Positions 1-64,000 of a stretch of DNA of 64,000 bases are shown here, piece after piece. Source of the stretch: Clostridia bacterium (GTDB taxonomy: Bacteria > Bacillota > Clostridia > Christensenellales > CAG-138); the NCBI GenBank assembly GCA_017514685.1, contig JAFWJN010000032.1, positions 49,547 to 113,546 on the forward strand. Reading direction: 5' to 3'. The notes under the pieces are model-generated. The model did no database searches. It was not told the origin of the DNA and saw only the letters and a list, made by a program, of their open reading frames with translations. The position numbers and the translations under genes were made by a program. Each line of letters begins with the position of its first letter. Positions within the stretch are counted from its first letter, which is position 1.

Positions 1-714
1 GCGTACAACATCCAGATCGGGGTCACGGATGAGTACATCGCGGTGATGGACGTACAGCAATACCGGTCGGACATGGACTGCTTTGTACCGCTCATGGAAA
101 AGTTCCAAAGGCAATACGGCTTCTATCCCGAATACCCGGTAGCGGATGCCGGATATGGTTCTTACAACAATTATTTATACTGCCGGGAACATGGTATGGA
201 ATTATACATGAAGTTCCCCATGTACGAGAAAGAGACGAAAGATGAGAAATATGCTTCCGATCCATACAGAGCAGTCAACTTCCGGACAGATGAAAGCGGG
301 AATCTGATCTGTCCCAACAATCGCAAGATGCAATTCGCGTACCGGGCGGCAGTCAAAGGCAATCATTACGGACGTCAGGAAGAGGTCTACATCTGTGAAG
401 ATTGTACGGATTGTCCGTATGCATCTCAATGTAAGAAAGGTGACGGAAACCGGACGGTACGGCTGAATCAGGAACTGACGCAAATCCACAAAGAAGTGCT
501 GGATAACCTGAACTGCATCCACGGAGCATTGCTTCGCCAAAACAGATCCATTCAAGCCGAGGGCACTTTCGGAATCATGAAGCAGGACCGAAACTACCGA
601 CGAACGCGACGAAGAAATCTTGATTTCGTCCGAACCGAGTTATATCTCGTTTCTATCGGGCACAACCTTTACAAATACTGCAACAAACTCCAAAAACAAC
701 AGATCGCAGCGTAG
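1..714 (+). CDS. IS1182-like transposase, C-terminal part (5' end outside window)
   Basis: The reading frame is open from base 1, so the gene begins before the window. The first residues (AYNIQIGVTDEYI) fit the core of DDE transposases of the IS1182 group. The rest shows the late region of that family: a Cys-rich insert near the codons at 395-435 (CEDCTDCPYASQC) followed by a conserved E in RSIQAEGTFGIMKQD, probably the last catalytic acid, and a basic Arg-rich stretch. A stop at 712-714 is followed by a strong terminator hairpin. The role is cut-and-paste transposition of its own element. Family assignment rests on motif recognition; the 5' inverted repeat cannot be seen, so element boundaries are unknown. 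Confidence 0.85.
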   Translation, partial: AYNIQIGVTDEYIAVMDVQQYRSDMDCFVPLMEKFQRQYGFYPEYPVADAGYGSYNNYLYCREHGMELYMKFPMYEKETKDEKYASDPYRAVNFRTDESGNLICPNNRKMQFAYRAAVKGNHYGRQEEVYICEDCTDCPYASQCKKGDGNRTVRLNQELTQIHKEVLDNLNCIHGALLRQNRSIQAEGTFGIMKQDRNYRRTRRRNLDFVRTELYLVSIGHNLYKYCNKLQKQQIAA

Positions 715-813
715 CCAAAGGAATCTTCCGGTTCTTGGGGTAGGGGGTACTATATTCATTCGCACAAAACTTCACTCTATTACATCGCTCATTCTTTCGT
801 TTCGCAAATGAAC

Positions 814-861
814 AGGAGCCGTTAAGATCCTCTTTCGAGTTTCTTAACGGCTCCTTTTTAT
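814..861 (+). terminator. Terminator after the transposase gene
   Basis: Fourteen-base arms, AGGAGCCGTTAAGA and TCTTAACGGCTCCT (814-827 and 842-855), enclose a short loop and are followed by a T run. It ends transcription from the transposase and may lie in the element's right end. The loop and right arm recur in part at 53362-53383. Confidence 0.8.
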
Positions 862-986
862 GGTAGCGGCGAGGCGGATTCTCTTCAGTACAACATAAAA
901 AAGCAATATCGCGGGCAAATTCAGATATATGAACCCGAACAGAAATAGAGTAGAATAAGGTCAGAAGAAGAGACCGGAGGTGTTCC

Positions 987-2681
987 ATGTACGCGTCTTT
1001 CGAACCCCTGAAAAATGCAGCGCTGATCCATCATTATCTGACACATATGGTCGATTCCATGGAGGACAATCTGCCGTACTGGCTGATTCTGCCAAACCGG
1101 AAACCAGCGGAAGCTGCGCATTGTCGTGTGGATGACGCGGAACTGGCCGGTTCCTGGTATGAGGGCCTTCTGTCGGCCATGCAGATGCTAGGGACAAAGG
1201 AGGGAGCGCATGTTTTAGCTTCCTTTCGCAGACACCTGATGCAGTCCTGGGGAGAGAACGGACTCCGGTACTGCAAACAATATCCATGGACACATACCAT
1301 TCATGCTTCTTTCCATGAAATGGGATATATCCTTTCTGCTCTGAACGCGCTTTTGGAACATGACCCTAGTGACGGGGAGGCGGCTGAAAGGGCAGAAGGA
1401 CTGGTGCATGGAATGCGGAATCTTGTGATCGAACGGAAGGTCAGAACGTTCTGGTCCGGAGACTTTGAGGAACCGGAACCCGTTTTTGAGTTCCCAAACG
1501 ATGTATATCTTCCGGACAGGGGATTTGACCTGTCGCGCCACTCGGGACGGGGCGAGTCCTGCATCCGAAATGCCGTGATCCTGGAGCCCCTTGTCCGGTA
1601 CTATGAGCGGACTCAGGATCCGGTTGCGCTGGATCTTGCGAAGGGGATCGCCAACCATCTTCTAGGTGTTTCACGCTACTTCAATTACAAAATGGAATAC
1701 TTCGGACATGTCCATTCAGCCATTTGGTTTGCCTGGGGACTTGCCAAACTCGGAAGAGTGACCGAAGAAACGCGCTATACGGAAAAAGCAAAAGCCATCT
1801 ATGATTATACGCGATCCATTTCCTCTTCTTTCGGCTGGGTGCCGGAATACGCGCAGTGGCATCCTCTTTCCGAAGAGCACTGTGAAACCTGCTGCATCCG
1901 GGATATGATCCTGTGCGCACTCGAACTGATTCGGTGCGGATATCCCGATTACTGGGAAGACGTGAACCAGTTTTCACGGAATCAGCTTGTGGAGAATCAG
2001 GTGCGCTATACCGGGTACGTTGTCTGTGACAACAGCCGTCCGGACGGCAACGGCATTACCTATCATGAGATCGGGCAGAGAATGCTCGGTGGTTTTACGG
2101 GCGGGAGCGAGCCGAATACGATCTCGCTGGACCGGTTTCGTTCCGTTGCGGGATGCTGCGCCGGAACAGCTCCGACAGCGCTTAAAGCTGTCTGGGATCA
2201 TGTGCTGACGACAGAAAACGGAGTTCACATCATCAATATTCCCTGTGATAAGGAAGATGATCTGTGCAGCCTGAAGTCTCTTTTGCCCAATGAGGGAACG
2301 ATTCTTCTGACGGCAAAAGAAGACGGTATTTTCGGAGTCAGGATCTATGAATGGATGAATGAAATGAAGCATACGGTAAACGGGTTACCGGTATCACCGA
2401 AGAAGAAAGGACGGATTTTACAGCTGGCGCTGAAAAAAGGCGATCAATGGATCATATCATTCCCGCTGGAAACCCGGTGTGTTATGGAAACGGTAAGAGG
2501 GATGGACTATCAGGTACTGTACCGGGGATGCGATGTGATCGATCTGCTGCCTCATGGAGGTCATATCCGGCTTTATCAGAGAGATCTGTCAGTCGAACCG
2601 TTTCTTCCGAAGCCGGAAGATGTTCATGAATCTGGGGCATCCAACTATGGACCGACACAGCAGAAAACATCAGATCAATAA
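987..2681 (+). CDS. GH127/DUF1680-like putative beta-L-arabinofuranosidase
   Basis: A 564-residue cytoplasmic protein (no signal peptide) with the look of an (alpha/alpha)6-barrel hydrolase of the GH127/DUF1680 type. Characterised GH127 enzymes bind zinc through Glu, Cys and a Cys-Cys pair, one Cys being the nucleophile. Candidate equivalents here are E300-T-C302-C303 in EEHCETCC and C390-C391 in VAGCCAGT. The start is the ATG with GGAGGT five bases upstream. It is monocistronic, ends in a shared terminator and converges on a GH2 gene, which suggests glycan use. Overall similarity to characterised GH127 enzymes looks distant, so the substrate is not fixed; another DUF1680-related family (for example GH146) is possible. 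Confidence 0.6.
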   Translation: MYASFEPLKNAALIHHYLTHMVDSMEDNLPYWLILPNRKPAEAAHCRVDDAELAGSWYEGLLSAMQMLGTKEGAHVLASFRRHLMQSWGENGLRYCKQYPWTHTIHASFHEMGYILSALNALLEHDPSDGEAAERAEGLVHGMRNLVIERKVRTFWSGDFEEPEPVFEFPNDVYLPDRGFDLSRHSGRGESCIRNAVILEPLVRYYERTQDPVALDLAKGIANHLLGVSRYFNYKMEYFGHVHSAIWFAWGLAKLGRVTEETRYTEKAKAIYDYTRSISSSFGWVPEYAQWHPLSEEHCETCCIRDMILCALELIRCGYPDYWEDVNQFSRNQLVENQVRYTGYVVCDNSRPDGNGITYHEIGQRMLGGFTGGSEPNTISLDRFRSVAGCCAGTAPTALKAVWDHVLTTENGVHIINIPCDKEDDLCSLKSLLPNEGTILLTAKEDGIFGVRIYEWMNEMKHTVNGLPVSPKKKGRILQLALKKGDQWIISFPLETRCVMETVRGMDYQVLYRGCDVIDLLPHGGHIRLYQRDLSVEPFLPKPEDVHESGASNYGPTQQKTSDQ

Positions 2682-2704
2682 TCGTCGAAGCTTAGCATGA
2701 AGCG

Positions 2705-2745
2705 AACACCTCCAAAGGAAGGCGATCCTTTGGAGGTGTTTTCTG
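2705..2745. terminator. Bidirectional terminator between convergent genes
   Basis: Perfect 14-bp arms AACACCTCCAAAGG (2705-2718) and CCTTTGGAGGTGTT (2727-2740) with an 8-base loop, T-rich on the plus side. It separates the GH127-like gene from the convergent GH2 gene and probably serves both. Confidence 0.85.
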
Positions 2746-2758
2746 TTTTGTAATCGCA

Positions 2759-5700
2759 TTACTCTATGTTCCAGGCCGTTACAGTGAAGCGGCAGTCGCC
2801 TGCAAGTTTTTCAGGAGCATATTCAGCTTCTATGATCCTTGTCTCATGAGGCATAAGGAGAAGATAATTATCGCTGAAAAAGACAGGGAGTATGTCAGCC
2901 TGATCCTGATCCAGAAAACGGATCCGGGTATTCAGAGAAGGGTAATCGCCGTTTTGAATCAGCAGCTTTGTCCGGATCAGGTTTCGTCCGTTCTGTCTGC
3001 TTTTCACCTCGCTGCTTTCCAGCGTCCGGATGGAGAGTCTGGTTTTCGGAATGCTTCGAAGCATTCTGTAATTTTGATATTCTTTCCGGTTGTGCCAGTA
3101 CGTGTTCTGTCCCAGGACTTTGGAATCCTGATCTGACAGAGTCAGACGGAGGAACAGTACATCGGTATCCGAAACGGAAAAATCAACCGTTCCGACCGAA
3201 ATGCCGTAGGCGTCTTTTGAAAGATCCTGAATCTTATGCTCTTTTTTCCAAACCAATTGTCCGTACAAGTTGAAGATTTCTTCGGTAACGGTCAGATTTG
3301 TATAGGAATCCGGAGTCGCGTTTGCCAGGAGAACTGTATCCTTTCTGGGATCAAAGAACGCGCGTACAGGCTGATTGCCGGCTTTCGCACCGAAATAGCC
3401 ACCGTTCGTGTATAGATAATAATCATAGGTCTGCCACATGAAGGAAGGCCAGGAGGACTGACTCATCCACATGAGAAGACCGTTTGACAGCCTTGCGGAC
3501 AGCGCTTCAAACATTCCTCTGTGATGATCGTAATTGATCAGCTGGGCAGCCTGGAAGAAATCCTCGACAGCCCAGGCTTTACCGGCATCCATACACATTT
3601 TGTTGATCGCCTTCTGATAATCCTGATAGACAGGATCATCTGCATCCGGCGTCCAATCCTTGATGTGATCCACCGGAACGGTGAAATCACCTCCCAGATA
3701 ATTCTGAAGAGCCTCCATATAGGTATTGGCGGGACCGTTTGCATGATAGGTCCAGTCATGGAGCGCCCAGGTCTCGCTGATCGGCCAGAGATGCTCCGGA
3801 CGTACAAACTTGCGCACGGATTCAAGTTCGGGTACATTGGGAATGCCACGTTCCGAGCGCAGGGCGAGAGAAGTCACATCGTTGAAATACTGTTTGATTC
3901 CATACTCTGCTCCGGCTTTCGCCAGCGAATAGCCACCACCGGAACTGACAGGCTCTGCCGAGGAATTCGGGAAATAGATTCTTGTCCCATCCAGTTGTTC
4001 AGTAAGGAGCCTGAGTCCCTGTTCAATCTGCTCCGGAGGATATCCTTCGTTTCTGCCACAGTAGAAAGCAAGCGCAGGGTGAGAGCGTACCTTCCGGATT
4101 TTATCTGCTGCGTTCTGAAGGAACATGTCGGAATCTTTCGGCGGAGGTCCATCCCAGGGATTTGCGAGCCAGAAATCATCCCAGATGAGAATCCCATACC
4201 GGTCACAGGCATCGTAAAAGGCAGGATGGTCTGTCATGCCGACCCAGTTCCGAATCATGGTCATATTGGCATCGGCATGCAGACGGATCTTATCGTAATA
4301 GACATCGGTCGTATCTCGTTTGAGACCGTCGTCCATTCCCCAGTTTCCCCCCTTTGCAACGATACGCTCTCCGTTGCAGTAAAGGGTAAGCATCTTGTTT
4401 TCAATCGGATAATCAAAGCGCCGGACACCGAATTGGAATATTTTACTGTCTATGGTTCTGCCGTTTACCGAAAGCTCCAGTTCGCAGGTGTACAAATATT
4501 GTTCTCCGTAGGTGTTGGGCAACCAGAGCTTTGGATGATCCAAAGACAGGGAAACAGACGCTGCCGACAGAGCATCTACCGGAAGGTTTTTCTTCTCGGA
4601 AAACACCGGACCATCCGGAAGAATTCGTCCGGAAAGGGTAATGTCAACCGGTGCTCCACTGTCATTTCTGATGTCTGTATGCAGAACTAAATTTGCATGT
4701 TCCTTATTGAGAACATATTCATGCTGCGTTGTCTGTTCCAGCAGCTTGTCCGAATCTCCATATACTTGGATTTCTTTGATGATTGTATCGACCGGATATC
4801 CATTCAGTTCACGCTGCTTAAGAACCGTAAAACGGAGGAAGCGAACTAATTGCGGCTGCACAAAAGAGTGGGTTCCGGCTTCGGGACCGAAAAACGAAGG
4901 ATCCAGATTCACGTATGCGGTTGCTCCGGGAAGGGTATCGGAAAACGTGTGACCTGAATAGGCAGAAGTACCGGCACTTTCCTGCGCCTGCTGCCAGTAT
5001 TCTCTGTGAACCTGTACCTGACCGCCAGGAAACGCGTCCAGGTTGCAGAAGGTAATACCGTCTTTTGATACTTCCAGAGAAAACTGTTCTGCAAAGCGGG
5101 ATTCATAATCGGCAGAGCGTCCGCACGCTTCCGTGCCCCAGAGCAAAACGACGCTGCTGATCGGGACAGGAGAGCCGAAATCAACTGTAAAACAGTCGCC
5201 TTCTTTTCCATGCCAGTCATGAATTGCTCCGGGATGTTCGTCTGTTTTAACGGATGACCGGAGCATCAGGTTTTCAGGAGGGTTCACAATGCTTTCTGAA
5301 ATCAGTTCCAGCTTGGTTTCCATCCATGGGTCGCACAGTTGAAGATCTTCACAGAAATGCAGGGAAACATCTCCTAAAATGCCGGTGTTCCGGCCACGGA
5401 TCGTCGGAAGCCAGTCCCAACCGATTGATGCGTGGAGAGTCGGATTATCTGCTCCAAGAAGACCACCGTTCGGTCCGGGTCCGTATGCAAGTCCCTGCGT
5501 TGTGACAACACCTGGAGAATCATTGCAAAGAATCCGGACAGCAAGGATGTTTTCTTTCTCATATGAGATGACGCCGGTTACATCAAACTGCGCGCGGATA
5601 AAGGAACCTTCGATGGAATGCGCTCGTCCGGAAATTGGATTAGGAAGATATGTGCCATTCAGATAAACGTCGGCTTTCCAGTTGATCTTTTCAAACTCTA

Positions 5701-6442
5701 AAAGCACTCGTTTCTTATTCTGCTGCTTGATTCGGAATGACTTCCGATACCAGAAATCTGCTGTAAAGTATTCTTCGGAGATTTGGAACTGGTCATCATC
5801 GAAGAAAGGATCGGGGATGGCGCCGGCGAGCAGAAACGAGTAAAGGACAGTACTGGGTACAATAGCAGGAAGCCATATTTGCCGATCTTTTTCTTCAAAC
5901 TTGCTTTTTATAGAAAGTGCAGAGAGAGAACATCCGTTTTCTGTCAACTCGGAGGCACGGATGACTTTCCAATCTTTTCCGGATAATGAAAGGCTGTTAT
6001 CAGACGACAACTCGTTTTCTAAAATATCATCAGGAAAAGATTCTGGCTGAACAGATTCGTTTTCACCGTAAATGTGAACCTGATATATGATAATTTGCTT
6101 TCCAGGAGATGTGTGCATCACGAGCCGGACAAAACGACCGGATGCAGGAGAATTGATTCGACTAGTTTCAGAATGAGAAATAACTGATTCAACAGCCTTC
6201 AGCCACTTTTTTCTATCATCTGAAACTTCTACCATAACAGAGCAGGCACGCGATTCACCCCACTGGATATCGATTTTTTGGATATTTGAGAATGTGCCGA
6301 GATCAAAAAGAAGCCACTCCGTTTCCAATCCACTGCTGATCCATGGAATCGGGGTAGGAACCGTGACCAGATGACCGGTATGATCATAGTCTGCTGAGCT
6401 TGAGTGATAAACTGCTCGGAATAAAGAAAGATCTTTTACCAT
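2759..6442 (-). CDS. GH2 family glycosidase (beta-mannosidase / exo-glucosaminidase-like) with two F5/8-type C domains
   Basis: About 1227 residues. Order seen: an N-terminal F5/8 type C (discoidin) domain (about 1-130); the GH2 sugar-binding jelly roll (about 155-365, with NWKADVYLNG); a second discoidin-like insert (about 385-565) inside the immunoglobulin-like region; then the TIM barrel. The acid/base is probably E799 in YCGRNEGY and the nucleophile E864 in RSERGIPNVPE, the pattern of the endo-beta-mannosidase/exo-beta-glucosaminidase branch. No signal peptide is present, so it acts on imported oligosaccharides unless released otherwise. The ATG at 6442 is preferred over a GTG three codons upstream because AAAGGTG is spaced correctly for it. 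Substrate within GH2 is not determinable by eye. Confidence 0.85.
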   Translation of the reverse strand: MVKDLSLFRAVYHSSSADYDHTGHLVTVPTPIPWISSGLETEWLLFDLGTFSNIQKIDIQWGESRACSVMVEVSDDRKKWLKAVESVISHSETSRINSPASGRFVRLVMHTSPGKQIIIYQVHIYGENESVQPESFPDDILENELSSDNSLSLSGKDWKVIRASELTENGCSLSALSIKSKFEEKDRQIWLPAIVPSTVLYSFLLAGAIPDPFFDDDQFQISEEYFTADFWYRKSFRIKQQNKKRVLLEFEKINWKADVYLNGTYLPNPISGRAHSIEGSFIRAQFDVTGVISYEKENILAVRILCNDSPGVVTTQGLAYGPGPNGGLLGADNPTLHASIGWDWLPTIRGRNTGILGDVSLHFCEDLQLCDPWMETKLELISESIVNPPENLMLRSSVKTDEHPGAIHDWHGKEGDCFTVDFGSPVPISSVVLLWGTEACGRSADYESRFAEQFSLEVSKDGITFCNLDAFPGGQVQVHREYWQQAQESAGTSAYSGHTFSDTLPGATAYVNLDPSFFGPEAGTHSFVQPQLVRFLRFTVLKQRELNGYPVDTIIKEIQVYGDSDKLLEQTTQHEYVLNKEHANLVLHTDIRNDSGAPVDITLSGRILPDGPVFSEKKNLPVDALSAASVSLSLDHPKLWLPNTYGEQYLYTCELELSVNGRTIDSKIFQFGVRRFDYPIENKMLTLYCNGERIVAKGGNWGMDDGLKRDTTDVYYDKIRLHADANMTMIRNWVGMTDHPAFYDACDRYGILIWDDFWLANPWDGPPPKDSDMFLQNAADKIRKVRSHPALAFYCGRNEGYPPEQIEQGLRLLTEQLDGTRIYFPNSSAEPVSSGGGYSLAKAGAEYGIKQYFNDVTSLALRSERGIPNVPELESVRKFVRPEHLWPISETWALHDWTYHANGPANTYMEALQNYLGGDFTVPVDHIKDWTPDADDPVYQDYQKAINKMCMDAGKAWAVEDFFQAAQLINYDHHRGMFEALSARLSNGLLMWMSQSSWPSFMWQTYDYYLYTNGGYFGAKAGNQPVRAFFDPRKDTVLLANATPDSYTNLTVTEEIFNLYGQLVWKKEHKIQDLSKDAYGISVGTVDFSVSDTDVLFLRLTLSDQDSKVLGQNTYWHNRKEYQNYRMLRSIPKTRLSIRTLESSEVKSRQNGRNLIRTKLLIQNGDYPSLNTRIRFLDQDQADILPVFFSDNYLLLMPHETRIIEAEYAPEKLAGDCRFTVTAWNIE

Positions 6443-6686
6443 CTGTTTCACCTTTTATATGATAAAACTTTACGATAGAATATTGTGTTGATTTGTTCAG
6501 CTTCGCAAAATGGATAATAGCAGTTCCTATTCGAAATACACCCATCTATAATGTAAAGAAAAACAGAATCAATTTGAATAGCTTTATTTGCTTTTTGCTT
6601 TATCTATAAATGCTGTAAAAGACTGAGAAACAGGGAAAGCGAGAAAAGGTTCAGTTGTCGGTGCTGACAGAAAGAAAAACGCCGGA

Positions 6687-7319
6687 TCAGAGATCCAGCA
6701 TCAGTGTCAGCTTGGAAAGAAGTGTTTTCCGTATCAGCGAACAGGTCTTTTTATCATAGGCAGACCTGCCGAGCTGTTCCAGAATACCCGGTTTATGATA
6801 GAAGAAGAACAGCTGCTCCCCGATGATCGAATAAGCGAGTACGATCGCCTCATTTTCTGTCAGGGAAGGTTTGATTCGCATCAGAAGACTGACCATAGGA
6901 CGCACAGTCGTGGTTCCGAGAAGGTCCCCTCCGACATGCGGGGCATCCTCTGAGGAACGCATCTGAAAGAACAGACGAAGCTGCTTTTCGTTATCCGGGT
7001 TAAAAACAAAATCAAAATGCTTATTCGCCAGAAGGAGGATAAGTTTTTTTGCTTTATCGGGATCGATCGGCTCGTGTGAAAGTTCGGACTGGATCTCTGC
7101 GGAATCTTTCAGAAAATAATCATGGAAAGCTTTGGTCGCTTTCTGGACGACGTGAAGGTACAGGTTTTCTTTGCTTTCAAAATAATATGGAATTGCGGAA
7201 AGAGAAACGTCTGCCTGCGTGGCAATCATACGGACTGTAGTGGCGGCATATCCGATTTTCCCGAAAAGGTCAAGAGCGGCGTCAAGGATCCTTTGCTTTG
7301 CGTATTCTGAATTCAGCAT
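6687..7319 (-). CDS. TetR/AcrR family transcriptional regulator
   Basis: About 210 residues. The N-terminal helix-turn-helix is typical of TetR: RILDAALDLFGKIGYAATT followed by the recognition region VSLSAIPYYFESKENLY. The C-terminal ligand domain resembles the CecR-type TetR_C group. It is transcribed away from the DASS/ECF salvage operon, the classical arrangement for a local repressor. A TTG at 7340 and an ATG at 7331 extend the frame, but the ATG at 7319 has the better-spaced purine-rich site; the start is uncertain. The ligand is unknown, possibly a nucleoside or its breakdown product given the neighbours. Confidence 0.9.
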   Translation of the reverse strand: MLNSEYAKQRILDAALDLFGKIGYAATTVRMIATQADVSLSAIPYYFESKENLYLHVVQKATKAFHDYFLKDSAEIQSELSHEPIDPDKAKKLILLLANKHFDFVFNPDNEKQLRLFFQMRSSEDAPHVGGDLLGTTTVRPMVSLLMRIKPSLTENEAIVLAYSIIGEQLFFFYHKPGILEQLGRSAYDKKTCSLIRKTLLSKLTLMLDL

Positions 7320-7486
7320 GATTCTATCCATCCGTTTCAATCATTCTGTTACATTATAGGGTTTATTTAAAAACCCTGTCAATACCAACATCAAAAATCC
7401 GGATCTCATATAATATCTGCAAAAATCAATCATTAAGCACCTCGTTGAACATTTTCCAAAGCGACGTAAAATGTCGATCCTACCAC

Positions 7487-7515
7487 TTGACAATTTCTTT
7501 GGCCTGTATTAGTAT
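7487..7515 (+). promoter_or_regulatory. Sigma-A promoter for the salvage operon with nearby direct repeats
   Basis: TTGACA (7487-7492), a 17-base spacer and TAGTAT (7510-7515). Downstream, the octamer TGTACTAA occurs twice (7539-7546 and 7558-7565), 19 bases apart, in the 5' leader. These repeats are candidates for TetR-family control, an inference from position only. Confidence 0.5.
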
Positions 7516-7591
7516 TAAAATATCTCAAGTAGAACAACTGTACTAAATTATAACATATGTACTAACATTTTTCAAGTGGAAGTGTGAAAGC

Positions 7592-9004
7592 ATGAAACAG
7601 CGTTGGCACGAAATGGTTTATGTCTTGTTTGTGCTTGCGGGGGCAGCAGTTGTATTGCTGCGGCCATTTTCACCTGCACTTGATTCTTTGGGGCATTACG
7701 CTCTTGCGGGAATGATCCTTACAACCGGGCTCTGGGTTTTAGAGCCTTTTCATATTTCGGTCGGCGTCGGTTCCTGCCTTCTGTTTGCGAGTATGCTAGC
7801 AGTCGGCGTGCCGGCGCGCGTTGTTTTTTCAGGGTTCACTCAGTCTGCTGTCTGGACGATGATTCCTGCCTTGTTCTTCGGATATGCGCTGAAAAAAACA
7901 GGACTCGGAAAAAGGATCGCTTTCCGGCTGCTCCGGTGCCTGCCGAAGGTAACCTACCTTTCTTTGATCGTTGCTTGGGTCCTGATCGGGATCATTCTTT
8001 CCATTCTGACGCCTTCCATTACGGTGCGTATCGTCATTGCGATGCCTCTTGCAAAGAACTGTGTTGATCTGTGCGGCTTTGAGAAGGATTCCAAAGAGCG
8101 TTCTTTCCTTCTTTTGACTGCCTGGGCGATGATGGTGATCCCCGGGATCGGCTGGTCAACAGGTTCGCTGCTTGGACCGGTACTGACCGGTATTTTCGGA
8201 TCGGTGGAAGGGATTCCGGAGGTATCGTTTACAGACTGGTTCCGTTCGGCTTTTCTGCCGACCTGCATTGTTACGGTGCTGATCCTTGTGCTGAGCAGGG
8301 CGCTTTTGAAACCTTCCGGAAAGATCATGATCAAAAAAGAGGTCTTTACGGAAGCGTACCGTTCCCTCCAACCGATGCAGAAAGAGGAGAAACTGACGCT
8401 TTGGATCCTTCTGATCTGCTTTGCCTTCCTGGCAACAGGAATGCTTCACGGGATTCCGGATGCAGCGCTGTGCCTGTTTGCACTGCTCCTTCTGTTTGCT
8501 CTCGGAGTGCTTGACCGGCAGGACATCGGAAAAGGCATCTCCTGGGATATCGTGCTGTTTGTGGGAGCGTCCATGAGCATAGGGGAGATCTTTTCCTACA
8601 CCGGCGTTTCGGGCTGGCTCTCCGGCTGGTTCCAGACGATTTTTGCCCTGATTCCAAGCGCTGAGCTGCTGCTCCTGCTGCTTTTGGTATTTCTGTTTGC
8701 GTTCCGGTTCGTTGATGTTGCTCTGCTGACGCCGACGATCGTGATTCTGGCACCATCAATCCCTGCCTTATGGCAGACACACGGGATCCATCCGTATGTC
8801 TGGATCCCGGTCTTCTCGTTCGCGATCTGCGCCTTTTTTGCCCGTTATCAGAATATGTTTCTGCTGATCGGAGAAACGACACTGGGAAAGGAAGGGTGGA
8901 CCGTGCAGTACCGGATACGGTACGCGCTGATCTATTTTGCAGCGTGCGTGATCGCGGTAGCGGTTTCGATTCCTTACTGGAGAGCCATCGGATGGATCGC
9001 ATAG
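7592..9004 (+). CDS. DASS/SLC13 family anion transporter
   Basis: A 470-residue polytopic membrane protein with roughly 11-12 hydrophobic segments. Family hallmarks include the paired Ser/Thr-Pro regions of divalent anion:sodium symporters, for example ILTPSITVRIVIAMPLAK and, in the second half, LLTPTIVILAPSIPA. DASS proteins carry dicarboxylates, citrate or sulfate. As the first gene of the operon upstream of an MtnA-like isomerase and an ECF transporter, it may move an anionic substrate or product, but the family does not fix which. The ATG start follows AAGTGGAAGTG. Confidence 0.8.
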   Translation: MKQRWHEMVYVLFVLAGAAVVLLRPFSPALDSLGHYALAGMILTTGLWVLEPFHISVGVGSCLLFASMLAVGVPARVVFSGFTQSAVWTMIPALFFGYALKKTGLGKRIAFRLLRCLPKVTYLSLIVAWVLIGIILSILTPSITVRIVIAMPLAKNCVDLCGFEKDSKERSFLLLTAWAMMVIPGIGWSTGSLLGPVLTGIFGSVEGIPEVSFTDWFRSAFLPTCIVTVLILVLSRALLKPSGKIMIKKEVFTEAYRSLQPMQKEEKLTLWILLICFAFLATGMLHGIPDAALCLFALLLLFALGVLDRQDIGKGISWDIVLFVGASMSIGEIFSYTGVSGWLSGWFQTIFALIPSAELLLLLLLVFLFAFRFVDVALLTPTIVILAPSIPALWQTHGIHPYVWIPVFSFAICAFFARYQNMFLLIGETTLGKEGWTVQYRIRYALIYFAACVIAVAVSIPYWRAIGWIA

Positions 9005-9026
9005 CCGATCGGAAAGGATGATAACT

Positions 9027-10082
9027 ATGACACGGAAACTTGCGACACTTGCCGACCGTTTCAACACGCTCTGGATGGAAAACGGAGAGGTGCATATGCT
9101 GAACCGGAGGAAATTTCCTCTGGAAGAAGAATATGTGACCTGTTCCGATCTTGAATCTGTCGCGGTCGCGATCGAAAACATGACGATCCAGGGAGCGCCT
9201 CCCCTGGCGTATGCGGCAGGTCTAGCCCTGTCCATGCATGCAAAACAGCATGAGGGAGAAGGGGAAGAACAGTTCTTCGACACGCTGGAAAAAGGCGTGG
9301 ATCGGCTGATGCATACACGCCCAACCGGCTGGGATATCGGATATGTGCTGGACGGCTGCATGAAGACGGCACATAAGGTTTATCAGCAGAACGGGGATGT
9401 GCCGGAAGCGATCCGGGCTTATGTCTATGAGCAGATCGCGGAGGGGAACCGGATCGCACGGGATACCGGGCGGTATGCGGCGGATCTGCTTCAGGACGGC
9501 GCGCGGGTCCAGACGATCTGTTTTGCGGGAGCAGCCCTGTGCTACATGCTCTATTTTGCGGCGGAAGACGGGAAGGATATCCAGTTGTTCGCTTCGGAGA
9601 CAAGACCATACTTACAGGGAGCCCGTCTGACGGCAAAGTCCTGTGTGGAAATGAACATTCCGGTTACCGTCGTGACCGACAATATGCCGGCGTACCTGAT
9701 GCAGAGCGGAAAAACGAATGTCTTCGTTTCCACGGCTGATAAGATCACCATGGACGGCTACATCGCGAACAAAATCGGGACGTATCCTCTTGCGATGGCG
9801 GCGTTCGACAATGATCTTCCGTATTATCTGCTGGGATATAACGGTCCGGTCAAAGGAAGTTACGGACCGGGAAGTCTTACGATCGAGGAGAGAAATCCGG
9901 AGGAAGTGTTGCACTGTCTTGGGCAGCGAACCAGTGTGGACGGTGCGAAAGGATATTATCCTGCGTTCGATATCACCTCGCCGAAATATATTTCAGCCGT
10001 GGCGACGGACCGGGGCATCTTTCCGGCACGTCTGATCTACAGGTATCATGACACGGTTTACCACAGCCTGTTTGAAAAATAA
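9027..10082 (+). CDS. MtnA/eIF2B-alpha-like sugar-1-phosphate isomerase
   Basis: About 351 residues, member of the family of S-methyl-5-thioribose-1-phosphate isomerase (MtnA), which converts aldose 1-phosphates to ketose 1-phosphates. Visible hallmarks: IQGAPPLAYA near the N-terminus, ETRPYLQGARLTA, TVVTDNM and ANKIGTY. The catalytic pair of MtnA appears kept: Cys165 (in TICFAGA) and Asp238 (in STADKIT). The flanking residues differ from canonical MtnA (THCNTG, GADRI), so the sugar may not be methylthioribose. It lies 22 bases after the transporter and in the same operon as a nucleoside phosphorylase that would supply its substrate. The ATG at 9027 has GGAAAGG at suitable spacing; a second ATG lies at 9018. 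Confidence 0.8.
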   Translation: MTRKLATLADRFNTLWMENGEVHMLNRRKFPLEEEYVTCSDLESVAVAIENMTIQGAPPLAYAAGLALSMHAKQHEGEGEEQFFDTLEKGVDRLMHTRPTGWDIGYVLDGCMKTAHKVYQQNGDVPEAIRAYVYEQIAEGNRIARDTGRYAADLLQDGARVQTICFAGAALCYMLYFAAEDGKDIQLFASETRPYLQGARLTAKSCVEMNIPVTVVTDNMPAYLMQSGKTNVFVSTADKITMDGYIANKIGTYPLAMAAFDNDLPYYLLGYNGPVKGSYGPGSLTIEERNPEEVLHCLGQRTSVDGAKGYYPAFDITSPKYISAVATDRGIFPARLIYRYHDTVYHSLFEK

Positions 10083-10135
10083 GCTGTGAAAACTGTTTCA
10101 AAGATAAAAAACATAGTTCAAAGGAGGAACTAACA

Positions 10136-11152
10136 GTGGAGGCAACGAATAAAAAAACAAAAATCGGTCTGATTCTCGGACTGATCGGACTCGCGGTAGT
10201 CGTGATCGGAGCGTTTCTGCCCTGGTTTGACAATGGAAAACTGACGGTAAACGCAATCAGTACAGTACAGAACTACGGTCCTGTGCTGGTGATTCTGATC
10301 TGTGCAGCAACGATTCTTCAGACGGTCCTGGCTTTCCTGACCCAGAATGCAGAAGGCGCGAAACGTTCTGCTTTCTGCGGCATCCGTGTTCTTTGCGGTG
10401 TGATCACGCTGTATGCACTGATGGGCGTCCGGAAGCTGATGACAGCAGGTCCGGAGAATCTGCCTGTGACCATGCTCGCCGGCGGTTATGTTGCACTGGT
10501 CGGTATCGTGCTTTTTACAATCGGCGGTGCGTATGATTTCTTTGCAGCGCGTAAGCCTGGCAAGAAGACATCCACGATCGACCTGGTCCTCATTGTCATT
10601 ACAGCGGCGATCTATGCGGCAGCTCTTCTGACACTGAGCTTTATCAAACTGGCTCCTGGTACCTTCCTGCGTCCGGCAAACGCTCTGCAGGCTCCGTTCG
10701 GAATCCTGTTCGGCATTCCGGGCTGCCTGGGCATTACGCTCGGCAATCTGATCTCTGACCTGACCCAGGGGACGGCACCTCACGTCATGGTCATGGGGGC
10801 TCTTACCAACTTCCTGACGGCATTTATTCCTTATCTGCTCGTCAGCAATGCACGTCTTGCAACACGCAGAAGCATTATTGAATTCGTTGTCTGGGGCAGC
10901 ATCGTAGGTGCGCTGGTTGTCGCATCCAGTATCTTCATCAACGTGATGTTCGGTCTGACGCCGAAAGCAGTTGCTCTCGCATTCTTCCCGACCACGTTCC
11001 TGAATCAGCTCCTGCCGTCGCTCCTGCTCGGCATCCCTCTCACAAAGCTTCTCTATCCGTTCGTCATCCGTGCGGGTCTCTATCGCGGACGTGAAAAGGC
11101 GAGAGATATGGAACCGGCAAAAGAAACGGAGTCCGATAAGGAGAATCAGTAA
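10136..11152 (+). CDS. ECF transporter substrate-binding (S) component with extra N-terminal membrane domain
   Basis: A 338-residue integral membrane protein starting at GTG after AAGGAGGAAC. Residues about 8-145 form four hydrophobic helices of a separate unit. Residues about 150-320 resemble QueT-type S components, with FLRPANALQAPFGILFG followed by GCLGITLGNLISDL. The charged tail is cytoplasmic. S components bind the small substrate and are driven by the EcfA/EcfA'/EcfT module encoded next. The substrate is unknown, but the flanking phosphorylase and isomerase suggest a nucleoside or thionucleoside. The stop overlaps the next start by one base. Confidence 0.75.
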   Translation: MEATNKKTKIGLILGLIGLAVVVIGAFLPWFDNGKLTVNAISTVQNYGPVLVILICAATILQTVLAFLTQNAEGAKRSAFCGIRVLCGVITLYALMGVRKLMTAGPENLPVTMLAGGYVALVGIVLFTIGGAYDFFAARKPGKKTSTIDLVLIVITAAIYAAALLTLSFIKLAPGTFLRPANALQAPFGILFGIPGCLGITLGNLISDLTQGTAPHVMVMGALTNFLTAFIPYLLVSNARLATRRSIIEFVVWGSIVGALVVASSIFINVMFGLTPKAVALAFFPTTFLNQLLPSLLLGIPLTKLLYPFVIRAGLYRGREKARDMEPAKETESDKENQ

Positions 11153-11994
11153 TGGAACCTCTTGTTCAGGTAAGCGATCTGAAATGGACCTATGTCGGTT
11201 CGAAACGGCCGGCGCTGAACGGCATCAACTTCTCGCTGATGCCGGGTGAGGTGCTGGGCGTTACAGGACCGTCCGGTGCAGGAAAAACGACGCTTGCCAT
11301 GACGATCGACAGTCTGATCCCGAATAATTTTCACGGAGATTTTTCCGGGAAAATTCTGGTGAACGGAAAAAACACCACGGATTACTCTGTCTGTGACCTG
11401 GTGCAGGAAGTCGGACTGGTGTTTCAGGATCCGGAATCCCAGTTCATGGGAATGACTGTGGAGGAGGAACTTGTTTTCACACTGGAGAACCTGGGTCTTT
11501 CCGATGAAGAGATCACCAGGCGTGTGGATCATGCGATCCGAATGGTCCACATGGAGGATTTTCTGCAGCGTTCCCCGTTCAGCCTGTCCGGCGGGCAGAA
11601 GCAGAAGGTGGCGATCGCATCTTGCCTGGCGCTGGAACCGTCCATCCTTGTACTGGATGAACCGACTAGCGAACTGGATCCGATCGGAACGACGGAAGTG
11701 TTTTCCGTCTTGAGGGAACTGAAGAAGAGCCGGAAGATCGGAATCATTCTGGTCTCTCATGCGACGGAAGATCTTGCCTCGTTCTGTGACAGGGTACTGC
11801 TGCTTTCGGAAGGAAATCAGGTGTGCCTCAAGAACACGCAGGAATTCTTTACCGATATTCCTCTTCTCACACAGTACGGGGTACAGATTCCTCAGATTGT
11901 GGAAGCTTTCTCAAAAGTTCCCGGAATTCAGCCTGAGCAGATTCCGATCACGCTATCAGAAGCTGTCCGGCAGATGACGGAGGTGGAAGCATGA
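11152..11994 (+). CDS. ECF transporter ATPase (EcfA)
   Basis: 280-residue ABC ATPase. Walker A GPSGAGKTT at 39-47, Q-loop VFQDPESQ at 90-97, a complete signature LSGGQ at 145-149, Walker B ILVLDE at 165-170 and the switch His in LVSHATED. It energises the ECF complex together with the following paralogue. Start overlaps the S-component stop; its own stop shares ATGA with the next gene, so all three are translationally coupled. Confidence 0.92.
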   Translation: MEPLVQVSDLKWTYVGSKRPALNGINFSLMPGEVLGVTGPSGAGKTTLAMTIDSLIPNNFHGDFSGKILVNGKNTTDYSVCDLVQEVGLVFQDPESQFMGMTVEEELVFTLENLGLSDEEITRRVDHAIRMVHMEDFLQRSPFSLSGGQKQKVAIASCLALEPSILVLDEPTSELDPIGTTEVFSVLRELKKSRKIGIILVSHATEDLASFCDRVLLLSEGNQVCLKNTQEFFTDIPLLTQYGVQIPQIVEAFSKVPGIQPEQIPITLSEAVRQMTEVEA

Positions 11995-12818
11995 GTAAAC
12001 TGGTTGAAATCGAACAGGTCCGTTTCGCATATTCGGAAGACGGACCGGAGATCCTTCACGGCCTTGACCTTACGATCGAAGAAGGCGAGTACATCGCTCT
12101 GATCGGTCAGAACGGTTCCGGAAAGACAACGCTGTCGAAACTGATCGGCGGACTCAATATTCCGACTTCCGGTGATATCCGGATCTTAGGAAGATCGGTC
12201 AAGGATATGGCCGTCAAGGAACGAGCTTCTCTTGTAGGATACTGCTATCAGAATCCGGATCATCAGATCTTTCTGAATACGGTCGAGGAAGAGATCGCCT
12301 ACGGACCGAAAAATCTCGGACTGGATGCGCCGGAAGTGGAAGCGCGCGTCGTACAGGCGCTGGAAGCCGTAGGCCTGCTGAAGTACAGGAAAGAAGAACC
12401 TTACTTCGCGGGGAAAGGGGAACGGCAGAAGATCGCTGTGGCATCGGTTCTTGCGATGCAGCCAAAACTGATCGTTCTCGATGAACCGACAACGGGACTT
12501 GACTGGCGTGACAGCTGCAATATGATGCAGCTGATCCGGACGATTCATGAAGCCGGTCATACCATTATGATCATCACGCATAACATGCGTCTTGTTGCTG
12601 AAAATGCACAGCGGGCAATCGTTATGAGCAACGGAGAAATCCAGATCGACGGAACTCCGAAAGAGGTGTTTCGGCATGAGGATTTTCTGGCGAAGAGCTT
12701 CGTACAGCCACCTCAGATCACTCAGCTCTGGAAGAGAGTCGGAGCGGAGGGGGAGCCTTGGATATGCTCGGAAGATGCAGTGCCTGCCATTATGGAACGA
12801 ATTCAAAAATCAAATTGA
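11991..12818 (+). CDS. ECF transporter ATPase paralogue with altered signature motif
   Basis: 275-residue ABC ATPase. Walker A GQNGSGKTT at 39-47, Q-loop CYQNPDHQ, Walker B LIVLDE at 160-165 and switch His in IITHNMR. The ABC signature reads AGKGERQ (140-146) rather than LSGGQ(R)Q, losing the Ser-Gly-Gly core. In a heterodimer this implies one normal and one degenerate composite site. Overlap with the preceding ATPase is the 4-base ATGA. Confidence 0.9.
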   Translation: MSKLVEIEQVRFAYSEDGPEILHGLDLTIEEGEYIALIGQNGSGKTTLSKLIGGLNIPTSGDIRILGRSVKDMAVKERASLVGYCYQNPDHQIFLNTVEEEIAYGPKNLGLDAPEVEARVVQALEAVGLLKYRKEEPYFAGKGERQKIAVASVLAMQPKLIVLDEPTTGLDWRDSCNMMQLIRTIHEAGHTIMIITHNMRLVAENAQRAIVMSNGEIQIDGTPKEVFRHEDFLAKSFVQPPQITQLWKRVGAEGEPWICSEDAVPAIMERIQKSN

Positions 12819-12837
12819 TGAAAAGGAGTAAACAAAT

Positions 12838-12942
12838 ATGGAATTTCCTGAATTGACCCCTGCTGCTTATATTATTTTCGGTATTTGTGTTGTTCTGATT
12901 GCTGTCTTTCTGATCTTTGCAGGAAAGAAAAAGACAAAATAA
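12838..12942 (+). CDS. 34-residue single-pass membrane peptide in ECF operon
   Basis: ATG at 12838 follows AAAAGGAG with seven bases spacing and reads 34 codons to TAA at 12940-12942. The peptide has a short acidic N-terminus (MEFPELTP), one hydrophobic segment (about residues 9-28, YIIFGICVVLIAVFLIFAG) and a basic tail (KKKTK), the positive-inside layout of a membrane micropeptide. It fits exactly between the second ATPase and EcfT, and a 7-bp dyad (12947-12964) follows it. I do not recognise a family. An accessory subunit or stabiliser of the ECF complex is the simplest inference; the good ribosome site and operon position argue against a chance frame. Confidence 0.7.
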   Translation: MEFPELTPAAYIIFGICVVLIAVFLIFAGKKKTK

Positions 12943-12978
12943 TAAACGTCATATACATATGACGGAATGAGGTAAGAC

Positions 12979-13809
12979 ATGGCAAAAACAAGAGGCGCAT
13001 TTGTATATGAAGAAACGGACAGCGGATTTCAGAAACTGCATCCGATCACACGCACAGTCTTTATGCTGTGCGCAATCGCGACAACTTTCTGTATTCAGCA
13101 TCCGGTGATTCTTGCGGTTTTATATGCAGTCGTGCTGGGCGTCGCTATCTATGCCAAAATGTCGAAAAAACTGTTTTTGGTATATATTGCAGTCATAGGA
13201 ATTGGAGCTTTGATCAGCTTCATTTCCTGGCTGCCGTTCGGCGGAGACGTCGGCGGGGATGTCTACTTTGAAACAGGAAAATGGTTTGGTATAAGTATCG
13301 CGTTTTCAAACGTGGGATTCATGTGGGCAGTAACCATGGGGCTTCGTATTTTATGCAGTTCGCTGCCTATCTTCCTGTATCTGTCGTCCACCAGATTAAG
13401 GGATATGACGATCGGTTTTTGCGGAATCGGTGTCCCGTTTACGGTGGGAGAACTGTTTGTGCTTGCGTTCCGGTTCGTACCGCTGGTGCAGAATGATGCT
13501 GCAATCATTACGGAAGCACAGAGAGCGAGAGGACTGGACTTTGAACAGGGCGGTGTAAAAGCAAAGGCGCAGAAATATTCTGCAATTCTTGCCCCCATGA
13601 TCTTTATGTCACTCCGTAGAATCCAGCTCGTTGCAAATGCACTGGATACGAAAGGCTTCCGGAACAAGCTGCATAAGCACCGTTTCTATAAGAAGCCAGC
13701 CTGCAAGCCAATCGATTATGCATTGATCGGGATTTGTCTGCTGATATTTGCCCTGGCTCTGACAGCAAGGATTCTTGGCTGGATGGTACTGGTCCCAGGA
13801 AGACTGTAA
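12979..13809 (+). CDS. ECF transporter transmembrane (T) component, EcfT/CbiQ family
   Basis: 276 residues with about six membrane segments. The two coupling-helix motifs that bind the ATPases are visible: ITEAQRARGLDF (ARG at 183-185) and the weaker ALDTKGF (222-228), where the usual Arg is Lys. It scaffolds the S component on the ATPase pair. Start ATG follows GAGGT with six bases spacing. Confidence 0.9.
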   Translation: MAKTRGAFVYEETDSGFQKLHPITRTVFMLCAIATTFCIQHPVILAVLYAVVLGVAIYAKMSKKLFLVYIAVIGIGALISFISWLPFGGDVGGDVYFETGKWFGISIAFSNVGFMWAVTMGLRILCSSLPIFLYLSSTRLRDMTIGFCGIGVPFTVGELFVLAFRFVPLVQNDAAIITEAQRARGLDFEQGGVKAKAQKYSAILAPMIFMSLRRIQLVANALDTKGFRNKLHKHRFYKKPACKPIDYALIGICLLIFALALTARILGWMVLVPGRL

Positions 13810-13830
13810 AATGAAAAAGAGGTATTCAAA

Positions 13831-14721
13831 ATGCAAAATCATAAGGAAATAGAAATTATGGTCATGGGCGGCACGGAAGCCTATTTTCTGAACCGCGGAG
13901 ACATCGGCCAGATCGTAGAGGAAGTACGACTTGAAACGCCATATGGACTGGCGAATAAGATCAGTGTGCTTGACCTTGGCGGGAAGTATGTCGGATTCAT
14001 GTCCCGGCATGGAGAGCATGGATATTCCGTCTCGGCTCCGTTTGTGAATTCGCGGGCGAATATCTATGCTGCAAAAGAGATGGGTGCGAAGCGTGTTCTT
14101 TCGTGGAACGGCGCTGGCGCAATCTCACCTCATATTACACCCGGAGACTATGTGATCATCGATGACTATATCGATATGACCAAACGACGTGATTATACGT
14201 ATTATGTCGGAAAGGGCATGGGATTTATCCGCCAGAATCCTGCGTTCTGTCCGGAATGTAGGAAAGCACTTTTTGATGCGGCAAAAGCAGTTGAGCCCAG
14301 AACGTTTGACGGCGGCGTGTATGTATGTACAGAAGGCCCCAGATTGGAATCCAAAGCAGAGATTCGGATGTACGGCATGTGGGGAGCGGATGTGGTCGGT
14401 ATGACAATCATCCCGGAACTGTACCTCGCGCGTGAACTGGAAATGTGCTATGCATCCCTGACGTATATATCCAATTTTGCTGAAGGATCTGCAAGGCTCA
14501 GTCAGCAGCAGAACGCCAGCATCTTTTCCAGCATGCTGCCGGAAGAAGTAGCTAAGCGTATGAAAGACTCAACAAAAGCGCTTCCGCTTATTTTCAAAAA
14601 TGCGATGCTCTCACTTCTTGAGGATAGGAAATGCAATTGTTCTCATTCAATGGATGTATACAAAAAGAGAGGCGACATCACGGAAGACTGGCATACTTGG
14701 GTTACGCCTCCTGAGAAATAA
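13831..14721 (+). CDS. MTAP/PNP family nucleoside phosphorylase
   Basis: 296 residues of the methylthioadenosine/purine nucleoside phosphorylase family, which uses phosphate to split a nucleoside into base and (deoxy/thio)ribose 1-phosphate. Visible: phosphate-site RHGEHGY (59-65), NSRANIYAAKEMGAKRV, EGPRLESKAEIRMYG (168-182), VVGMT with Met191, and YISNFA. The base-reading position in the last motif is Asn (N215) where adenine-specific MTAP has Asp, pointing to a 6-oxopurine such as (methylthio)inosine; this is inference from the family rule. Last gene of the salvage operon; the product would feed the MtnA-like isomerase. Confidence 0.82.
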   Translation: MQNHKEIEIMVMGGTEAYFLNRGDIGQIVEEVRLETPYGLANKISVLDLGGKYVGFMSRHGEHGYSVSAPFVNSRANIYAAKEMGAKRVLSWNGAGAISPHITPGDYVIIDDYIDMTKRRDYTYYVGKGMGFIRQNPAFCPECRKALFDAAKAVEPRTFDGGVYVCTEGPRLESKAEIRMYGMWGADVVGMTIIPELYLARELEMCYASLTYISNFAEGSARLSQQQNASIFSSMLPEEVAKRMKDSTKALPLIFKNAMLSLLEDRKCNCSHSMDVYKKRGDITEDWHTWVTPPEK

Positions 14722-14787
14722 ACTCCAGCAAAACGAAAACGAAATACTATCCTTTCCGTGATGCCAAAAACTCTATACTTCCCCTAT

Positions 14788-14826
14788 AGACTGCTAGGGC
14801 AACAGAACCTTGGCAGTCTTTTTATT
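14788..14826 (+). terminator. Terminator of the nucleoside-salvage operon
   Basis: AGACTGC (14788-14794) pairs with GCAGTCT (14813-14819), extended by imperfect CTAGGG/CCTTGG pairs, followed by a T-rich tract. The remaining bases from 14827 to 15069 are AT-rich and hold no gene I can support, only the promoter region of the next gene. Confidence 0.75.
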
Positions 14827-15069
14827 AACTTGGATTTCGAAAATGGTCTTGTGAACATAATACATTACATATTATCGATAATTATATCATATGTGCATGC
14901 AGCGTGTATATGAATAAAGAGATTTTCATTTTATTATTTTATTATTTATTATGAAGCAACCAGAACGTAAGTGGTTATCTCAGCAAAAATACTTTTTTGC
15001 AAAACTATATACACAAAATACAAAATATGCTATTATAATAGTAGCATAGATTATAAAAGGAGAAAAAAC

Positions 15070-16452
15070 ATGAAATACTGCACTAATTGTGGCAAACCGA
15101 TTGAAGATACTGCTAAATTTTGCCCAAATTGTGGAAATATCATTTCTGATGGGGAAACAAAACAAAATAATCCAAACAGTACTGGTTCTCAGCCAGTCCA
15201 ACCTACAGTAATCATTCAACAAGAAGCCAAAGCTCAAAAGAAGAAACAAGCTGGATTGGGAATAGCGGCATTTATCTGCTCACTAACTGTAGTTCTTGCT
15301 CCTCTTGCAGTCATTTTTTCTATTATTGCTTTGATTACTGCAAAGGGAAAAAAGAAGGGCTTGGCAATTGCAGGATTAATTATAGGAGGAATCATTACTT
15401 TCATTGCGGCAAGTACGATAATTAGGAACAATAAAAGTGGCAATTCCTCGACTTCAATAGGTAATACGTCTGGTTACGTGTCACAATATAATGATTCATC
15501 TTCAAAAAATGACATTTCCTCTCAAAAGAATACAAACGATAAATCTTCTTCAAACTCTGCAAGTGAAAAAAACAGTAAATCAAATAACCAATCTACAACA
15601 ACGCAAGCTCCGGCAGCAACGAAAGAACCTGCCGCTACTGCAATACCTGAAAAGGACGTATATCAGGTTGGTGATGTAATCAATTCGAACAATATAAAAA
15701 TAATATATGTTGCAAGTGGCATTTATAATGAAACGAATCGTTTCTCGCAGCCTAAGGATGGATATCAATATATATTCTTAAAATTCGCGTTTATTAACGA
15801 GGGCAAGTCAGATTTTACTGTATCATACATTAGTTTTGATGCGTATGCGGATGGTTATGCGTGTGATGTTCATTATGACCTGGACAAAACAATTTCTGCT
15901 ACATTATCTGCAGGAAGATCAACGGAAGGGATAGTAATATATGAGGTCCCAGTTGATGCCAAGGATATCGAGGTAGAATATGAGGCGAATATCTTTACAT
16001 CAAGCAAGATTCGTTTTGCATATGAAGGGGATAAAGATTCCGGCTATGTACTGGATGTGAATACAAGCCGCAAAGCAGATGCATATAACGTAGGGGCAGT
16101 AATTAAAGGAAATGGTCTTACTATAAGTTATATCTCTTGTGAGCCTTATACCAGTGATAATATGTTTGTTCAACCTAAAGAAGGATATCATTATTATACG
16201 CTTACTCTTGAATTTGAAAACACAGGCAATTCTGACAAATTTATATCGGTTTATTCTTTTGAATGCTATGCAGATGGCTTAGCTTGTGATCAGACATATA
16301 TCCGGGACGATGCTTTATCTGCAACAATATCTTCAGGAAAAAAAGCTAAGGGAACTGTAACTTTTGAAATACCGGATAATGCTGAAATTGTTGAAGTCGA
16401 GTATGAGGATAATATTTGGACTTCAGGAAAAATTACACTGACAGTAAGATAA
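15070..16452 (+). CDS. Zinc-ribbon membrane protein with two C-terminal DUF4352-like repeats
   Basis: 460 residues from the ATG preceded by AAAAGGAG. N-terminal zinc ribbon CTNCG-CPNCG (C4, C7, C18, C21), then two hydrophobic segments (about residues 58-118) with a KGKKKG loop, a low-complexity Ser/Thr/Asn/Lys/Ala linker, and two homologous beta-rich units. Each unit starts YxVGxVI and contains FxQPKxGYxY and YEDNI/YEANIxTSxKI. The repeats resemble DUF4352 (extracellular immunoglobulin-like). Likely a membrane-anchored protein displaying the repeats outside. Function unknown. Base composition is more AT-rich than the flanking operons. Confidence 0.75.
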   Translation: MKYCTNCGKPIEDTAKFCPNCGNIISDGETKQNNPNSTGSQPVQPTVIIQQEAKAQKKKQAGLGIAAFICSLTVVLAPLAVIFSIIALITAKGKKKGLAIAGLIIGGIITFIAASTIIRNNKSGNSSTSIGNTSGYVSQYNDSSSKNDISSQKNTNDKSSSNSASEKNSKSNNQSTTTQAPAATKEPAATAIPEKDVYQVGDVINSNNIKIIYVASGIYNETNRFSQPKDGYQYIFLKFAFINEGKSDFTVSYISFDAYADGYACDVHYDLDKTISATLSAGRSTEGIVIYEVPVDAKDIEVEYEANIFTSSKIRFAYEGDKDSGYVLDVNTSRKADAYNVGAVIKGNGLTISYISCEPYTSDNMFVQPKEGYHYYTLTLEFENTGNSDKFISVYSFECYADGLACDQTYIRDDALSATISSGKKAKGTVTFEIPDNAEIVEVEYEDNIWTSGKITLTVR

Positions 16453-16522
16453 AAATATGAAATATCTATAGGCTTGCTTTTTATCTTGCAGTATTACTAA
16501 GATAAGAGTATGTGAGATTGAG

Positions 16523-17383
16523 TCAGTTTTGTTTCGTGTACCGGAAGGTAACATCGATGTTGCTTTTGCTGATGCTGACGTTCATCTCCATTTTGTCCTG
16601 ACCGATGAATATGAACTGCTCATACATGGTGCCCATATCCGTGCTGCCCAGAGCGCCCTGCTTGTCAAAAACACGGGATCCATCAGACTGAACGGTGCAG
16701 TTATAAAACCATCCCTTATCGTGGCTCATTGCCGCCCAGATATCGATTCTGTTGAACAGCATATGCTTGTTATCTATGGTCGTGACTCTGCCTTCATACT
16801 TGAAAACAAATGAATCGTTTGTTCTGCTGTCAATCGAAATCTTCAGTTCTGAAAACAGAGGCCGCCAGTCTTTGAGACCGTTCTTTGCTTTTACAAGCTG
16901 AGCATCACAGATCCATTTCCCGCAGATGCCCACATACGGAGCAATGGCGTCCATTCTTTTCTTCACATCCTGATAGGATTCGGGCAATTGTGAGTAGTAT
17001 GCATATGCTTTGTCGATATCATTCTGATTATCGCATTCTATCGCGAGAGAATAGATGCGTTTGTTTTCGGCCTCCTGCCTTTCGGCTTCCAGTCTTGCCT
17101 GTTCTTCAGCTTCTTTTTTAGCTTCTTCTTCCGCAATGAGTGCAGTCAGGTCGGATTCGGCTTTTTCAAGAACCGGATAGTTTTCCACTTCATTTTTTTG
17201 CTTGTCTGTCAGCAGGTCATAATAGACACGCGCCGATTGAATTTTGTCCTTACTCTGCAGATCAACCGTTCCAATCGACAGAATCAGTTCGTCCGCTTTG
17301 GCTGCTTCCGAACTTTTTCCGCATCCGAACGGCAGTAACATGATGACAGCTAGGACAATAATGATCAACTTCTTCATTTGCAT
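16523..17383 (-). CDS. Hypothetical lipoprotein with charged coiled-coil region
   Basis: 286 residues. A lysine-led hydrophobic leader ends in a lipobox, LLPFGC, so the mature protein is probably lipid-anchored at Cys21. It contains a strongly charged helical stretch at about 95-125 (EEEAKKEAEEQARLEAERQE) after a DKxxxARxxYDxL motif common in Firmicute surface lipoproteins, then an all-beta C-terminal region (FKYEGRVTTIDNK and DVTFRYTKQN). The first ATG, six bases from GGAG, is chosen over a second ATG two codons on. Function unknown; converges with the zinc-ribbon gene. Confidence 0.7.
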   Translation of the reverse strand: MQMKKLIIIVLAVIMLLPFGCGKSSEAAKADELILSIGTVDLQSKDKIQSARVYYDLLTDKQKNEVENYPVLEKAESDLTALIAEEEAKKEAEEQARLEAERQEAENKRIYSLAIECDNQNDIDKAYAYYSQLPESYQDVKKRMDAIAPYVGICGKWICDAQLVKAKNGLKDWRPLFSELKISIDSRTNDSFVFKYEGRVTTIDNKHMLFNRIDIWAAMSHDKGWFYNCTVQSDGSRVFDKQGALGSTDMGTMYEQFIFIGQDKMEMNVSISKSNIDVTFRYTKQN

Positions 17384-17416
17384 TTAGATCTCCTTATATA
17401 ATGATTAAACGATGCA

Positions 17417-17695
17417 TTATTTATCCGGTTTAATGGATATTCCGACAATCGTGAGCACGCCTCCGAAAAGTGCTGAGAAAAAACCTAACATGCCTCCATC
17501 TGAATCACGGGGCTTCTCTTTCAGATATTGAACGTCGTTTCCATAATACCATCCGTCGGAGCCTTTATAGACTTTATGATAGGAACCAATCTCATAATCT
17601 CCGGAACCGGAAAAGCCTTTAAAGCAGCCGATTGTCCCGAACAGCAGTAAGCAGATGCCGACAATAATCATAATTGTGGAAATTGTTTTTCTCAT
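17417..17695 (-). CDS. Small two-pass membrane protein
   Basis: 92 residues with two hydrophobic segments (about 5-28 and 69-88) separated by a Gly/Tyr-rich polar loop (YHKVYKGSDGWYYGNDVQYL). The start follows AAGGAGATAA. It lies 33 bases upstream of the lipoprotein on the same strand, so they may be co-transcribed. No family recognised. Confidence 0.6.
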   Translation of the reverse strand: MRKTISTIMIIVGICLLLFGTIGCFKGFSGSGDYEIGSYHKVYKGSDGWYYGNDVQYLKEKPRDSDGGMLGFFSALFGGVLTIVGISIKPDK

Positions 17696-17936
17696 TATTT
17701 ATCTCCTTCTTTTTTTCAGGTCGATTAGAATCAAGGCAACTATTATCTGTAAGCATTATCTGTCGGACAGATATTTTTTTGTCTATCGTATGCCATATTC
17801 TTATACAAATTATGGTAGCATTGAGACCCGGAAAGTAAAGGACACGGAATGGGAATTCCCATGAACAGAATGGACAGTTTGCGAGAATCCGGGCGGAATA
17901 CTGTTAATCAGGAAAATATAACAAGCTTGCAGGTAT

Positions 17937-17974
17937 AAAAAACTAAGAAGGTTGTTTAAACAGCCTTCTTAGTT
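17937..17974 (-). terminator. Terminator of the 12-gene sugar operon
   Basis: AACTAAGAAGG (17941-17951) and CCTTCTTAGTT (17964-17974) form an 11-bp stem, and on the minus strand the stem is followed by a T run (complement of 17937-17942). It lies 80 bases past the stop of the TPI-like gene. The rest of the gene-free stretch from 17696 to 18054 shows nothing else I can support. Confidence 0.85.
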
Positions 17975-18054
17975 GGTGGAGGAAGTATGAAGAAGATAAG
18001 TGCTTTTTCAGGAGATTTAATTCATGCTTTGATTTTATGTGAATGCTTATTAGT

Positions 18055-18837
18055 CTATACCGATCTGGCTGCGAGCGCCATACGGATTAACTGATTGAAA
18101 TTCACAGCATTCCAAGCGCTTCTGCCAATGAACAAACCGTTCAGGCCGGGACATTGCGCCAGATCAATAGCATTATTGTTGTTAACGGAGCCGCCGTAGA
18201 AAATCGGGACATCCGGTCCGAGATCATGGAATAGTTCGGATAATTTGTGACGGATAACCTTTACCCGCTCTTCCACATAGTCGCAGGTAACCGGTTTGCC
18301 GTTGACGCCGATTGCCCAGACAGGTTCATATGCGATCCATATTCGACCAGCTTCCTCCGGCTTGATTTCCGAAAGATCTTCGGACAGTTGCTGAATCAGT
18401 ATGTCATCAGCTTTTCCGACATTCTTTTCCTGTTCGGTCTCGCCGATGCACAGAAGACAGATCAGACCGTGATCCAGAGCACACCGGACCTTCTTCCGTT
18501 CCATCTCATCGGTTTCCAGAAAGACATGCCGTCGTTCGGAATGACCGACCATAACCAGGTCGCAGCCGACTTCCTGCAGCATAAGAGGGCTGATCTCTCC
18601 GGTATACTGACCTTTTTCCTCCCAGCCCATATTCTGTGCGCCGAGTTTGAGAAGATCCGGATTCCGATGGCGGTTTGCCTGGTCCAGCGTTGTATAGCTG
18701 GGAATAACAAACAGTTCAAAAGCGTCTCTTGAGAGATCCTCCGTATATTGGCACAGATCGGAAACAAAAGAATTCGTTTCCGCGATGGTTTTATACATTT
18801 TGGTGTTTGTACCCATGTACCACTTTTTGCACGCCAT
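18055..18837 (-). CDS. Triose-phosphate-isomerase-like ketose-phosphate isomerase
   Basis: 260 residues of the TIM family with catalytic residues in place: K13 (GTNTKMYK), H99 (VGHSERR), E171 (AYEPVWAIG) and the phosphate loop FYGGSVNNNN. It differs from glycolytic TPI at the first motif (usual NWKMN). TPI paralogues next to DhaK-type kinases and RpiB-type isomerases (EryH/LerI) convert L-erythrulose 1-phosphate to D-erythrulose 4-phosphate; the same trio occurs here, so that role is inferred. Plain TPI activity remains possible. The start at 18837 has GAGGAA upstream; an upstream extension lacks a ribosome site. Last gene of the operon, 25 bases after the kinase. Confidence 0.85.
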   Translation of the reverse strand: MACKKWYMGTNTKMYKTIAETNSFVSDLCQYTEDLSRDAFELFVIPSYTTLDQANRHRNPDLLKLGAQNMGWEEKGQYTGEISPLMLQEVGCDLVMVGHSERRHVFLETDEMERKKVRCALDHGLICLLCIGETEQEKNVGKADDILIQQLSEDLSEIKPEEAGRIWIAYEPVWAIGVNGKPVTCDYVEERVKVIRHKLSELFHDLGPDVPIFYGGSVNNNNAIDLAQCPGLNGLFIGRSAWNAVNFNQLIRMALAARSV

Positions 18838-18862
18838 ATTCTTTCCTCTGATTGTCCTGCCG

Positions 18863-20557
18863 TCAATCCGATATCCGGCTTTTGGTATAGTATGGGCTGG
18901 AGCAGGGCATGTCATAATACTTTTTCAGTTCATCATCAATTTTCAGAACAGAGATTGATGCGCCCGCCATTTCCATGGTGGTGACAAGGCTGTTGACATC
19001 CATATCATGCACGACAAGGCCTGCTTCTTCACAGAGCATTGCCAGTTTGCGGTTCAGAATCATCAGTTCCATCAGCGTCGTGCTTCCGAGTCCGTTGACA
19101 TAAGTGCAGATGACATCACCCTTTTTCAGGTTACCCTCTTCGACAATCCGAGAGAACAGGCTGGTACAGATCTCGTCGGCGCTCTGCATTTTGATCCGTT
19201 TGATCCCGGGTTCTCCGTGAATGCCGAGCCCATACTCCATCTCGTCTTCCGGGAGGGTGAAGATAGGTTCTTTCTGCCCCGGAATCGTTGCTCCTTCCAG
19301 GCCGATTCCAATCGAATACAGATTGTCTCTGGCTTTTTCCGTTACACGGAAAGCTTCCTCAAGAGAAAGTTCTGAACAGGCTGCCCCAGCAATCTTGATC
19401 ATAAGGACATCGCCGGCGATTCCGCGTCGGTCCGTGATCCTTTCGGCAGGAGCGGACGCGATATCATCCCATACGCGGACGGTTTTTGTCTGGATCCCTT
19501 TTGCCGCGAGAATCTCCGCTGCTTTATCAAAATTCAGATTATCACCGGTATAGTTCCCGTACAGGAACAGGACACCGGCACCCCGGTCTGCGGCTTCGGA
19601 CACCTTGCAGATTGTTTCCGGGTGCGGGGCTGCAAAGACGTTTCCGTTGGCTGCGCAGTCCGCCAGATTCTCCCCGATAAAGAATCCAAACATCGGTTCA
19701 TGACCGGATCCGCCTCCGACCAGAAGCGCGGTTTTTCCTTCGGGGATTACTTTTTTCACCAGTCCGTTTACTCCGGGAACTGCTTTGATGCTCTTGCCGT
19801 ATGCGTAAAGGAATCCTTCGCTTTCCTCCTTTACGACATCCTCCGGACGGTTAATGATTTTCTTTTTTGATTCCACATCGGCTCTGACAGCTTCTTCCTT
19901 TTTCTCGATTACCGGATCGGGGGTTTCATTGCCGGTGACAAAATCGGCCATTGCCGTAAACAGCAACCATACGCTGGTTGCACCGGCATCCTGATGGCCT
20001 TTGGCTCTTTCGCCCAGATTTTTTGCACGTCCGTATTTTGCAACATACTCCTTTGTTTTCTCAAGACCTTCCAGAGAAGCTTTTTTCGCTGCTTTTAGCA
20101 ATTCCTCGAAGGACCCCATATGTTCCGACATGGCGCGGACTGCTGGAGCCAGGGCGTCGACCATCGTTTTGTCGCCCTCTTTCGCATGGCCGATCCTCTG
20201 AACGGATTCAAGACCTGACCGGAAGTGTTCATACAGCATCTCCGGGGAAAGGCAGGATGCAGGAGGCTGATTCTTTGCGTTTCCGGAGAACATGGAGGAG
20301 AAGATCATGCCAGAAGCACCGCCCATGGTGTTTTCCATTGCCTGTCCGGTTTTTGAGAACAAAGCATAGATGTCCGAACCGTCTGATTCTTGATCCAAGA
20401 CCTTTCGGACCGCGATCATGCCGTTCTTCATGCCGATTCCGTGGTCTCCATCGCCGATTGCGCCGTCTATTTTCGCAAGGTAAAGCTCATTGCGGATGAT
20501 TTTATCCGCGCAGGCATAAAGCATATTCTTAAGGCTTTGATAATCCATTTGATTCAT
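18863..20557 (-). CDS. Fused DhaL-DhaK ketose kinase (dihydroxyacetone kinase family)
   Basis: 564 residues. The ATP-binding DhaL domain comes first (about 1-210; Mg/ATP motif DGAIGDGDHG at 31-40), then the substrate DhaK domain (about 245-564; GGGSGHEP at 281-288, GNYTGDN, and H447 in GLGIHGEPG, the His that forms a hemiaminal with the ketose carbonyl). Canonical ATP-dependent DHA kinases have the opposite order, DhaK then DhaL. Single-chain ATP-dependent kinases of this kind also phosphorylate erythrulose (LerK/DerK), which fits the flanking isomerases. The start is the ATG seven bases from GGAGGA; an upstream frame lacks a ribosome site. Confidence 0.88.
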   Translation of the reverse strand: MNQMDYQSLKNMLYACADKIIRNELYLAKIDGAIGDGDHGIGMKNGMIAVRKVLDQESDGSDIYALFSKTGQAMENTMGGASGMIFSSMFSGNAKNQPPASCLSPEMLYEHFRSGLESVQRIGHAKEGDKTMVDALAPAVRAMSEHMGSFEELLKAAKKASLEGLEKTKEYVAKYGRAKNLGERAKGHQDAGATSVWLLFTAMADFVTGNETPDPVIEKKEEAVRADVESKKKIINRPEDVVKEESEGFLYAYGKSIKAVPGVNGLVKKVIPEGKTALLVGGGSGHEPMFGFFIGENLADCAANGNVFAAPHPETICKVSEAADRGAGVLFLYGNYTGDNLNFDKAAEILAAKGIQTKTVRVWDDIASAPAERITDRRGIAGDVLMIKIAGAACSELSLEEAFRVTEKARDNLYSIGIGLEGATIPGQKEPIFTLPEDEMEYGLGIHGEPGIKRIKMQSADEICTSLFSRIVEEGNLKKGDVICTYVNGLGSTTLMELMILNRKLAMLCEEAGLVVHDMDVNSLVTTMEMAGASISVLKIDDELKKYYDMPCSSPYYTKSRISD

Positions 20558-20684
20558 TGCAGCTTCCTCCGTTTTTTCCGCTCTGTCAATGTCAGCGGCT
20601 TTTTTCATGCTTTTCCATACAGAATTCATCAAAAATGAAACAGAACACTTCTCTTAACAGGAACAGGTCCGTTTCCAGCAGGAC

Positions 20685-21128
20685 TCAGACGGAATGTTCC
20701 TTCTCATATTCTGTGATGGCGTTTACTTTGGGAACAGAACGGCTCTTCCAGTCGAACTGTCTTTCAAGATATTCTTTGATCATAACTTTTGCCGATTCGA
20801 TTCCGACGACCTGCGCGCCGAGTGTGATGATATTCGCGTTATTGCTCAGTTCCGCCCTCTGTGCTTGGTAGATATCTGAGATGCAGGCAGCATAAGCGCC
20901 TTTCACTTTGTTCGCGGCGATCGACACGCCGATTCCCGTTCCGCAGAAGATGATTCCACGGTCCATTTTTCCGGCGGCGACATCTTCAGCAATCCGGATT
21001 GCGACATTCGCGTAGATCGGGTCATCGCTGCCATAATCTTTCACTTCATGTCCCAGTCCAGTTATGAACGGAATGATTTTTTCCTTGTATGCTGTTGCGT
21101 TGGGATCACAGCCGATTGCGATTTTCAT
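20685..21128 (-). CDS. RpiB/LacAB-type isomerase lacking ring-opening histidines
   Basis: 147 residues. The catalytic Cys62 (FCGTGIGVSIAANK) of RpiB is kept. Two His positions of E. coli RpiB are changed: GCDH becomes GCDP (residue 9) and the HND of the QHNDTN motif becomes SNN (S95). Loss of the ring-opening His fits a substrate that cannot cyclise, such as erythrulose 4-phosphate, the substrate of the EryI/DerI branch, which yields D-erythrose 4-phosphate. It stands between the isomerase-like gene and the kinase. The role is inferred; ribose 5-phosphate isomerase is the alternative. Confidence 0.85.
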   Translation of the reverse strand: MKIAIGCDPNATAYKEKIIPFITGLGHEVKDYGSDDPIYANVAIRIAEDVAAGKMDRGIIFCGTGIGVSIAANKVKGAYAACISDIYQAQRAELSNNANIITLGAQVVGIESAKVMIKEYLERQFDWKSRSVPKVNAITEYEKEHSV

Positions 21129-21152
21129 ATTATAATGCTCCTTATAGAATGC

Positions 21153-22631
21153 TCATTCATTGTCAAACGGATTTTCGTGGTCATAAAGCACGCCGCGAGG
21201 CCGGTTATAGGAGATATCCTGCACGGAGAGCAGATCCAGAACATTATAGAGAAGTTTTCCGAAATGCCCGAACGCGACGGCTCCATGATGTGGGAAATGT
21301 TTTTCGATCAGAACATACCGATAAAAACGGTCCATTTCTCTGATTGCAAAGATGCCGATGCCGCCAAAGGATGCCGTATTCACTGGAAGAACTTCTCCCT
21401 GTGCGATATAAGCCTTCAGGGTGCCTGAGGGGTCGGCATGCAGGCGGTAGAATGTGATATCGCCCGAGACGATGTTCCCTTCCAGAGTGCCTCTGGTGAA
21501 ATCAGGGTCTCTGCCGTTTTCAAGGTTTCTGTTCTGAATCAGCATGTATTGCATGCTGCTGTTGCAGAGCTTGCAAGCAGGGGTGTTTCCGCAGTGGAAA
21601 CCCATGAATGTTTCTTCCAGGCGGTAATTGTACCTGCCAGCGATATGCTCGCGGAACATGGACTCGGGGACCGTGTTGTTGATATCCAGGAGGGTGACTG
21701 CGTCGTTGGACAGGCAGGCTCCGATATATTCTGACAGCGTGCCGTATATATCGACCTCGCAACCGACCGGTATGCCTCTGGATGCCAGTCTGCTGTTGAC
21801 GTAGCATGGCTCAAACCCGAACTGGACCGGAAAAGCCGGCCAGCATTTATTGGCAAAGGCAACATATTCGCGGGTGCCTTTATTTTCTTCCGCCCAGTCC
21901 AAAAGCGTCAGTTCATACTGTGCTAACCGGTTCAGTATCTGAGGATAGGTATTGCCGCTGCCAAGTTCCTGTGCCATGTCGGCAGCAACTTCCGGGATGC
22001 GCGGGTCATCGGCATGATTCTGAAACGCCACATACAGATCCAGCTCGGAGTTTTCCTGAATCTCAACGCCGAGGTCATAGAGACCCTTGATTGGGGCGTT
22101 GCATGCAAAGAAATCCTGAGGTCTTGGACCAAAGGTGATGATCTTCAGATTCCTGACGCCGATCAGAGCACGTGCGACCGGAATGAATTCGCGAATCTTA
22201 TCTGCCAGTTCTTTTGCGTTTCCGATCGGATATTTGGGGATATAGGCTTTCAGATGACGAAGCCCGAGATTGTAGGAGCAGTTCAGAAGACCGCAGTAAG
22301 CATCTCCGCGCCCGTGCCTCAGATCGCCGTCACCTTCCGCCGCCGCAACATACATGCAGGGACCGTCAAACATCCTTGCAATCAGTGTCTCCGGAGTTTC
22401 CGGACCGAAATTGCCCAGAAACACCGTCAGCGCGTTGCATCCAGCGTTCTTTATGATTCTGACAGCCTCCACAGCTTCTTTTTCGTTTTCCACGATGATT
22501 TCACATTCGAAAATATCATCCGCATATTCCCGGACAATGGCTCTGCGGCGTCTTTCAGCCAGTTCCCTTGGAAAGCAATCCCTTGAAACTGCGACCAGTC
22601 CCATTTTGATCTGAGGTATATTTCCTGCCAT
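21153..22631 (-). CDS. L-fucose/L-arabinose isomerase-like protein
   Basis: 492 residues from the ATG that follows GGGGAGGAAA. The fold is that of the fucose/arabinose isomerase superfamily: an N-terminal Rossmann-like half (MGLVAVSRDCFPREL), then metal-site candidates in the C-terminal half including E in GCEVDIYGTLSEYIG, D in LLDINNT, and H in FMGFHCGNT. These enzymes interconvert aldoses and ketoses with a divalent metal. As the first of four sugar enzymes before a ketose kinase, it probably makes the ketose that DhaLK phosphorylates. A C5/C6 sugar is usual for the family, but the downstream enzymes suggest a C4 or related substrate. Confidence 0.75.
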   Translation of the reverse strand: MAGNIPQIKMGLVAVSRDCFPRELAERRRRAIVREYADDIFECEIIVENEKEAVEAVRIIKNAGCNALTVFLGNFGPETPETLIARMFDGPCMYVAAAEGDGDLRHGRGDAYCGLLNCSYNLGLRHLKAYIPKYPIGNAKELADKIREFIPVARALIGVRNLKIITFGPRPQDFFACNAPIKGLYDLGVEIQENSELDLYVAFQNHADDPRIPEVAADMAQELGSGNTYPQILNRLAQYELTLLDWAEENKGTREYVAFANKCWPAFPVQFGFEPCYVNSRLASRGIPVGCEVDIYGTLSEYIGACLSNDAVTLLDINNTVPESMFREHIAGRYNYRLEETFMGFHCGNTPACKLCNSSMQYMLIQNRNLENGRDPDFTRGTLEGNIVSGDITFYRLHADPSGTLKAYIAQGEVLPVNTASFGGIGIFAIREMDRFYRYVLIEKHFPHHGAVAFGHFGKLLYNVLDLLSVQDISYNRPRGVLYDHENPFDNE

Positions 22632-22717
22632 CTCTGTGTTTCCTCCCCTGGTTTTTGGATTGTGCGTCGGTCTTTTGTTATCTGGAATGAAAAGCGAATC
22701 GATATGATTCACACCAT

Positions 22718-24529
22718 TTATCCGAGTTCATTTTCCTTTTTGCTTTTTGGAATGTTGATTTCGATACAGGTACCGAACTGCGGTTTGCTGAATATATGCA
22801 GAGAACTGTTCTCTCCATATCTGAGTTGTACCCTTCTCCAAGTATTCATCAAGCCAATACTATTGTTATAACCTTCCAATTTGTCTTCTTTTGATTGCTC
22901 CTGTAAAGTTCGGAGTTTAGCGGAATCGATTCCGACACCGTTATCCAAAGCACGGATACGAACAGTGTCACCTTCATCGCATATTTTGATTCTCATTTTC
23001 AGTTGCCGGTCGGTTGCCCTAGCATGCTGAATACTGTTTTCGATAAGTGGCTGCAGAATCAGCCGCGGTATTCTGCAGGAAAGAATGACACCTTGTACCT
23101 GTTGGGAATAACTGATCCTGTCGCCGAGACGGTTCTTTTGAATGTCAATATAGGCTTGAATCGAACGAAGCTCTTCATCAATGGATACATCATCGCCGGG
23201 ATTTTCAAGTGCATATCGCAGCAGACTGGACAATCCGAGAATCATATTGGAAGCTTCATTAGGTTTTCCGGTATAGGAAATGGTCTTCCAGTAAATGGAA
23301 TCCAAAGTGTTATATAGAAAATGAGGATTAATCTGTGCCTGAAGAGCCTGCATTTCCAGAATGGAGGTTTTGACTTTATTGTTTGCCAGATGAACCTGCG
23401 CGGACTCGTATTCCACTACGGTTTTCATCAGACTGTTGTAAACTCGGCTGTAGAGATCTCCGTTTCCATCATATTCCTGCGGGATGATTTTCTCCCCTGT
23501 TTTATTCGCGATCAGATCGAGAATATATCTGAGATTACGATATTCCAAATCAGTTTTTCGGATTGAGAAGAAAAGAGCAACCGCAACCGCAATCGAAACA
23601 CATAGGAGCGAGGCCAGCAACATCAAGAGTGACAATTGATAAATGCTCTGATACGGAGTCAGAACATAACAGTAAATAATGCTGTCATCCACCTGTTCCT
23701 GCAGCACATGATAACGCTTTGTTGCGATTAGTCCTTCGATTGTTTCATCCGTCCAGGAGAGCCGGTAGAATTCATCGTTTCCTACGACAATCTCCTGCTT
23801 ATCATTTGTTACAATGAGAAGGCTGTTCATTGGATTGTCTAGTTTGGAGAACTCTCTTTCTATCATGGACCTTTTTATATTCACAACCACATAACCAGTC
23901 TTTACAGTACTTTCCTGCAGACCGATGCGCAGTACGTAAGTACTCAGTCCGTCCTTGCCAGGGAATCTTCCGTCATCAGATGCATCAGATATAATCATTC
24001 GTTGCCGGGGTTCCGAACTGTCAATAATCCAGTTTAACCATTCACGATCTGTCTGAGCTGCATATGGAAAGCCGGTTGGTTGGCTCGACAGATACTGATC
24101 TTCCACACCTTCGAAACAGATATAGATAGCATCTGCATACTTGTATGCATCTCGGTTTGATTCCAACGTGTTCAGCACATCACGAATTCGGCGATAGTCT
24201 GAGTAAGTATGTGGCCCCTGTCGCATCATCAGCATCAGTTTCATCTGAATGACGATAGACGGGTTGTTGCTCAGGGTGATCCCTTGGTATTCAGCCACGT
24301 GAGCGACTTCATCCACGATGTTTTTCTCATGCAGGAGCATGTTCTGCGCAGACGATTTACTCAGTTCTTGCATGCTGAAGAAGGTGATGGTGATAAAGGC
24401 AATGCAGACGAGCGTTATCGGCAGGACACTGCCCAGCAGCTGGGAGACGATATTCTCGAGAAAAAACTTTTTCCGGATTTCGTCATTCTTTTCGATTCTT
24501 TGCTCTGTATTCTTCCGGCCCGATTCCAT
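22718..24529 (-). CDS. YesM-type sensor histidine kinase
   Basis: 603 residues. One membrane helix at about 30-52, an extracellular sensor region (about 55-300), a second helix (about 302-325), a linker, the His_kinase domain with the phosphoacceptor in QINPHFLYNTLDSIYWK, and a HATPase domain (N box ENSIQHA, G box DNGVGID, and YGENSSLHI). This class senses extracellular sugars, often with an ABC binding protein, and pairs with YesN-type regulators. Its start lies inside the response-regulator gene (47-base overlap), so the two are coupled. The stop is 86 bases before the isomerase-like gene. Confidence 0.92.
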   Translation of the reverse strand: MESGRKNTEQRIEKNDEIRKKFFLENIVSQLLGSVLPITLVCIAFITITFFSMQELSKSSAQNMLLHEKNIVDEVAHVAEYQGITLSNNPSIVIQMKLMLMMRQGPHTYSDYRRIRDVLNTLESNRDAYKYADAIYICFEGVEDQYLSSQPTGFPYAAQTDREWLNWIIDSSEPRQRMIISDASDDGRFPGKDGLSTYVLRIGLQESTVKTGYVVVNIKRSMIEREFSKLDNPMNSLLIVTNDKQEIVVGNDEFYRLSWTDETIEGLIATKRYHVLQEQVDDSIIYCYVLTPYQSIYQLSLLMLLASLLCVSIAVAVALFFSIRKTDLEYRNLRYILDLIANKTGEKIIPQEYDGNGDLYSRVYNSLMKTVVEYESAQVHLANNKVKTSILEMQALQAQINPHFLYNTLDSIYWKTISYTGKPNEASNMILGLSSLLRYALENPGDDVSIDEELRSIQAYIDIQKNRLGDRISYSQQVQGVILSCRIPRLILQPLIENSIQHARATDRQLKMRIKICDEGDTVRIRALDNGVGIDSAKLRTLQEQSKEDKLEGYNNSIGLMNTWRRVQLRYGENSSLHIFSKPQFGTCIEINIPKSKKENELG

Positions 24530-25220
24530 AGTACCTCTTAAAGCTCCGCGTAAAGTTTCTCGGATGTGAATAGCCCAGTTCCTCGCTGATCTGCTTGACC
24601 AGTATATCTGTCCAAATTAGATAATCCGCCCCTTTTTTCATCTTCTTGCGTGTAATGAAGGCGGAGAAGTTTTCATTGAATAGCTTCAGAAAGTAGGAAC
24701 TGAAGTAATAGGGATTCATATTCATCATGTCTGCGACACTCTTCAGTGATACTGTCTTCAGGTTGTCATCGATATACCTGGAAATCTTTTCCTCAGCACT
24801 CGCTTCGGCTTCGGGGAATAAGTTCTTTGATTCGCCCGCTTTCTGGTCCAGTTCCGCCTTGATCTTTGAAAAAGTTTCCGTAATCTCTTCAAAAGAAGCC
24901 GGTTTCAGAATAAAATACTTTACGTTCATCTGCACGGCGGAATACGCAAACTCAAATTTTCTGTACGCGGTCAAAAAGACAATCTCTATCTTGGGATAGA
25001 GCTTCCGGCATTCGGCAGCCAGTGAAATGCCGTCTCCGTCCACCATCAGAATGTCGGTCAGCAGCACATCCACATCTTCATGCTCTTTTAAAAACTCCAG
25101 CGCAAGCCGGCCGCTTTCCGTCATACCGGCGATCGTGAACCCGATGGATTCCCATGGATAAAAATGAGCTAATCCCTCTCTGATTCCGGTCTCGTCATCA
25201 CAAAGCAAAACTCGATACAT
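24483..25220 (-). CDS. YesN-type response regulator with AraC DNA-binding domain
   Basis: 245 residues. Receiver domain (about 1-120) with acidic pair DDE at 8-10, phosphoacceptor Asp in LLTDILMVDGDG, Thr in FLTAYRKFEFA and Lys in YFILKP; C-terminal AraC-type double helix-turn-helix ending SFKRYYGIGPEEYR. The start follows GAGGAGGCGTT. It is preceded by a 116-base gap after the alcohol dehydrogenase, where an internal promoter could lie. It probably activates this operon in response to its sugar. Confidence 0.93.
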   Translation of the reverse strand: MYRVLLCDDETGIREGLAHFYPWESIGFTIAGMTESGRLALEFLKEHEDVDVLLTDILMVDGDGISLAAECRKLYPKIEIVFLTAYRKFEFAYSAVQMNVKYFILKPASFEEITETFSKIKAELDQKAGESKNLFPEAEASAEEKISRYIDDNLKTVSLKSVADMMNMNPYYFSSYFLKLFNENFSAFITRKKMKKGADYLIWTDILVKQISEELGYSHPRNFTRSFKRYYGIGPEEYRAKNRKE

Positions 25221-25336
25221 AACGCCTCCTCGGGGGTTGGGTTATTCGCTTCCGATAAAACAATAATAAACGAAAACCGACAGAATTGATATCATGAGTA
25301 GGAGGAAAAGCATCTATCGGTTTCGTTTTTACAATG

Positions 25337-26518
25337 TCAGACCGCCATCCGGAGAATAGTAATGATATCGCTTTTTTTCAGCTCTTCCAGATGACCGATG
25401 GTGTGTGTCTCATGATCCACAGCCCGGTCCGCTAGAAGATCGATGATTTCCGGGGAGGAGACGATACCGAGTTCACCGAGGCTGGTCGGGAGATTTACGC
25501 TTCTAAAGTGGCGGCAGAGCCGGTTGATTCCTTCCAGCGCGACAGCTTCTTTACAGGATGCATCAGCCGGCACGCCCATCACATTGACGGCAAAGGAATA
25601 GAAACGTTCCACATTTTTCGGCATGACATATCTTGCCCAGGAACCCCAGATCGCCGTTAAACCTGCGCCGTGAGGCACATCGAATTCACCGCTGATCTCA
25701 TGCTCGATGGTGTGGCATGCCCAGTCTCCGGTATGACCGCATCCGGTGATCCCGTTATGGGATAAGGTTGCGCACCACATGATCTGCTCCCGGATTGTAT
25801 AATCGTCCGGATTATTCTGAATGGTCGTCATGTAGCCCAGGATCTGGCGCATGAGCGTTTCCGCAACGGCATCGGTCAGAAGACAATCGAATTCGTTTGT
25901 GAAATAGCGCTCCATCGTATGCATGAAGATATCTGCACAGCCGATTTCTGTCTGCCGGAGGTTGAGCGATACGGTAAGGGAGGGGTCCAGAATGGAGAAT
26001 GTGCACCGGATGGCTGCGCTTTTGGTACTGCGCTTCAGATTCGTACGGTCATCGGTGATGACCAGCGCGTCCCATACCTCGCTTCCGGATGCAGGCATTG
26101 TCACAATGCTTCCGACAGGAAGCGCTTTCGAAATCCTTCGCGAAGTTGAGAAATAATCCCAAACGTCCACGGTTTCGTCCGCCAGCCCCGCGGCAACAGC
26201 CTTGGCGGTGTCGATGACACTGCCTCCGCCGATTGCAAGCAGAAAGTCAACTTCCGCTTCTTTTCCGACCTGGATTCCTTCGTAGACTCTTGACAGCTTG
26301 GGATTGGGCTCGATCCCGCCGAAAAGGATATAATCCATTCCAGCCTTTCCAACCTGTTCCGCAACGCTATCCAGAAGGCCGCTGGCTTTTGCATGCCTGC
26401 TCCCGTAGAGGATCATCACCTTTTTGGCATGATATTTTAATAACAGTTCACCGACATGCATCCATTCATTGGTTCCGAACCGGACCTCTGTCGGGAGAGT
26501 AAAAGTAAAGGACTTCAT
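25337..26518 (-). CDS. Iron-type (group III) alcohol dehydrogenase, BDH/YqhD branch
   Basis: 393 residues. NAD(P) site GGGSVIDTAK (about 97-106) and metal ligands in CADIFMHTMERYF (Asp, His), WACHTIEHEISG and FDVPHGAGL (His each). These enzymes interconvert primary alcohols and aldehydes or polyols. Two bases separate it from the preceding TIM-barrel gene, so it is co-translated. In this operon it could oxidise a polyol to the sugar acted on by the isomerase, or dispose of an aldehyde; the sequence does not decide. Confidence 0.9.
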   Translation of the reverse strand: MKSFTFTLPTEVRFGTNEWMHVGELLLKYHAKKVMILYGSRHAKASGLLDSVAEQVGKAGMDYILFGGIEPNPKLSRVYEGIQVGKEAEVDFLLAIGGGSVIDTAKAVAAGLADETVDVWDYFSTSRRISKALPVGSIVTMPASGSEVWDALVITDDRTNLKRSTKSAAIRCTFSILDPSLTVSLNLRQTEIGCADIFMHTMERYFTNEFDCLLTDAVAETLMRQILGYMTTIQNNPDDYTIREQIMWCATLSHNGITGCGHTGDWACHTIEHEISGEFDVPHGAGLTAIWGSWARYVMPKNVERFYSFAVNVMGVPADASCKEAVALEGINRLCRHFRSVNLPTSLGELGIVSSPEIIDLLADRAVDHETHTIGHLEELKKSDIITILRMAV

Positions 26519-26520
26519 AA

Positions 26521-28194
26521 TTATACACCGACTGCTTTCTCAGTAAGGGACGAAGCATCTGCCATCAGGGCATCCAGTTTGGTATAGTCCAGGCACCAGA
26601 CAACTTCATGCGCATAGGGTTTATGCCACACTTTGGCCTTTACTTCGTCGCGAAGAGGTTCAAGCATTTTAATGCTGTCCCTGACGCGTTTGGCATCCGC
26701 TTCCGACCCGGTGATTTCTGCGCGTCTGGTATAGTAAACCAGGTGCGCAATCTCACGGAACGTCCTGACATAGAGATCATAAAGATCAAGCAGGGTCTTG
26801 AGATACTCTTCAAACTCTTTGGAAACCCCGAGCGTTTCGGGTTTCAGAATGTCTGGAAGCTGACGCACCAGTTCGAGCGCTTCGTCTTTTTCCCGGAAGA
26901 TCTCGATCATGTTTTCTTCCGTCGGATCGACCAGCAGATGCGCATCCGGATCCCAGTAATCTCTGCTGTGGAAACGCTGCATCATGTTGAACGCAAGATC
27001 TACTTCATCAAAGAACTGGCAGTTTTCCTGGAAGACATGTCCCCTTGCGTAGATGGTCTTTTCCAGCACTTTCCATGATGTCTGCGTAAAGAGCTTCAGC
27101 CTTTCAACAGCATCCGGAGCTGTAGGATACTCCGGCAGCTGCACAATACAGTCCTGAATGAACGAGTTGTACAGACCGCATTTGTTGACCCAGGTCGAAT
27201 AGATCTCGTCTTCGCTGACATCCGGATTTTCCGTGATCATTGCGCCGGCGATGAGGTTCAGCATATTGAACGAATTGAAGGTGCTGCCTTCGGAAAGGAG
27301 TTCCCAGTCCGTCCGGAACCATGCGCCGGTTGCGCCTTTTTCCGCATACAGCTTCAGCCTTCTTTTGGTGTCTTCTACAAGACTGCAGGGGAAGACACCG
27401 ACACCGAAATACTGACCCCAGGTATCGAACTCGATCCATTCATCAAGACCGCCGCAGTTTCCGATGGCCGGGTTGTCAGGGAATGTCGGATAGTAGTCAT
27501 GAGGTGTTTTCTTCAGTGCCATGACGATATCCTTGGACACCGACTGCGCTGCTTCTACCATGGCATACTGGTGATCGGAAGTGTAGGCAAAGTCGCGGAC
27601 GACCAGCTTTTTACCGAATTTCTTCAGAGACTTGTACATGGCGGTGAGCAGTTCCCTGTACCAGGTGTCCATATTGTAGGACCTGCATCTTTCACACGTA
27701 CAGGCATTCGCAGCCATTGAAACCATGCTTTCCCTTGTGCCCGGGCTTACGATGACCCCAGTGAACTCCGGTACCAGTTCACAGAGTTCCGTATACTTTT
27801 TATCCAGGAAATCCCACCAGAACGGGTCTGTCGGGCAGATCGCCCCGTTTTCCTTACGCAGGTGCGGATAGATTTCGAGCAGATCAACCGGGAAGAACAG
27901 CTCTTTTACGTTGAAATAGAAGTCGATCCCGTTTTCGACGCACTTATGCGCGACCTGATTGATATAGTAACGGTTGTTTAAAAGAGTAATATCCCTTAGC
28001 GGCCATCTGTCCAACCAGACGTTTTTCGGGAACATCGAAAACGGAGGAATCAGTTTATCCACGATGTCGATATCGTGAAAGATCAGTGCGTTCAGATGAT
28101 ACTCTTTGATAAACTCGATTGACCGGTTTACTGCGGCCATGTGCCACATATTGGTTCCATGCATTTCAAGACCACGAAATTTGTATTCGCTCAT
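26521..28194 (-). CDS. Uncharacterised TIM-barrel protein, distantly alpha-glucuronidase-like
   Basis: 557 residues, cytoplasmic, no signal. The start has AAGGAG upstream. The N-terminal two thirds reads as a TIM barrel (NALIFHDIDIVDKLIPPFSMF; GVIVSPGTRESM; VVRDFAYTSD; DIVMALKKTPHDYYPTFPDN; EFDTWGQYFGVG), with faint resemblance to GH67 alpha-glucuronidases in the order of these motifs. A Cys cluster CTCERC follows the GTRES motif. The C-terminal 180 residues are helical. I cannot assign an activity; hydrolysis of a glycoside entering via the adjacent ABC importer is the natural guess. Confidence 0.6.
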   Translation of the reverse strand: MSEYKFRGLEMHGTNMWHMAAVNRSIEFIKEYHLNALIFHDIDIVDKLIPPFSMFPKNVWLDRWPLRDITLLNNRYYINQVAHKCVENGIDFYFNVKELFFPVDLLEIYPHLRKENGAICPTDPFWWDFLDKKYTELCELVPEFTGVIVSPGTRESMVSMAANACTCERCRSYNMDTWYRELLTAMYKSLKKFGKKLVVRDFAYTSDHQYAMVEAAQSVSKDIVMALKKTPHDYYPTFPDNPAIGNCGGLDEWIEFDTWGQYFGVGVFPCSLVEDTKRRLKLYAEKGATGAWFRTDWELLSEGSTFNSFNMLNLIAGAMITENPDVSEDEIYSTWVNKCGLYNSFIQDCIVQLPEYPTAPDAVERLKLFTQTSWKVLEKTIYARGHVFQENCQFFDEVDLAFNMMQRFHSRDYWDPDAHLLVDPTEENMIEIFREKDEALELVRQLPDILKPETLGVSKEFEEYLKTLLDLYDLYVRTFREIAHLVYYTRRAEITGSEADAKRVRDSIKMLEPLRDEVKAKVWHKPYAHEVVWCLDYTKLDALMADASSLTEKAVGV

Positions 28195-28212
28195 GTGTGT
28201 GTTACTCCTTGT

Positions 28213-28977
28213 TTATTCATTTAATATCCAGATTTGTTCTCCGTCATGTAAATGTCCGTATCTTTTTAATCCCTGCAGCTTATCATATGCAAAAGCGACA
28301 ATGGAATCGCAGTCGGCGTTTGCAACCTGATGGTTCGTCCCGGCTTTCATAGGCACGCATTCGCCTTTGACCAGCGGGAACTCATCGCCTTCGATCCTGA
28401 CCGTCACACTTCCTTTTGTCACGATATAGATTTCATCACACTCATGCCTATGGTAATCCATCTCGGATTCCCCTGCATGAAAGGTCATTGCGCTGAGGTT
28501 GACCAGATCTGACCAGAACGGCTTCTGATTCAGCCAGAACCAGGTTCTTGGTTTCAGAATGACGCTGTGAACAGCCGGAAGTTCATCCGAGCGCTGATAG
28601 CCGTCTTCATATCTTCCTTCCGGACCGATGAAGCGACGGATGCATTCCTCCGGTACAGCAATCCGTTTCTTTCGTTCTTTTCCCTGCAGCCGGTCACAGA
28701 GAAGCGCATATGTCAGAGGTTCTGTTACGCGCTCAATGCAGTGTGCATCCCCGGCTGGGATGGCAACGATGTCGCCGGCCGAGATTTCAAACAGCTGATT
28801 TTCGATCCTGATCTCAGCGCTGCCACCGGTTATGATGTAGTATTCATTCCAGTCACAGAAAGTATAGCTTTCTGAAGCTCCGAGCGGAAAGTCTCTGACC
28901 GCAACATCAGAATAGCGACACCAGTCCGGTTTTTCCTGTTTCCATTTCCAGCATGGAACTTTTTTATACTGATCCAC
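28213..28977 (-). CDS. Bicupin protein
   Basis: 254 residues starting at GTG after GAAAGGAAA. Two cupin domains: the first (about 35-95) with EYYIITGGSAEIRI and IPAGDAHCI, the second (about 170-235) with the metal-type motif HRHECDEIYIVTKGSVTVRI and KAGTNHQV. The second has the His-x-His-x4-Glu arrangement of a metal site. It could be a sugar or sugar-acid isomerase/epimerase or a sensor. It lies between permease and TIM-barrel genes, 18-21 bases from each. Confidence 0.8.
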   Translation of the reverse strand: MDQYKKVPCWKWKQEKPDWCRYSDVAVRDFPLGASESYTFCDWNEYYIITGGSAEIRIENQLFEISAGDIVAIPAGDAHCIERVTEPLTYALLCDRLQGKERKKRIAVPEECIRRFIGPEGRYEDGYQRSDELPAVHSVILKPRTWFWLNQKPFWSDLVNLSAMTFHAGESEMDYHRHECDEIYIVTKGSVTVRIEGDEFPLVKGECVPMKAGTNHQVANADCDSIVAFAYDKLQGLKRYGHLHDGEQIWILNE

Positions 28978-28998
28978 TTGGTTTCCTTTCGATTCTGT

Positions 28999-29874
28999 TT
29001 ATCCTTTTAATCCGGTCGTGGAAATACCTTCGACAAAATATCTCTGCATGATCACATAAAGAATGACAGGAGGGATAATCGTGCACAGTGTCATAGCAAG
29101 CACCTGATTCCAGATGATCAGGTCTGTGGAGTCCAGAGAAAGGCGCAAAGCCAGCGTAACAGGATACTTTTCCACACTGTTGATGTACAGCATATTGGAG
29201 AAAAAATCATTCCATCTCCAGACGAACTGCAGCAAAGCCATAGAAATGATGGAGGGTTTTGCCAGTGGGATCATGACTCTTAGAAAGACTCCGGCTGAAT
29301 TACATCCGTCAATGATGGCGGCTTCTTCCAATTCCTTGGGAATACCGCGGAAAAACTGCACCATCATATAAATGAAAAACGGATAAGTAGCAAAGCCTGC
29401 AGGAATGATGAAGGGTTTGTAACTGTCCAGCCAGCCGAGTCTGTTGTACAGCAGGTATCTGGGAATAATGAGAACTTGCTCCGGCAGTAACAGCATCCCC
29501 ATCATGATCGCAAACAGAATCTTTTTACCTTTGAAATGAAACCGCGCAAATCCATATGCAACCAGACAGCTGGAAGCAACCGTCAGGATCACGGTAGGAA
29601 TTACGAGCAGAAAAGAATTCAGAAAGTAGTTTGAATAGGTTAATCCGTTAACAGACTGCCAGCCTTTTTTAAATGCTCCGAAATCCCATGATTTCGGGAT
29701 CAGGCTCATCGAAGAAAAAATCTCAGTGTTATCTTTAAAAGCAGCGGTCAATAACCATATGACCGGGAAAATCATCATCAGGCAGACCAGAACGATGAAT
29801 ACATAGGAAAATGCTCTGCCGATGCGATTTTTGAACTTCGATAGATTGTTATACTTTAGATTATTCATTTTCAT
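28999..29874 (-). CDS. Sugar ABC transporter permease, MalG/UgpE type
   Basis: 291 residues, six membrane segments, first helix at about 18-40. The EAA coupling loop is visible (EEAAIIDGCNSAGVFLRVMIPLAKP). CUT1-family carbohydrate importer subunit. The start overlaps the other permease gene by 14 bases. No ATPase gene lies in this operon, so a shared MsmK/UgpC-type ATPase elsewhere is probably used. Confidence 0.93.
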   Translation of the reverse strand: MKMNNLKYNNLSKFKNRIGRAFSYVFIVLVCLMMIFPVIWLLTAAFKDNTEIFSSMSLIPKSWDFGAFKKGWQSVNGLTYSNYFLNSFLLVIPTVILTVASSCLVAYGFARFHFKGKKILFAIMMGMLLLPEQVLIIPRYLLYNRLGWLDSYKPFIIPAGFATYPFFIYMMVQFFRGIPKELEEAAIIDGCNSAGVFLRVMIPLAKPSIISMALLQFVWRWNDFFSNMLYINSVEKYPVTLALRLSLDSTDLIIWNQVLAMTLCTIIPPVILYVIMQRYFVEGISTTGLKG

Positions 29875-30754
29875 TAAATACCCAGAATTTAGAGGTTCCG
29901 AAGATAATGAGTGTTACCACCGCTATTATAAGGAAGAAGATCCAGGATAAAGCGGATGCATATCCCATCTTCATAAAGGAAAACGCATTATCATACAACA
30001 ACATGCTGTAGAGATAGGTTGATTTGAGCGGCCCACCGCCGGTGATAAGATAGGGCGCTGCAAATTCCTGGAATGCGTTAATTGTCTGCATGATAAGATT
30101 AAACTGAATAATGGGGCTGATCCCAGGCAGCGTGATCTTAAAGAAACAGGTAACTGCTCCGGCACCATCCATTTTGGCGGCTTCATAATAACTTCTCGGA
30201 ATCTGTTTCAGAGCAGCCAGAAACAGGACCATGGATGAACCGAACTGCCAGACGGCCAGAAGTGCTATGGTGAATGAAGCCATATTGGGACTGCCCAGCC
30301 ATGGAACAGATTTCAAACCGATTTTCGTAAGAAATGAATTCACCAGACCGCGTCCGCTGAACAGAGCTCTCCACAGAATCGCGACGCCAGCGCTGCCTCC
30401 AAGGACGGAGGGAAGGTACACGATTGTTCTGTAAAAGCCGATTCCTTTTAATTTCTGATTACACAAAACGGCAATAAAAAGGGCAAAACCCAGTTTCAAT
30501 GGAACAGTAATTGCAACATAAGCGAGAGTTGCAACCAAAGATTTCTTGAAATTCGGATCCTTGAAAATAGCCACGTAGTTTTGCAGACCGATAAAACGGC
30601 CGCCTGTCAACATGGATTTATCTGTAAACGATAAGACAAGCGAATAAAGAAATGGATAAAGTTGAAAGACAACTAATCCTATCATCCATGGTATCAGATA
30701 GACATATGCCACATGGCTTCTTTGATAATTATATGATTTTCTTTTGTGTTTCAT
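29861..30754 (-). CDS. Sugar ABC transporter permease, UgpA/MalF type
   Basis: 297 residues, six membrane segments, with the coupling loop YYEAAKMDGAGAVTCFFKITLPGISP. Forms the membrane pore with the following permease. Family CUT1. Spaced 96 bases from the binding-protein gene by a strong stem-loop. Confidence 0.93.
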   Translation of the reverse strand: MKHKRKSYNYQRSHVAYVYLIPWMIGLVVFQLYPFLYSLVLSFTDKSMLTGGRFIGLQNYVAIFKDPNFKKSLVATLAYVAITVPLKLGFALFIAVLCNQKLKGIGFYRTIVYLPSVLGGSAGVAILWRALFSGRGLVNSFLTKIGLKSVPWLGSPNMASFTIALLAVWQFGSSMVLFLAALKQIPRSYYEAAKMDGAGAVTCFFKITLPGISPIIQFNLIMQTINAFQEFAAPYLITGGGPLKSTYLYSMLLYDNAFSFMKMGYASALSWIFFLIIAVVTLIIFGTSKFWVFNENE

Positions 30755-30800
30755 TCTGACCGTCCATAGGATGTATTATTGGTTGATGGGTAAGGGTGCG

Positions 30801-30832
30801 CTGGGGTGCACACAATAAGATGTGCACCCCAG
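30801..30832 (-). other. Intercistronic stem-loop after the sugar-binding-protein gene
   Basis: Perfect 12-bp arms CTGGGGTGCACA and TGTGCACCCCAG with an 8-base loop, lying 19 bases past the binding-protein stop. There is no T run on the minus strand, so it probably blocks 3' decay and sets a high binding-protein:permease ratio rather than ending transcription. Confidence 0.7.
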
Positions 30833-30850
30833 ATAACAAACAGAGAGGAA

Positions 30851-32200
30851 TTATTTCAGTGTTGCGAGGATGGCATTCATAGCATCGATCGTCTGGCTGG
30901 CTGCTTTTTCAGGAGTCAGAACGCCGTATGCTACCTGATAGATGTAATCCAGAGCCGCTGCATTCAGCTCGGCGTTGGTATCAAATGGACCCTCAGCTGA
31001 TCCGGCATGTTTAGCTGCAACTGCGATACTTTCATTAATAATTGCATTGGTTACGCCATTTTGTTCGAGGAGTTTGGCAGCTTCGGTATTTGCAGGAATG
31101 CCACGCTGCAGACCAGAAATGGTGATAGCCTCTTCATCCTTCAAGAACCATTCGACAAAGTCCAGAGCTTCTTTCTGGTAAGGGGATGCTTTATTTACAC
31201 AGAGTAGCTGGGTTGGCATCATCGAGATACCGGTATCAGTTGCACCTTCCATAACAGGATACAACATGGTTCCAATCTCAAATGTAGAGTCGTTCAAAAC
31301 CTGCAGGGTGTTGGAGGCATACGTCATGCACATGCCCCACTGACCGTTCAGCCATTCCGGTACCTGGCTCGCATAAGCCAGACCTTCATAAACAACCAAA
31401 TCTTCAATGGGAGGAAGCGTGCCGGTGTCAAACAATGCTTTGACATAGTTGAAGTATTCTGTCAATTCTTCCACGGAGCAGGTGATTTTATAGTTTTCGG
31501 TATCGATCATGTGTTTTCCAGTGAGCTGCAGGATGTAGCTCTGCATGAAGGCGTTCAGGTTGTCGCTGTTTGCCCAGAGCAGATGACTGTTCGGATCAGC
31601 TTTGTTGACTGCTTCGCCGGCTTCAAGAATGGTTTTCCATGACCAGTCGTCGCTAGGAGTAAGATTGAATTTTTCAAAGAACTCTTTGTTGTACCACAGA
31701 GCTTTCACGTTAATACCGGTTGCAAGACCCATCACATAGTCTTTATTGCCGGCATATTCAGCAGGCATTTCAGCCCATGCAGAATAGTCGATCGGACCAT
31801 CCTTCATATTGAGGAAAGGCATTCCCTGCAGAACAATGTCAGATGCCCACTTGTAGTCTGCCTGGATAATATCCGCAGCTGTTCCACCGGACAGTTGAGT
31901 AAGCATCTTCTCATAGTAAGAATCCCAGCTGACCGGTTCACCGATTATGGTGATATTGGGATGCTTTGCCATATATGCATTGATCGCCTCATATGTGGCT
32001 GCATTTCTGGCGTCGCCACCCCACCATGTAAAGTGTAGTGTGATGTTCTCACTGTCAGATGAGGTCGCTGCTGCAGGAGCGTTATTCGCCGGTGTACCAG
32101 AGTCACTGTTAGATGCTGTATTACTGCTTGCGGGACTTGCACATGCGACAATACTCAGTACCATTAAGACAGCGATGACCAGTGCTAGTGCTTTTTTCAT
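30851..32200 (-). CDS. Sugar ABC transporter substrate-binding lipoprotein
   Basis: 449 residues. Signal with lipobox SIVAC (mature Cys at about 20), Ser/Ala/Asn linker, then a family 1 solute-binding protein: FTWWGGDARNAATYEAINAY, SWDSYYEKMLTQLSGG, DIIQADYKWA, and EALDFVEWFLKDEEA. Delivers an oligosaccharide or sugar to the two permeases. First gene of the 12-gene operon; its ribosome site is GAAGGAGAAG. The ligand cannot be inferred from sequence alone. Confidence 0.93.
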   Translation of the reverse strand: MKKALALVIAVLMVLSIVACASPASSNTASNSDSGTPANNAPAAATSSDSENITLHFTWWGGDARNAATYEAINAYMAKHPNITIIGEPVSWDSYYEKMLTQLSGGTAADIIQADYKWASDIVLQGMPFLNMKDGPIDYSAWAEMPAEYAGNKDYVMGLATGINVKALWYNKEFFEKFNLTPSDDWSWKTILEAGEAVNKADPNSHLLWANSDNLNAFMQSYILQLTGKHMIDTENYKITCSVEELTEYFNYVKALFDTGTLPPIEDLVVYEGLAYASQVPEWLNGQWGMCMTYASNTLQVLNDSTFEIGTMLYPVMEGATDTGISMMPTQLLCVNKASPYQKEALDFVEWFLKDEEAITISGLQRGIPANTEAAKLLEQNGVTNAIINESIAVAAKHAGSAEGPFDTNAELNAAALDYIYQVAYGVLTPEKAASQTIDAMNAILATLK

Positions 32201-32514
32201 GATAATCTTCTCCTTCTTTTGACTTTGATTATTTACTATATGATACGCAATCCATATCCTATATTATACTTATATTTTACTTTTGTCCTGAGCAATTCAA
32301 AAGTGACATAATTTTCATTTCTACATCTCTTTTTTTAAGATGATATTCTTTCAGCGAAAACAGCTTACCGACTCAGATGATTGATATTCACAAAACAAGA
32401 AACAGCTGTCATTTTCCAATTGTCAACAAACAGCAGACGCAGGTAATGAGTAAGGTACGGATAAAAATTTATAAATCTGGAATCATACAGTATCCGTTCT
32501 TTTTTCTGTTTAAC

Positions 32515-32544
32515 TTGATAGAGGGACAGTAGATGTGATATCAT
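32515..32544 (+). promoter_or_regulatory. Probable promoter for the E2-like/ligase pair
   Basis: TTGATA (32515-32520), an 18-base spacer and TATCAT (32539-32544), 24 bases before the start codon. The divergent region 32201-32514 is AT-rich; it carries a TATAAT on the minus strand (complement of 32263-32268) that may serve the binding-protein operon but has no clear -35 partner. Confidence 0.4.
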
Positions 32545-32567
32545 TACGATTGTGCAGGGGGAAAACA

Positions 32568-33482
32568 ATGCACAAAGAGTTTTTCAGGAAGGAAACCATA
32601 TCAATGGGAATTAAATGGGGAGACCGGCCGGGAGCCCGTTACGTCAAAGATGTTTCGGGACTTACGACCATAATGCTGCACCTTATGCCGAACAGGACGG
32701 AGAGCGAAGTCTATCTTGCCGACAAGCTCGACGCCACGGAAATCGTGAAGTTTATCGAAAAGAAGAACCTGGAGCACGATAACTATAAAACAACGATCTT
32801 TCACTGCGTTGTTTTCGCGATTGCGAAAATGATCAACGAACGGCCGAAGATGAACCGGTACGTCCAGGGACGCAGGATGTATGAGAGAAACGAGATCAGC
32901 ATGTCCTTTATGGCCAAGCGCCGTTTTGCAGACAATGCCGAAGAAGCTTTCATGTGGATCGTGCCCAAAGAAGACGACACGATCGACACGATCAGCCACA
33001 AGATCTACGGAGACGTTCGCGAAGTCCGCAAGAGCGAGCACGCAGACGGAGGATTCGACTCCACTGTGGAAGCGTTCTCCAAGATTCCGCGCCTGCTTCT
33101 CATGCTGGTGTTCAAAATCATCCGCTGGCTCAACTTCTGGGGCAGAGTCCCCAAAGCGCTGACGCAAGGGGATTCCAATCACGCGACCGTTCTCTTGTCC
33201 AACCTCGGGAGCATCGGGGGACCGCAGGTGTATCATCATCTGAACAACTATGGCACCAACAGCATTATGGTTACTGTCGGCACGCTGCATAAGGAAGAAC
33301 TGCTCATGCCGGACGGCACGAGACAGATGCGCGATGTCCTGGACATCGGAGTGACGATGGATGAACGGATCGGGGACGGATTCTACTTTGTCAGAAGCCT
33401 TAAGCTGATGAAATATCTGTTTGAGCATCCGGAACTACTGGACCGTCCGTTCAGCGAACCGAGTGGATTCGATTACAAGTAA
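32568..33482 (+). CDS. E2-like (CAT-fold) acyltransferase homologue without catalytic His
   Basis: 304 residues matching the catalytic domain of 2-oxoacid dehydrogenase E2/chloramphenicol acetyltransferase folds, but with no lipoyl or subunit-binding domain. Visible: KTTIFHCVVFAIAKMINERP, LLSNLGSIGG and the C-terminal motif DERIGDG (265-271). In active E2 proteins this last motif is DHRxxDG, so the general-base His is Glu here. The start is the ATG after GCAGGGGGAAAACA; a second ATG lies 13 codons on. It is followed after 15 bases by an acyl-CoA ligase, suggesting acyl transfer from a CoA thioester, mechanism unclear. Confidence 0.75.
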   Translation: MHKEFFRKETISMGIKWGDRPGARYVKDVSGLTTIMLHLMPNRTESEVYLADKLDATEIVKFIEKKNLEHDNYKTTIFHCVVFAIAKMINERPKMNRYVQGRRMYERNEISMSFMAKRRFADNAEEAFMWIVPKEDDTIDTISHKIYGDVREVRKSEHADGGFDSTVEAFSKIPRLLLMLVFKIIRWLNFWGRVPKALTQGDSNHATVLLSNLGSIGGPQVYHHLNNYGTNSIMVTVGTLHKEELLMPDGTRQMRDVLDIGVTMDERIGDGFYFVRSLKLMKYLFEHPELLDRPFSEPSGFDYK

Positions 33483-33497
33483 GCAGGGGGAAACAGA

Positions 33498-35228
33498 GTG
33501 ATTACAGCAAAGACACCCTGGGAACCATTCCTTGGAGGCGTTCCCATGCATCTGGATTATTTTGAAGGTTCCATGTTCGATAAGGTTGCCGAGATCGCGA
33601 AGCAGTATCCGGACAACATCGCTTTTGACTTTATGGGCCGTTCCACCACCTACCGACAGATGGTGCAGGAGATCGAGCGCTGCGCAAAGGCGCTGAAAAC
33701 GATCGGCGTGCGCGAAAACGACAAGGTCACGATTGCGATGCCCAACTGTCCGCAAGCAATCTATATGTTCTATGCCATCAACCTGATCGGCGCGATCGCG
33801 AACATGATCCATCCTCTGTCGGCCGAAAAGGAGATTGAGTTCTATCTGAACGAGTCGGAAAGCATCACGGCGATTACGCTCGATCAGTTCTACAATAAGT
33901 TTGAGTCGATCCGGGAAAACACCAAGGTCGTGAACATCATCATCGCGTCGGTCAAGGACGCGCTGTCCCGTCCGGTCCGGGCAGGATACATGCTGACTGA
34001 GGGACGGAAGATCAAAAAGATTCCCAAAGACGCGCCGGTAATCCGCTGGAAGGAGTTCATGTGCCTCTCGGAGCATTGCTTCTACCGCTATCGGGTCGAG
34101 CGCAAATCCGATGATCCCGCCGTCATTCTCTATTCCGGAGGAACGACCGGAACGACGAAGGGAATCGTGCTGACCAATAAGAATTTCAACGCGCTCGGGC
34201 AGCAGGTCGTGGCTGCAAACCCCATGTTCCGCATCGGGGACAAGATGCTGGCCGCCATGCCTCTGTTCCACGGATTCGGCCTTGGCGTCTGTATTCATAC
34301 GATGCTTTCCCAGGGAGGCCGGTGCATCCTGGTACCGCGCTTTACGGCGAAGACCTACGCGAAAGATATCATCAAGTACCGCTGCAACTTCATCGCAGGC
34401 GTTCCGACCCTGTATGAGGCTCTTCTGAGACTTCCGAGCATGGAGGATGCCGATTTGTCCAGCCTGAAGGGCGTTTTCTCCGGAGGCGACAGTCTGTCGG
34501 TAGAGCTCAAGAAGAAGTTCGATACCTTCCTGTATGATCATAAGGCGTCGATTCAGGTCCGTGAGGGATACGGCACGACGGAAACGGTCACGGCATGCTG
34601 CCTGACTCCGCCGCACATGTTCAAGGAAGGCTCCATCGGCGTTCCGTTTCCGGATACGTACATTAAGATTGTGGAACCCGGAACGGATAAGGAAGTGCCA
34701 TACGGACAGGAGGGAGAGATCCTGCTGGCAGGTCCCACCGTCATGAAGGAGTACATGAAGCATCCGGAAGAGACTGCTCAGACGCTCCGTACCCATGAGG
34801 ACGGACTGACCTGGGTGTATACCGGAGATCTCGGAACGATGGATGATGAAGGATTTGTTTACTTCAGGGGACGCGCCAAGAGGATGATCATCTCCTCCGG
34901 ATACAACGTCTATCCGGCACAGATCGAGAACATTCTGGACGCGAACGACAAGGTGCAGATGAGCTGCGTGATCGGTGTCCCGGATTCGTACAAGATGCAG
35001 AAGGTCAAAGCATTCGTGAAACTGAATCCCGGCGTTCCACAGACGGAGGAAACAAAACAGGAGATTCTTGCTTACTGCAGAAAACATATTGCCAAGTACG
35101 CAATGCCCTATGATATCGCGTTCAAGGACGATATGCCGAAAACACTTGTCGGAAAAGTCGCTTACCGCGTTTTGGAAGAAGAGGAACTCGCGAAGCTGAA
35201 GCAGGAAAACGCTGAAAGCAGCAACTGA
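33498..35228 (+). CDS. AMP-forming acyl-CoA ligase (fatty-acid-type)
   Basis: 576 residues, GTG start after AGGGGGAAAC. Full ANL-superfamily motif set: P-loop LYSGGTTGTTKGI, GYGTTE, adenylate-binding YTGDLG, hinge GRAKRMIISSGYNVYP and the C-terminal catalytic Lys in KTLVGKVAYR. It activates a carboxylic acid to an acyl-adenylate and then a CoA ester. The acid is not identifiable; long- or medium-chain fatty acids are usual for this subgroup. Operon partner of the E2-like protein. Third-position G/C is visibly higher than in most neighbours. Confidence 0.9.
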   Translation: MITAKTPWEPFLGGVPMHLDYFEGSMFDKVAEIAKQYPDNIAFDFMGRSTTYRQMVQEIERCAKALKTIGVRENDKVTIAMPNCPQAIYMFYAINLIGAIANMIHPLSAEKEIEFYLNESESITAITLDQFYNKFESIRENTKVVNIIIASVKDALSRPVRAGYMLTEGRKIKKIPKDAPVIRWKEFMCLSEHCFYRYRVERKSDDPAVILYSGGTTGTTKGIVLTNKNFNALGQQVVAANPMFRIGDKMLAAMPLFHGFGLGVCIHTMLSQGGRCILVPRFTAKTYAKDIIKYRCNFIAGVPTLYEALLRLPSMEDADLSSLKGVFSGGDSLSVELKKKFDTFLYDHKASIQVREGYGTTETVTACCLTPPHMFKEGSIGVPFPDTYIKIVEPGTDKEVPYGQEGEILLAGPTVMKEYMKHPEETAQTLRTHEDGLTWVYTGDLGTMDDEGFVYFRGRAKRMIISSGYNVYPAQIENILDANDKVQMSCVIGVPDSYKMQKVKAFVKLNPGVPQTEETKQEILAYCRKHIAKYAMPYDIAFKDDMPKTLVGKVAYRVLEEEELAKLKQENAESSN

Positions 35229-35269
35229 TCATTATTCAAAATATCTGATTCACTTATAGAAAATAAACA

Positions 35270-35313
35270 ATCCACTGGTTAACGTGAAAACGATGAGCCA
35301 GTGGATATTTTAT
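35270..35313. terminator. Bidirectional terminator between ligase and LacI genes
   Basis: ATCCACTGG (35270-35278) and CCAGTGGAT (35298-35306) with a 19-base loop, followed by a T-rich stretch on the plus strand and A-rich on the other side. Lies between convergent genes. Confidence 0.7.
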
Positions 35314-35348
35314 TGATTCAAATTATTGTCCGGTTAAGATGAGAATTA

Positions 35349-36341
35349 TCAGACGGAATGCCGTTCGACAATCTCCGTGCAAATCAGCATCTTTTTGCTG
35401 ACCCTCTGACCGGACAAAAGCGCTAGGATATTCCGGGCAGCTGTCATGGAAACATCGTACAGCATGTTGTCAAGCGAGGTCAAGGTCGGGATGCTGAGCT
35501 GTGCGTAGCTTGAGTTGTTGATGCCTATTACAGCCACATCCTCGGGAACCTTTTTTCCCATATCGGCAAGCGTTCTGAGGCCGACTGCCGCTAGCATATC
35601 TTCAGAGTAGATGATGCTGTCGATATCGGGATGCTCTTTCATCATCCGTTCCGTTGCAAAATGGATCTGATCGATCGAGTTCCCGCTTTCCACCGTGATC
35701 GGTTCTATATCCGGATAGTAACGGGTGACACCGTTAAGATATCCGGCTTTTTTCTGCTCGTTGCTCGGGGTTGACTGGTTCATCAAAAATGCCGGATGCT
35801 TTCTTCCTTTTTCAGAAAGAAGAGCAACGCAGTCGAGTGTGCCGTTCAGCTCGTCTGAAACGATTCCGTAGACATTCGGAGCGTTGAAATAGCCGTTGCA
35901 GATCACAACAGGGATGGAGGGGAGATACAGCTGAATGGCGTTTTTCATGATCTCCGACTGATAGATGGAGCCCATCAGGATCAGAGCCTGGATCTTGTGC
36001 TGGCTAAGCGACTGGATATAGCTGACCCAGCCGTTTTCATCCACGCCGGTATTGTGAATGAGACAGGAATATCCGTGCGCGCCGAGTTCCTTTTCAATAT
36101 AGTAAATGCCGTCCGTATGCTGCGTGGTCCTAATATCGGTGATCAGGATTCCGATCATGTGGGAAGACTGCATGACAAGACCGCGCGCCGCCTCATTCGG
36201 GACATAGTTGTATTCAGCGAGAAGTTTTAAAATTTTAGACCGGGTCTTCGGATTGACATTATCCTTGTTGTTGACGACCCGGGAGACAGTGCTCGTGGAG
36301 ACATTCGCCATTTTCGCGATGTCATAAATGGTGACCTGCAT
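35349..36341 (-). CDS. LacI family transcriptional regulator
   Basis: 330 residues. N-terminal helix-turn-helix and hinge: TIYDIAKMANVSTSTVSRVVNN and RSKILKLLAEYNYVPNEAARGL, then a periplasmic-binding-protein-like effector domain (IGILITDIRT; DEDMLAA-like IYSEDMLAAVGLRTLADMG; VIGINNSSYAQLSIPTLTSLDN). The ATG at 36341 is preferred to a TTG four codons upstream. It is divergent from the unknown-substrate cluster whose promoter carries a 14-bp palindrome, the expected LacI-type operator. Confidence 0.95.
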   Translation of the reverse strand: MQVTIYDIAKMANVSTSTVSRVVNNKDNVNPKTRSKILKLLAEYNYVPNEAARGLVMQSSHMIGILITDIRTTQHTDGIYYIEKELGAHGYSCLIHNTGVDENGWVSYIQSLSQHKIQALILMGSIYQSEIMKNAIQLYLPSIPVVICNGYFNAPNVYGIVSDELNGTLDCVALLSEKGRKHPAFLMNQSTPSNEQKKAGYLNGVTRYYPDIEPITVESGNSIDQIHFATERMMKEHPDIDSIIYSEDMLAAVGLRTLADMGKKVPEDVAVIGINNSSYAQLSIPTLTSLDNMLYDVSMTAARNILALLSGQRVSKKMLICTEIVERHSV

Positions 36342-36663
36342 CCATACCCCCAAAAAAGATTCCTACGGAAAGTATTTTATTGAAATAAATTATGAAAGTC
36401 AATGTACTTTTATTACTGTTGTAATGACAATACGTCCTTTTTTATCGAAAGAGAAAAGCATATGGAAAGGAAAGAAGTTCGATCCCATATGCATTTGCAA
36501 GGAGGATGAATGAAGAAACTCGCATGAATCGTTTATGAGAACGATTCCATAAATGATTATAAACTGCTTCCGCGAAAAAGGCAAGAAGATTTGAAAATCT
36601 TTCCGAAAAACCTCAAAAAAGGCGCTTATGTATAAAAAAAGTAAAAGAATTTTGGATAAACTA

Positions 36664-36692
36664 TTGCTTTTTGTAAAAACTGTGCATATAAT
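36664..36692 (+). promoter_or_regulatory. Sigma-A promoter of the 36.7-51.9 kb cluster
   Basis: TTGCTT (36664-36669), a 17-base spacer and a perfect TATAAT (36687-36692). The predicted transcription start falls at about 36699, inside the palindromic operator. The rest of the gap from 36342 to 36663 has no supported gene. Confidence 0.75.
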
Positions 36693-36697
36693 GATAT

Positions 36698-36711
36698 TGC
36701 AATCGATTGCA
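36698..36711. promoter_or_regulatory. LacI-type operator
   Basis: TGCAATCGATTGCA is a perfect 14-bp palindrome centred on CG, as in many LacI-family operators, and covers the predicted transcription start. Binding would block initiation directly. The cognate regulator is most likely the divergent LacI protein at 35349-36341. Confidence 0.7.
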
Positions 36712-36748
36712 TAATTTGAATGGAACAAATGAGAATTGGGGGAGCGAA

Positions 36749-37666
36749 ATGAAGATTGCGGTACTGGGAGCCGGAGCAATGGGGACATTGTTCGGAGGAA
36801 TTCTATCGCAGCAGAATGATGTGCGGCTCGTGGAAATAAACCCGGAACGGGTGAACCGTCTCAACGAGTGCGGCGCGATCGTCTGTGAAGCGGACGGTGA
36901 GCATACCTTTTATCCGAAAGCGGTTACAGACTCAAAAGAACTGGGAACGATGGATCTGGTTCTTGTTTTTGTAAAAGCAATGTTCACCGAATGCGCCCTT
37001 GAAGCGAACCGCAGCCTGATCGGGAAAGATACGTACCTCATGACGCTCCAGAACGGAGCAGGACATGAAGAGAAACTGCTGAAATTCGCAGACAGAAAGC
37101 ATGTGATTATCGGGACGACGCAGCACAATGCTTCACTGGCAAAAGAGGGACATGTCTTTCATGGAGGAACAGGGATCACGACGATCGGACTGCTTGACGG
37201 TCACAGCGAAGTGCTGGAACCAATCAAAGAAGTTTTTAATCATGCAGGATTGAAATGTGTGATTTGTGATGAAGTCAAAAAACAGATCTGGACCAAACTG
37301 TTTACCAACACAGGAGCTAGCGCACTGACAGCAGTGTTACAGGTGCCGCTCGGATATCTTGTACAGGAAGAGCATGCACACGAGATTATGAAAACTCTCT
37401 GCCGGGAGGCAGTTGCCGTTGCAAACGCTGAGGGAAATTATGGATTCAAAGAGGATGAAGTGATTCAGTGTGTGGAAACGGTCTGCAAAAATGCTCCGAA
37501 CGGATATACCTCCATATACTCGGATATTAAGGCAGGCAGACATACAGAAGTCGATACGATCAGCGGAAGCGTGATTGCAGCAGCTGAAAAAACCGGTGTG
37601 GAAGTGCCATATCATAAAATGATGGTTAATCTGATCCACGCAATGGAACAGAGACCGAAAATATAG
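36749..37666 (+). CDS. Ketopantoate reductase-like protein (ApbA/PanE family)
   Basis: 305 residues. Rossmann motif VLGAGAMGTLFGG at about 5-17, TLQNGAGHEE, and the catalytic Lys in KQIWTKLFTNTGASALTA. The family reduces 2-oxo acids with NADPH (canonical: 2-dehydropantoate to pantoate). No pantothenate gene lies nearby; it is first in a catabolic-looking cluster under LacI control, so it more likely acts on another 2-oxo or 2-hydroxy acid. ATG follows GGGGGAGCGAA. Confidence 0.85.
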   Translation: MKIAVLGAGAMGTLFGGILSQQNDVRLVEINPERVNRLNECGAIVCEADGEHTFYPKAVTDSKELGTMDLVLVFVKAMFTECALEANRSLIGKDTYLMTLQNGAGHEEKLLKFADRKHVIIGTTQHNASLAKEGHVFHGGTGITTIGLLDGHSEVLEPIKEVFNHAGLKCVICDEVKKQIWTKLFTNTGASALTAVLQVPLGYLVQEEHAHEIMKTLCREAVAVANAEGNYGFKEDEVIQCVETVCKNAPNGYTSIYSDIKAGRHTEVDTISGSVIAAAEKTGVEVPYHKMMVNLIHAMEQRPKI

Positions 37667-37700
37667 GAATAAATAAGAATCGTCAGTTGGGAGAAGAAAT

Positions 37701-38438
37701 ATGGAAGATTATAACTGGGTTGCGGGAAATCCGAAGCGTGTTCCGAAGGAACTCCCGCCGAAGGAATACACAATGGGCTCACTGCATATTGTCGATTTGA
37801 CAAAGGTGTTGGATCCGAACACGGAAAGCCGCAGATGCCGCCTTTGGAGATTTAATACCGGCGGTGCGATCCCTGATTTTCACACGATCATGGATCTGAC
37901 GAGTCATCTCGGAACGCATTGCGAATGCCCGTATCATCACAGCGAGGACTGGCCGAGTGTTGCGGAACTGCCACTGACAAACTTTATGGGGCGTTGCATC
38001 TATGCGGTGCTCGACTTACCGGAGAATCATCAGATTACCGGAGAAGATCTTGAAAAAGCGATCGGTTCCCGGATACAGCCTGGAGACACCGTCATTTTAG
38101 ACAGTCCCCATAAGCTCCCGCCGTTCACCCCCGCAACGAACGGACCGGACGATCACCGGCTTCTGATCGGTGAAGACAGCGCCAGATGGCTTGCCGCGCA
38201 TGATGCGAAATGCGTCGGATTCGGAGACGGCGTTTCGATTGAGGACAGCAATGAAAACGTCAAACCGTTCCACGATATTTTGATGGCACAGAACTGTTTG
38301 TTCATAGAGGTGCTTCAGAATCTGGAACTGCTGAAGACAGATACGTTCTTTATCAGTTTTGCACCGCTTCCCATCATCGGACTGGATTCCTGCCCGGTGA
38401 GGGTATATGCGATAGAAGGCTTGAAAGAGTTTGAATAA
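37701..38438 (+). CDS. Cyclase / kynurenine-formamidase-like metal hydrolase
   Basis: 245 residues of the cyclase superfamily (PF04199 type). The metal motif is HLGTHCECPYHH (69-80): His69, His73 and His79 are kept but the usual Asp is Glu75. Further family features are DTVILDSP and AKCVGFGDGVSIED. Known members hydrolyse amides or cyclic esters such as N-formylkynurenine or isatin. Lies 34 bases after the reductase, before two ICL/PEPM genes; substrate unknown. Confidence 0.8.
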   Translation: MEDYNWVAGNPKRVPKELPPKEYTMGSLHIVDLTKVLDPNTESRRCRLWRFNTGGAIPDFHTIMDLTSHLGTHCECPYHHSEDWPSVAELPLTNFMGRCIYAVLDLPENHQITGEDLEKAIGSRIQPGDTVILDSPHKLPPFTPATNGPDDHRLLIGEDSARWLAAHDAKCVGFGDGVSIEDSNENVKPFHDILMAQNCLFIEVLQNLELLKTDTFFISFAPLPIIGLDSCPVRVYAIEGLKEFE

Positions 38439-38458
38439 CCAAAGGAGGAATTTTCAGT

Positions 38459-39370
38459 ATGCCAATGCAAAAAACGATTACGGAGCTGCTGGAGTCGAGA
38501 CCGTATGTGCTAGCGCCGGAGATCTACGACTGCATTTCCGCAAAGTGCGTCGAGGCCTGCGGGTTTGAAGCAACGGTATTAAGCAGTTCGGAGTTTGCTA
38601 ACAGCTACGGCTACCCGGATCTGGGACTTCTGACACTGGATGATTTTGTGGATGTCACCCGCAGGATCTGCCGCTGCTCACCTTTGCCGATGATTGTTGA
38701 TGCGGAAGAGGGATTCGGACGTCCGCTGCATGCGTATCTGACAGCGGAAAGACTGGCAGAAGCAGGCGCAGGCGGAATCCTGATCACCGATCTGGTGGAT
38801 ATCGGCATCAAGGGAATGCTGCCCATTGAAGAAGCTGAGCTGCGGTTCAAAGCGGCTAAGGCTGGGTTGGAAGGAACGAAGTGCATTCTGGTCGCTCGAA
38901 CAGAGTTTACACCGGAAAATCCGCAGCTGGCATATGACCGCTGCAACCGCTACCTCGACCTAGGAGCTGACATGACCCTGATCCACTTCGGAATCAACAA
39001 GGCGAAGAATCAGAACAAGACAGAGGTTTGCGAAGAGATTGCCAAGCACGTTCCGGGATGGAAATGGTTCCCCGATCTGCAGGAAAGCGACAGGGGTGTG
39101 AACCTTTCGGAGATGGCAAAGCTCGGATTCAACTTTGTCGGCGCACATTATTGCCGGACGAGCGCAATGCAGGGTATGTATGACTACGGTATGCATGTAT
39201 TCCAGAGACAGGATAACTGCTATGTATACGAAAATGCGGAAAAACCGCTCAACGCTCCGGAACCGTACTCCATTGGCTTCCATGAATGGTATAAGCGGGA
39301 AAGCGATTTGCTGAAGGATCCTGATATCCTCAGCAAAGGAAACTACAAAATGTTTCGCCGGTTTGTTTAA
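38459..39370 (+). CDS. Isocitrate lyase/PEP mutase superfamily protein, copy 1
   Basis: 303 residues, TIM-barrel of the ICL/PEPM superfamily, which makes or breaks C-C or P-C bonds next to a carboxylate using Mg. The metal loop reads VDAEEGFG where most members have DxDTGYG, the usual IEDQ is ITDL, and no KKCGH loop with catalytic Cys is found; VARTE is retained. This suggests a divergent lyase or decarboxylase subgroup. Followed by a close paralogue. Start after AAAGGAGG. Confidence 0.75.
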   Translation: MPMQKTITELLESRPYVLAPEIYDCISAKCVEACGFEATVLSSSEFANSYGYPDLGLLTLDDFVDVTRRICRCSPLPMIVDAEEGFGRPLHAYLTAERLAEAGAGGILITDLVDIGIKGMLPIEEAELRFKAAKAGLEGTKCILVARTEFTPENPQLAYDRCNRYLDLGADMTLIHFGINKAKNQNKTEVCEEIAKHVPGWKWFPDLQESDRGVNLSEMAKLGFNFVGAHYCRTSAMQGMYDYGMHVFQRQDNCYVYENAEKPLNAPEPYSIGFHEWYKRESDLLKDPDILSKGNYKMFRRFV

Positions 39371-39394
39371 CGGTTCGGGAAAGGAGAGAAGCAT

Positions 39395-40333
39395 ATGTCT
39401 ATGAAATTTACAATGCGACAGCTGTTTGAGACAGAACCTTATGTCCTCGCACCTGAGATCTATGACTGTATTTCTGCAAGAGCTGTGGAAGAATGCGGAT
39501 TCAAGGCAACGGTACTGAGCAGCGCGGAACTGGCGAACAGCTATGGCCTTCCCGATCTGGGACTGCTGACACAAACCGATGTTGTGGAGGCGACAAGAAG
39601 AATCTGCCGTTATTCCAACCTGCCGATGATCGTTGACGCCGAAGAGGGATTCGGAAGAGCACTGAACGCGTACCGCACAGCGGAACTGCTCGCTGCGGCC
39701 GGTGCAGGCGGTGTCCTGATGACCGACCTGAATGAGATCGGATTGAAAGGTTCACTGGATATCAAGGAAGCAAAAGAACGCTTTAAAGCAGCTTCGATGG
39801 CATTGAAGGGATCTGACTGCATCCTGGTTGCCCGCACGGAGTATCAGCCGACGGAAGGACTGCAGGCGGCATGCGACCGCTGCAATCATTATATCGATGT
39901 CGGTGCTGACATGATTCTCATTCATTTCGGTATCAACCCGTATGAGGGAGACAAGATGGAAATGTGCGATTTCGTTTCCAAACGGGTTCCCGGCTGGAAG
40001 TGGTTCCCGGATCTGAACGCAGACGATCACGTCAATCTGGCCGAGATCGCAAAACTGGGATTTGTTTTCACCGGCGTTCATTATCTGCAGACAAGCGCGA
40101 TGCAGTCGATGCTGGATTATGGCGCGCATGTATTCAAGCGGCAGGATAACTGCTATAAGGATACAAACCGCATTGCGCCGGAAGGAATCGCTCCTGCGAC
40201 CATGATGGACTTTGACAAATGGTTCGCGCGGGAGCAGGAGATCCTGCAAGACCCGGATCTGGATCTGAAAGGCAACTATAAGATGTTCTATCACCACGGC
40301 TTTATACCGGCGGACAGAGTGAAGTCGGAATAA
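39395..40333 (+). CDS. Isocitrate lyase/PEP mutase superfamily protein, copy 2
   Basis: 312 residues, clearly a duplicate of the preceding gene (roughly two thirds identical by eye over the first 150 residues). It shares the same unusual motifs: VDAEEGFG, LMTDLNEIGLKG, VARTEY and WKWFPDL. The shared changes imply a common altered chemistry and perhaps a heteromeric enzyme or two related substrates. ATG follows AAAGGAGAGAAGC. Confidence 0.75.
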   Translation: MSMKFTMRQLFETEPYVLAPEIYDCISARAVEECGFKATVLSSAELANSYGLPDLGLLTQTDVVEATRRICRYSNLPMIVDAEEGFGRALNAYRTAELLAAAGAGGVLMTDLNEIGLKGSLDIKEAKERFKAASMALKGSDCILVARTEYQPTEGLQAACDRCNHYIDVGADMILIHFGINPYEGDKMEMCDFVSKRVPGWKWFPDLNADDHVNLAEIAKLGFVFTGVHYLQTSAMQSMLDYGAHVFKRQDNCYKDTNRIAPEGIAPATMMDFDKWFAREQEILQDPDLDLKGNYKMFYHHGFIPADRVKSE

Positions 40334-40374
40334 CACAAAATAAAACATAAAAAGATAAAGGAGAAAGGAAGATC

Positions 40375-42036
40375 ATGAAAAAGACTCTGCTTTGTATCGT
40401 TTCCATGCTGCTGGTCATCGCTATGCTGATCGGCTGCGCACCGACAACGACAGAAACACCGGCAAACACCGGAACGCAACAGCAGTCTGCAGGAACGACC
40501 AATCAGGGAGCACCTGCGGCAAACACCGAGAACAAGACAGAAGACGCGAAAGCCCCAAAAGAGGGCGGCGTCCTGAAGATCGCTCAGCTTGCTAACGTAA
40601 ACGACTATTCCTGGTATGGCGGCCTGGCGCTCAGAGATAACTGCAGCCTCAGCTTCTGCATGGAGTCCCTGCTGGAATACGATCAGCAGACCGGTGAGAT
40701 CAAACCGTATCTTGTCGAATGGTACAAGATGGATGAAGAGAACATGACGCTGACCATGAAGGCAAAGGAAGGCATCTATTTCCATGACGGTTCGGAATTC
40801 AATGCCGAAGTCATCAAGTGGTGCATCGAGTACTATCGTGACAATTCCAAGTACGGCACGCAGTACCTCGGCAATATTTCCGAAGTCAACTGCCTGGACA
40901 AATACACCGTTGAATTCAAACTCAAATCCCAGAACATTGCTCTTCTGTTCAACCTTACAAACCGCGCGGGTATGATGTATTCCAAACAGGCATTCGATAC
41001 CTATGGAGTAGACTACACCTATAACCATCCTGTCGGAACCGGTCCTTTCATGTTCAAAGAGTGGATCGAAGATGAGAAGGTTGTATATGAGAAGAACCCG
41101 AACTACTGGAATGGTCCCGTATATCTGGATGGCGTAGAAGTACATATCTACAATGAATCCCTTGTCGCACAGGCTGCGTTTGAAGCAAAAGAAATCGATG
41201 TTATCTATGGTGAGAACTTTGAACTGGCTCCTGCTTCCGATCTGAAAGCAGCAGGCTATCACTGGCAGCCGTATGCGAAGTCCGAGCAGCTCTATGTTGT
41301 CGGCTTCAACTGCCAGGATGAGGACGATCCTTTCCATGATATCCGCGTCCGTCAGGCGGTATGCTACGCGATCGACTCCGAGACGATCAACGAACAGTGC
41401 AACTACGGTTTCGCGACTCTGACCAACCAGTGGGCTTTGCCCGGCAGCCCGTACTACAATCCCGAAGTAAAGGGCTTTGAGTACAATGTTGAAAAGGCAA
41501 AAGAGCTGATGAAGGAAGCCGGATATGAGAATGGATTCGAAACTCAGATCACCTTCAAGTACAACGACAACCTGCTTGAGCTCGGCACAATTATTCAGGG
41601 ATATCTCGACAAGATTGGCATCAAGGTAAAACTGAACCGTTTGGAGAGCGCAGCATTTGTCAACAAGATCAATGACTGGGATTACGGCATGATCCTCCAT
41701 ACCGCAACCTATGAGCCGGCTGTTACCACGAAGTTCAAGGGCATGTATGCAAAGACCGTCCTCGAAAGCACCGCTCTGGCGCTTGGCAAAGGATGCTTCC
41801 TCCATCCGGACGATCTGGATGCAGCAGTTGAGAACGCTGTACAGTCCTTCACCAGCGCAGATGAGCAGAAGTACATCCGCGAAGCGCAGGTGCTGCTGCA
41901 GGATAAATACGTACTCTGGTACCCGATCTTCTCCCTGTCCGATATCTGCTTCGTACAGGACTACGTCAAAGACTGGACGTATCTGGATACCGGCCTGTTC
42001 GGCGAAGGTTCTGCACACGTCTGGCTGGACAAGTAA
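40375..42036 (+). CDS. Oligopeptide-type ABC transporter substrate-binding lipoprotein
   Basis: 553 residues. Lipobox MLIGC, Thr/Ala/Asn-rich linker, then an SBP_bac_5 domain: EGGVLKIAQLAN, IYFHDGSEFNAEVIKW, HPVGTGPFMFKEW, NPNYWNGPVYLDGV, DIRVRQAVCYAID. Members bind peptides, nickel or other compounds. It is followed by a stem-loop and the four other transporter genes. The surrounding catabolic enzymes suggest a non-peptide organic ligand. Confidence 0.93.
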   Translation: MKKTLLCIVSMLLVIAMLIGCAPTTTETPANTGTQQQSAGTTNQGAPAANTENKTEDAKAPKEGGVLKIAQLANVNDYSWYGGLALRDNCSLSFCMESLLEYDQQTGEIKPYLVEWYKMDEENMTLTMKAKEGIYFHDGSEFNAEVIKWCIEYYRDNSKYGTQYLGNISEVNCLDKYTVEFKLKSQNIALLFNLTNRAGMMYSKQAFDTYGVDYTYNHPVGTGPFMFKEWIEDEKVVYEKNPNYWNGPVYLDGVEVHIYNESLVAQAAFEAKEIDVIYGENFELAPASDLKAAGYHWQPYAKSEQLYVVGFNCQDEDDPFHDIRVRQAVCYAIDSETINEQCNYGFATLTNQWALPGSPYYNPEVKGFEYNVEKAKELMKEAGYENGFETQITFKYNDNLLELGTIIQGYLDKIGIKVKLNRLESAAFVNKINDWDYGMILHTATYEPAVTTKFKGMYAKTVLESTALALGKGCFLHPDDLDAAVENAVQSFTSADEQKYIREAQVLLQDKYVLWYPIFSLSDICFVQDYVKDWTYLDTGLFGEGSAHVWLDK

Positions 42037-42067
42037 CCGGCTGACTGATACTCCGACGCTTAGCGAT

Positions 42068-42103
42068 GGGACTGCTATATGGTACCTGCTTTATAGCAGT
42101 CCC
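42068..42103 (+). other. Intercistronic stem-loop after binding-protein gene
   Basis: GGGACTGCTATA (42068-42079) and TATAGCAGTCCC (42092-42103) make a 12-bp stem with a 12-base loop. It lies 32 bases after the binding-protein stop and lacks a good T run, so partial termination or mRNA stabilisation is likely. The rest of 42104-42274 shows only the ribosome site of the next gene. Confidence 0.65.
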
Positions 42104-42274
42104 CTCCTTATTACTAATTATCACCTAAACCATGCATTAGCCTGCCCGGAGCATGATTTCTGTCTGCTCCGACGTTGCAAAGCAGGCAGACTGGACCCGA
42201 TCTGGCGGATCATACATCTTATGATACATGTTTTAGTTGTTCATTAGTCAGAACCATATGAAAGGAGAATCTGC

Positions 42275-43231
42275 TTGGGCTCTTATTTAATCAAGCGAAT
42301 ACTGGTTTCGCTCATAACCGTATTCCTGGTAACAGTCTTTGTCTTCCTGATCATCCGAATGCTGCCGGGAGATCCCGCCCTTGTCATGCTGGGCGAGGGC
42401 GCTTCCCCTCAGAAGGTCGCTGAATTGCGCGCGGAACTGAATCTGGACAAACCGCTCGTGCAGCAGTACATCATCTGGGTCAGGGATCTGCTGAACGGCG
42501 ACTTTGGCGTTTCTGTAACCTACTATCATAAGCAGGTTGCGGATATGATTCCGAGCAAGGTGGCTGCAACTCTTTCGCTGACCGTTCCGGCACTCGTGAT
42601 CGCCATTGTCATCGGCGTATTTGCAGGTACGATTTCCGCCGTCAAGAGAGGCAGCGCTATCGACCAGATCGTAACGGTGCTCTCCACTTCAGGCATCGGC
42701 ATCCCTGCCTTCTGGATCGCGATTTTCATGATTTTTATCTTCGCCGTCAAGCTCAAATGGCTCCCGATTCAGGGCTATACGAGCCCGAGCGCAGATTTTC
42801 CGATGTATGTGAAAAAAGCGATTATGCCGGTATTCTGCATCGCACTGAACTTTATGGCGACGATCACCAGACAGACGCGTTCCCAGATGCTGGAGGTAAT
42901 CAATCAGGATTATATCCGGACCGCCCGGGCGGACGGTCTTCCGGAGCGAAGAGTGATCATGCGCCATGCAATCAAAAACGCGGCGATTCCGCTGGTAACG
43001 GTCATTTCGCTGATGTTCCGCATGCTTGTCGGCGGTACGATCGTCATTGAAAGTGTATTCAATATTCCCGGTATCGGAGCATTCGCACTGAACAGCCTGA
43101 TGAGCCGCGATTACATCTGCGTGCAGGCAGTTACGCTGATCATGGCTTTGGTAACGATTTTCGGAAATCTGTTCGCGGACATTGTGTTCAGCATTCTTGA
43201 TCCGCGGATCCGTGAGAGGTGGGCAAAATGA
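42275..43231 (+). CDS. DppB-type ABC permease
   Basis: 318 residues starting at TTG after AAAGGAG. Six membrane segments; ends in the family pattern with RTARADGLPERRVIMRHAIKNAAIPL as coupling loop. N-terminal MLPGDPA motif typical of DppB/OppB. Stop shares ATGA with the next gene. Confidence 0.93.
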   Translation: MGSYLIKRILVSLITVFLVTVFVFLIIRMLPGDPALVMLGEGASPQKVAELRAELNLDKPLVQQYIIWVRDLLNGDFGVSVTYYHKQVADMIPSKVAATLSLTVPALVIAIVIGVFAGTISAVKRGSAIDQIVTVLSTSGIGIPAFWIAIFMIFIFAVKLKWLPIQGYTSPSADFPMYVKKAIMPVFCIALNFMATITRQTRSQMLEVINQDYIRTARADGLPERRVIMRHAIKNAAIPLVTVISLMFRMLVGGTIVIESVFNIPGIGAFALNSLMSRDYICVQAVTLIMALVTIFGNLFADIVFSILDPRIRERWAK

Positions 43232-44094
43232 AGAAAAAAGAAACCACCGGTCAAAAGAAGTTTCGTATCTGGCGCGTATTCGCGAGCCGCGGTCTGATTG
43301 CCAAGATATCGTTTTTTATCATCGTCTTCTTTGTCGCAATGGCTATTATCGCTCCGCTGTTCTGCCAGAACCCGTTGGAGCAGGATCTGCTGATGCGCTA
43401 TAAGATGCCGTCCAAAGAGCATCTGCTCGGAACGGATTCTCTCGGCAGAGACATTATGAGTCGTATCGTATACGGCACAAGGATCTCGCTGTTGGCCAGC
43501 CTCGCATCGGGTGTTTTTGCCGCGATGATCGGAATCACGCTGGGACTGATCGCCGGCTACTATGAGCGTTTTGTCGGCTCGGTCATCATGCGTATCGTGG
43601 ACGCGCATCTGTCCATTCCTCCGCTCATCTTCTCGATGATCGTCTGCGCAATTCTGGGAAACGGTATCTGGCAAACGGTTGTCGCCATCGGAATCGGAAT
43701 GATTCCGACCTACATCCGCCTGGTACAGGGCATGGTGCTGACGCTGAAGGGAAACGACTATATCGTTGCGACATCGCTTCTCGGACAGAGGAATTCGGCT
43801 ATTCTGTTCCGGCATCTGCTTCCGAACTGCTTCCCGATGATCATCGTGCAGTTTACCATGAACCTGGGCAGCGCCATTCTTTCCGAGGCTGGCCTGAGCT
43901 TCATCGGCCTTGGCATTGTTTCACCGGATATTTCCTGGGGCAGCATGGTCGCCGAAGGGTATTCGGCGCTGGTCAAGGTACCGCTCCTGGCCATTATGCC
44001 GGGTCTTTGCATTGCGCTTGTTGTTATTGCTCTGAACTTTATCGGCGACGGTCTGAGAGATGCTCTGGATCCGAGATTGAGAGGTAAGCTATGA
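43228..44094 (+). CDS. DppC-type ABC permease
   Basis: 288 residues. N-terminal LGTDSLGRDIMSRIVYGTR is the family hallmark; coupling region VQGMVLTLKGNDYIVATSLLG. The ATG at 43228 overlaps the DppB stop; an in-frame GTG lies three codons upstream. Stop overlaps the ATPase start (ATGA). Confidence 0.93.
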   Translation: MKKKETTGQKKFRIWRVFASRGLIAKISFFIIVFFVAMAIIAPLFCQNPLEQDLLMRYKMPSKEHLLGTDSLGRDIMSRIVYGTRISLLASLASGVFAAMIGITLGLIAGYYERFVGSVIMRIVDAHLSIPPLIFSMIVCAILGNGIWQTVVAIGIGMIPTYIRLVQGMVLTLKGNDYIVATSLLGQRNSAILFRHLLPNCFPMIIVQFTMNLGSAILSEAGLSFIGLGIVSPDISWGSMVAEGYSALVKVPLLAIMPGLCIALVVIALNFIGDGLRDALDPRLRGKL

Positions 44095-45092
44095 GTGAGC
44101 ATTTACTGGAGGTACGTAATCTCCATACATCCTTTTTCACGGACAGCGGTGAAGTGAAGGCTGTATCGAATGTATCCTATTATGTGGACAGGGAAGAAAT
44201 CGTAGCAATTGTCGGGGAAAGCGGCTGCGGAAAGTCCGTTACTCAGATGTCGGTCATGCAGCTGGTACAGACCCCTCCCGGAAAGATACTCAGCGGAGAA
44301 GTGCTGTTCGAAGGGAAGAATCTGCTTCAGTACAAGCCAAAGTCCAAAGAAATGCTCGCCGTGCGCGGATCCGGCATTTCCATGGTCTTCCAGGAACCCA
44401 TGACCTCTCTCAACCCGGTCCTGACAATCGGGTATCAGCTGGTTGAGATGATCCGCATTCATAAGAAATTGAACCGTGAGGAAGCGTCCAAGCTGGCTGT
44501 TTCCCTTCTGAAGCAGGTCGGCATTCCGGAAGCGGAGCAGCGCATGAAGGATTATCCGTTCCAGATGAGTGGCGGCATGCGGCAGAGAGTCATGATCGCT
44601 ATGGCGATCTCCTGTGACGCCAAGCTGATTATCGCGGATGAACCGACAACCGCACTGGATGTGACGACGCAGGCTCAGATTATGGAGAAGCTGATCGAGA
44701 TCGTTCATAACAACCATACCTCATTGATCATTGTGACGCACAATCTCGGCCTTGTCGCCCGCTATGCGCAACGTATCTATGTCATGTACGCGGGCAGGAT
44801 CATCGAATCAGGGACAACGTACGACATTATCAATAATCCGAAGCATCCTTATACGATCGGACTGCTGGCATCGGTACCTCGTCTTGACAAGGACCGGTCA
44901 GAAGCTCTCGTACCGATCAATGGTGCTCCGCCGAGGCTGATCGATCTGCCGGACCGGTGCGCCTTTTTCCCACGGTGCACGCATGCCTGCGAGACCTGCA
45001 AGAATCAGGGGGTTCCGCCGTTGATGAGCTTCGATGACAATATTCACATGTCGGCCTGCTGGCGGATGAAGGGAGATGAAGAAAATGCCTGA
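44091..45092 (+). CDS. DppD-type ABC ATPase
   Basis: 333 residues. Walker A GESGCGKS, signature MSGGMRQRVMIAMA, Walker B LIIADEPTTALDV, switch His in IVTHNLG, and the oligopeptide-transporter C-terminal Cys motif (CAFFPRCTHACETC) that may bind an iron-sulfur cluster. Pairs with the next ATPase. Confidence 0.95.
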   Translation: MSEHLLEVRNLHTSFFTDSGEVKAVSNVSYYVDREEIVAIVGESGCGKSVTQMSVMQLVQTPPGKILSGEVLFEGKNLLQYKPKSKEMLAVRGSGISMVFQEPMTSLNPVLTIGYQLVEMIRIHKKLNREEASKLAVSLLKQVGIPEAEQRMKDYPFQMSGGMRQRVMIAMAISCDAKLIIADEPTTALDVTTQAQIMEKLIEIVHNNHTSLIIVTHNLGLVARYAQRIYVMYAGRIIESGTTYDIINNPKHPYTIGLLASVPRLDKDRSEALVPINGAPPRLIDLPDRCAFFPRCTHACETCKNQGVPPLMSFDDNIHMSACWRMKGDEENA

Positions 45093-46098
45093 AGATTCCA
45101 AGAAAAAACCGTTTTTGAAGGTTGAGAATCTGAAAATGTATTTCCCCGTCCGGAAAGGGATCCTGCAGAAAACGGTCGCGCATGTCAAAGCCGTTGACGG
45201 TATTTCCTTCGAGATTGAAGAAGGAAAAACATTCGGGCTGGTCGGCGAAAGCGGCTGCGGAAAAACAACTGCAGGCCGCTGCATTCTGCGTATGTATGAA
45301 CCCACTGACGGAAAAGTCATCTATCAGGGCAGAGACATCACGCATTTGCCTCCTGCGCAGATCCGTCCATTCCGGCATGAGATCCAGATTATATTCCAGG
45401 ACCCCTACGGATCTTTGGATCCGCGGCAGACGATCGGTTCCATCATCATGGAAGCCATCGTCGCGAGCGGAAGGAAAGACGTTTTGCCAAAGGACCGTAA
45501 GGCGAAGGTCGACGAGCTTCTGACGCTGGTCGGACTGGATCCGATCATGCGTTCCCGCTATCCGCATGAACTTTCTGGCGGACAGCGTCAGAGAGTGGGA
45601 ATCGCAAGGTCTTTGGCATGCAATCCGAAACTGATTATCTGTGACGAGCCGGTATCGGCGCTGGATGTTTCCATTCAGGCGCAGGTCATCAACCTGTTTG
45701 AGGATCTGCAGAAAAAGCTCGGTCTGACCTATGTGTTCATCGCGCACGATCTCGCCGTGGTGCGGCATATCAGTGACAACGTGGGCGTTATGTATTTGGG
45801 CAAACTCGTGGAGGTTACGTCCTCGGAAGAGCTGTACCGAAATCCGCTCCATCCCTATACCAACGCGCTGCTGTCGGCGATTCCGATCGCGGACTATGAA
45901 CTGGAAAAAACGCGCCAGAGGATTGTTCTGGAAAACGAGATTCCGAGCCCGATCGATCCGCCGAAAGGCTGCCCGTTCCATCCCCGCTGCAAATACGCTA
46001 CCGAGATCTGCAAACAGACCATGCCTGAACTTGCTCCGTATTCGGAGGGGCACAAGGTCGCGTGCCACAACCTCCAGACGATTCTGAGCAAAGAGTGA
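45085..46098 (+). CDS. DppF-type ABC ATPase
   Basis: 337 residues from the ATG at 45085, which has GGGAG nine bases upstream; an ATG at 45076 abuts that site and is less likely. Walker A GESGCGKTT, signature LSGGQRQRVGIARS, Walker B LIICDEPVSALDV, switch His in FIAHDLA, and C-terminal Cys motif CPFHPRCKYATEIC. Completes the importer. Confidence 0.95.
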   Translation: MPEDSKKKPFLKVENLKMYFPVRKGILQKTVAHVKAVDGISFEIEEGKTFGLVGESGCGKTTAGRCILRMYEPTDGKVIYQGRDITHLPPAQIRPFRHEIQIIFQDPYGSLDPRQTIGSIIMEAIVASGRKDVLPKDRKAKVDELLTLVGLDPIMRSRYPHELSGGQRQRVGIARSLACNPKLIICDEPVSALDVSIQAQVINLFEDLQKKLGLTYVFIAHDLAVVRHISDNVGVMYLGKLVEVTSSEELYRNPLHPYTNALLSAIPIADYELEKTRQRIVLENEIPSPIDPPKGCPFHPRCKYATEICKQTMPELAPYSEGHKVACHNLQTILSKE

Positions 46099-46111
46099 CC
46101 GGAGGGGGCTC

Positions 46112-47341
46112 ATGCAAGAAAAAACAACACGTTCATCCGCATATGTGAATTACCTTTCAGTCCTGTTTTTCCTGATTTACGGCTTTATGATGCTGGGGGC
46201 GGACGGAATCACATTTTTTGCGGATGTTTTTATGAAAGAGCTGCAGATCACAGCATCGCAGTACTCTGCTTTGAATTCCGCCGTCTGGTGCACCAAAGCA
46301 GTTTCCTCCGTTGTGATCGGAATCCTTGCTGACCGGACCGGAAAAAGAAAGGTATGGATCGTTCCGAGTCTGATCCTGGCCAGCGTGTTTTCAATCCTGT
46401 CCGCAATGGTCAACTCGTTCTGGCCGCTGCTTATCCTGCGGTTCTTATGGGGCTGCTGCGTCGGCGCAACGCTTTCCATGCTGGTCTCCATTCTCGGAAA
46501 GAATCTTGTGAAAAATGATTTCGGAAAGCGGAGCGGGTTTGTTTCCGCAGGTTCTGCGGTTATTGCGAGTACACTGGGTCCTGTTCTGCTGACGGCGGTC
46601 GCCATGCGGTTCACCTGGCGCGGAGCGTTTGCCCTGACCGGAATCCTGCTTCTTGCAGCGACGCTTGTGATGCAGTTTACCGTCAAGGAAGTCACTTACG
46701 AGAAGCAGACTTCCGAAGGGAACAGAGCGGGAAGCTTTTTCATCGCGCTCCGTGAGCTGCTGAAAAACCGGACGTTCATGCTCTGTCTTCTGATCGGCGT
46801 GTTTGAATGCGCCGGAAAACTGACCCTGACCATTTTCGGACCGCTCTATCTGACGGATGTGGCAGGAATCGGAACGGAACTGAAGGGGATCCTGCTTTCT
46901 GCGATGGGGCTGATCTATATTCCGATCAGTATTCTGATCCCGGCGCTGGCGGATCGTTTCTCCGGCAAAAAAGTCATGTTGACGACCTTTGTGATTTGTC
47001 TTGTCACTCCGCTTCTGATGACCTTGTTCCCGGGTTCTGTTGCCAGTGTTGCGGGATATGTGATGTTCGGAAACTGGGCGGCGGCGACCGTTTCACTGTT
47101 CATCTATTATATTCCCGGAAAAGCTTTGCCGGAGCGTCTGATCGGCACCGCCAACGGTCTGATCATGGGTGTATCCGTCTTTTTCGGAGGCTGCATCGTT
47201 CCGGTTCTGTTCGGCGGAATCGCCGGCAGTGTATCCGGCATACATCTGATTACGATGCTATGCTGTCTCATGTTTGTAGCGTGCATTGTGCTGACCGCTT
47301 TGTTAAAAACACCAAAGAGTGAATCGAAGGAGAAGGAATGA
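46112..47341 (+). CDS. Major facilitator superfamily transporter
   Basis: 409 residues, about 12 membrane segments. The MFS loop 2-3 motif is visible as GILADRTGKRKVW and its second-half counterpart as ALADRFSGKKVM. Start follows CCGGAGGGG. The short linkers and position between the ABC importer and a flavoprotein suggest import or export of the same compound class or a reduced product. Stop overlaps the next start (ATGA). Confidence 0.9.
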   Translation: MQEKTTRSSAYVNYLSVLFFLIYGFMMLGADGITFFADVFMKELQITASQYSALNSAVWCTKAVSSVVIGILADRTGKRKVWIVPSLILASVFSILSAMVNSFWPLLILRFLWGCCVGATLSMLVSILGKNLVKNDFGKRSGFVSAGSAVIASTLGPVLLTAVAMRFTWRGAFALTGILLLAATLVMQFTVKEVTYEKQTSEGNRAGSFFIALRELLKNRTFMLCLLIGVFECAGKLTLTIFGPLYLTDVAGIGTELKGILLSAMGLIYIPISILIPALADRFSGKKVMLTTFVICLVTPLLMTLFPGSVASVAGYVMFGNWAAATVSLFIYYIPGKALPERLIGTANGLIMGVSVFFGGCIVPVLFGGIAGSVSGIHLITMLCCLMFVACIVLTALLKTPKSESKEKE

Positions 47342-49311
47342 TGAGCAACGGGTCATATCCGCATCTGCTTGCGGAAGGAAAAATCGGATCGGTATCGATT
47401 CGGAACCGCGTTATCATGAATCCGACCGAGACACTTTACGCCTCGGCATTCGGAGAATGCACGCCGCAGATCATCGAGTTTTACAGAAGACGTGCAAAAG
47501 GTGGGGTCGGAATGATCGTGCTGCATTCGATCCAAGGGAATTCCGCCGTGGACCGTCTGGATCCGTATGCGGGATCTCTCAGAATCGATAATGATGTTTA
47601 TATTCCAATGCTCAGCGATCTGACGGAAGCTGTGCATCGGGAAAGCGCTAAGATCGCCGCGTTGGTTTCCATTGGCGGAGGAGCACGCGGAAACGGGGAA
47701 GCATATCCGGACAAGGACCCATTCCTTTCAGAACGCGTGGGACCTTCGGACATGGAAGAGACCGCAACGCAGAAAAAGACGCGCGCGCTGACGGTCGAAG
47801 AGATTCACAGAACCGTTGCGGGATATGGAAAATGTGCGCGCCGCGCGCGTCAGGCGGGATTTGATGCATTTTATATTCATGCGCTGGGCAGTTATCTGTT
47901 GGCGGAGTTTTTATCGCCTGTGTACAATCATCGGACGGATGAATACGGTGGCTGTGCTGAAAACCGGTGGAGAATCGTTTTCGAACTGGTCGAAGCCTGC
48001 CAGAGAGAGGCGGGGAAGGACTTTCCGCTGGTGTTGCGCCTTTCGGTGGATGAGATGGGCGAAAACGGAAGAAAACTGGAAGAGACCCTTTCGTTTTTGA
48101 AGCAATTGGAAAAGGCAGGAATCGCTGCATTTGATGTGACAGCAGGTCTTTTGGATCCGCTCCGCCGGTCTTTCCCACCCATCTATGTGGAACCCGATGC
48201 GAACCGGGAATTTGCTAAGAAGGTCAGAGAGACCGTGAGCGTTCCGGTCATCAGCGGAGGACGGCTCTCCGATCCACGCCTTGTGGAAAAGCATCTGGAA
48301 GAGGGTTATTCCGACTTTGTCGGTATCGCGCGGTCTCTGATTGCGGAACCCGATTGGGTGAAAAAAATCAAAGAGGGCAGGGAAGAAGAACTGAGACGCT
48401 GCCTGAACTGCAATTACTGCATCGGACAGCGGATTCAGAAAAAACTTCCGATCCGGTGCGCATTCAATCCGTTTGCGGGAAAGGAATGGGGAGAGAAGGA
48501 AACACCGTCTCCGCTTGATAAGAAGGTTTTAATCGTCGGCGCGGGTCCTGCGGGTCTGGAAGCGGCATATACCCTTGGACGCAGAGGCTGCAGGGTCGAA
48601 TTGTATGAAGCATCGCAGACCTTGTGCGGTGGGCAGATTCGTATCGCTTCCGCACCTCCCTGCAAACAGACACTTTTAAACATTGCCAGATATTATGAAG
48701 CACAGCTTGCCAAGCTTCCGAATGTTACGATCCATCTGGGAGAAAAGGTGGATGCAAAAACAATTCAAAGCGCAAATGCCGATACAATTCTGATTGCCAC
48801 AGGTGCAAAGCCGATCCTGCCTCCGATCCCCGGAATCGGCGGGAAGAATGTCTTGACTGCGGATGCAGTTTTACGCGGAGCAGAAACAGGGGACAGCATT
48901 GTCGTGCTGGGCGGAGGCCAGGTCGGAGCTGAAACGGCACATTATCTTTGTGAGCAGGGAAAGAATGTAACGTTGATTGAAGCACTCCCCGAGATCGCAG
49001 TTCAGGAAGAACCGACAACGCGCGGAGCGCTCTTGTACCTTCTGCAGCAAGGTGGAGTCTCGCTTCATCCGAACGAAAAAGTCTTATGTATTGATTCGAA
49101 CTGTGTTACAACGAAAAATACGGTCACAGGGAAGGAATCAGCTTATTCTTTTGACACGGCGGTGGCGGCTTTCGGTATGAGACCGAATGCGGCGCTTGCA
49201 GAAGAAGTGGAAAATTGCGGGAAAACGATTATCCGGATCGGCGATGCGAGCAGGGTCGGCAGCGTTGCGACCGCAATCCGGCAGGCACATGATGCGGCCT
49301 GCGATCTGTGA
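47338..49311 (+). CDS. Old-yellow-enzyme / 2,4-dienoyl-CoA reductase-like flavoprotein
   Basis: 657 residues. N-terminal FMN TIM barrel (about 1-345: FLSPVYNHRTDEYGG, VPVISGGRL, FVGIARSLIAEPDW), an iron-sulfur Cys set C355-x2-C358-x2-C361-x12-C374, then FAD/NAD(P)-binding domains (VLIVGAGPAGLEAAYTLGRRG; IVVLGGGQVGAETAHYL). These enzymes reduce activated C=C bonds. Canonical dienoyl-CoA reductase has one more residue between the second and third Cys, and its active-site HxxHGY is HALGSY here, so the substrate probably differs. Overlaps MFS and MATE genes by four bases each. Confidence 0.88.
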   Translation: MMSNGSYPHLLAEGKIGSVSIRNRVIMNPTETLYASAFGECTPQIIEFYRRRAKGGVGMIVLHSIQGNSAVDRLDPYAGSLRIDNDVYIPMLSDLTEAVHRESAKIAALVSIGGGARGNGEAYPDKDPFLSERVGPSDMEETATQKKTRALTVEEIHRTVAGYGKCARRARQAGFDAFYIHALGSYLLAEFLSPVYNHRTDEYGGCAENRWRIVFELVEACQREAGKDFPLVLRLSVDEMGENGRKLEETLSFLKQLEKAGIAAFDVTAGLLDPLRRSFPPIYVEPDANREFAKKVRETVSVPVISGGRLSDPRLVEKHLEEGYSDFVGIARSLIAEPDWVKKIKEGREEELRRCLNCNYCIGQRIQKKLPIRCAFNPFAGKEWGEKETPSPLDKKVLIVGAGPAGLEAAYTLGRRGCRVELYEASQTLCGGQIRIASAPPCKQTLLNIARYYEAQLAKLPNVTIHLGEKVDAKTIQSANADTILIATGAKPILPPIPGIGGKNVLTADAVLRGAETGDSIVVLGGGQVGAETAHYLCEQGKNVTLIEALPEIAVQEEPTTRGALLYLLQQGGVSLHPNEKVLCIDSNCVTTKNTVTGKESAYSFDTAVAAFGMRPNAALAEEVENCGKTIIRIGDASRVGSVATAIRQAHDAACDL

Positions 49312-50693
49312 ACATGTCAAGCGCAGCGCAGGAGGAAAAAGGAGGCGACCGTGCCGCCATACGCCTTCAGATTCTAAGGCTTTCCTTACCCATAGCGATC
49401 ACGCTGCTTGCTCAGAATATCTATTCCCTGATTGACAGCTTTTTCCTGTCTGGATTGGGAGAAGAAGCGCTTTCCGCACTGGCACTGGCTACCATCCTGC
49501 AGACGATCCTCAACACGTTGTTTGTTGGAATTGCGACCGGTATGAACGTGCAGATCGCAAAAGCAATGGGTGCGCAGTCACTTCCGTCCGCAAGAAAGAA
49601 TGTGAGTAACGGCCTGCTTTTGCAGCTGGCGTTGGCGGTTTTGATTGCTATATGCGGAGCTCTGCTTGTCCGATCGTATTTTTCTGGTAGTTCAAACGAT
49701 CTGATTGTAATTGCGTATGGAACTTCCTATCTGACACCATTGTTGATTCTGTGCGTATTGACAGCACTGCAGATTACGATTGAACGGATTCTGCAGGCGA
49801 TTCAGCTTCCAAAACTGTCTATGATCAGTCAGATAGTGGGACTTTGCGTGAATCTTGCGTTGGATCCGCTCCTGATCTTCGGCATCGGACACTTTTCTGG
49901 ATTTGGAATGCGGGGGGCAGCGATTGCGACACTGACAGGGCAGCTTGTTGCAGCAACTGTAGCGTTATTATTCCTGTTTCGATTTAAGGGTGAGCTTATT
50001 AAGGACCTCTTAAAGACCAAATTGCCGGACTGGGAAACCATCCGGGGGATTGTTTCAATCGGAATTCCGGCTTCTGCGGTCAGTATTCTGACAGCTTTAG
50101 GAAACTATTGCATTAACCGGCTGCTGATTTCTTACCAGAGTACCTCCAATGCGGTTTTCAGTGTCTATAACCGGATTGAATCTTTTTTGATGCTGCCAAG
50201 ACAAGCAATCTCAATCGGTACCATGACCTTGTTTTCCTACTATGTAGGAAAAAAGGAAGTGCCTAAGATCCGTGCTATCTTTTTCCAGGCGGAGTTGATT
50301 TCGGCAGTGTGGAGTCTGTCCTGTGCGCTGTTTTGCATGCTGCTTTCCGGCAGTCTGATGAGGCTTTTTCATCTGTCGGGAGAAACACTCCGGATGGGGT
50401 TTGCATGCTTTTCGATCATCTCGTTCACTTATCTTCCGTCCGGTATTATGGCGGTTATGAACTCTTTCTGCCAGTCGACAGGAAAAAGCAGATACACCCT
50501 TGCTTTCATCCTGATCCGGCAGATGGTCCGGATTCCGGCAGCAATTTTGCTGTTTCAGACCGGAGTAATCGATCACATCTGGTGGAGCTGGCCAATATCC
50601 GAGGTTGCATCCGATTTGATGCTGCTGCTTCTGTTTATAAGGCATTTCAGACGAGTGGAAAAGACAATTCAGGGTCAAAACGATATCGATTGA
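49308..50693 (+). CDS. MATE family efflux transporter
   Basis: 461 residues, about 12 membrane segments in two homologous halves of the multidrug/toxin extrusion family (IRLQILRLSLPIAITLLAQN, LSALALATILQTILN, PRQAISIGTMTLFSYYVGKKE). GTG at 49308 overlaps the previous stop by four bases, like the other junctions; an ATG lies two codons on. Exports a cationic or aromatic compound, possibly a product or toxin of the cluster. Confidence 0.88.
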   Translation: MNMSSAAQEEKGGDRAAIRLQILRLSLPIAITLLAQNIYSLIDSFFLSGLGEEALSALALATILQTILNTLFVGIATGMNVQIAKAMGAQSLPSARKNVSNGLLLQLALAVLIAICGALLVRSYFSGSSNDLIVIAYGTSYLTPLLILCVLTALQITIERILQAIQLPKLSMISQIVGLCVNLALDPLLIFGIGHFSGFGMRGAAIATLTGQLVAATVALLFLFRFKGELIKDLLKTKLPDWETIRGIVSIGIPASAVSILTALGNYCINRLLISYQSTSNAVFSVYNRIESFLMLPRQAISIGTMTLFSYYVGKKEVPKIRAIFFQAELISAVWSLSCALFCMLLSGSLMRLFHLSGETLRMGFACFSIISFTYLPSGIMAVMNSFCQSTGKSRYTLAFILIRQMVRIPAAILLFQTGVIDHIWWSWPISEVASDLMLLLLFIRHFRRVEKTIQGQNDID

Positions 50694-50765
50694 ATAAAGT
50701 GCATTTTGGAACAGGCTAGAGTTTACAGAGAATCAATTACACAATGGTGCACGGAGGAGAAAATC

Positions 50766-51410
50766 ATGAAAAAGCCTTGGATTCAGGCAGCAATCGATGT
50801 GGAAGACATCGAACTGGCTAAAAAAATCGCTTTCATGGCGCTGGATCATGGAGCAGAATGGCTGGAAGTAGGTACTCCGCTTTTGCATACCTACGGTCAT
50901 TCAGCTATCGGAATGCTGCGCAAAGCCGTTGGGAAAGATATCACATTGGTCGCGGATTATAAATGTCCTTATGCGGCACTGTGCGTACCGCAGGCGGCAG
51001 AACAGGGAACGAATTGTGTGATGCTGACAGTCGGGTATCAGGATTCTGTAATTGACCGGAATGTTCAGATTTGCAAGGAGGCGGGAATTACCCCGATTTT
51101 TGAGCTGACTGTGCGTCCGGATGATATTACCGTTACCGCAGAAAAACTGGTTCAGCACGGGGCAGAATATCTGTTTAGCCGTCATTTCACATCATTGTAT
51201 GGGAAAACAGGAGTTCTTGAGAAAATAGATCAGCTTCCGATGCTGCTTCCGGAGAAAAGGAACTACATTCTCGGAATCACCAGCGATGATTTGGAGGAAG
51301 CTCAGGATGCGGTGCGAAAAGGCGCTGACTGGATCACGTTCGGCTTTGTGCTTCGTAAGCCTGATCCGGAAGTCTGTAAGTTCTGGATCAATATGATTCA
51401 TAACGCATGA
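50766..51410 (+). CDS. HUMPS-family (hexulose-phosphate synthase / KGPDC-like) protein
   Basis: 214 residues from the ATG eight bases after GGAGGAG. TIM barrel of the OMP decarboxylase suprafamily: WLEVGTPLL and LVADYKCPY. The family metal/catalytic motif is DxKxxD; here D64 and K66 are kept but the last Asp is Tyr69. Known relatives cleave 3-keto-L-gulonate 6-phosphate or join formaldehyde and ribulose 5-phosphate. The missing Asp argues for a different reaction. It is followed closely by a YhcH-like gene. Confidence 0.75.
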   Translation: MKKPWIQAAIDVEDIELAKKIAFMALDHGAEWLEVGTPLLHTYGHSAIGMLRKAVGKDITLVADYKCPYAALCVPQAAEQGTNCVMLTVGYQDSVIDRNVQICKEAGITPIFELTVRPDDITVTAEKLVQHGAEYLFSRHFTSLYGKTGVLEKIDQLPMLLPEKRNYILGITSDDLEEAQDAVRKGADWITFGFVLRKPDPEVCKFWINMIHNA

Positions 51411-51426
51411 AAAGGAGGATAACGGT

Positions 51427-51879
51427 ATGCAATTCGGAACGATTGGTGAGCAATACAAATATGATTTTATAGCGGACAAGTTTCAGGTAGCATTTGCTTT
51501 TTTGAGCAGGAAAGATCTCGATCAGCTTCCGGAAGGATGGATTGCGCTCGAGAATGGTGTCCGAGCAAGCGTGCAGCATTATACCACCATGGACGCGAGT
51601 ACACTTTCCTTTGAGACACATGAGAAGTATTTTGATATACAGTATCTTGTAAAAGGAAAAGAGAAAATCGGCGTGTGCACTCGAGACGGACTGGAAGTCA
51701 AGATTCCGTACGATGAGGACAATGATATCACGTTCTATGAAGAACCGCCTGTTTCGGGTGAAGTATATCTACAAAAAGGTAATTATATCATCCTTGCTCC
51801 GGAGGACGCGCATAAGCCACGCTGCGTTGCGGACGTGCCGATGCCGGTTATAAAGATTGTTGTGAAGGTCCCTGCTTAA
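51427..51879 (+). CDS. YhcH/YjgK/YiaL family protein
   Basis: 150 residues, DUF386 type, a cupin-like fold related to EbgC. Motifs: FETHEKYFDIQYLVKGKEKIGV, YDEDNDITFYEEP and APEDAHKPRC with its His ligand. Members are found in sialic acid, gulonate and other sugar-acid operons, where they may open or mutarotate sugars. ATG follows AAAGGAGG, 16 bases after the HUMPS gene. Confidence 0.88.
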   Translation: MQFGTIGEQYKYDFIADKFQVAFAFLSRKDLDQLPEGWIALENGVRASVQHYTTMDASTLSFETHEKYFDIQYLVKGKEKIGVCTRDGLEVKIPYDEDNDITFYEEPPVSGEVYLQKGNYIILAPEDAHKPRCVADVPMPVIKIVVKVPA

Positions 51880-51913
51880 AAACTGCAGCCAGTAAAAATC
51901 AACAGAAAAAGAT

Positions 51914-51946
51914 AACAAAGAAGACTGTTTTGCAGTCTTCTTTGTT
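51914..51946 (+). terminator. Terminator at the end of the 36.7-51.9 kb cluster
   Basis: Perfect 14-bp arms AACAAAGAAGACTG and CAGTCTTCTTTGTT with a 5-base loop, 34 bases after the stop. The right arm supplies the T-rich tail. Confidence 0.85.
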
Positions 51947-52020
51947 AATCTTGGCAGTTGCTATGAAGATGCATTCTTTATCAATTATGAAACAAGTTTT
52001 ATTCTGTTTTTCAGTAAAAA

Positions 52021-52056
52021 CTGTAGGTTTGTCACATATCATTGACAAACCTACAG
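52021..52056. repeat. Perfect 13-bp inverted repeat in the gene-free stretch
   Basis: CTGTAGGTTTGTC (52021-52033) and GACAAACCTACAG (52044-52056) around a 10-base spacer, within an AT-rich region (51947-52247). There is no T run, so it is not a clear terminator; the remainder of the gap holds only the promoter region of the next gene. Confidence 0.6.
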
Positions 52057-52247
52057 CTGGTTGTTGAAAACCTTTCAATTACTAATTACTTCTTTTTCAA
52101 CACAGATGCAAAAAGTGTAGTAAAGATATTTGCAGTGAAAAAAACTATATTAATATAAATGTATGATTGGTGACAGATATATTGCGTTTGTCATCAATTT
52201 TTCGTATAATTATTATATATATCGGTTGCACGGAGGATAATAGGTTC

Positions 52248-53192
52248 ATGAAGAAGTTGCAATGTGAACTTTGTGGATCGGTTGATATTATGAAGATTGA
52301 TGACAATGTCTTTCAATGTCAGCACTGTGGTTGCAAGTATACTCAAGATGAGGTAAAAAAGATTTTGTTCGGAGAAGTAACATTCAAAGCACAAGACTTT
52401 GAAGTGGTTGGAGGAAAACTTATAAAGTACAATGGAGAAAGCACCGAGGTTGTAATTCCTGATAATGTTACAGTAATAGGAACAAAAGCTTTTGAGAATT
52501 GTTCTGGCATTACTAGTGTATTAATTCCTAATAGTGTTACACAAATTGAACGCGCATTTCCAGGATGTACATCTATAAAAGAAATTGTAATTCCAGATTC
52601 GGTTACATTCATAGGATTTGGCTGCTTTGACGGTTGTTCTGCTTTAAAAGAAATCGTAATCCCAAATTCTGTTACTACACTTGATGGCGAAGTTTTTAGA
52701 GGTTGCAATTCTTTGCAACGAGTCCAGCTTTCTAGCAATCTCAAACGTATTAATCTTAGGACTTTTAATAATTGCAAGTCTTTGGAAGAAATTGTTATTC
52801 CGGAAGGAGTCAAAGAGATAGATGCCAGTGCATTCGAAGGCTGTGATAAATTAAAAAAGATTACTCTTCCATACTCGCTTGAATTAATTAATCGAGAGAA
52901 CGATAGATCGAGAAGCAAAAGCTCCTGGCCGACAACATTAACCTATATAGATGGGAACAGCAAACCATTTTATGATTATTTCAGACTAAATGAAAATAGC
53001 GACCTTTTACTGTCCCCAAGTGACGGGCATAAGAATTATGTTGCGGACTGGTACCCGCAAGCTGTTCGTCTCTATGCGGAACAGATTAGAACCCAACGGC
53101 GCGCAATGAACAGATGTGAAAGCTGTGGAGGCCGTTTTAAAGGAATCATTATCAAGGAATGCAAAAAATGTGGAATAAGAAAGACATATTGA
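52248..53192 (+). CDS. BspA-type leucine-rich repeat protein with terminal zinc ribbons
   Basis: 314 residues from the ATG after GGAGG. N-terminal zinc ribbon CELC/CQHCG (C6, C9, C24, C27), then about six LRR_5-type repeats of roughly 23 residues (IPDNVTVIGTKAFENC; IPNSVTTLDGEVFRGC; IPEGVKEIDASAFEGC), and a second zinc ribbon at the C-terminus (CESCG, CKKCG). No signal peptide or membrane helix, so it is probably cytoplasmic. Function unknown; such repeats usually bind proteins. Sequence is markedly AT-rich. Confidence 0.85.
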   Translation: MKKLQCELCGSVDIMKIDDNVFQCQHCGCKYTQDEVKKILFGEVTFKAQDFEVVGGKLIKYNGESTEVVIPDNVTVIGTKAFENCSGITSVLIPNSVTQIERAFPGCTSIKEIVIPDSVTFIGFGCFDGCSALKEIVIPNSVTTLDGEVFRGCNSLQRVQLSSNLKRINLRTFNNCKSLEEIVIPEGVKEIDASAFEGCDKLKKITLPYSLELINRENDRSRSKSSWPTTLTYIDGNSKPFYDYFRLNENSDLLLSPSDGHKNYVADWYPQAVRLYAEQIRTQRRAMNRCESCGGRFKGIIIKECKKCGIRKTY

Positions 53193-53247
53193 ATTTAAAA
53201 CAATAATAATATACTTTCGTCTATGAGACAATTTGAGATTATGCAAG

Positions 53248-53296
53248 AACCTCCAAACCGATGTAGAATAAAGGCATCGCTTTGGAGGTTTATTAC
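53248..53296 (+). terminator. Terminator after the LRR gene
   Basis: AACCTCCAAACCGATG (53248-53263) pairs with CATCGCTTTGGAGGTT (53275-53290), one mismatch, followed by TTATT. The arm sequence resembles the 2705-2740 terminator. Confidence 0.75.
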
Positions 53297-53361
53297 ACAT
53301 TTGTGATCGACATTGTATTCATGAGAGAGATAGCTGTGTTTAGAGAAAAAGACTCTTCAAC

Positions 53362-53383
53362 TTCGAGTTTCTTAATGGCTTCT
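53362..53383 (+). repeat. Partial copy of the IS1182-like right-end hairpin sequence
   Basis: TTCGAGTTTCTTAATGGCTTCT matches 834-855 (loop and right arm of the transposase terminator) at 20 of 22 positions. The left arm is not well kept. It may be a decayed trace of a second element or simply a related terminator; no transposase fragment is seen beside it. Confidence 0.35.
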
Positions 53384-53468
53384 CTATTCTAGTGACTGTA
53401 TAGCGGAGTGTCTATTTCTTGTCAAGAGAATCTGACCTAATATCGTTTCCGTGGGAATGTTTGAAAAA

Positions 53469-54785
53469 CTATTTCAAACACGATCCGTTTGTCTGTATGA
53501 TCCGGCTGTACTCCCATGCCGAATCCTTAACGATCCGCTTCTGGGTGGAATAATCAACAAAGACTAGACCGAAACGGGGATCATATCCTTCCGCCCACTC
53601 GAAGTTGTCCATAATGCTCCAGTGCTGATATCCGAGCACGGGAATCCCTTCATCGATTGCGCGCTTCAGTTCTTTCAGATACCGGTAAAGGAAATCCGTC
53701 CGGTTCGGATCGTGCACTTTTCCGTCCAGAGAAACCGCATCGTTCGCCGCGACTCCGTTTTCCGTGATCATGACTGGCAGGTGATAGCGCTCATAAATGA
53801 AGCGCACATTCCAGTACATAACGCGCTCGTCAATGACCCAGCCGAGACTGTTTCTCGGCGTCCCTTCCGGAGCCTTTTCCGTATCACCCCAGTCGCCGTA
53901 ATTGAAAGACGAATAGATGTTCAGCCCGATAAAATCCAGGGGCTGACAGATTTCTGCCATATCCTTTTCCTTACTGGAAAAGATGCCGTAGGCTTTGACG
54001 GGCTTGCTGAGAATCATCGGATCCATCCACCAGCGGTTGGCCATCAGACCGTTCCCGGTCTCAACGCTCTTCTTCCTTGCAATATCGATGTCCGCTTCCG
54101 ATTCGCTCTTTGGAACATATGCTCCGCTGGAAAAGGCTACACCTACCATCGGCTTTTGCTTTGCGTACTGCCGGATGACTTTGACCGCTTCGGCATGCGC
54201 CAGCATGCAGTTGCGTGTGAGTTTCGAAAGCGCAAGGTAGTTCCGCTTGAAAGGCGCGTGAACGCCCTGCAGGTATCCGTTCATGATAAAGCATCCGGGC
54301 TCGTTGATCGTCATCCACCACTTCACCCGGTTGGACAGCGCGTCCACCACGACTTTGGCATAATCCCGGAAGAGGGGAACGATTTTTTCGGACAGCCATC
54401 CGCCTTTTTTATAAACCCACAGGGGCATGTCCCAGTGAAAGATCGTCACCATGGGTTCGATATCATTTTTGATCAGTTCATCCACCAGATCGGAATAAAA
54501 CCGGAGACCTTTTTCGTTGATCCTGCCTTCTTCGGGCATGACACGGGACCAGCTGATAGAAAAACGGTAGGACTTCAGCCCGATCTCCTTCATCAGGGCG
54601 ACGTCCTCCTTATACCGGTGATAGTGATCACAGGCGATATGGCAGTTTTCACCGTGCTTTACCTGCTTCTTTTTTGCAGTGTCCCAGATGGACGGCGTTC
54701 TGCCGTCCTCCAGATACGCGCCTTCGATCTGCGCTGAGGCCGACGCCGCGCCCCATAAAAAACCGTTCGGAAAGGCTGTGCTCAT
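53469..54785 (-). CDS. GH1 family beta-glucosidase / 6-phospho-beta-glucosidase
   Basis: 438 residues, full GH1 length. N-terminal signature FPNGFLWGAASASAQIEGA, acid/base E162 in MTINEP and nucleophile E342 in MITENG; C-terminal DNFEWAEGYDPRFGLV. The E/W pair before the C-terminal motif is that of plain beta-glucosidases rather than phospho-enzymes, consistent with the non-PTS symporter in the operon. Last gene, 43 bases after the GH3 gene. Confidence 0.93.
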   Translation of the reverse strand: MSTAFPNGFLWGAASASAQIEGAYLEDGRTPSIWDTAKKKQVKHGENCHIACDHYHRYKEDVALMKEIGLKSYRFSISWSRVMPEEGRINEKGLRFYSDLVDELIKNDIEPMVTIFHWDMPLWVYKKGGWLSEKIVPLFRDYAKVVVDALSNRVKWWMTINEPGCFIMNGYLQGVHAPFKRNYLALSKLTRNCMLAHAEAVKVIRQYAKQKPMVGVAFSSGAYVPKSESEADIDIARKKSVETGNGLMANRWWMDPMILSKPVKAYGIFSSKEKDMAEICQPLDFIGLNIYSSFNYGDWGDTEKAPEGTPRNSLGWVIDERVMYWNVRFIYERYHLPVMITENGVAANDAVSLDGKVHDPNRTDFLYRYLKELKRAIDEGIPVLGYQHWSIMDNFEWAEGYDPRFGLVFVDYSTQKRIVKDSAWEYSRIIQTNGSCLK

Positions 54786-54828
54786 AAATCATTCTCCCTT
54801 TGGATGTCAGTGGCTGTTTGATCAATCA

Positions 54829-57135
54829 TCAGAAATCTTTGCAGGTCTCGCTTTTGAAAATCAGTTCCAGGATGCGTCCCGCCGAGCGGTTCAGAGCCTC
54901 CCGGTCGAGTTTTCCTGCTTTCAGATTCTCATACAGTTCCTTCGCGTTGGCAGGGGAGCCGGGCATAATGAGATCGTTGCCCGCGTTGATGCCCTCCGCG
55001 TGCGAACACGGATCGGTCGCGCCCCAGTCGCTCATGACAACGCCCTCAAAGCCCCAGTCTTCTCTCAGGACGCCGGTCAGAAGCTCTCTGGAATTGCAGA
55101 CATATGTTCCGTTGACTTGATTGTAACTGGACATGACGGTCCAGGGCTTTCCTTCTTTAACAGCAATCTCAAAGCCGCGAAGGTAGATCTCCCGAAGCGC
55201 GCGCTGCGAGACGTTTGCCGAAACGGCACTGCGGTTGTCCTCCTGATTGTTGCAGCAGTAGTGTTTGATCGATACCCCGACGCCTCCCATGTCCTGCACG
55301 CCGTGCGTGACGGCAGCCGCCATCTTGCCGGAAAGGAGGGGATCTTCGGAGTAATATTCAAAGTTCCTTCCGCAGAGGGGATTCCGGTGGATGTTCATGC
55401 CTGGCGCAAGCCAGACTGATACGCCGGTTTCTTTCATCTCGGTCCCGATCGCGTTTCCGACCCGCTCTAAAAGATCTGTGTTCCAGGTCTGGGCAAGCAC
55501 GGTTTCGCTCGGCCATGCGGTCATATACCGGTAGATGTCCGTGCCGCCTTTGGAGAAAAACTTCAGGATCGGTTCCATCTTTTTGACCCAGCCCCAGCGC
55601 CAGTCCTCCGGAAGTCCGTTCTTATAGCCCGGAACGCCGATCTTCAGCATGGTCACAAAAGGAACCACGTTGACTCCGGCAGGCCCATCGGCCAGCACGA
55701 TGTTCGGAACACCTTTTTTGAGCAGCGTGGTGCAGGTGCGTCCCGCAGCGCCCATGACCTGATTGTAGGCTGTCAGGGGATACCCGCCTCCGGTCACAAT
55801 CTTTGCCTTGTCCCGGTCGGACAGCGTCCCAAGGAGCTTCTGCACCCGTTCGGAAAACGTTTCCTTCAGCTCGTGACGCGAGATGGGACGGATCTGTTCT
55901 TCCGATAGAGTGACCGTTCCGCACTGGGAGTCGTCCAGATACAGCGTATAGGTTCCGGCTTCCAGAACGAAGGCGTTATTTGTTTCGTCAAAAGATGAAA
56001 TATTCCAAAGGTCAAACGGCAGGGTGAGCGTTTCGGATCCGCCCGGCGACAAAAGACCGGTCTTTGCGAACGTGATCAGCGAGCGCTTCTCATGATCCAG
56101 TCTGCCGTCCGGCTTTTTGACATACAGCCGGACCGTTTCCTTTCCGGCTGTGCTGCCGGTGTTTTTGACCGTGATAGCTTCCTGACCGGATACGGCAGAT
56201 ACTGTTTTTTCAAATGTTGTATAGCTGAGCCCGTGCCCGAACGGATAACGGGGCTTAATGTTCTGCTGCTCAAACCAGCGGTAGCCGACGTAGATGCCCT
56301 CGGAATATTCCTCATTCTCCAGGTTTCCGTTCCGGTGACCGAACGTATCGGCGCAGGGGTAATCTTCATATCGTTTTGCCCAGGTGTCGGTGAGTCTTCC
56401 GGAAGGATTGACTTTTCCGGTCAGAATGTCCGCCAGCGCGTTTCCGCCTTCCATGCCGCCCTGTCCGTAGAACAGGACCGCGTCGATCCGGACTTCTTCC
56501 AGAATGGAAAGATCGATCACGCTGCCGCAGTTCAGCACCAGGATCAGCTTCTTGTAATGTTCAGACAACCGCTTCAGGCTTTCCGTTTCCAGATCGGACA
56601 GGAGGTAATCTCCCTTTTCAACGCGCCGGTCCTTGCCTTCGCCTGCCTGACGGGAAAGGACGTAGACGGCCGTATCGGTCTCGTCTGTCAGTTCGTCCGG
56701 AAGGATGGGGGTGCAGGAGGGACAGGGCATCGGCTGCTCGCCGACCTTGAAGAACATCTGCATCGTACGGGCAGGTCCGTAGCCCCGGATGCTCTGTTCC
56801 ACGCGCTCCCGCCACCCGGCAACCTCGGAAAGATATTTTTGCTCGAACCGGTCCATCCAGAGCGTGGTGGGAAAGGTAAAGCCCGCGTTCAACAGGCCTT
56901 CCTCAATCGTAACGGAATGGCGTTCACGCACATCCCCGCTGCCCGATCCGCCTTTGACGGTCTTCCGGCTGCCGGGACCGTACAGGGCAATCTTGCCGGG
57001 CAGAACCGGCAGAGCGCCGTTGTTTTCCAGCAGTACGATGCCCTCCGCAGCGGCTTCCCTTGCAAGTTGCTTATGGTTCTTTTCTCTCTGGGATTCTTCG
57101 GGGCTTGTCACGCCGAATGTCTGATAGCGTTTCAT
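54829..57135 (-). CDS. Domain-permuted GH3 family beta-glucosidase
   Basis: 768 residues. The usual C-terminal parts come first: the alpha/beta sandwich (about 10-260, RLTDTWAKRYEDYP) and the fibronectin-like domain (about 290-400); the catalytic (alpha/beta)8 barrel is last (about 425-768) with IKHYCCNNQE and nucleophile D703 in VVMSDWGATDP. This swapped order is known for the BglA enzymes of Butyrivibrio and Ruminococcus. No signal peptide; cytoplasmic. Start overlaps the GH2 stop by four bases. Confidence 0.92.
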   Translation of the reverse strand: MKRYQTFGVTSPEESQREKNHKQLAREAAAEGIVLLENNGALPVLPGKIALYGPGSRKTVKGGSGSGDVRERHSVTIEEGLLNAGFTFPTTLWMDRFEQKYLSEVAGWRERVEQSIRGYGPARTMQMFFKVGEQPMPCPSCTPILPDELTDETDTAVYVLSRQAGEGKDRRVEKGDYLLSDLETESLKRLSEHYKKLILVLNCGSVIDLSILEEVRIDAVLFYGQGGMEGGNALADILTGKVNPSGRLTDTWAKRYEDYPCADTFGHRNGNLENEEYSEGIYVGYRWFEQQNIKPRYPFGHGLSYTTFEKTVSAVSGQEAITVKNTGSTAGKETVRLYVKKPDGRLDHEKRSLITFAKTGLLSPGGSETLTLPFDLWNISSFDETNNAFVLEAGTYTLYLDDSQCGTVTLSEEQIRPISRHELKETFSERVQKLLGTLSDRDKAKIVTGGGYPLTAYNQVMGAAGRTCTTLLKKGVPNIVLADGPAGVNVVPFVTMLKIGVPGYKNGLPEDWRWGWVKKMEPILKFFSKGGTDIYRYMTAWPSETVLAQTWNTDLLERVGNAIGTEMKETGVSVWLAPGMNIHRNPLCGRNFEYYSEDPLLSGKMAAAVTHGVQDMGGVGVSIKHYCCNNQEDNRSAVSANVSQRALREIYLRGFEIAVKEGKPWTVMSSYNQVNGTYVCNSRELLTGVLREDWGFEGVVMSDWGATDPCSHAEGINAGNDLIMPGSPANAKELYENLKAGKLDREALNRSAGRILELIFKSETCKDF

Positions 57136-59438
57136 ATAATTTGCACCTCTGCTGTTGCTGTCGGATATCCTTTGCTGTCGGCCTTGATTCGGACCGTTCC
57201 CGCCTGTCCCGCACGGAACACGGCAAGCGCGCGTCCGCGGTAGGTGTTATGATAAGGCTGATCAAAAACATCGTCTGTCTTGGTCAGGGCGCTTCCAAAG
57301 CCTAAAAGCGCCGCATTTTCCGCCCGGATCTCCACCCGCTGTTCCACGGACGGCTGGAGATTTCCGCTTTCGTCGGTAAACTCCACGGGCACATAGAAGA
57401 TTTCGCCGGGAGCGACGGATACTTTTTCCGGCCGGACGGAGAGAAGGATCTCCGCTCCGCCGGAGGAGAGTTCACTATTTGAAAGCACCGTTCCGTTTTC
57501 GTCCAGCGCCTCCGCCCGGAGCGTTCCGGGCGCGTAAGGGACACGGAAGATTGCCTTGTATGCTTTGACCGGCCTTGTGCCGATCGGTTTTCCGCTCAAT
57601 GTCAGACGCACGGCGCTCGCATCCGCGTACACTTCCACGGTCGCTGTGACGCCCTCATATCCGTGCCAGGTCCAGCTGTCAAGAGCGTTTGTAAACTGCC
57701 ACGCGCCGGTCACGGGTGTTTCCTTTGCGTGATTCAGCGGGCGCACGCCGATATAGGGTTCTTTTTTGATCCCCCAGACCACCTGCAGAAAAGCCATCTG
57801 GGAAAGGGGCAATCCTGTGATATCGATCATGCCCTGGCCTGAGAGCAGGGGAAGTCCGGGGTAAGAGGGGTAATACCAGCCCATGCAGGTCTCGCCGATG
57901 TAATCCCACGCCGCCCAGACAAAGTCTCCGATCAGCTGGGGGTAGCGTTTGACCCGTTCCCAGTTGTAGGGAAGATCGGCCGCCATGGTCTCGGTTCCGA
58001 GCATGAGCCGGTCCGGGTACTTTTCCGCGTCAGGATCGTAACGGGAGGACGCGTAGTTCAGTCCGGTGATGTCCAGGGACGGGGCGATGTCCGCGACGGC
58101 CTCTTCGGCCGTTTTTCCTTTGCTCATATAAAACATCAGGCCGCCGAGCTTTTCCGCCCAGTAGTTGAAAAAGGCCGAGCCGCTCCGCTTTTCGCGGTAG
58201 GACTGACTCTCCGGAAGAGGTTCCGCTTTGTATTCGCCCTTGTCCTTATAGACGCCGAGGCCGAATTTCGCGTACACATCCAGCAGTACGTTGATGCCTG
58301 CCGTGACCGGACGGGTAGAGTCCAGGGAATGTACAAAATCGCGCATCCGTCCGCACAGGGAAATGCCCTTACGTTCAGCGGTTTCGGTGACCTCGTTGCC
58401 GAGAGAATACAGCACCACACACGGATGATGATACGCTGATCGCACCATCGCCGCAAGGTCGTTTTGCCAGTCTTTTTCAAAAATTCTTGCATAATCGTGA
58501 TAGGTCTTCGGGGTGTACCAGCCGTCGAAGGCCTCGTCGATCACATACATGCCGAGTGCGTCGCAGGCGTCCAGCAGGATCTGCGACGCCGGATTGTGCG
58601 AAACACGGACGGCGTTGAATCCGTTCTCTTTCAGAATCCGGATCCTCCGCTGTTCGCTCTCCCGGTATTCGCATGCGCCGAGCATCCCGTGATCGTGATG
58701 AATGCACCCGCCGCGAAGAAGGACCGGTGTTCCGTTGACCAGAAGGCCTTCTTTTGCGTTCCATTCCAGCTTCCGGATCCCGAAGCGCACACTGAGTTCA
58801 TCGGTCTCGGTTTTTGCAAGACAGGTATACAGATGGGGAGACTCCGCACTCCAGAGCTTCGCGTCCGGGATTCGGAACGTTCCGGGTGTTCCGGAAGCGA
58901 TCAGGTTCTCCCCGTCGTACAGTTCTATGGCGTCCGCGTCCGATTCGACGGAGACGACGGCGGGATGAACGGAAAGCGTGGTGACGCGAAGCGTTTCGAT
59001 GTGCTGCTGTTCCCGGATGATGAGGGTCACGTCGCGGTAGATCCCGCTGCCCGTGTACCACCGGCAGTCCGGCTGCAGGGAATTATCCACCCGCACGGTG
59101 ACGGTGTTTTCCCCCGCATTCACATGATTAGACAGATCCGCGTCAAACGCCGTGAACCCGTAGCTGTGACGGCAGATTTCCGTGCCGTTGACCAAAACCG
59201 TACAGTTCCGGTAGACACCCTCAAAGTGCAGGACGATCGATTTTCCGGTGTCTTCTTCTGCGACTTCAAACCGTTTCTCATACCGGTAGATCCCGCCGGG
59301 AAAGTAGCCGTTGTTCTTGCCTCCGGCAGCGGTTGCCCGCCTTTTTTCATGAATCATCGCGTCATGCGGGAGCGTGACGGGGACAGGCGTTCCGCCTTCC
59401 CGGCAGAAAGTCCAGTTGTCGTTGAAAATACGGATCAT
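57132..59438 (-). CDS. GH2 family beta-galactosidase-like enzyme
   Basis: 768 residues. Sugar-binding domain (about 1-140, RWYTGSGIYRDV), immunoglobulin-like domain, TIM barrel with GFNAVRVSHNPAS, acid/base E349 in YSLGNEV and nucleophile E483 in GTETM, then C-terminal beta domains. Pattern matches the BgaB/DUF4982-like cytosolic GH2 group acting on beta-galactosides or beta-glucuronides. Coupled by ATGA overlaps to both the transporter and the GH3 gene. Confidence 0.92.
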   Translation of the reverse strand: MIRIFNDNWTFCREGGTPVPVTLPHDAMIHEKRRATAAGGKNNGYFPGGIYRYEKRFEVAEEDTGKSIVLHFEGVYRNCTVLVNGTEICRHSYGFTAFDADLSNHVNAGENTVTVRVDNSLQPDCRWYTGSGIYRDVTLIIREQQHIETLRVTTLSVHPAVVSVESDADAIELYDGENLIASGTPGTFRIPDAKLWSAESPHLYTCLAKTETDELSVRFGIRKLEWNAKEGLLVNGTPVLLRGGCIHHDHGMLGACEYRESEQRRIRILKENGFNAVRVSHNPASQILLDACDALGMYVIDEAFDGWYTPKTYHDYARIFEKDWQNDLAAMVRSAYHHPCVVLYSLGNEVTETAERKGISLCGRMRDFVHSLDSTRPVTAGINVLLDVYAKFGLGVYKDKGEYKAEPLPESQSYREKRSGSAFFNYWAEKLGGLMFYMSKGKTAEEAVADIAPSLDITGLNYASSRYDPDAEKYPDRLMLGTETMAADLPYNWERVKRYPQLIGDFVWAAWDYIGETCMGWYYPSYPGLPLLSGQGMIDITGLPLSQMAFLQVVWGIKKEPYIGVRPLNHAKETPVTGAWQFTNALDSWTWHGYEGVTATVEVYADASAVRLTLSGKPIGTRPVKAYKAIFRVPYAPGTLRAEALDENGTVLSNSELSSGGAEILLSVRPEKVSVAPGEIFYVPVEFTDESGNLQPSVEQRVEIRAENAALLGFGSALTKTDDVFDQPYHNTYRGRALAVFRAGQAGTVRIKADSKGYPTATAEVQII

Positions 59439-61159
59439 TTTGCTTTTTTCGCCGCTTTTTTCGCAGCTTTTTCGGCGGCTTTGCGCTCCTGCTCCGCTTT
59501 CTTTTCCAGATACTTTGCGTTTTCGGCCTCAAAGTCCAGACCGCGTTTTGCGCAGCGTTCCTTCAGGTCCGCGATCCGGTTTTCTTCATGCTCTTTTTCA
59601 AGCTTCTCTTTTTCCAGGCGTTCAAGTTCTTCCGGCTCGATCCACTCTTCACCCTTGGCCAGGACCGCTTCCTTCTTGCGTCTTAGAAGCTCCGCGCTGA
59701 TCTCGGGCAGTTTCTTTTCTACGTCGACAAACGGCAGCAGGATGACCACGGTCGCCGCGAGGATGATATCAAACAGATAGAAGGCAAGGGACATAAACTG
59801 TGTGACCTCGGCGGAGGGAACGACACCTTCCACGTCCACAAAGCCGAGTTTTAAAATGGTGGACTCGAATCCGCCGGCAAACGGCGCGTAGATCAGCGCC
59901 TGCACGGCCGTGATGATCGCGATGCCCAGGAGTCCTTCCAGACGAAGGTGCGACCGGTATTCCACGCTGTCAAACGCGAAGCACGTCAGCGTGGCGAAGA
60001 TATAGGCGTTCGGAAGCCAGCCGATGTTGCGCAGAACTCCGCCGATCACCGCGGGAACGAGCTGGGACGGGAACATCCAGCCAAGGATGCTTCCGATCAG
60101 GACCAGCGCGTAGCCCGCGACCGTCAGGTTCTTAATGCCGATTTTTTTCGCGAGCGGGTAGATGATGATCGCGCCGATCCCCACAGGGAACCCGGTTGCG
60201 ATCTGATAGATCGTGTACATCAGGGGGTTGTCGGCGCCGCCGAGCAGAAACTTGATGTAGAAATACTGGACGTTGCCGCCCTTGAAGTTGTCGACGATGC
60301 CGCTGACGGTGGCAATGACGGTCAGGATCACAAAGTATTTGTTGGAAAACAGCGCTTTCATCTGATCCTTCAGAGGGATCTTGTTTTCATGATCGATTCC
60401 GTATTCGGTCTCGATGTCCTCCGTGATGCGTTCCCGCGTAAAGAAGTACTCCAGAAGGAGCAGGGGAATGGCAAGGATCGAGAGGGTGACCATCAGGACC
60501 GGATAGCCGTTGATGTCTTTTTCCAGCCACATCGGCAGGGCGACCATGTTGATCAGCATCCCGATGATGATCCCGGAGATCAGGGTCCAGGTCAGCTTGC
60601 GGAAAAACTGTACCTGCGTCTTCTCACCGGGGTCGCGCGTGGTCAGGGAGCAGATGTTGTCGCGGAACAGATAGAAGAACGTCGATCCGACCGTATGATA
60701 GGCGATCAGCAGGAAGAAGAAATAGTACCAGTAGCTTTCCCCGAGCGTGGTGCCGGGAAACAGGAAGATCAGGCAACCGATGATGATCGAGATAAACCCG
60801 AAGATCAGATGCCACGGACGCATGCGCCCCTGACGGGATTTGGTGTGCTGCAAAAGCCAGCCGTTCAGGATCCCGAAGCCGACGGCAAGGATCTTGGCAA
60901 AGGTCATAACGACCTCATACCGGCCGCCCATGACTTTGACCATCTCAATATTCTGTACGCCGTACATGGCACCGGTCTGCTGCGTAAAGAATTTCTCCAC
61001 CAGCGCTGCGATCGTGTTGACCACAAAGATGAGACCCAGCGGTCCCAGAAGATGTCCGAAGATTTTTTCTTTTCCGGATACCGAGCGAGTTTTGACCCTC
61101 GTGTCCATAAACGGCTTTTCAAACAGGCCTTTGTTCAAAAGCCAGATGTCCTTTGCCAT
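59435..61159 (-). CDS. GPH-family sugar symporter with long charged C-terminal tail
   Basis: 574 residues. Twelve-helix glycoside-pentoside-hexuronide type carrier (about 30-480), with the characteristic loops (LQHTKSRQGRMRPW; FRDNICSLTTRDPGEK). After the last helix a roughly 90-residue Lys/Glu-rich tail follows, predicted coiled coil, ending in Ala/Lys repeats (AAEKAAKKAAKKAK). Imports the beta-glycosides broken down by the three hydrolases. First gene of the operon; start has GGAGGTACTTT upstream. Confidence 0.88.
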   Translation of the reverse strand: MAKDIWLLNKGLFEKPFMDTRVKTRSVSGKEKIFGHLLGPLGLIFVVNTIAALVEKFFTQQTGAMYGVQNIEMVKVMGGRYEVVMTFAKILAVGFGILNGWLLQHTKSRQGRMRPWHLIFGFISIIIGCLIFLFPGTTLGESYWYYFFFLLIAYHTVGSTFFYLFRDNICSLTTRDPGEKTQVQFFRKLTWTLISGIIIGMLINMVALPMWLEKDINGYPVLMVTLSILAIPLLLLEYFFTRERITEDIETEYGIDHENKIPLKDQMKALFSNKYFVILTVIATVSGIVDNFKGGNVQYFYIKFLLGGADNPLMYTIYQIATGFPVGIGAIIIYPLAKKIGIKNLTVAGYALVLIGSILGWMFPSQLVPAVIGGVLRNIGWLPNAYIFATLTCFAFDSVEYRSHLRLEGLLGIAIITAVQALIYAPFAGGFESTILKLGFVDVEGVVPSAEVTQFMSLAFYLFDIILAATVVILLPFVDVEKKLPEISAELLRRKKEAVLAKGEEWIEPEELERLEKEKLEKEHEENRIADLKERCAKRGLDFEAENAKYLEKKAEQERKAAEKAAKKAAKKAK

Positions 61160-61205
61160 AAAAGTACCTCCATTGCCTTGATGCCTTTATTGTAAAGGAA
61201 AGCAG

Positions 61206-61234
61206 TTGATTTGTATTTTAATATCGGGTATAAT
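61206..61234 (+). promoter_or_regulatory. Sigma-A promoter of the AraC gene
   Basis: TTGATT (61206-61211), 17-base spacer, perfect TATAAT (61229-61234), 35 bases before the start codon in the divergent region. Confidence 0.65.
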
Positions 61235-61269
61235 ATTATAAAATCGGATTAAAGTATAGAAATGGTAAA

Positions 61270-62061
61270 ATGGAAGACCTGATCAGACTGTATGAACAGA
61301 AACGGGAGCCGGTGAAGCAGAAACTGGCAAAGCGCCACACGGCCACGACCCGGGACGCCAAGGAGACCGGAACGATCCACGGAACCTGGCAGTTTGAGAA
61401 CCGGATGCTGAGCTACATCCGGGACGGGGAAGTGGAAAAGCTGCAGGCGTTTCTGCGGGAGACGGCGTCCAGCCACCTGCAGGAGCAGGCGGGGACCCTG
61501 GCGTCCGATCCGCTCCGGCAGGCAAAAAACCTGCTGATCGGACTGACGGCGCTGGTCGGAAAGGTCGCTGGAATCGGCGGAGGCATGGACGTGGAGGACG
61601 CGTACCGTCTGATCGACCTGTACACGCAGGAATGCGAAAAGACTTCCACGATCGAGGCGGTATATCTTCTCCAGTACAATATGGTCATGGATTTTACCGA
61701 GCGCGTCCGGCAGGCAAAACTTCCGGAGCATCTGTCGCGGGAGGTATTCTCCGCGGTGCAGTTCATCGCCAATCATGCGCATGAATCCGTCGGAATCGAC
61801 GAGGTGGCGGAGCATGTCGGAATGAGCCGGTCCGCACTGACCCGCAGATTCAAAGAGGAGACGGGAACTACGGTCAACGGACATATCATCCGGACCAAGG
61901 TCCGGGATGCCAAACGTCTGCTCCGGTATTCCGATCTTTCCTATGGGGAGATTGCCAACATGCTTGCTTTTTCCAGCCAGGCGTATTTTCAGACGGTCTT
62001 CAAACGGGAGACCGGCATGACGCCGGGCGCGTACCGCAAGACGCATCAGCCGGAGCAGTGA
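61270..62061 (+). CDS. AraC family regulator of the beta-glycoside operon
   Basis: 263 residues. C-terminal AraC double helix-turn-helix: IDEVAEHVGMSRSALTRRFKEETG and GEIANMLAFSSQAYFQTVFKRETGMTPGAYRK. The N-terminal 150 residues are helical and lack the cupin of sugar-sensing AraC proteins, so effector sensing is unclear. ATG at 61270 is weakly supported by its ribosome site. Divergent from the GPH/GH operon. Confidence 0.9.
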   Translation: MEDLIRLYEQKREPVKQKLAKRHTATTRDAKETGTIHGTWQFENRMLSYIRDGEVEKLQAFLRETASSHLQEQAGTLASDPLRQAKNLLIGLTALVGKVAGIGGGMDVEDAYRLIDLYTQECEKTSTIEAVYLLQYNMVMDFTERVRQAKLPEHLSREVFSAVQFIANHAHESVGIDEVAEHVGMSRSALTRRFKEETGTTVNGHIIRTKVRDAKRLLRYSDLSYGEIANMLAFSSQAYFQTVFKRETGMTPGAYRKTHQPEQ

Positions 62062-62143
62062 CCGAAACAGCAGATGCGCGGACCTTTGCCTGATATCCGG
62101 AAGATCATTATCTGCAGTGGTCTGATGACAGGGGTGAAAGTGC

Positions 62144-62172
62144 TTGACACTTCCCAAAAATTAGTTTAATAT
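62144..62172 (+). promoter_or_regulatory. Promoter of the DUF4143 ATPase gene
   Basis: Consensus TTGACA (62144-62149), 17-base spacer and TAATAT (62167-62172). The left arm of a 14-bp inverted repeat overlaps the spacer and -10. Confidence 0.7.
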
Positions 62173-62201
62173 AAAGTAGACATAATTTTAAACTAATTTT
62201 T
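62156..62201. promoter_or_regulatory. 14-bp inverted repeat over promoter and leader
   Basis: AAAAATTAGTTTAA (62156-62169) and TTAAACTAATTTTT (62188-62201) are perfect complements with an 18-base spacer. The right arm ends just before the ribosome site AAAGGGG. It could be a repressor-binding pair or an mRNA hairpin; auto-regulation by the ATPase is a guess. Confidence 0.55.
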
Positions 62202-62217
62202 AAAGGGGAAGACAGCA

Positions 62218-63444
62218 GTGCGGTACATTCACCGGTCGTTGGAAAGAAAATTTCTTAAGATGAGCGGATCTTTTAAAGTGGTCATGGTCACCGGCGCCAG
62301 ACAGGTCGGCAAGTCTACAATGCTCAGGTATCTGGCGAAGGATACCGGCAGGACTTATGTTTCCATGGATGATTCAGATCTCCGGGAACTGGCGGAAAGA
62401 GATCCCAAACTGTTCTTTCAGATGTACAGACCGCCGATTCTGATTGACGAGGTGCAGAAGGCTCCGGCTCTTTTTGAACAGATCAAAATTCTCTGCGATG
62501 AAAGTGACGAGCGGGGCAGATTCTGGCTGACCGGTTCCCAAAGCAAGAAACTGATGAAACAGGCAGGCGATTCACTTGCCGGCAGGATCGGCGTTTTGAA
62601 GCTATACAGTCTGTCAGCCAAAGAGCTTGCCGGCCGGGCGGATGACATACCGAAAGAGTTTTCTCTTTCGGCGATCAGTAAGCGAAGCATGGATTATCCC
62701 CCAAATAACATCCGGGATGTTTATACTCGTATCTGGGAAGGCGGAATGCCGGATATGCTTTCCATGGATGCGGAACTTCGGCGGGAATACTGGAACTCTT
62801 ATATCGAGAGTTATATGATGCGCGACGCAGTAGATGACAACGGAATCCAGGATACAGAAAGGTTTCGCAGATTCCTGCGTGCCTGCGCTGCTTTTTCGGG
62901 GGAACTGATCAATTATAACGATTTGGGAAGCATTGCAGGCGTATCCGGCGTAACGGCAAAGGAATGGGTCGGGATTCTTCAGTCAATGGGAATCATCTTT
63001 CTGCTGGAGCCGTATTATAACAACGAACTCAAGCGGATGATCAAAACGCCGAAACTGTATTTCTGTGATACGGGACTCTGTGCGTATTTGTCCTCTTGGA
63101 CCAGTTGCGATACGCTGATGAACGGAGCGGCATCCGGACGTTTTCTGGAGAACTATGTCGTCCTGGAAATGCTTCGCAACGCTTCTTATGGAGAGAAAAA
63201 AGTAAATATCAACTTCTACAGAGATACCAATCAGAAGGAGATCGATTTGGTGCTGGAAATAGATGGGAGGCTGCATCCTTTCGAAATCAAACGGGCTGCT
63301 TCTCCTGACAGAAAGATCATATGGTCCTTTTCGTTGCTGCAAAAAAGCGGAAAAGAAATTGGCGCGGGAGGCATTATCTGTATGATTGAGAAGCCGTTCC
63401 CGATCGATTCTGTTAACAGCATGATCCCGGTGAATCTTCTTTGA
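62218..63444 (+). CDS. AAA family ATPase with DUF4143 domain
   Basis: 408 residues, GTG start after AAAGGGGAAGA. N-terminal AAA_14 ATPase: Walker A GARQVGKST at about 27-35, Walker B PILIDEVQK at about 76-84, sensor LTGSQS; C-terminal DUF4143 nuclease-like region ending EKEIDLVLEIDGRLHPFEIKRA, with the D/E-x-K pattern of restriction-type nucleases. These proteins are widespread in mobile regions; proposed roles in DNA binding or abortive defence are unproven. Confidence 0.92.
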   Translation: MRYIHRSLERKFLKMSGSFKVVMVTGARQVGKSTMLRYLAKDTGRTYVSMDDSDLRELAERDPKLFFQMYRPPILIDEVQKAPALFEQIKILCDESDERGRFWLTGSQSKKLMKQAGDSLAGRIGVLKLYSLSAKELAGRADDIPKEFSLSAISKRSMDYPPNNIRDVYTRIWEGGMPDMLSMDAELRREYWNSYIESYMMRDAVDDNGIQDTERFRRFLRACAAFSGELINYNDLGSIAGVSGVTAKEWVGILQSMGIIFLLEPYYNNELKRMIKTPKLYFCDTGLCAYLSSWTSCDTLMNGAASGRFLENYVVLEMLRNASYGEKKVNINFYRDTNQKEIDLVLEIDGRLHPFEIKRAASPDRKIIWSFSLLQKSGKEIGAGGIICMIEKPFPIDSVNSMIPVNLL

Positions 63445-63538
63445 GATGCATCAGCCGGATCAGCAATGAGGAACTGTTTCCGCTTTTGCAACTGTTTGGA
63501 AGTGAATGACCCGTAAAAAACAGAGAAGGAGAAGAGAG

Positions 63539-63745
63539 ATGAGAAACAAAGGCATCAGTTCTGATCAGAAAAAAACAGAGAATCATATATCGGAGTCCCG
63601 TGCTTCTTTGGAAAAACAGATTCCAAAGCCCGTCGAGATTATACATCGGACGAAAAACAATACGGAAAAGCAGATTATTATCGATCTGGACGATGCATAC
63701 GGAGTGCCTTTCTCTTCTGCTTCCTTTCACATACAGGAGAATTAA
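63539..63745 (+). CDS. Small hypothetical protein
   Basis: 68 residues with a strong ribosome site (AGAAGGAGAAGAG) and ATG at 63539. Lys/Asn-rich and charged, with a short IIIDLDDAYGVPF motif. No family recognised. It follows the ATPase by 94 bases and may be co-transcribed, perhaps as a partner; a hairpin follows it. Confidence 0.5.
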   Translation: MRNKGISSDQKKTENHISESRASLEKQIPKPVEIIHRTKNNTEKQIIIDLDDAYGVPFSSASFHIQEN

Positions 63746-63804
63746 AAAAGAAGCGAGACAACGATCTGACAGAGCCTTTGGAATAGAAAGTCAGAGCAAA
63801 TCGT

Positions 63805-63859
63805 CTAATCAATCAGGCAGGATGCTCCGGTTTACGGAGTTTCCTGCCTTGTTGATTAG
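63805..63859 (+). repeat. Long hairpin at the probable element edge
   Basis: Three nested perfect arms: CTAATCAA/TTGATTAG, AGGCAGGA/TCCTGCCT and CTCCG/CGGAG, loop GTTTA. No T run follows. It could be a terminator for the small ORF or a subterminal hairpin of an IS200/IS605-type element. Confidence 0.6.
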
Positions 63860-63860
63860 G

Positions 63861-64000
63861 TCAACTACCCCGACCTACGACTAAAGCCTTAGAGGTCGGA
63901 GCTTGTAACTGCCCTGTGGTATAGCGGCAAAAGCCTTCCACATTTTATCGTTCGGTATTCTTGCCAAACGTGGCGTTACATCAGGGCACATTGACCGGTA
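63861..64000 (+). ncRNA. Structured RNA / IS200-IS605 left end, omega-RNA (HEARO)-like, cut by window edge
   Basis: Starts with an ACTACCCC-hairpin-GGAGCTTGT unit: CCGACCT (63870-63876) pairs with AGGTCGG (63893-63899), with an inner CTAA/TTAG stem. Downstream, GCCCTG (63911-63916) can pair with CAGGGC (63982-63987), GTGG with CCAC (63938-63941), and GGCAA (63926-63930) with TTGCC (63961-63965), giving a compact, pseudoknot-prone fold. No reading frame fits here. The pattern recalls the RNA upstream of IscB-type HNH nuclease genes, but the nuclease gene, if any, lies beyond base 64000. Alternative: sub-terminal end of an IS605/TnpB element. Confidence 0.45.

Follow-up and report, generated by a model that had tools for sequence, protein, structure and literature searches.

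A clostridial gene run that may couple uronoside cleavage to an L-erythrulose module

Which compound feeds a clostridial operon whose last enzymes appear to make D-erythrose 4-phosphate (E4P)? The operon lies in the window, the whole 64,000-nucleotide stretch of Clostridia bacterium contig JAFWJN010000032.1 that was analysed. A first-pass annotation had proposed an uncharacterised pathway from an unusual sugar, or its glycoside, to E4P.

Gene order and transcription

An ORF check found twelve open and adjacent genes at 18055-32200, all on the minus strand, and homologues place the likely starts of the FucI-like, DhaL-DhaK and TPI-like genes at 22631, 20557 and 18837, respectively. The run ends in an intrinsic terminator (about 17937-17974, minus strand; -16 kcal/mol), with z-scores of -5.1 and -6.2 in two foldings, neither of which was equalled by any of 200 shuffles. 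A simple pattern scan missed it because of a mismatch in the stem. ORFs and folding agree with the single minus-strand gene run and end terminator of the first-pass annotation, and Pfam and NCBIfam matches with its domain calls (CUT1, cupin, Fe-ADH, YesM/YesN, Fucose_iso_C, LacAB_rpiB, Dak2 plus Dak1, and TIM).

The YesN–YesM pair divides the run into two halves, and the FucI-like gene shares its half with the kinase/TPI-like/RpiB-like trio, separated from the RpiB-like gene by 24 bp. Intergenic gaps measure 96 bp between the solute-binding protein and permease genes, 116 bp between Fe-ADH and YesN, 86 bp between YesM and the FucI-like gene, and 127 bp between the RpiB-like and DhaL-DhaK genes (corrected starts). 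A weak hairpin with T's is present between YesM and the FucI-like gene (22712-22694; z -1.7). Pattern scans gave no excess of promoter-like sites (27 vs 24.3 in shuffles) or terminator-like sites (16 vs 17.7), and an Rfam scan of 17000-37000 gave no match. A single transcript for all twelve genes is likely. The neighbourhood search suggested earlier found the trio again in Clostridia, whereas the twelve-gene set, which is rare, was seen once, with no second copy in the samples searched.

The kinase and its two isomerases

The trio, on the minus strand, consists of a fused DhaL-DhaK kinase (18863..20557; Dak2 plus Dak1), probably an L-erythrulose 1-kinase, an RpiB-like isomerase with Ser for His (20685..21128; LacAB_rpiB, 144 bits) and a TPI-like isomerase (18055..18837; TIM, 238 bits). 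The kinase retains GGGSGH, NYTGD and GIHGEPG, which we take to be the active-site motifs of DhaL/DhaK kinases. The solved structure closest to the TPI-like protein is 11ef, "L-erythrulose-1-phosphate isomerase" (192 bits; runner-up 172). An extra loop-6 residue together with a G-R-[SA]-A-W motif is found in 15/15 tetrose-type TPIs, including that of the window, but in 0/31 ordinary ones. Among RpiB sequences gathered by tblastn, the Ser occurs in all 19 tetrose-type or trio proteins and in none of 32 ordinary RpiBs, every one of which has His at this position. Consistently, the window TPI and RpiB group in trees with clostridial trio enzymes, apart from ordinary copies. Because one ordinary TPI and two His-bearing RpiBs are encoded elsewhere in the same genome, the two window enzymes look specialised.

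Gene neighbourhood by itself is no proof of a tetrose-type enzyme, because the "TPI" genes adjoining Dha kinases on two plasmids (Cryobacterium and E. gilvus) both lack the TPI signature. The window RpiB scores 139 bits on the NCBIfam DerI model, below the cut-off of 240, and 151 bits on the generic RpiB subfamily model, above the cut-off of 135. The DerI model is rhizobial by name, and a Cryobacterium RpiB adjoining a Dha kinase likewise stays below its cut-off (119 bits). Of 28 other loci with the kinase, 20 also have a TPI and/or an RpiB, and the L-erythrulose module is found again in Clostridia, joined to different feeders. Judged by its kinase motifs, both tetrose-type signatures and the trees, the trio is the known LerK/LerI/DerI module from L-erythrulose to E4P, the route to which it had been matched at first. 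"Uncharacterised" therefore fits the feeding half but not the trio, since the available text of PMC10733421 already describes a kinase and two isomerases converting L-erythrulose to E4P.

Tetritol catabolism in Mycolicibacterium smegmatis uses EltD, LerK, LerI and DerI, according to the available text of PMC10733421 and PMC12780249, and has the kinase and two isomerase steps in common with the window when the two are compared step by step. Instead of EltD, the window has a FucI-type isomerase, an Fe-ADH, a cupin, a GH67-like protein and a CUT1 importer. EltD is presumably a zinc-type tetritol dehydrogenase; the operon contains no EltD-like zinc dehydrogenase, its only dehydrogenase being of the Fe type. 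The TPI and RpiB of rhizobial erythritol-type loci carry the same signatures as the window proteins. However, these loci encode an FGGY kinase, a glycerol-3-phosphate-dehydrogenase-like protein and a TIM barrel, differ from the window in kinase and dehydrogenase, and have no FucI-type isomerase.

The feeding half and the FucI-like isomerase

The CUT1 importer, on the minus strand, comprises a 449-aa solute-binding lipoprotein (30851..32200; SBP_bac_1, 84.9 bits) and two BPD_transp_1 permeases (29861..30754 and 28999..29874). In loci L065 and L066, respectively, the solute-binding proteins adjoining GH67-like homologues match the window protein at 32% and 37%, and the permeases match the first at 54% and 59% and the second at 47% and 57%. 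On the same strand lie a two-domain cupin (28213..28977; Cupin_2 in two stretches) with a metal motif in its second domain by eye, an iron-type alcohol dehydrogenase of the YqhD/butanol-dehydrogenase branch (25337..26518; Fe-ADH, 143 bits), a YesN-type response regulator with AraC output (24483..25220; Response_reg plus HTH_18) and a YesM-type histidine kinase (22718..24529; His_kinase plus HATPase_c). Cupin relatives at E<=1e-20 were found in one of 297 genomes of the order, namely its own, and no plasmid record matched. The solved structures closest to the Fe-ADH are 7w9x, 1vlj and 6l1k, followed by YqhD.

The nature of the substrate is suggested by a 557-aa TIM-barrel protein (26521..28194, minus strand). 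It belongs to no Pfam or NCBIfam family, GH67 Pfam domains are absent even at E up to 10, and a search of the single sequence against solved structures gave no match. An eight-sequence profile matches GH67 alpha-glucuronidase chains (E 7e-5), in two stretches only, of 10 and 12 bits; one profile member has GH67C at E 0.15 and another GHL6 at 5.6e-4. Lys359, Asp364 and Glu386 of Geobacillus GH67 align with K228, D233 and E255, and E155, D233 and E255 are invariant across 10 aligned sequences. The position of GH67 E392 is Gln in six close members, the window protein included, and Glu in four distant ones; we assume that GH67 carboxylates act as catalytic acid and base. GH67 alpha-glucuronidases are longer, at 679-708 residues. 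By the profile match, the protein is a distant relative of GH67 alpha-glucuronidase and probably an intracellular uronidase. Viral contigs gave no pattern match, and among 11 genomes of the family of G503 the protein was found in G503 alone. Uronate-catabolism genes adjoin its homologues in 2 of 5 loci, and a GH43 gene adjoins one homologue. Together, the GH67 relationship and these uronate genes make it likely that the substrate is a uronic-acid conjugate. The earlier label "glycosidase-like" is narrowed to GH67-like, and the unusual feeder then suspected, probably a glycoside, is supported in outline.

The FucI-superfamily aldose-ketose isomerase (21153..22631, minus strand; Fucose_iso_C, PF02952) gave no match to solved structures at E 0.1, nor did its profile at E 1, so an alignment with E. 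coli FucI was used. E319, D343 and H476 align with E337, D361 and H528 of that enzyme, presumably its metal ligands. PF02952 and the three ligands, common to SftI/SqvD and E. coli FucI as well, place the protein in the superfamily. Its subfamily is present in 57 of 297 genomes of the order, own genome included. In 20 other loci, it accompanies an FGGY kinase and/or DUF4867 in nine (FGGY kinase in six, one confirmed by Pfam) and the kinase or RpiB of the operon in none. A tetrose is therefore probably not what this subfamily normally acts on. The window isomerase has a long branch and 10 private changes. These are not unique, since its counterpart in locus L051 has 15 on a branch of 0.55.

A tentative pathway and its alternatives

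We favour, with confidence a little short of even, an operon under YesM/YesN that imports and cleaves a uronic-acid conjugate and passes a C4 unit through L-erythrulose to the E4P module. The CUT1 importer would take up the conjugate, and the cytoplasmic GH67-like hydrolase would cleave it. The FucI-type isomerase would turn an aldotetrose into L-erythrulose, and the trio would carry this on to E4P. The Fe-type dehydrogenase may either supply the aldotetrose by oxidising a tetritol or deal with an aldehyde by-product, and ring opening might be assisted by the metal cupin. The probable source of L-erythrulose is an aldotetrose or a tetritol released from a uronoside; we infer this substrate, as well as the kinase substrate, the order of upstream steps and the C4 product of the isomerase. 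Against this reading, we are aware of no uronosyl-tetrose or -tetritol that is abundant in nature. A more specific version, a complete aldotetrose route in which the CUT1 system imports a uronosyl-tetrose or -tetritol, a new GH67-like family frees the C4 unit and the FucI-type enzyme is an L-threose or L-erythrose isomerase making L-erythrulose, is somewhat unlikely.

The arrangement of CUT1, GH67-like and YesMN genes resembles xylan aldouronate clusters. It is unlikely, however, that one regulator governs two unrelated systems, an aldouronate half (glucuronosyl-xylose type) for uptake and cleavage, yielding a pentose for the FucI-like enzyme to isomerise, and an L-erythrulose half. The GH43 neighbour and the FGGY kinases described above would suit such a division, but the operon has no pentulose kinase and the isomerase lies in the trio's half.

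Cleavage of a uronosyl-glycerol is quite unlikely. The Fe-ADH would oxidise glycerol to dihydroxyacetone, DhaL-DhaK would phosphorylate it and TPI would yield glyceraldehyde 3-phosphate; these are the enzyme families of that route, and a GH67-like enzyme would suit alpha-glucuronosyl glycerol. However, the glycerol dehydrogenase model gives 32 of 336 bits, the TPI and RpiB carry tetrose-type signatures while ordinary copies exist elsewhere in the genome, and the RpiB-like and FucI-like proteins would have no role.

D-apiose, a branched C5 sugar isomerised to apulose by the FucI-like enzyme and phosphorylated by DhaL-DhaK, is very improbable. The D-apionate locus of R. etli p42f (ApnL, OiaX) has the same type of TPI-like/RpiB-like pair, and a Rahnella plasmid unites a FucI-like isomerase, an FGGY kinase and a split transketolase. 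Yet ApnL, OiaX and transketolase models are unmatched in the ten operon proteins other than the permeases, as are the lactonase and decarboxylase of that locus. On chemical grounds the tertiary C3 should bar a TPI-like shift, leaving both isomerases idle. A literature text search returned nothing on apiose with apulose, nor on a kinase for them.

A sulfoquinovose (sulfo-TK-like) pathway has a negligible chance: its clusters share PF02502, PF00465 (Fe-ADH) and PF02952 proteins (PMC11968277, PMC9594981, available text), and the genome's own such cluster on C13 (19.9-kb stretch) has no match to the window Fe-ADH, but the reading was set aside because the operon has no transketolase and the C13 isomerase matches the whole SftI model better (379 bits vs 55 over 221 residues, both below the 700-bit cut-off). 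The two isomerases are 29% alike, and a literature text search found nothing joining the isomerase and sulfoerythrose.

Three transketolase N-domain matches that could use E4P occur in the genome, one within the sulfoquinovose-type cluster. E4P formed by the erythrulose route would be independent of transketolase, a feature already exploited in a strain that selects for synthetic formaldehyde assimilation (PMC10733421, available text). The trio itself is known; new here, as read from sequence, are the GH67-like assignment and the metal ligands and subfamily of the FucI-like isomerase. The 557-aa protein would represent a GH67-like family for which Pfam has no model, and the operon supplies an importer, an isomerase and a kinase as candidates that can be tested.

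Operon structure and the tetrose phosphate trio

The observed gene run is real. As the first-pass annotation had described, twelve minus-strand genes form one run from 32200 to 18055 that closes with a strong intrinsic terminator, and domain scans of the encoded proteins agree with its gene list. The genome assembly is incomplete (61 contigs, 2,373,337 bases, 82.6% completeness). Elsewhere in the window, four neighbouring minus-strand frames (53469-61159) resemble, by eye, GH1, GH3, GH2 and a sugar transporter.

The trio of fused DhaL-DhaK kinase, TPI-like and RpiB-like proteins is probably the known module leading from L-erythrulose to D-erythrose 4-phosphate, and this assignment is strong. 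The top solved relative of the TPI-like protein is 11ef, an 'L-erythrulose-1-phosphate isomerase' (192 bits), followed by an ordinary TPI (172 bits). For both isomerases, the 29 controls per kind are loci of the best-scoring matches in 151 genomes and lean to ordinary enzymes, while trio loci were picked by similarity to the window kinase and plasmid loci by similarity to the window RpiB or kinase. The 15 tetrose-type TPIs come from the window, two rhizobial erythritol-type loci, an R. etli locus, a TPI-RpiB pair of Pararhizobium and ten clostridial trio loci. The R. etli locus carries the D-apionate enzymes OiaX, by annotation, and ApnL (1050 bits, cut-off 750). A one-residue insertion in loop 6, the motif G-R-[SA]-A-W and the start G-[ST]-[NS]-x-K-M are each found in all 15, the window included, but in none of the ordinary TPIs, which number 31: 29 order controls plus the TPIs of E. 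coli and of the genome itself. Against the assignment, this signature is absent from both TPIs, one of Cryobacterium and one of E. gilvus, whose genes adjoin a Dha kinase. In the tree, the window TPI clusters with two trio TPIs (support 100/100).

At the position of the ring-opening His, the RpiB-like protein has Ser, as do all 19 RpiBs of the tetrose type or of trio loci (the window, seven plasmid loci and 11 clostridial trio loci); the His is kept in 32/32 ordinary enzymes (29 order controls, two own-genome copies and the E. coli RpiB). Its loss would fit a tetrulose phosphate, which has no furanose ring to open. The own-genome RpiB of a sulfoquinovose-type cluster has Ile at this position. 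The window RpiB falls into a clade with the RpiB of Cryobacterium and eight from trio loci (support 100/98). Also speaking against the assignment, it reaches 139 bits on the curated DerI model, below the cut-off of 240.

A search of 84,980 species' genomes with exact peptide patterns, which detect close relatives only, gave 28 kinase loci: 12 from Lachnospiraceae, two from Wohlfahrtiimonas and most others from further Clostridia or Bacillota. A TPI match is present in 17, an RpiB match in 16, both in 13 and at least one in 20, several contigs being short. An RbsA-type ATPase (identity at least 37%) occurs in 10 of the 28, and a zinc dehydrogenase (at least 72% to that of locus L087, itself counted), an FGGY kinase (at least 48%) and a D-lyxose-isomerase homologue in four each. 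Four stretches (L073, L075, L076, L094) hold a class II aldolase (64-100% to that of L073, itself counted) and a D-lyxose-isomerase homologue near a Dha kinase, together with TPI and RpiB (L073, L075), TPI (L076) or RpiB (L094). PMC10733421 names such aldolase activity co-occurring with LerI/DerI as deserving study. Of the operon's feeder genes, the FucI-like protein has a match in one locus (24%) and the iron-type alcohol dehydrogenase (Fe-ADH; 25337..26518 in the window, minus strand) in one (40%); the 557-residue protein, the bicupin and the window binding protein are each found in 0/28, again with several contigs short. Because its partners vary in this way, the trio is regarded as a clostridial module of an ordinary kind, supplied by feeders of several types.

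The FucI-like isomerase

The FucI-like protein (21153..22631, minus strand) belongs to a subfamily that 57 of the 297 order genomes carry; its own genome is counted among them and has a second copy, 68% identical to it. In alignment with E. coli FucI, E319, D343 and H476 lie opposite the metal ligands E337, D361 and H528. Among 20 subfamily loci, the second own copy counted, a DUF4867-type gene is found in seven, an FGGY-type kinase in six and one or both in nine; Pfam confirmed two of the former and one of the latter among the neighbours checked. The window kinase and RpiB have no match in these 20 loci, 7 of whose stretches are shorter than 15 kb, and TPI has one (33%). In loci L036-L050, a FucI-like isomerase recurs together with an FGGY kinase and DUF4867, and PMC11968277 places 434 of 557 sequences of the largest DUF4867 cluster in aldose/ketose neighbourhoods including PF02952 and FGGY. 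In a Rahnella plasmid (L134), one cluster joins a CUT2 importer, split transketolase, FucI-like isomerase and glycerol-kinase-like FGGY kinase.

Within a 14-member isomerase tree, branch length is 0.5 for the window copy and 0.05 for the second own copy; the window copy also departs from its thirteen relatives at ten columns where these never vary. Such divergence is not unique, as L051 has a branch of 0.55 and 15 such columns. It is plausible on stereochemical grounds that a subfamily member produces L-erythrulose, because D-xylulose, sulfofructose and L-erythrulose have a 3S centre in common.

A GH67-like protein and the substrate of the feeding half

The 557-residue protein (26521..28194, minus strand) has no family in Pfam or NCBIfam and no match among 150 other close genomes. 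It matches 10 of 390 other class genomes (E 1e-3), two of these over most of its length, and 2 of 397 other phylum genomes (E 1e-20), the two samples overlapping; two plasmid records also match, one across 94%. An eight-sequence profile including it matches GH67 alpha-glucuronidase chains (E 7e-5) in two stretches, one scoring 10 and the other 12 bits. The first of these sets K228, D233 and E255 opposite Geobacillus K359, D364 and E386. E98, E155, R200, K228, D233, E255, D257, R294 and D296 are invariant across ten aligned sequences, and the position of GH67 E392 is Gln in six close members and Glu in four distant ones.

Close homologues over most of this length occur in five loci. Their neighbours are UxuA, a mannitol-dehydrogenase-family oxidoreductase and a TctC-type transporter receptor in L130; altronate dehydratase, KduI and the same oxidoreductase and receptor types in L131; a CUT1 importer with YesM-like and YesN-like genes in L065; a CUT1 importer and YesN-like gene in L066 (contig of 8.3 kb); and GH43 and SDR in L132. 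From the profile match and these neighbours, the protein is read as a putative intracellular uronidase, and the chance that the feeding half acts on a uronic-acid conjugate is put at about even. An aldotetrose or a tetritol is the proposed C4 source, at rather lower confidence. L132 is a Pelagibacterium plasmid record of 4050 bp filled by these three genes, the homologue being unannotated and extending to the record's edge. In two distant genomes a URO-D family gene immediately follows the homologue (L065:10607-11692, L130:9941-10948). Some URO-D family members act as corrinoid methyltransferases, so one conceivable role is to O-demethylate a methylated uronate.

The window operon is unlikely to be a sulfoquinovose system, because the genome has a separate, probable sulfo-TK-type cluster on contig C13 (L109:5553-13763). 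That cluster comprises a YihQ-type GH31 (611 bits, cut-off 553), an SftI-like isomerase (379 bits across the full model, under the 700 cut-off), a GPH transporter, split transketolase, RpiB-like protein and EamA-type transporter, a gene set that fits the sulfo-TK outline in PMC9594981; no Fe-ADH match was seen in its stretch.

The bicupin (28213..28977, minus strand) occurs in 1/297 order genomes, the own one, with no match in plasmid records, and no second twelve-gene set appeared in 1851 genome look-ups (many genomes repeated), the close-kinase pattern scan or the plasmid collection. The pathway had been proposed as uncharacterised as a whole; its trio part was already known, and its feeding half is new in combination.
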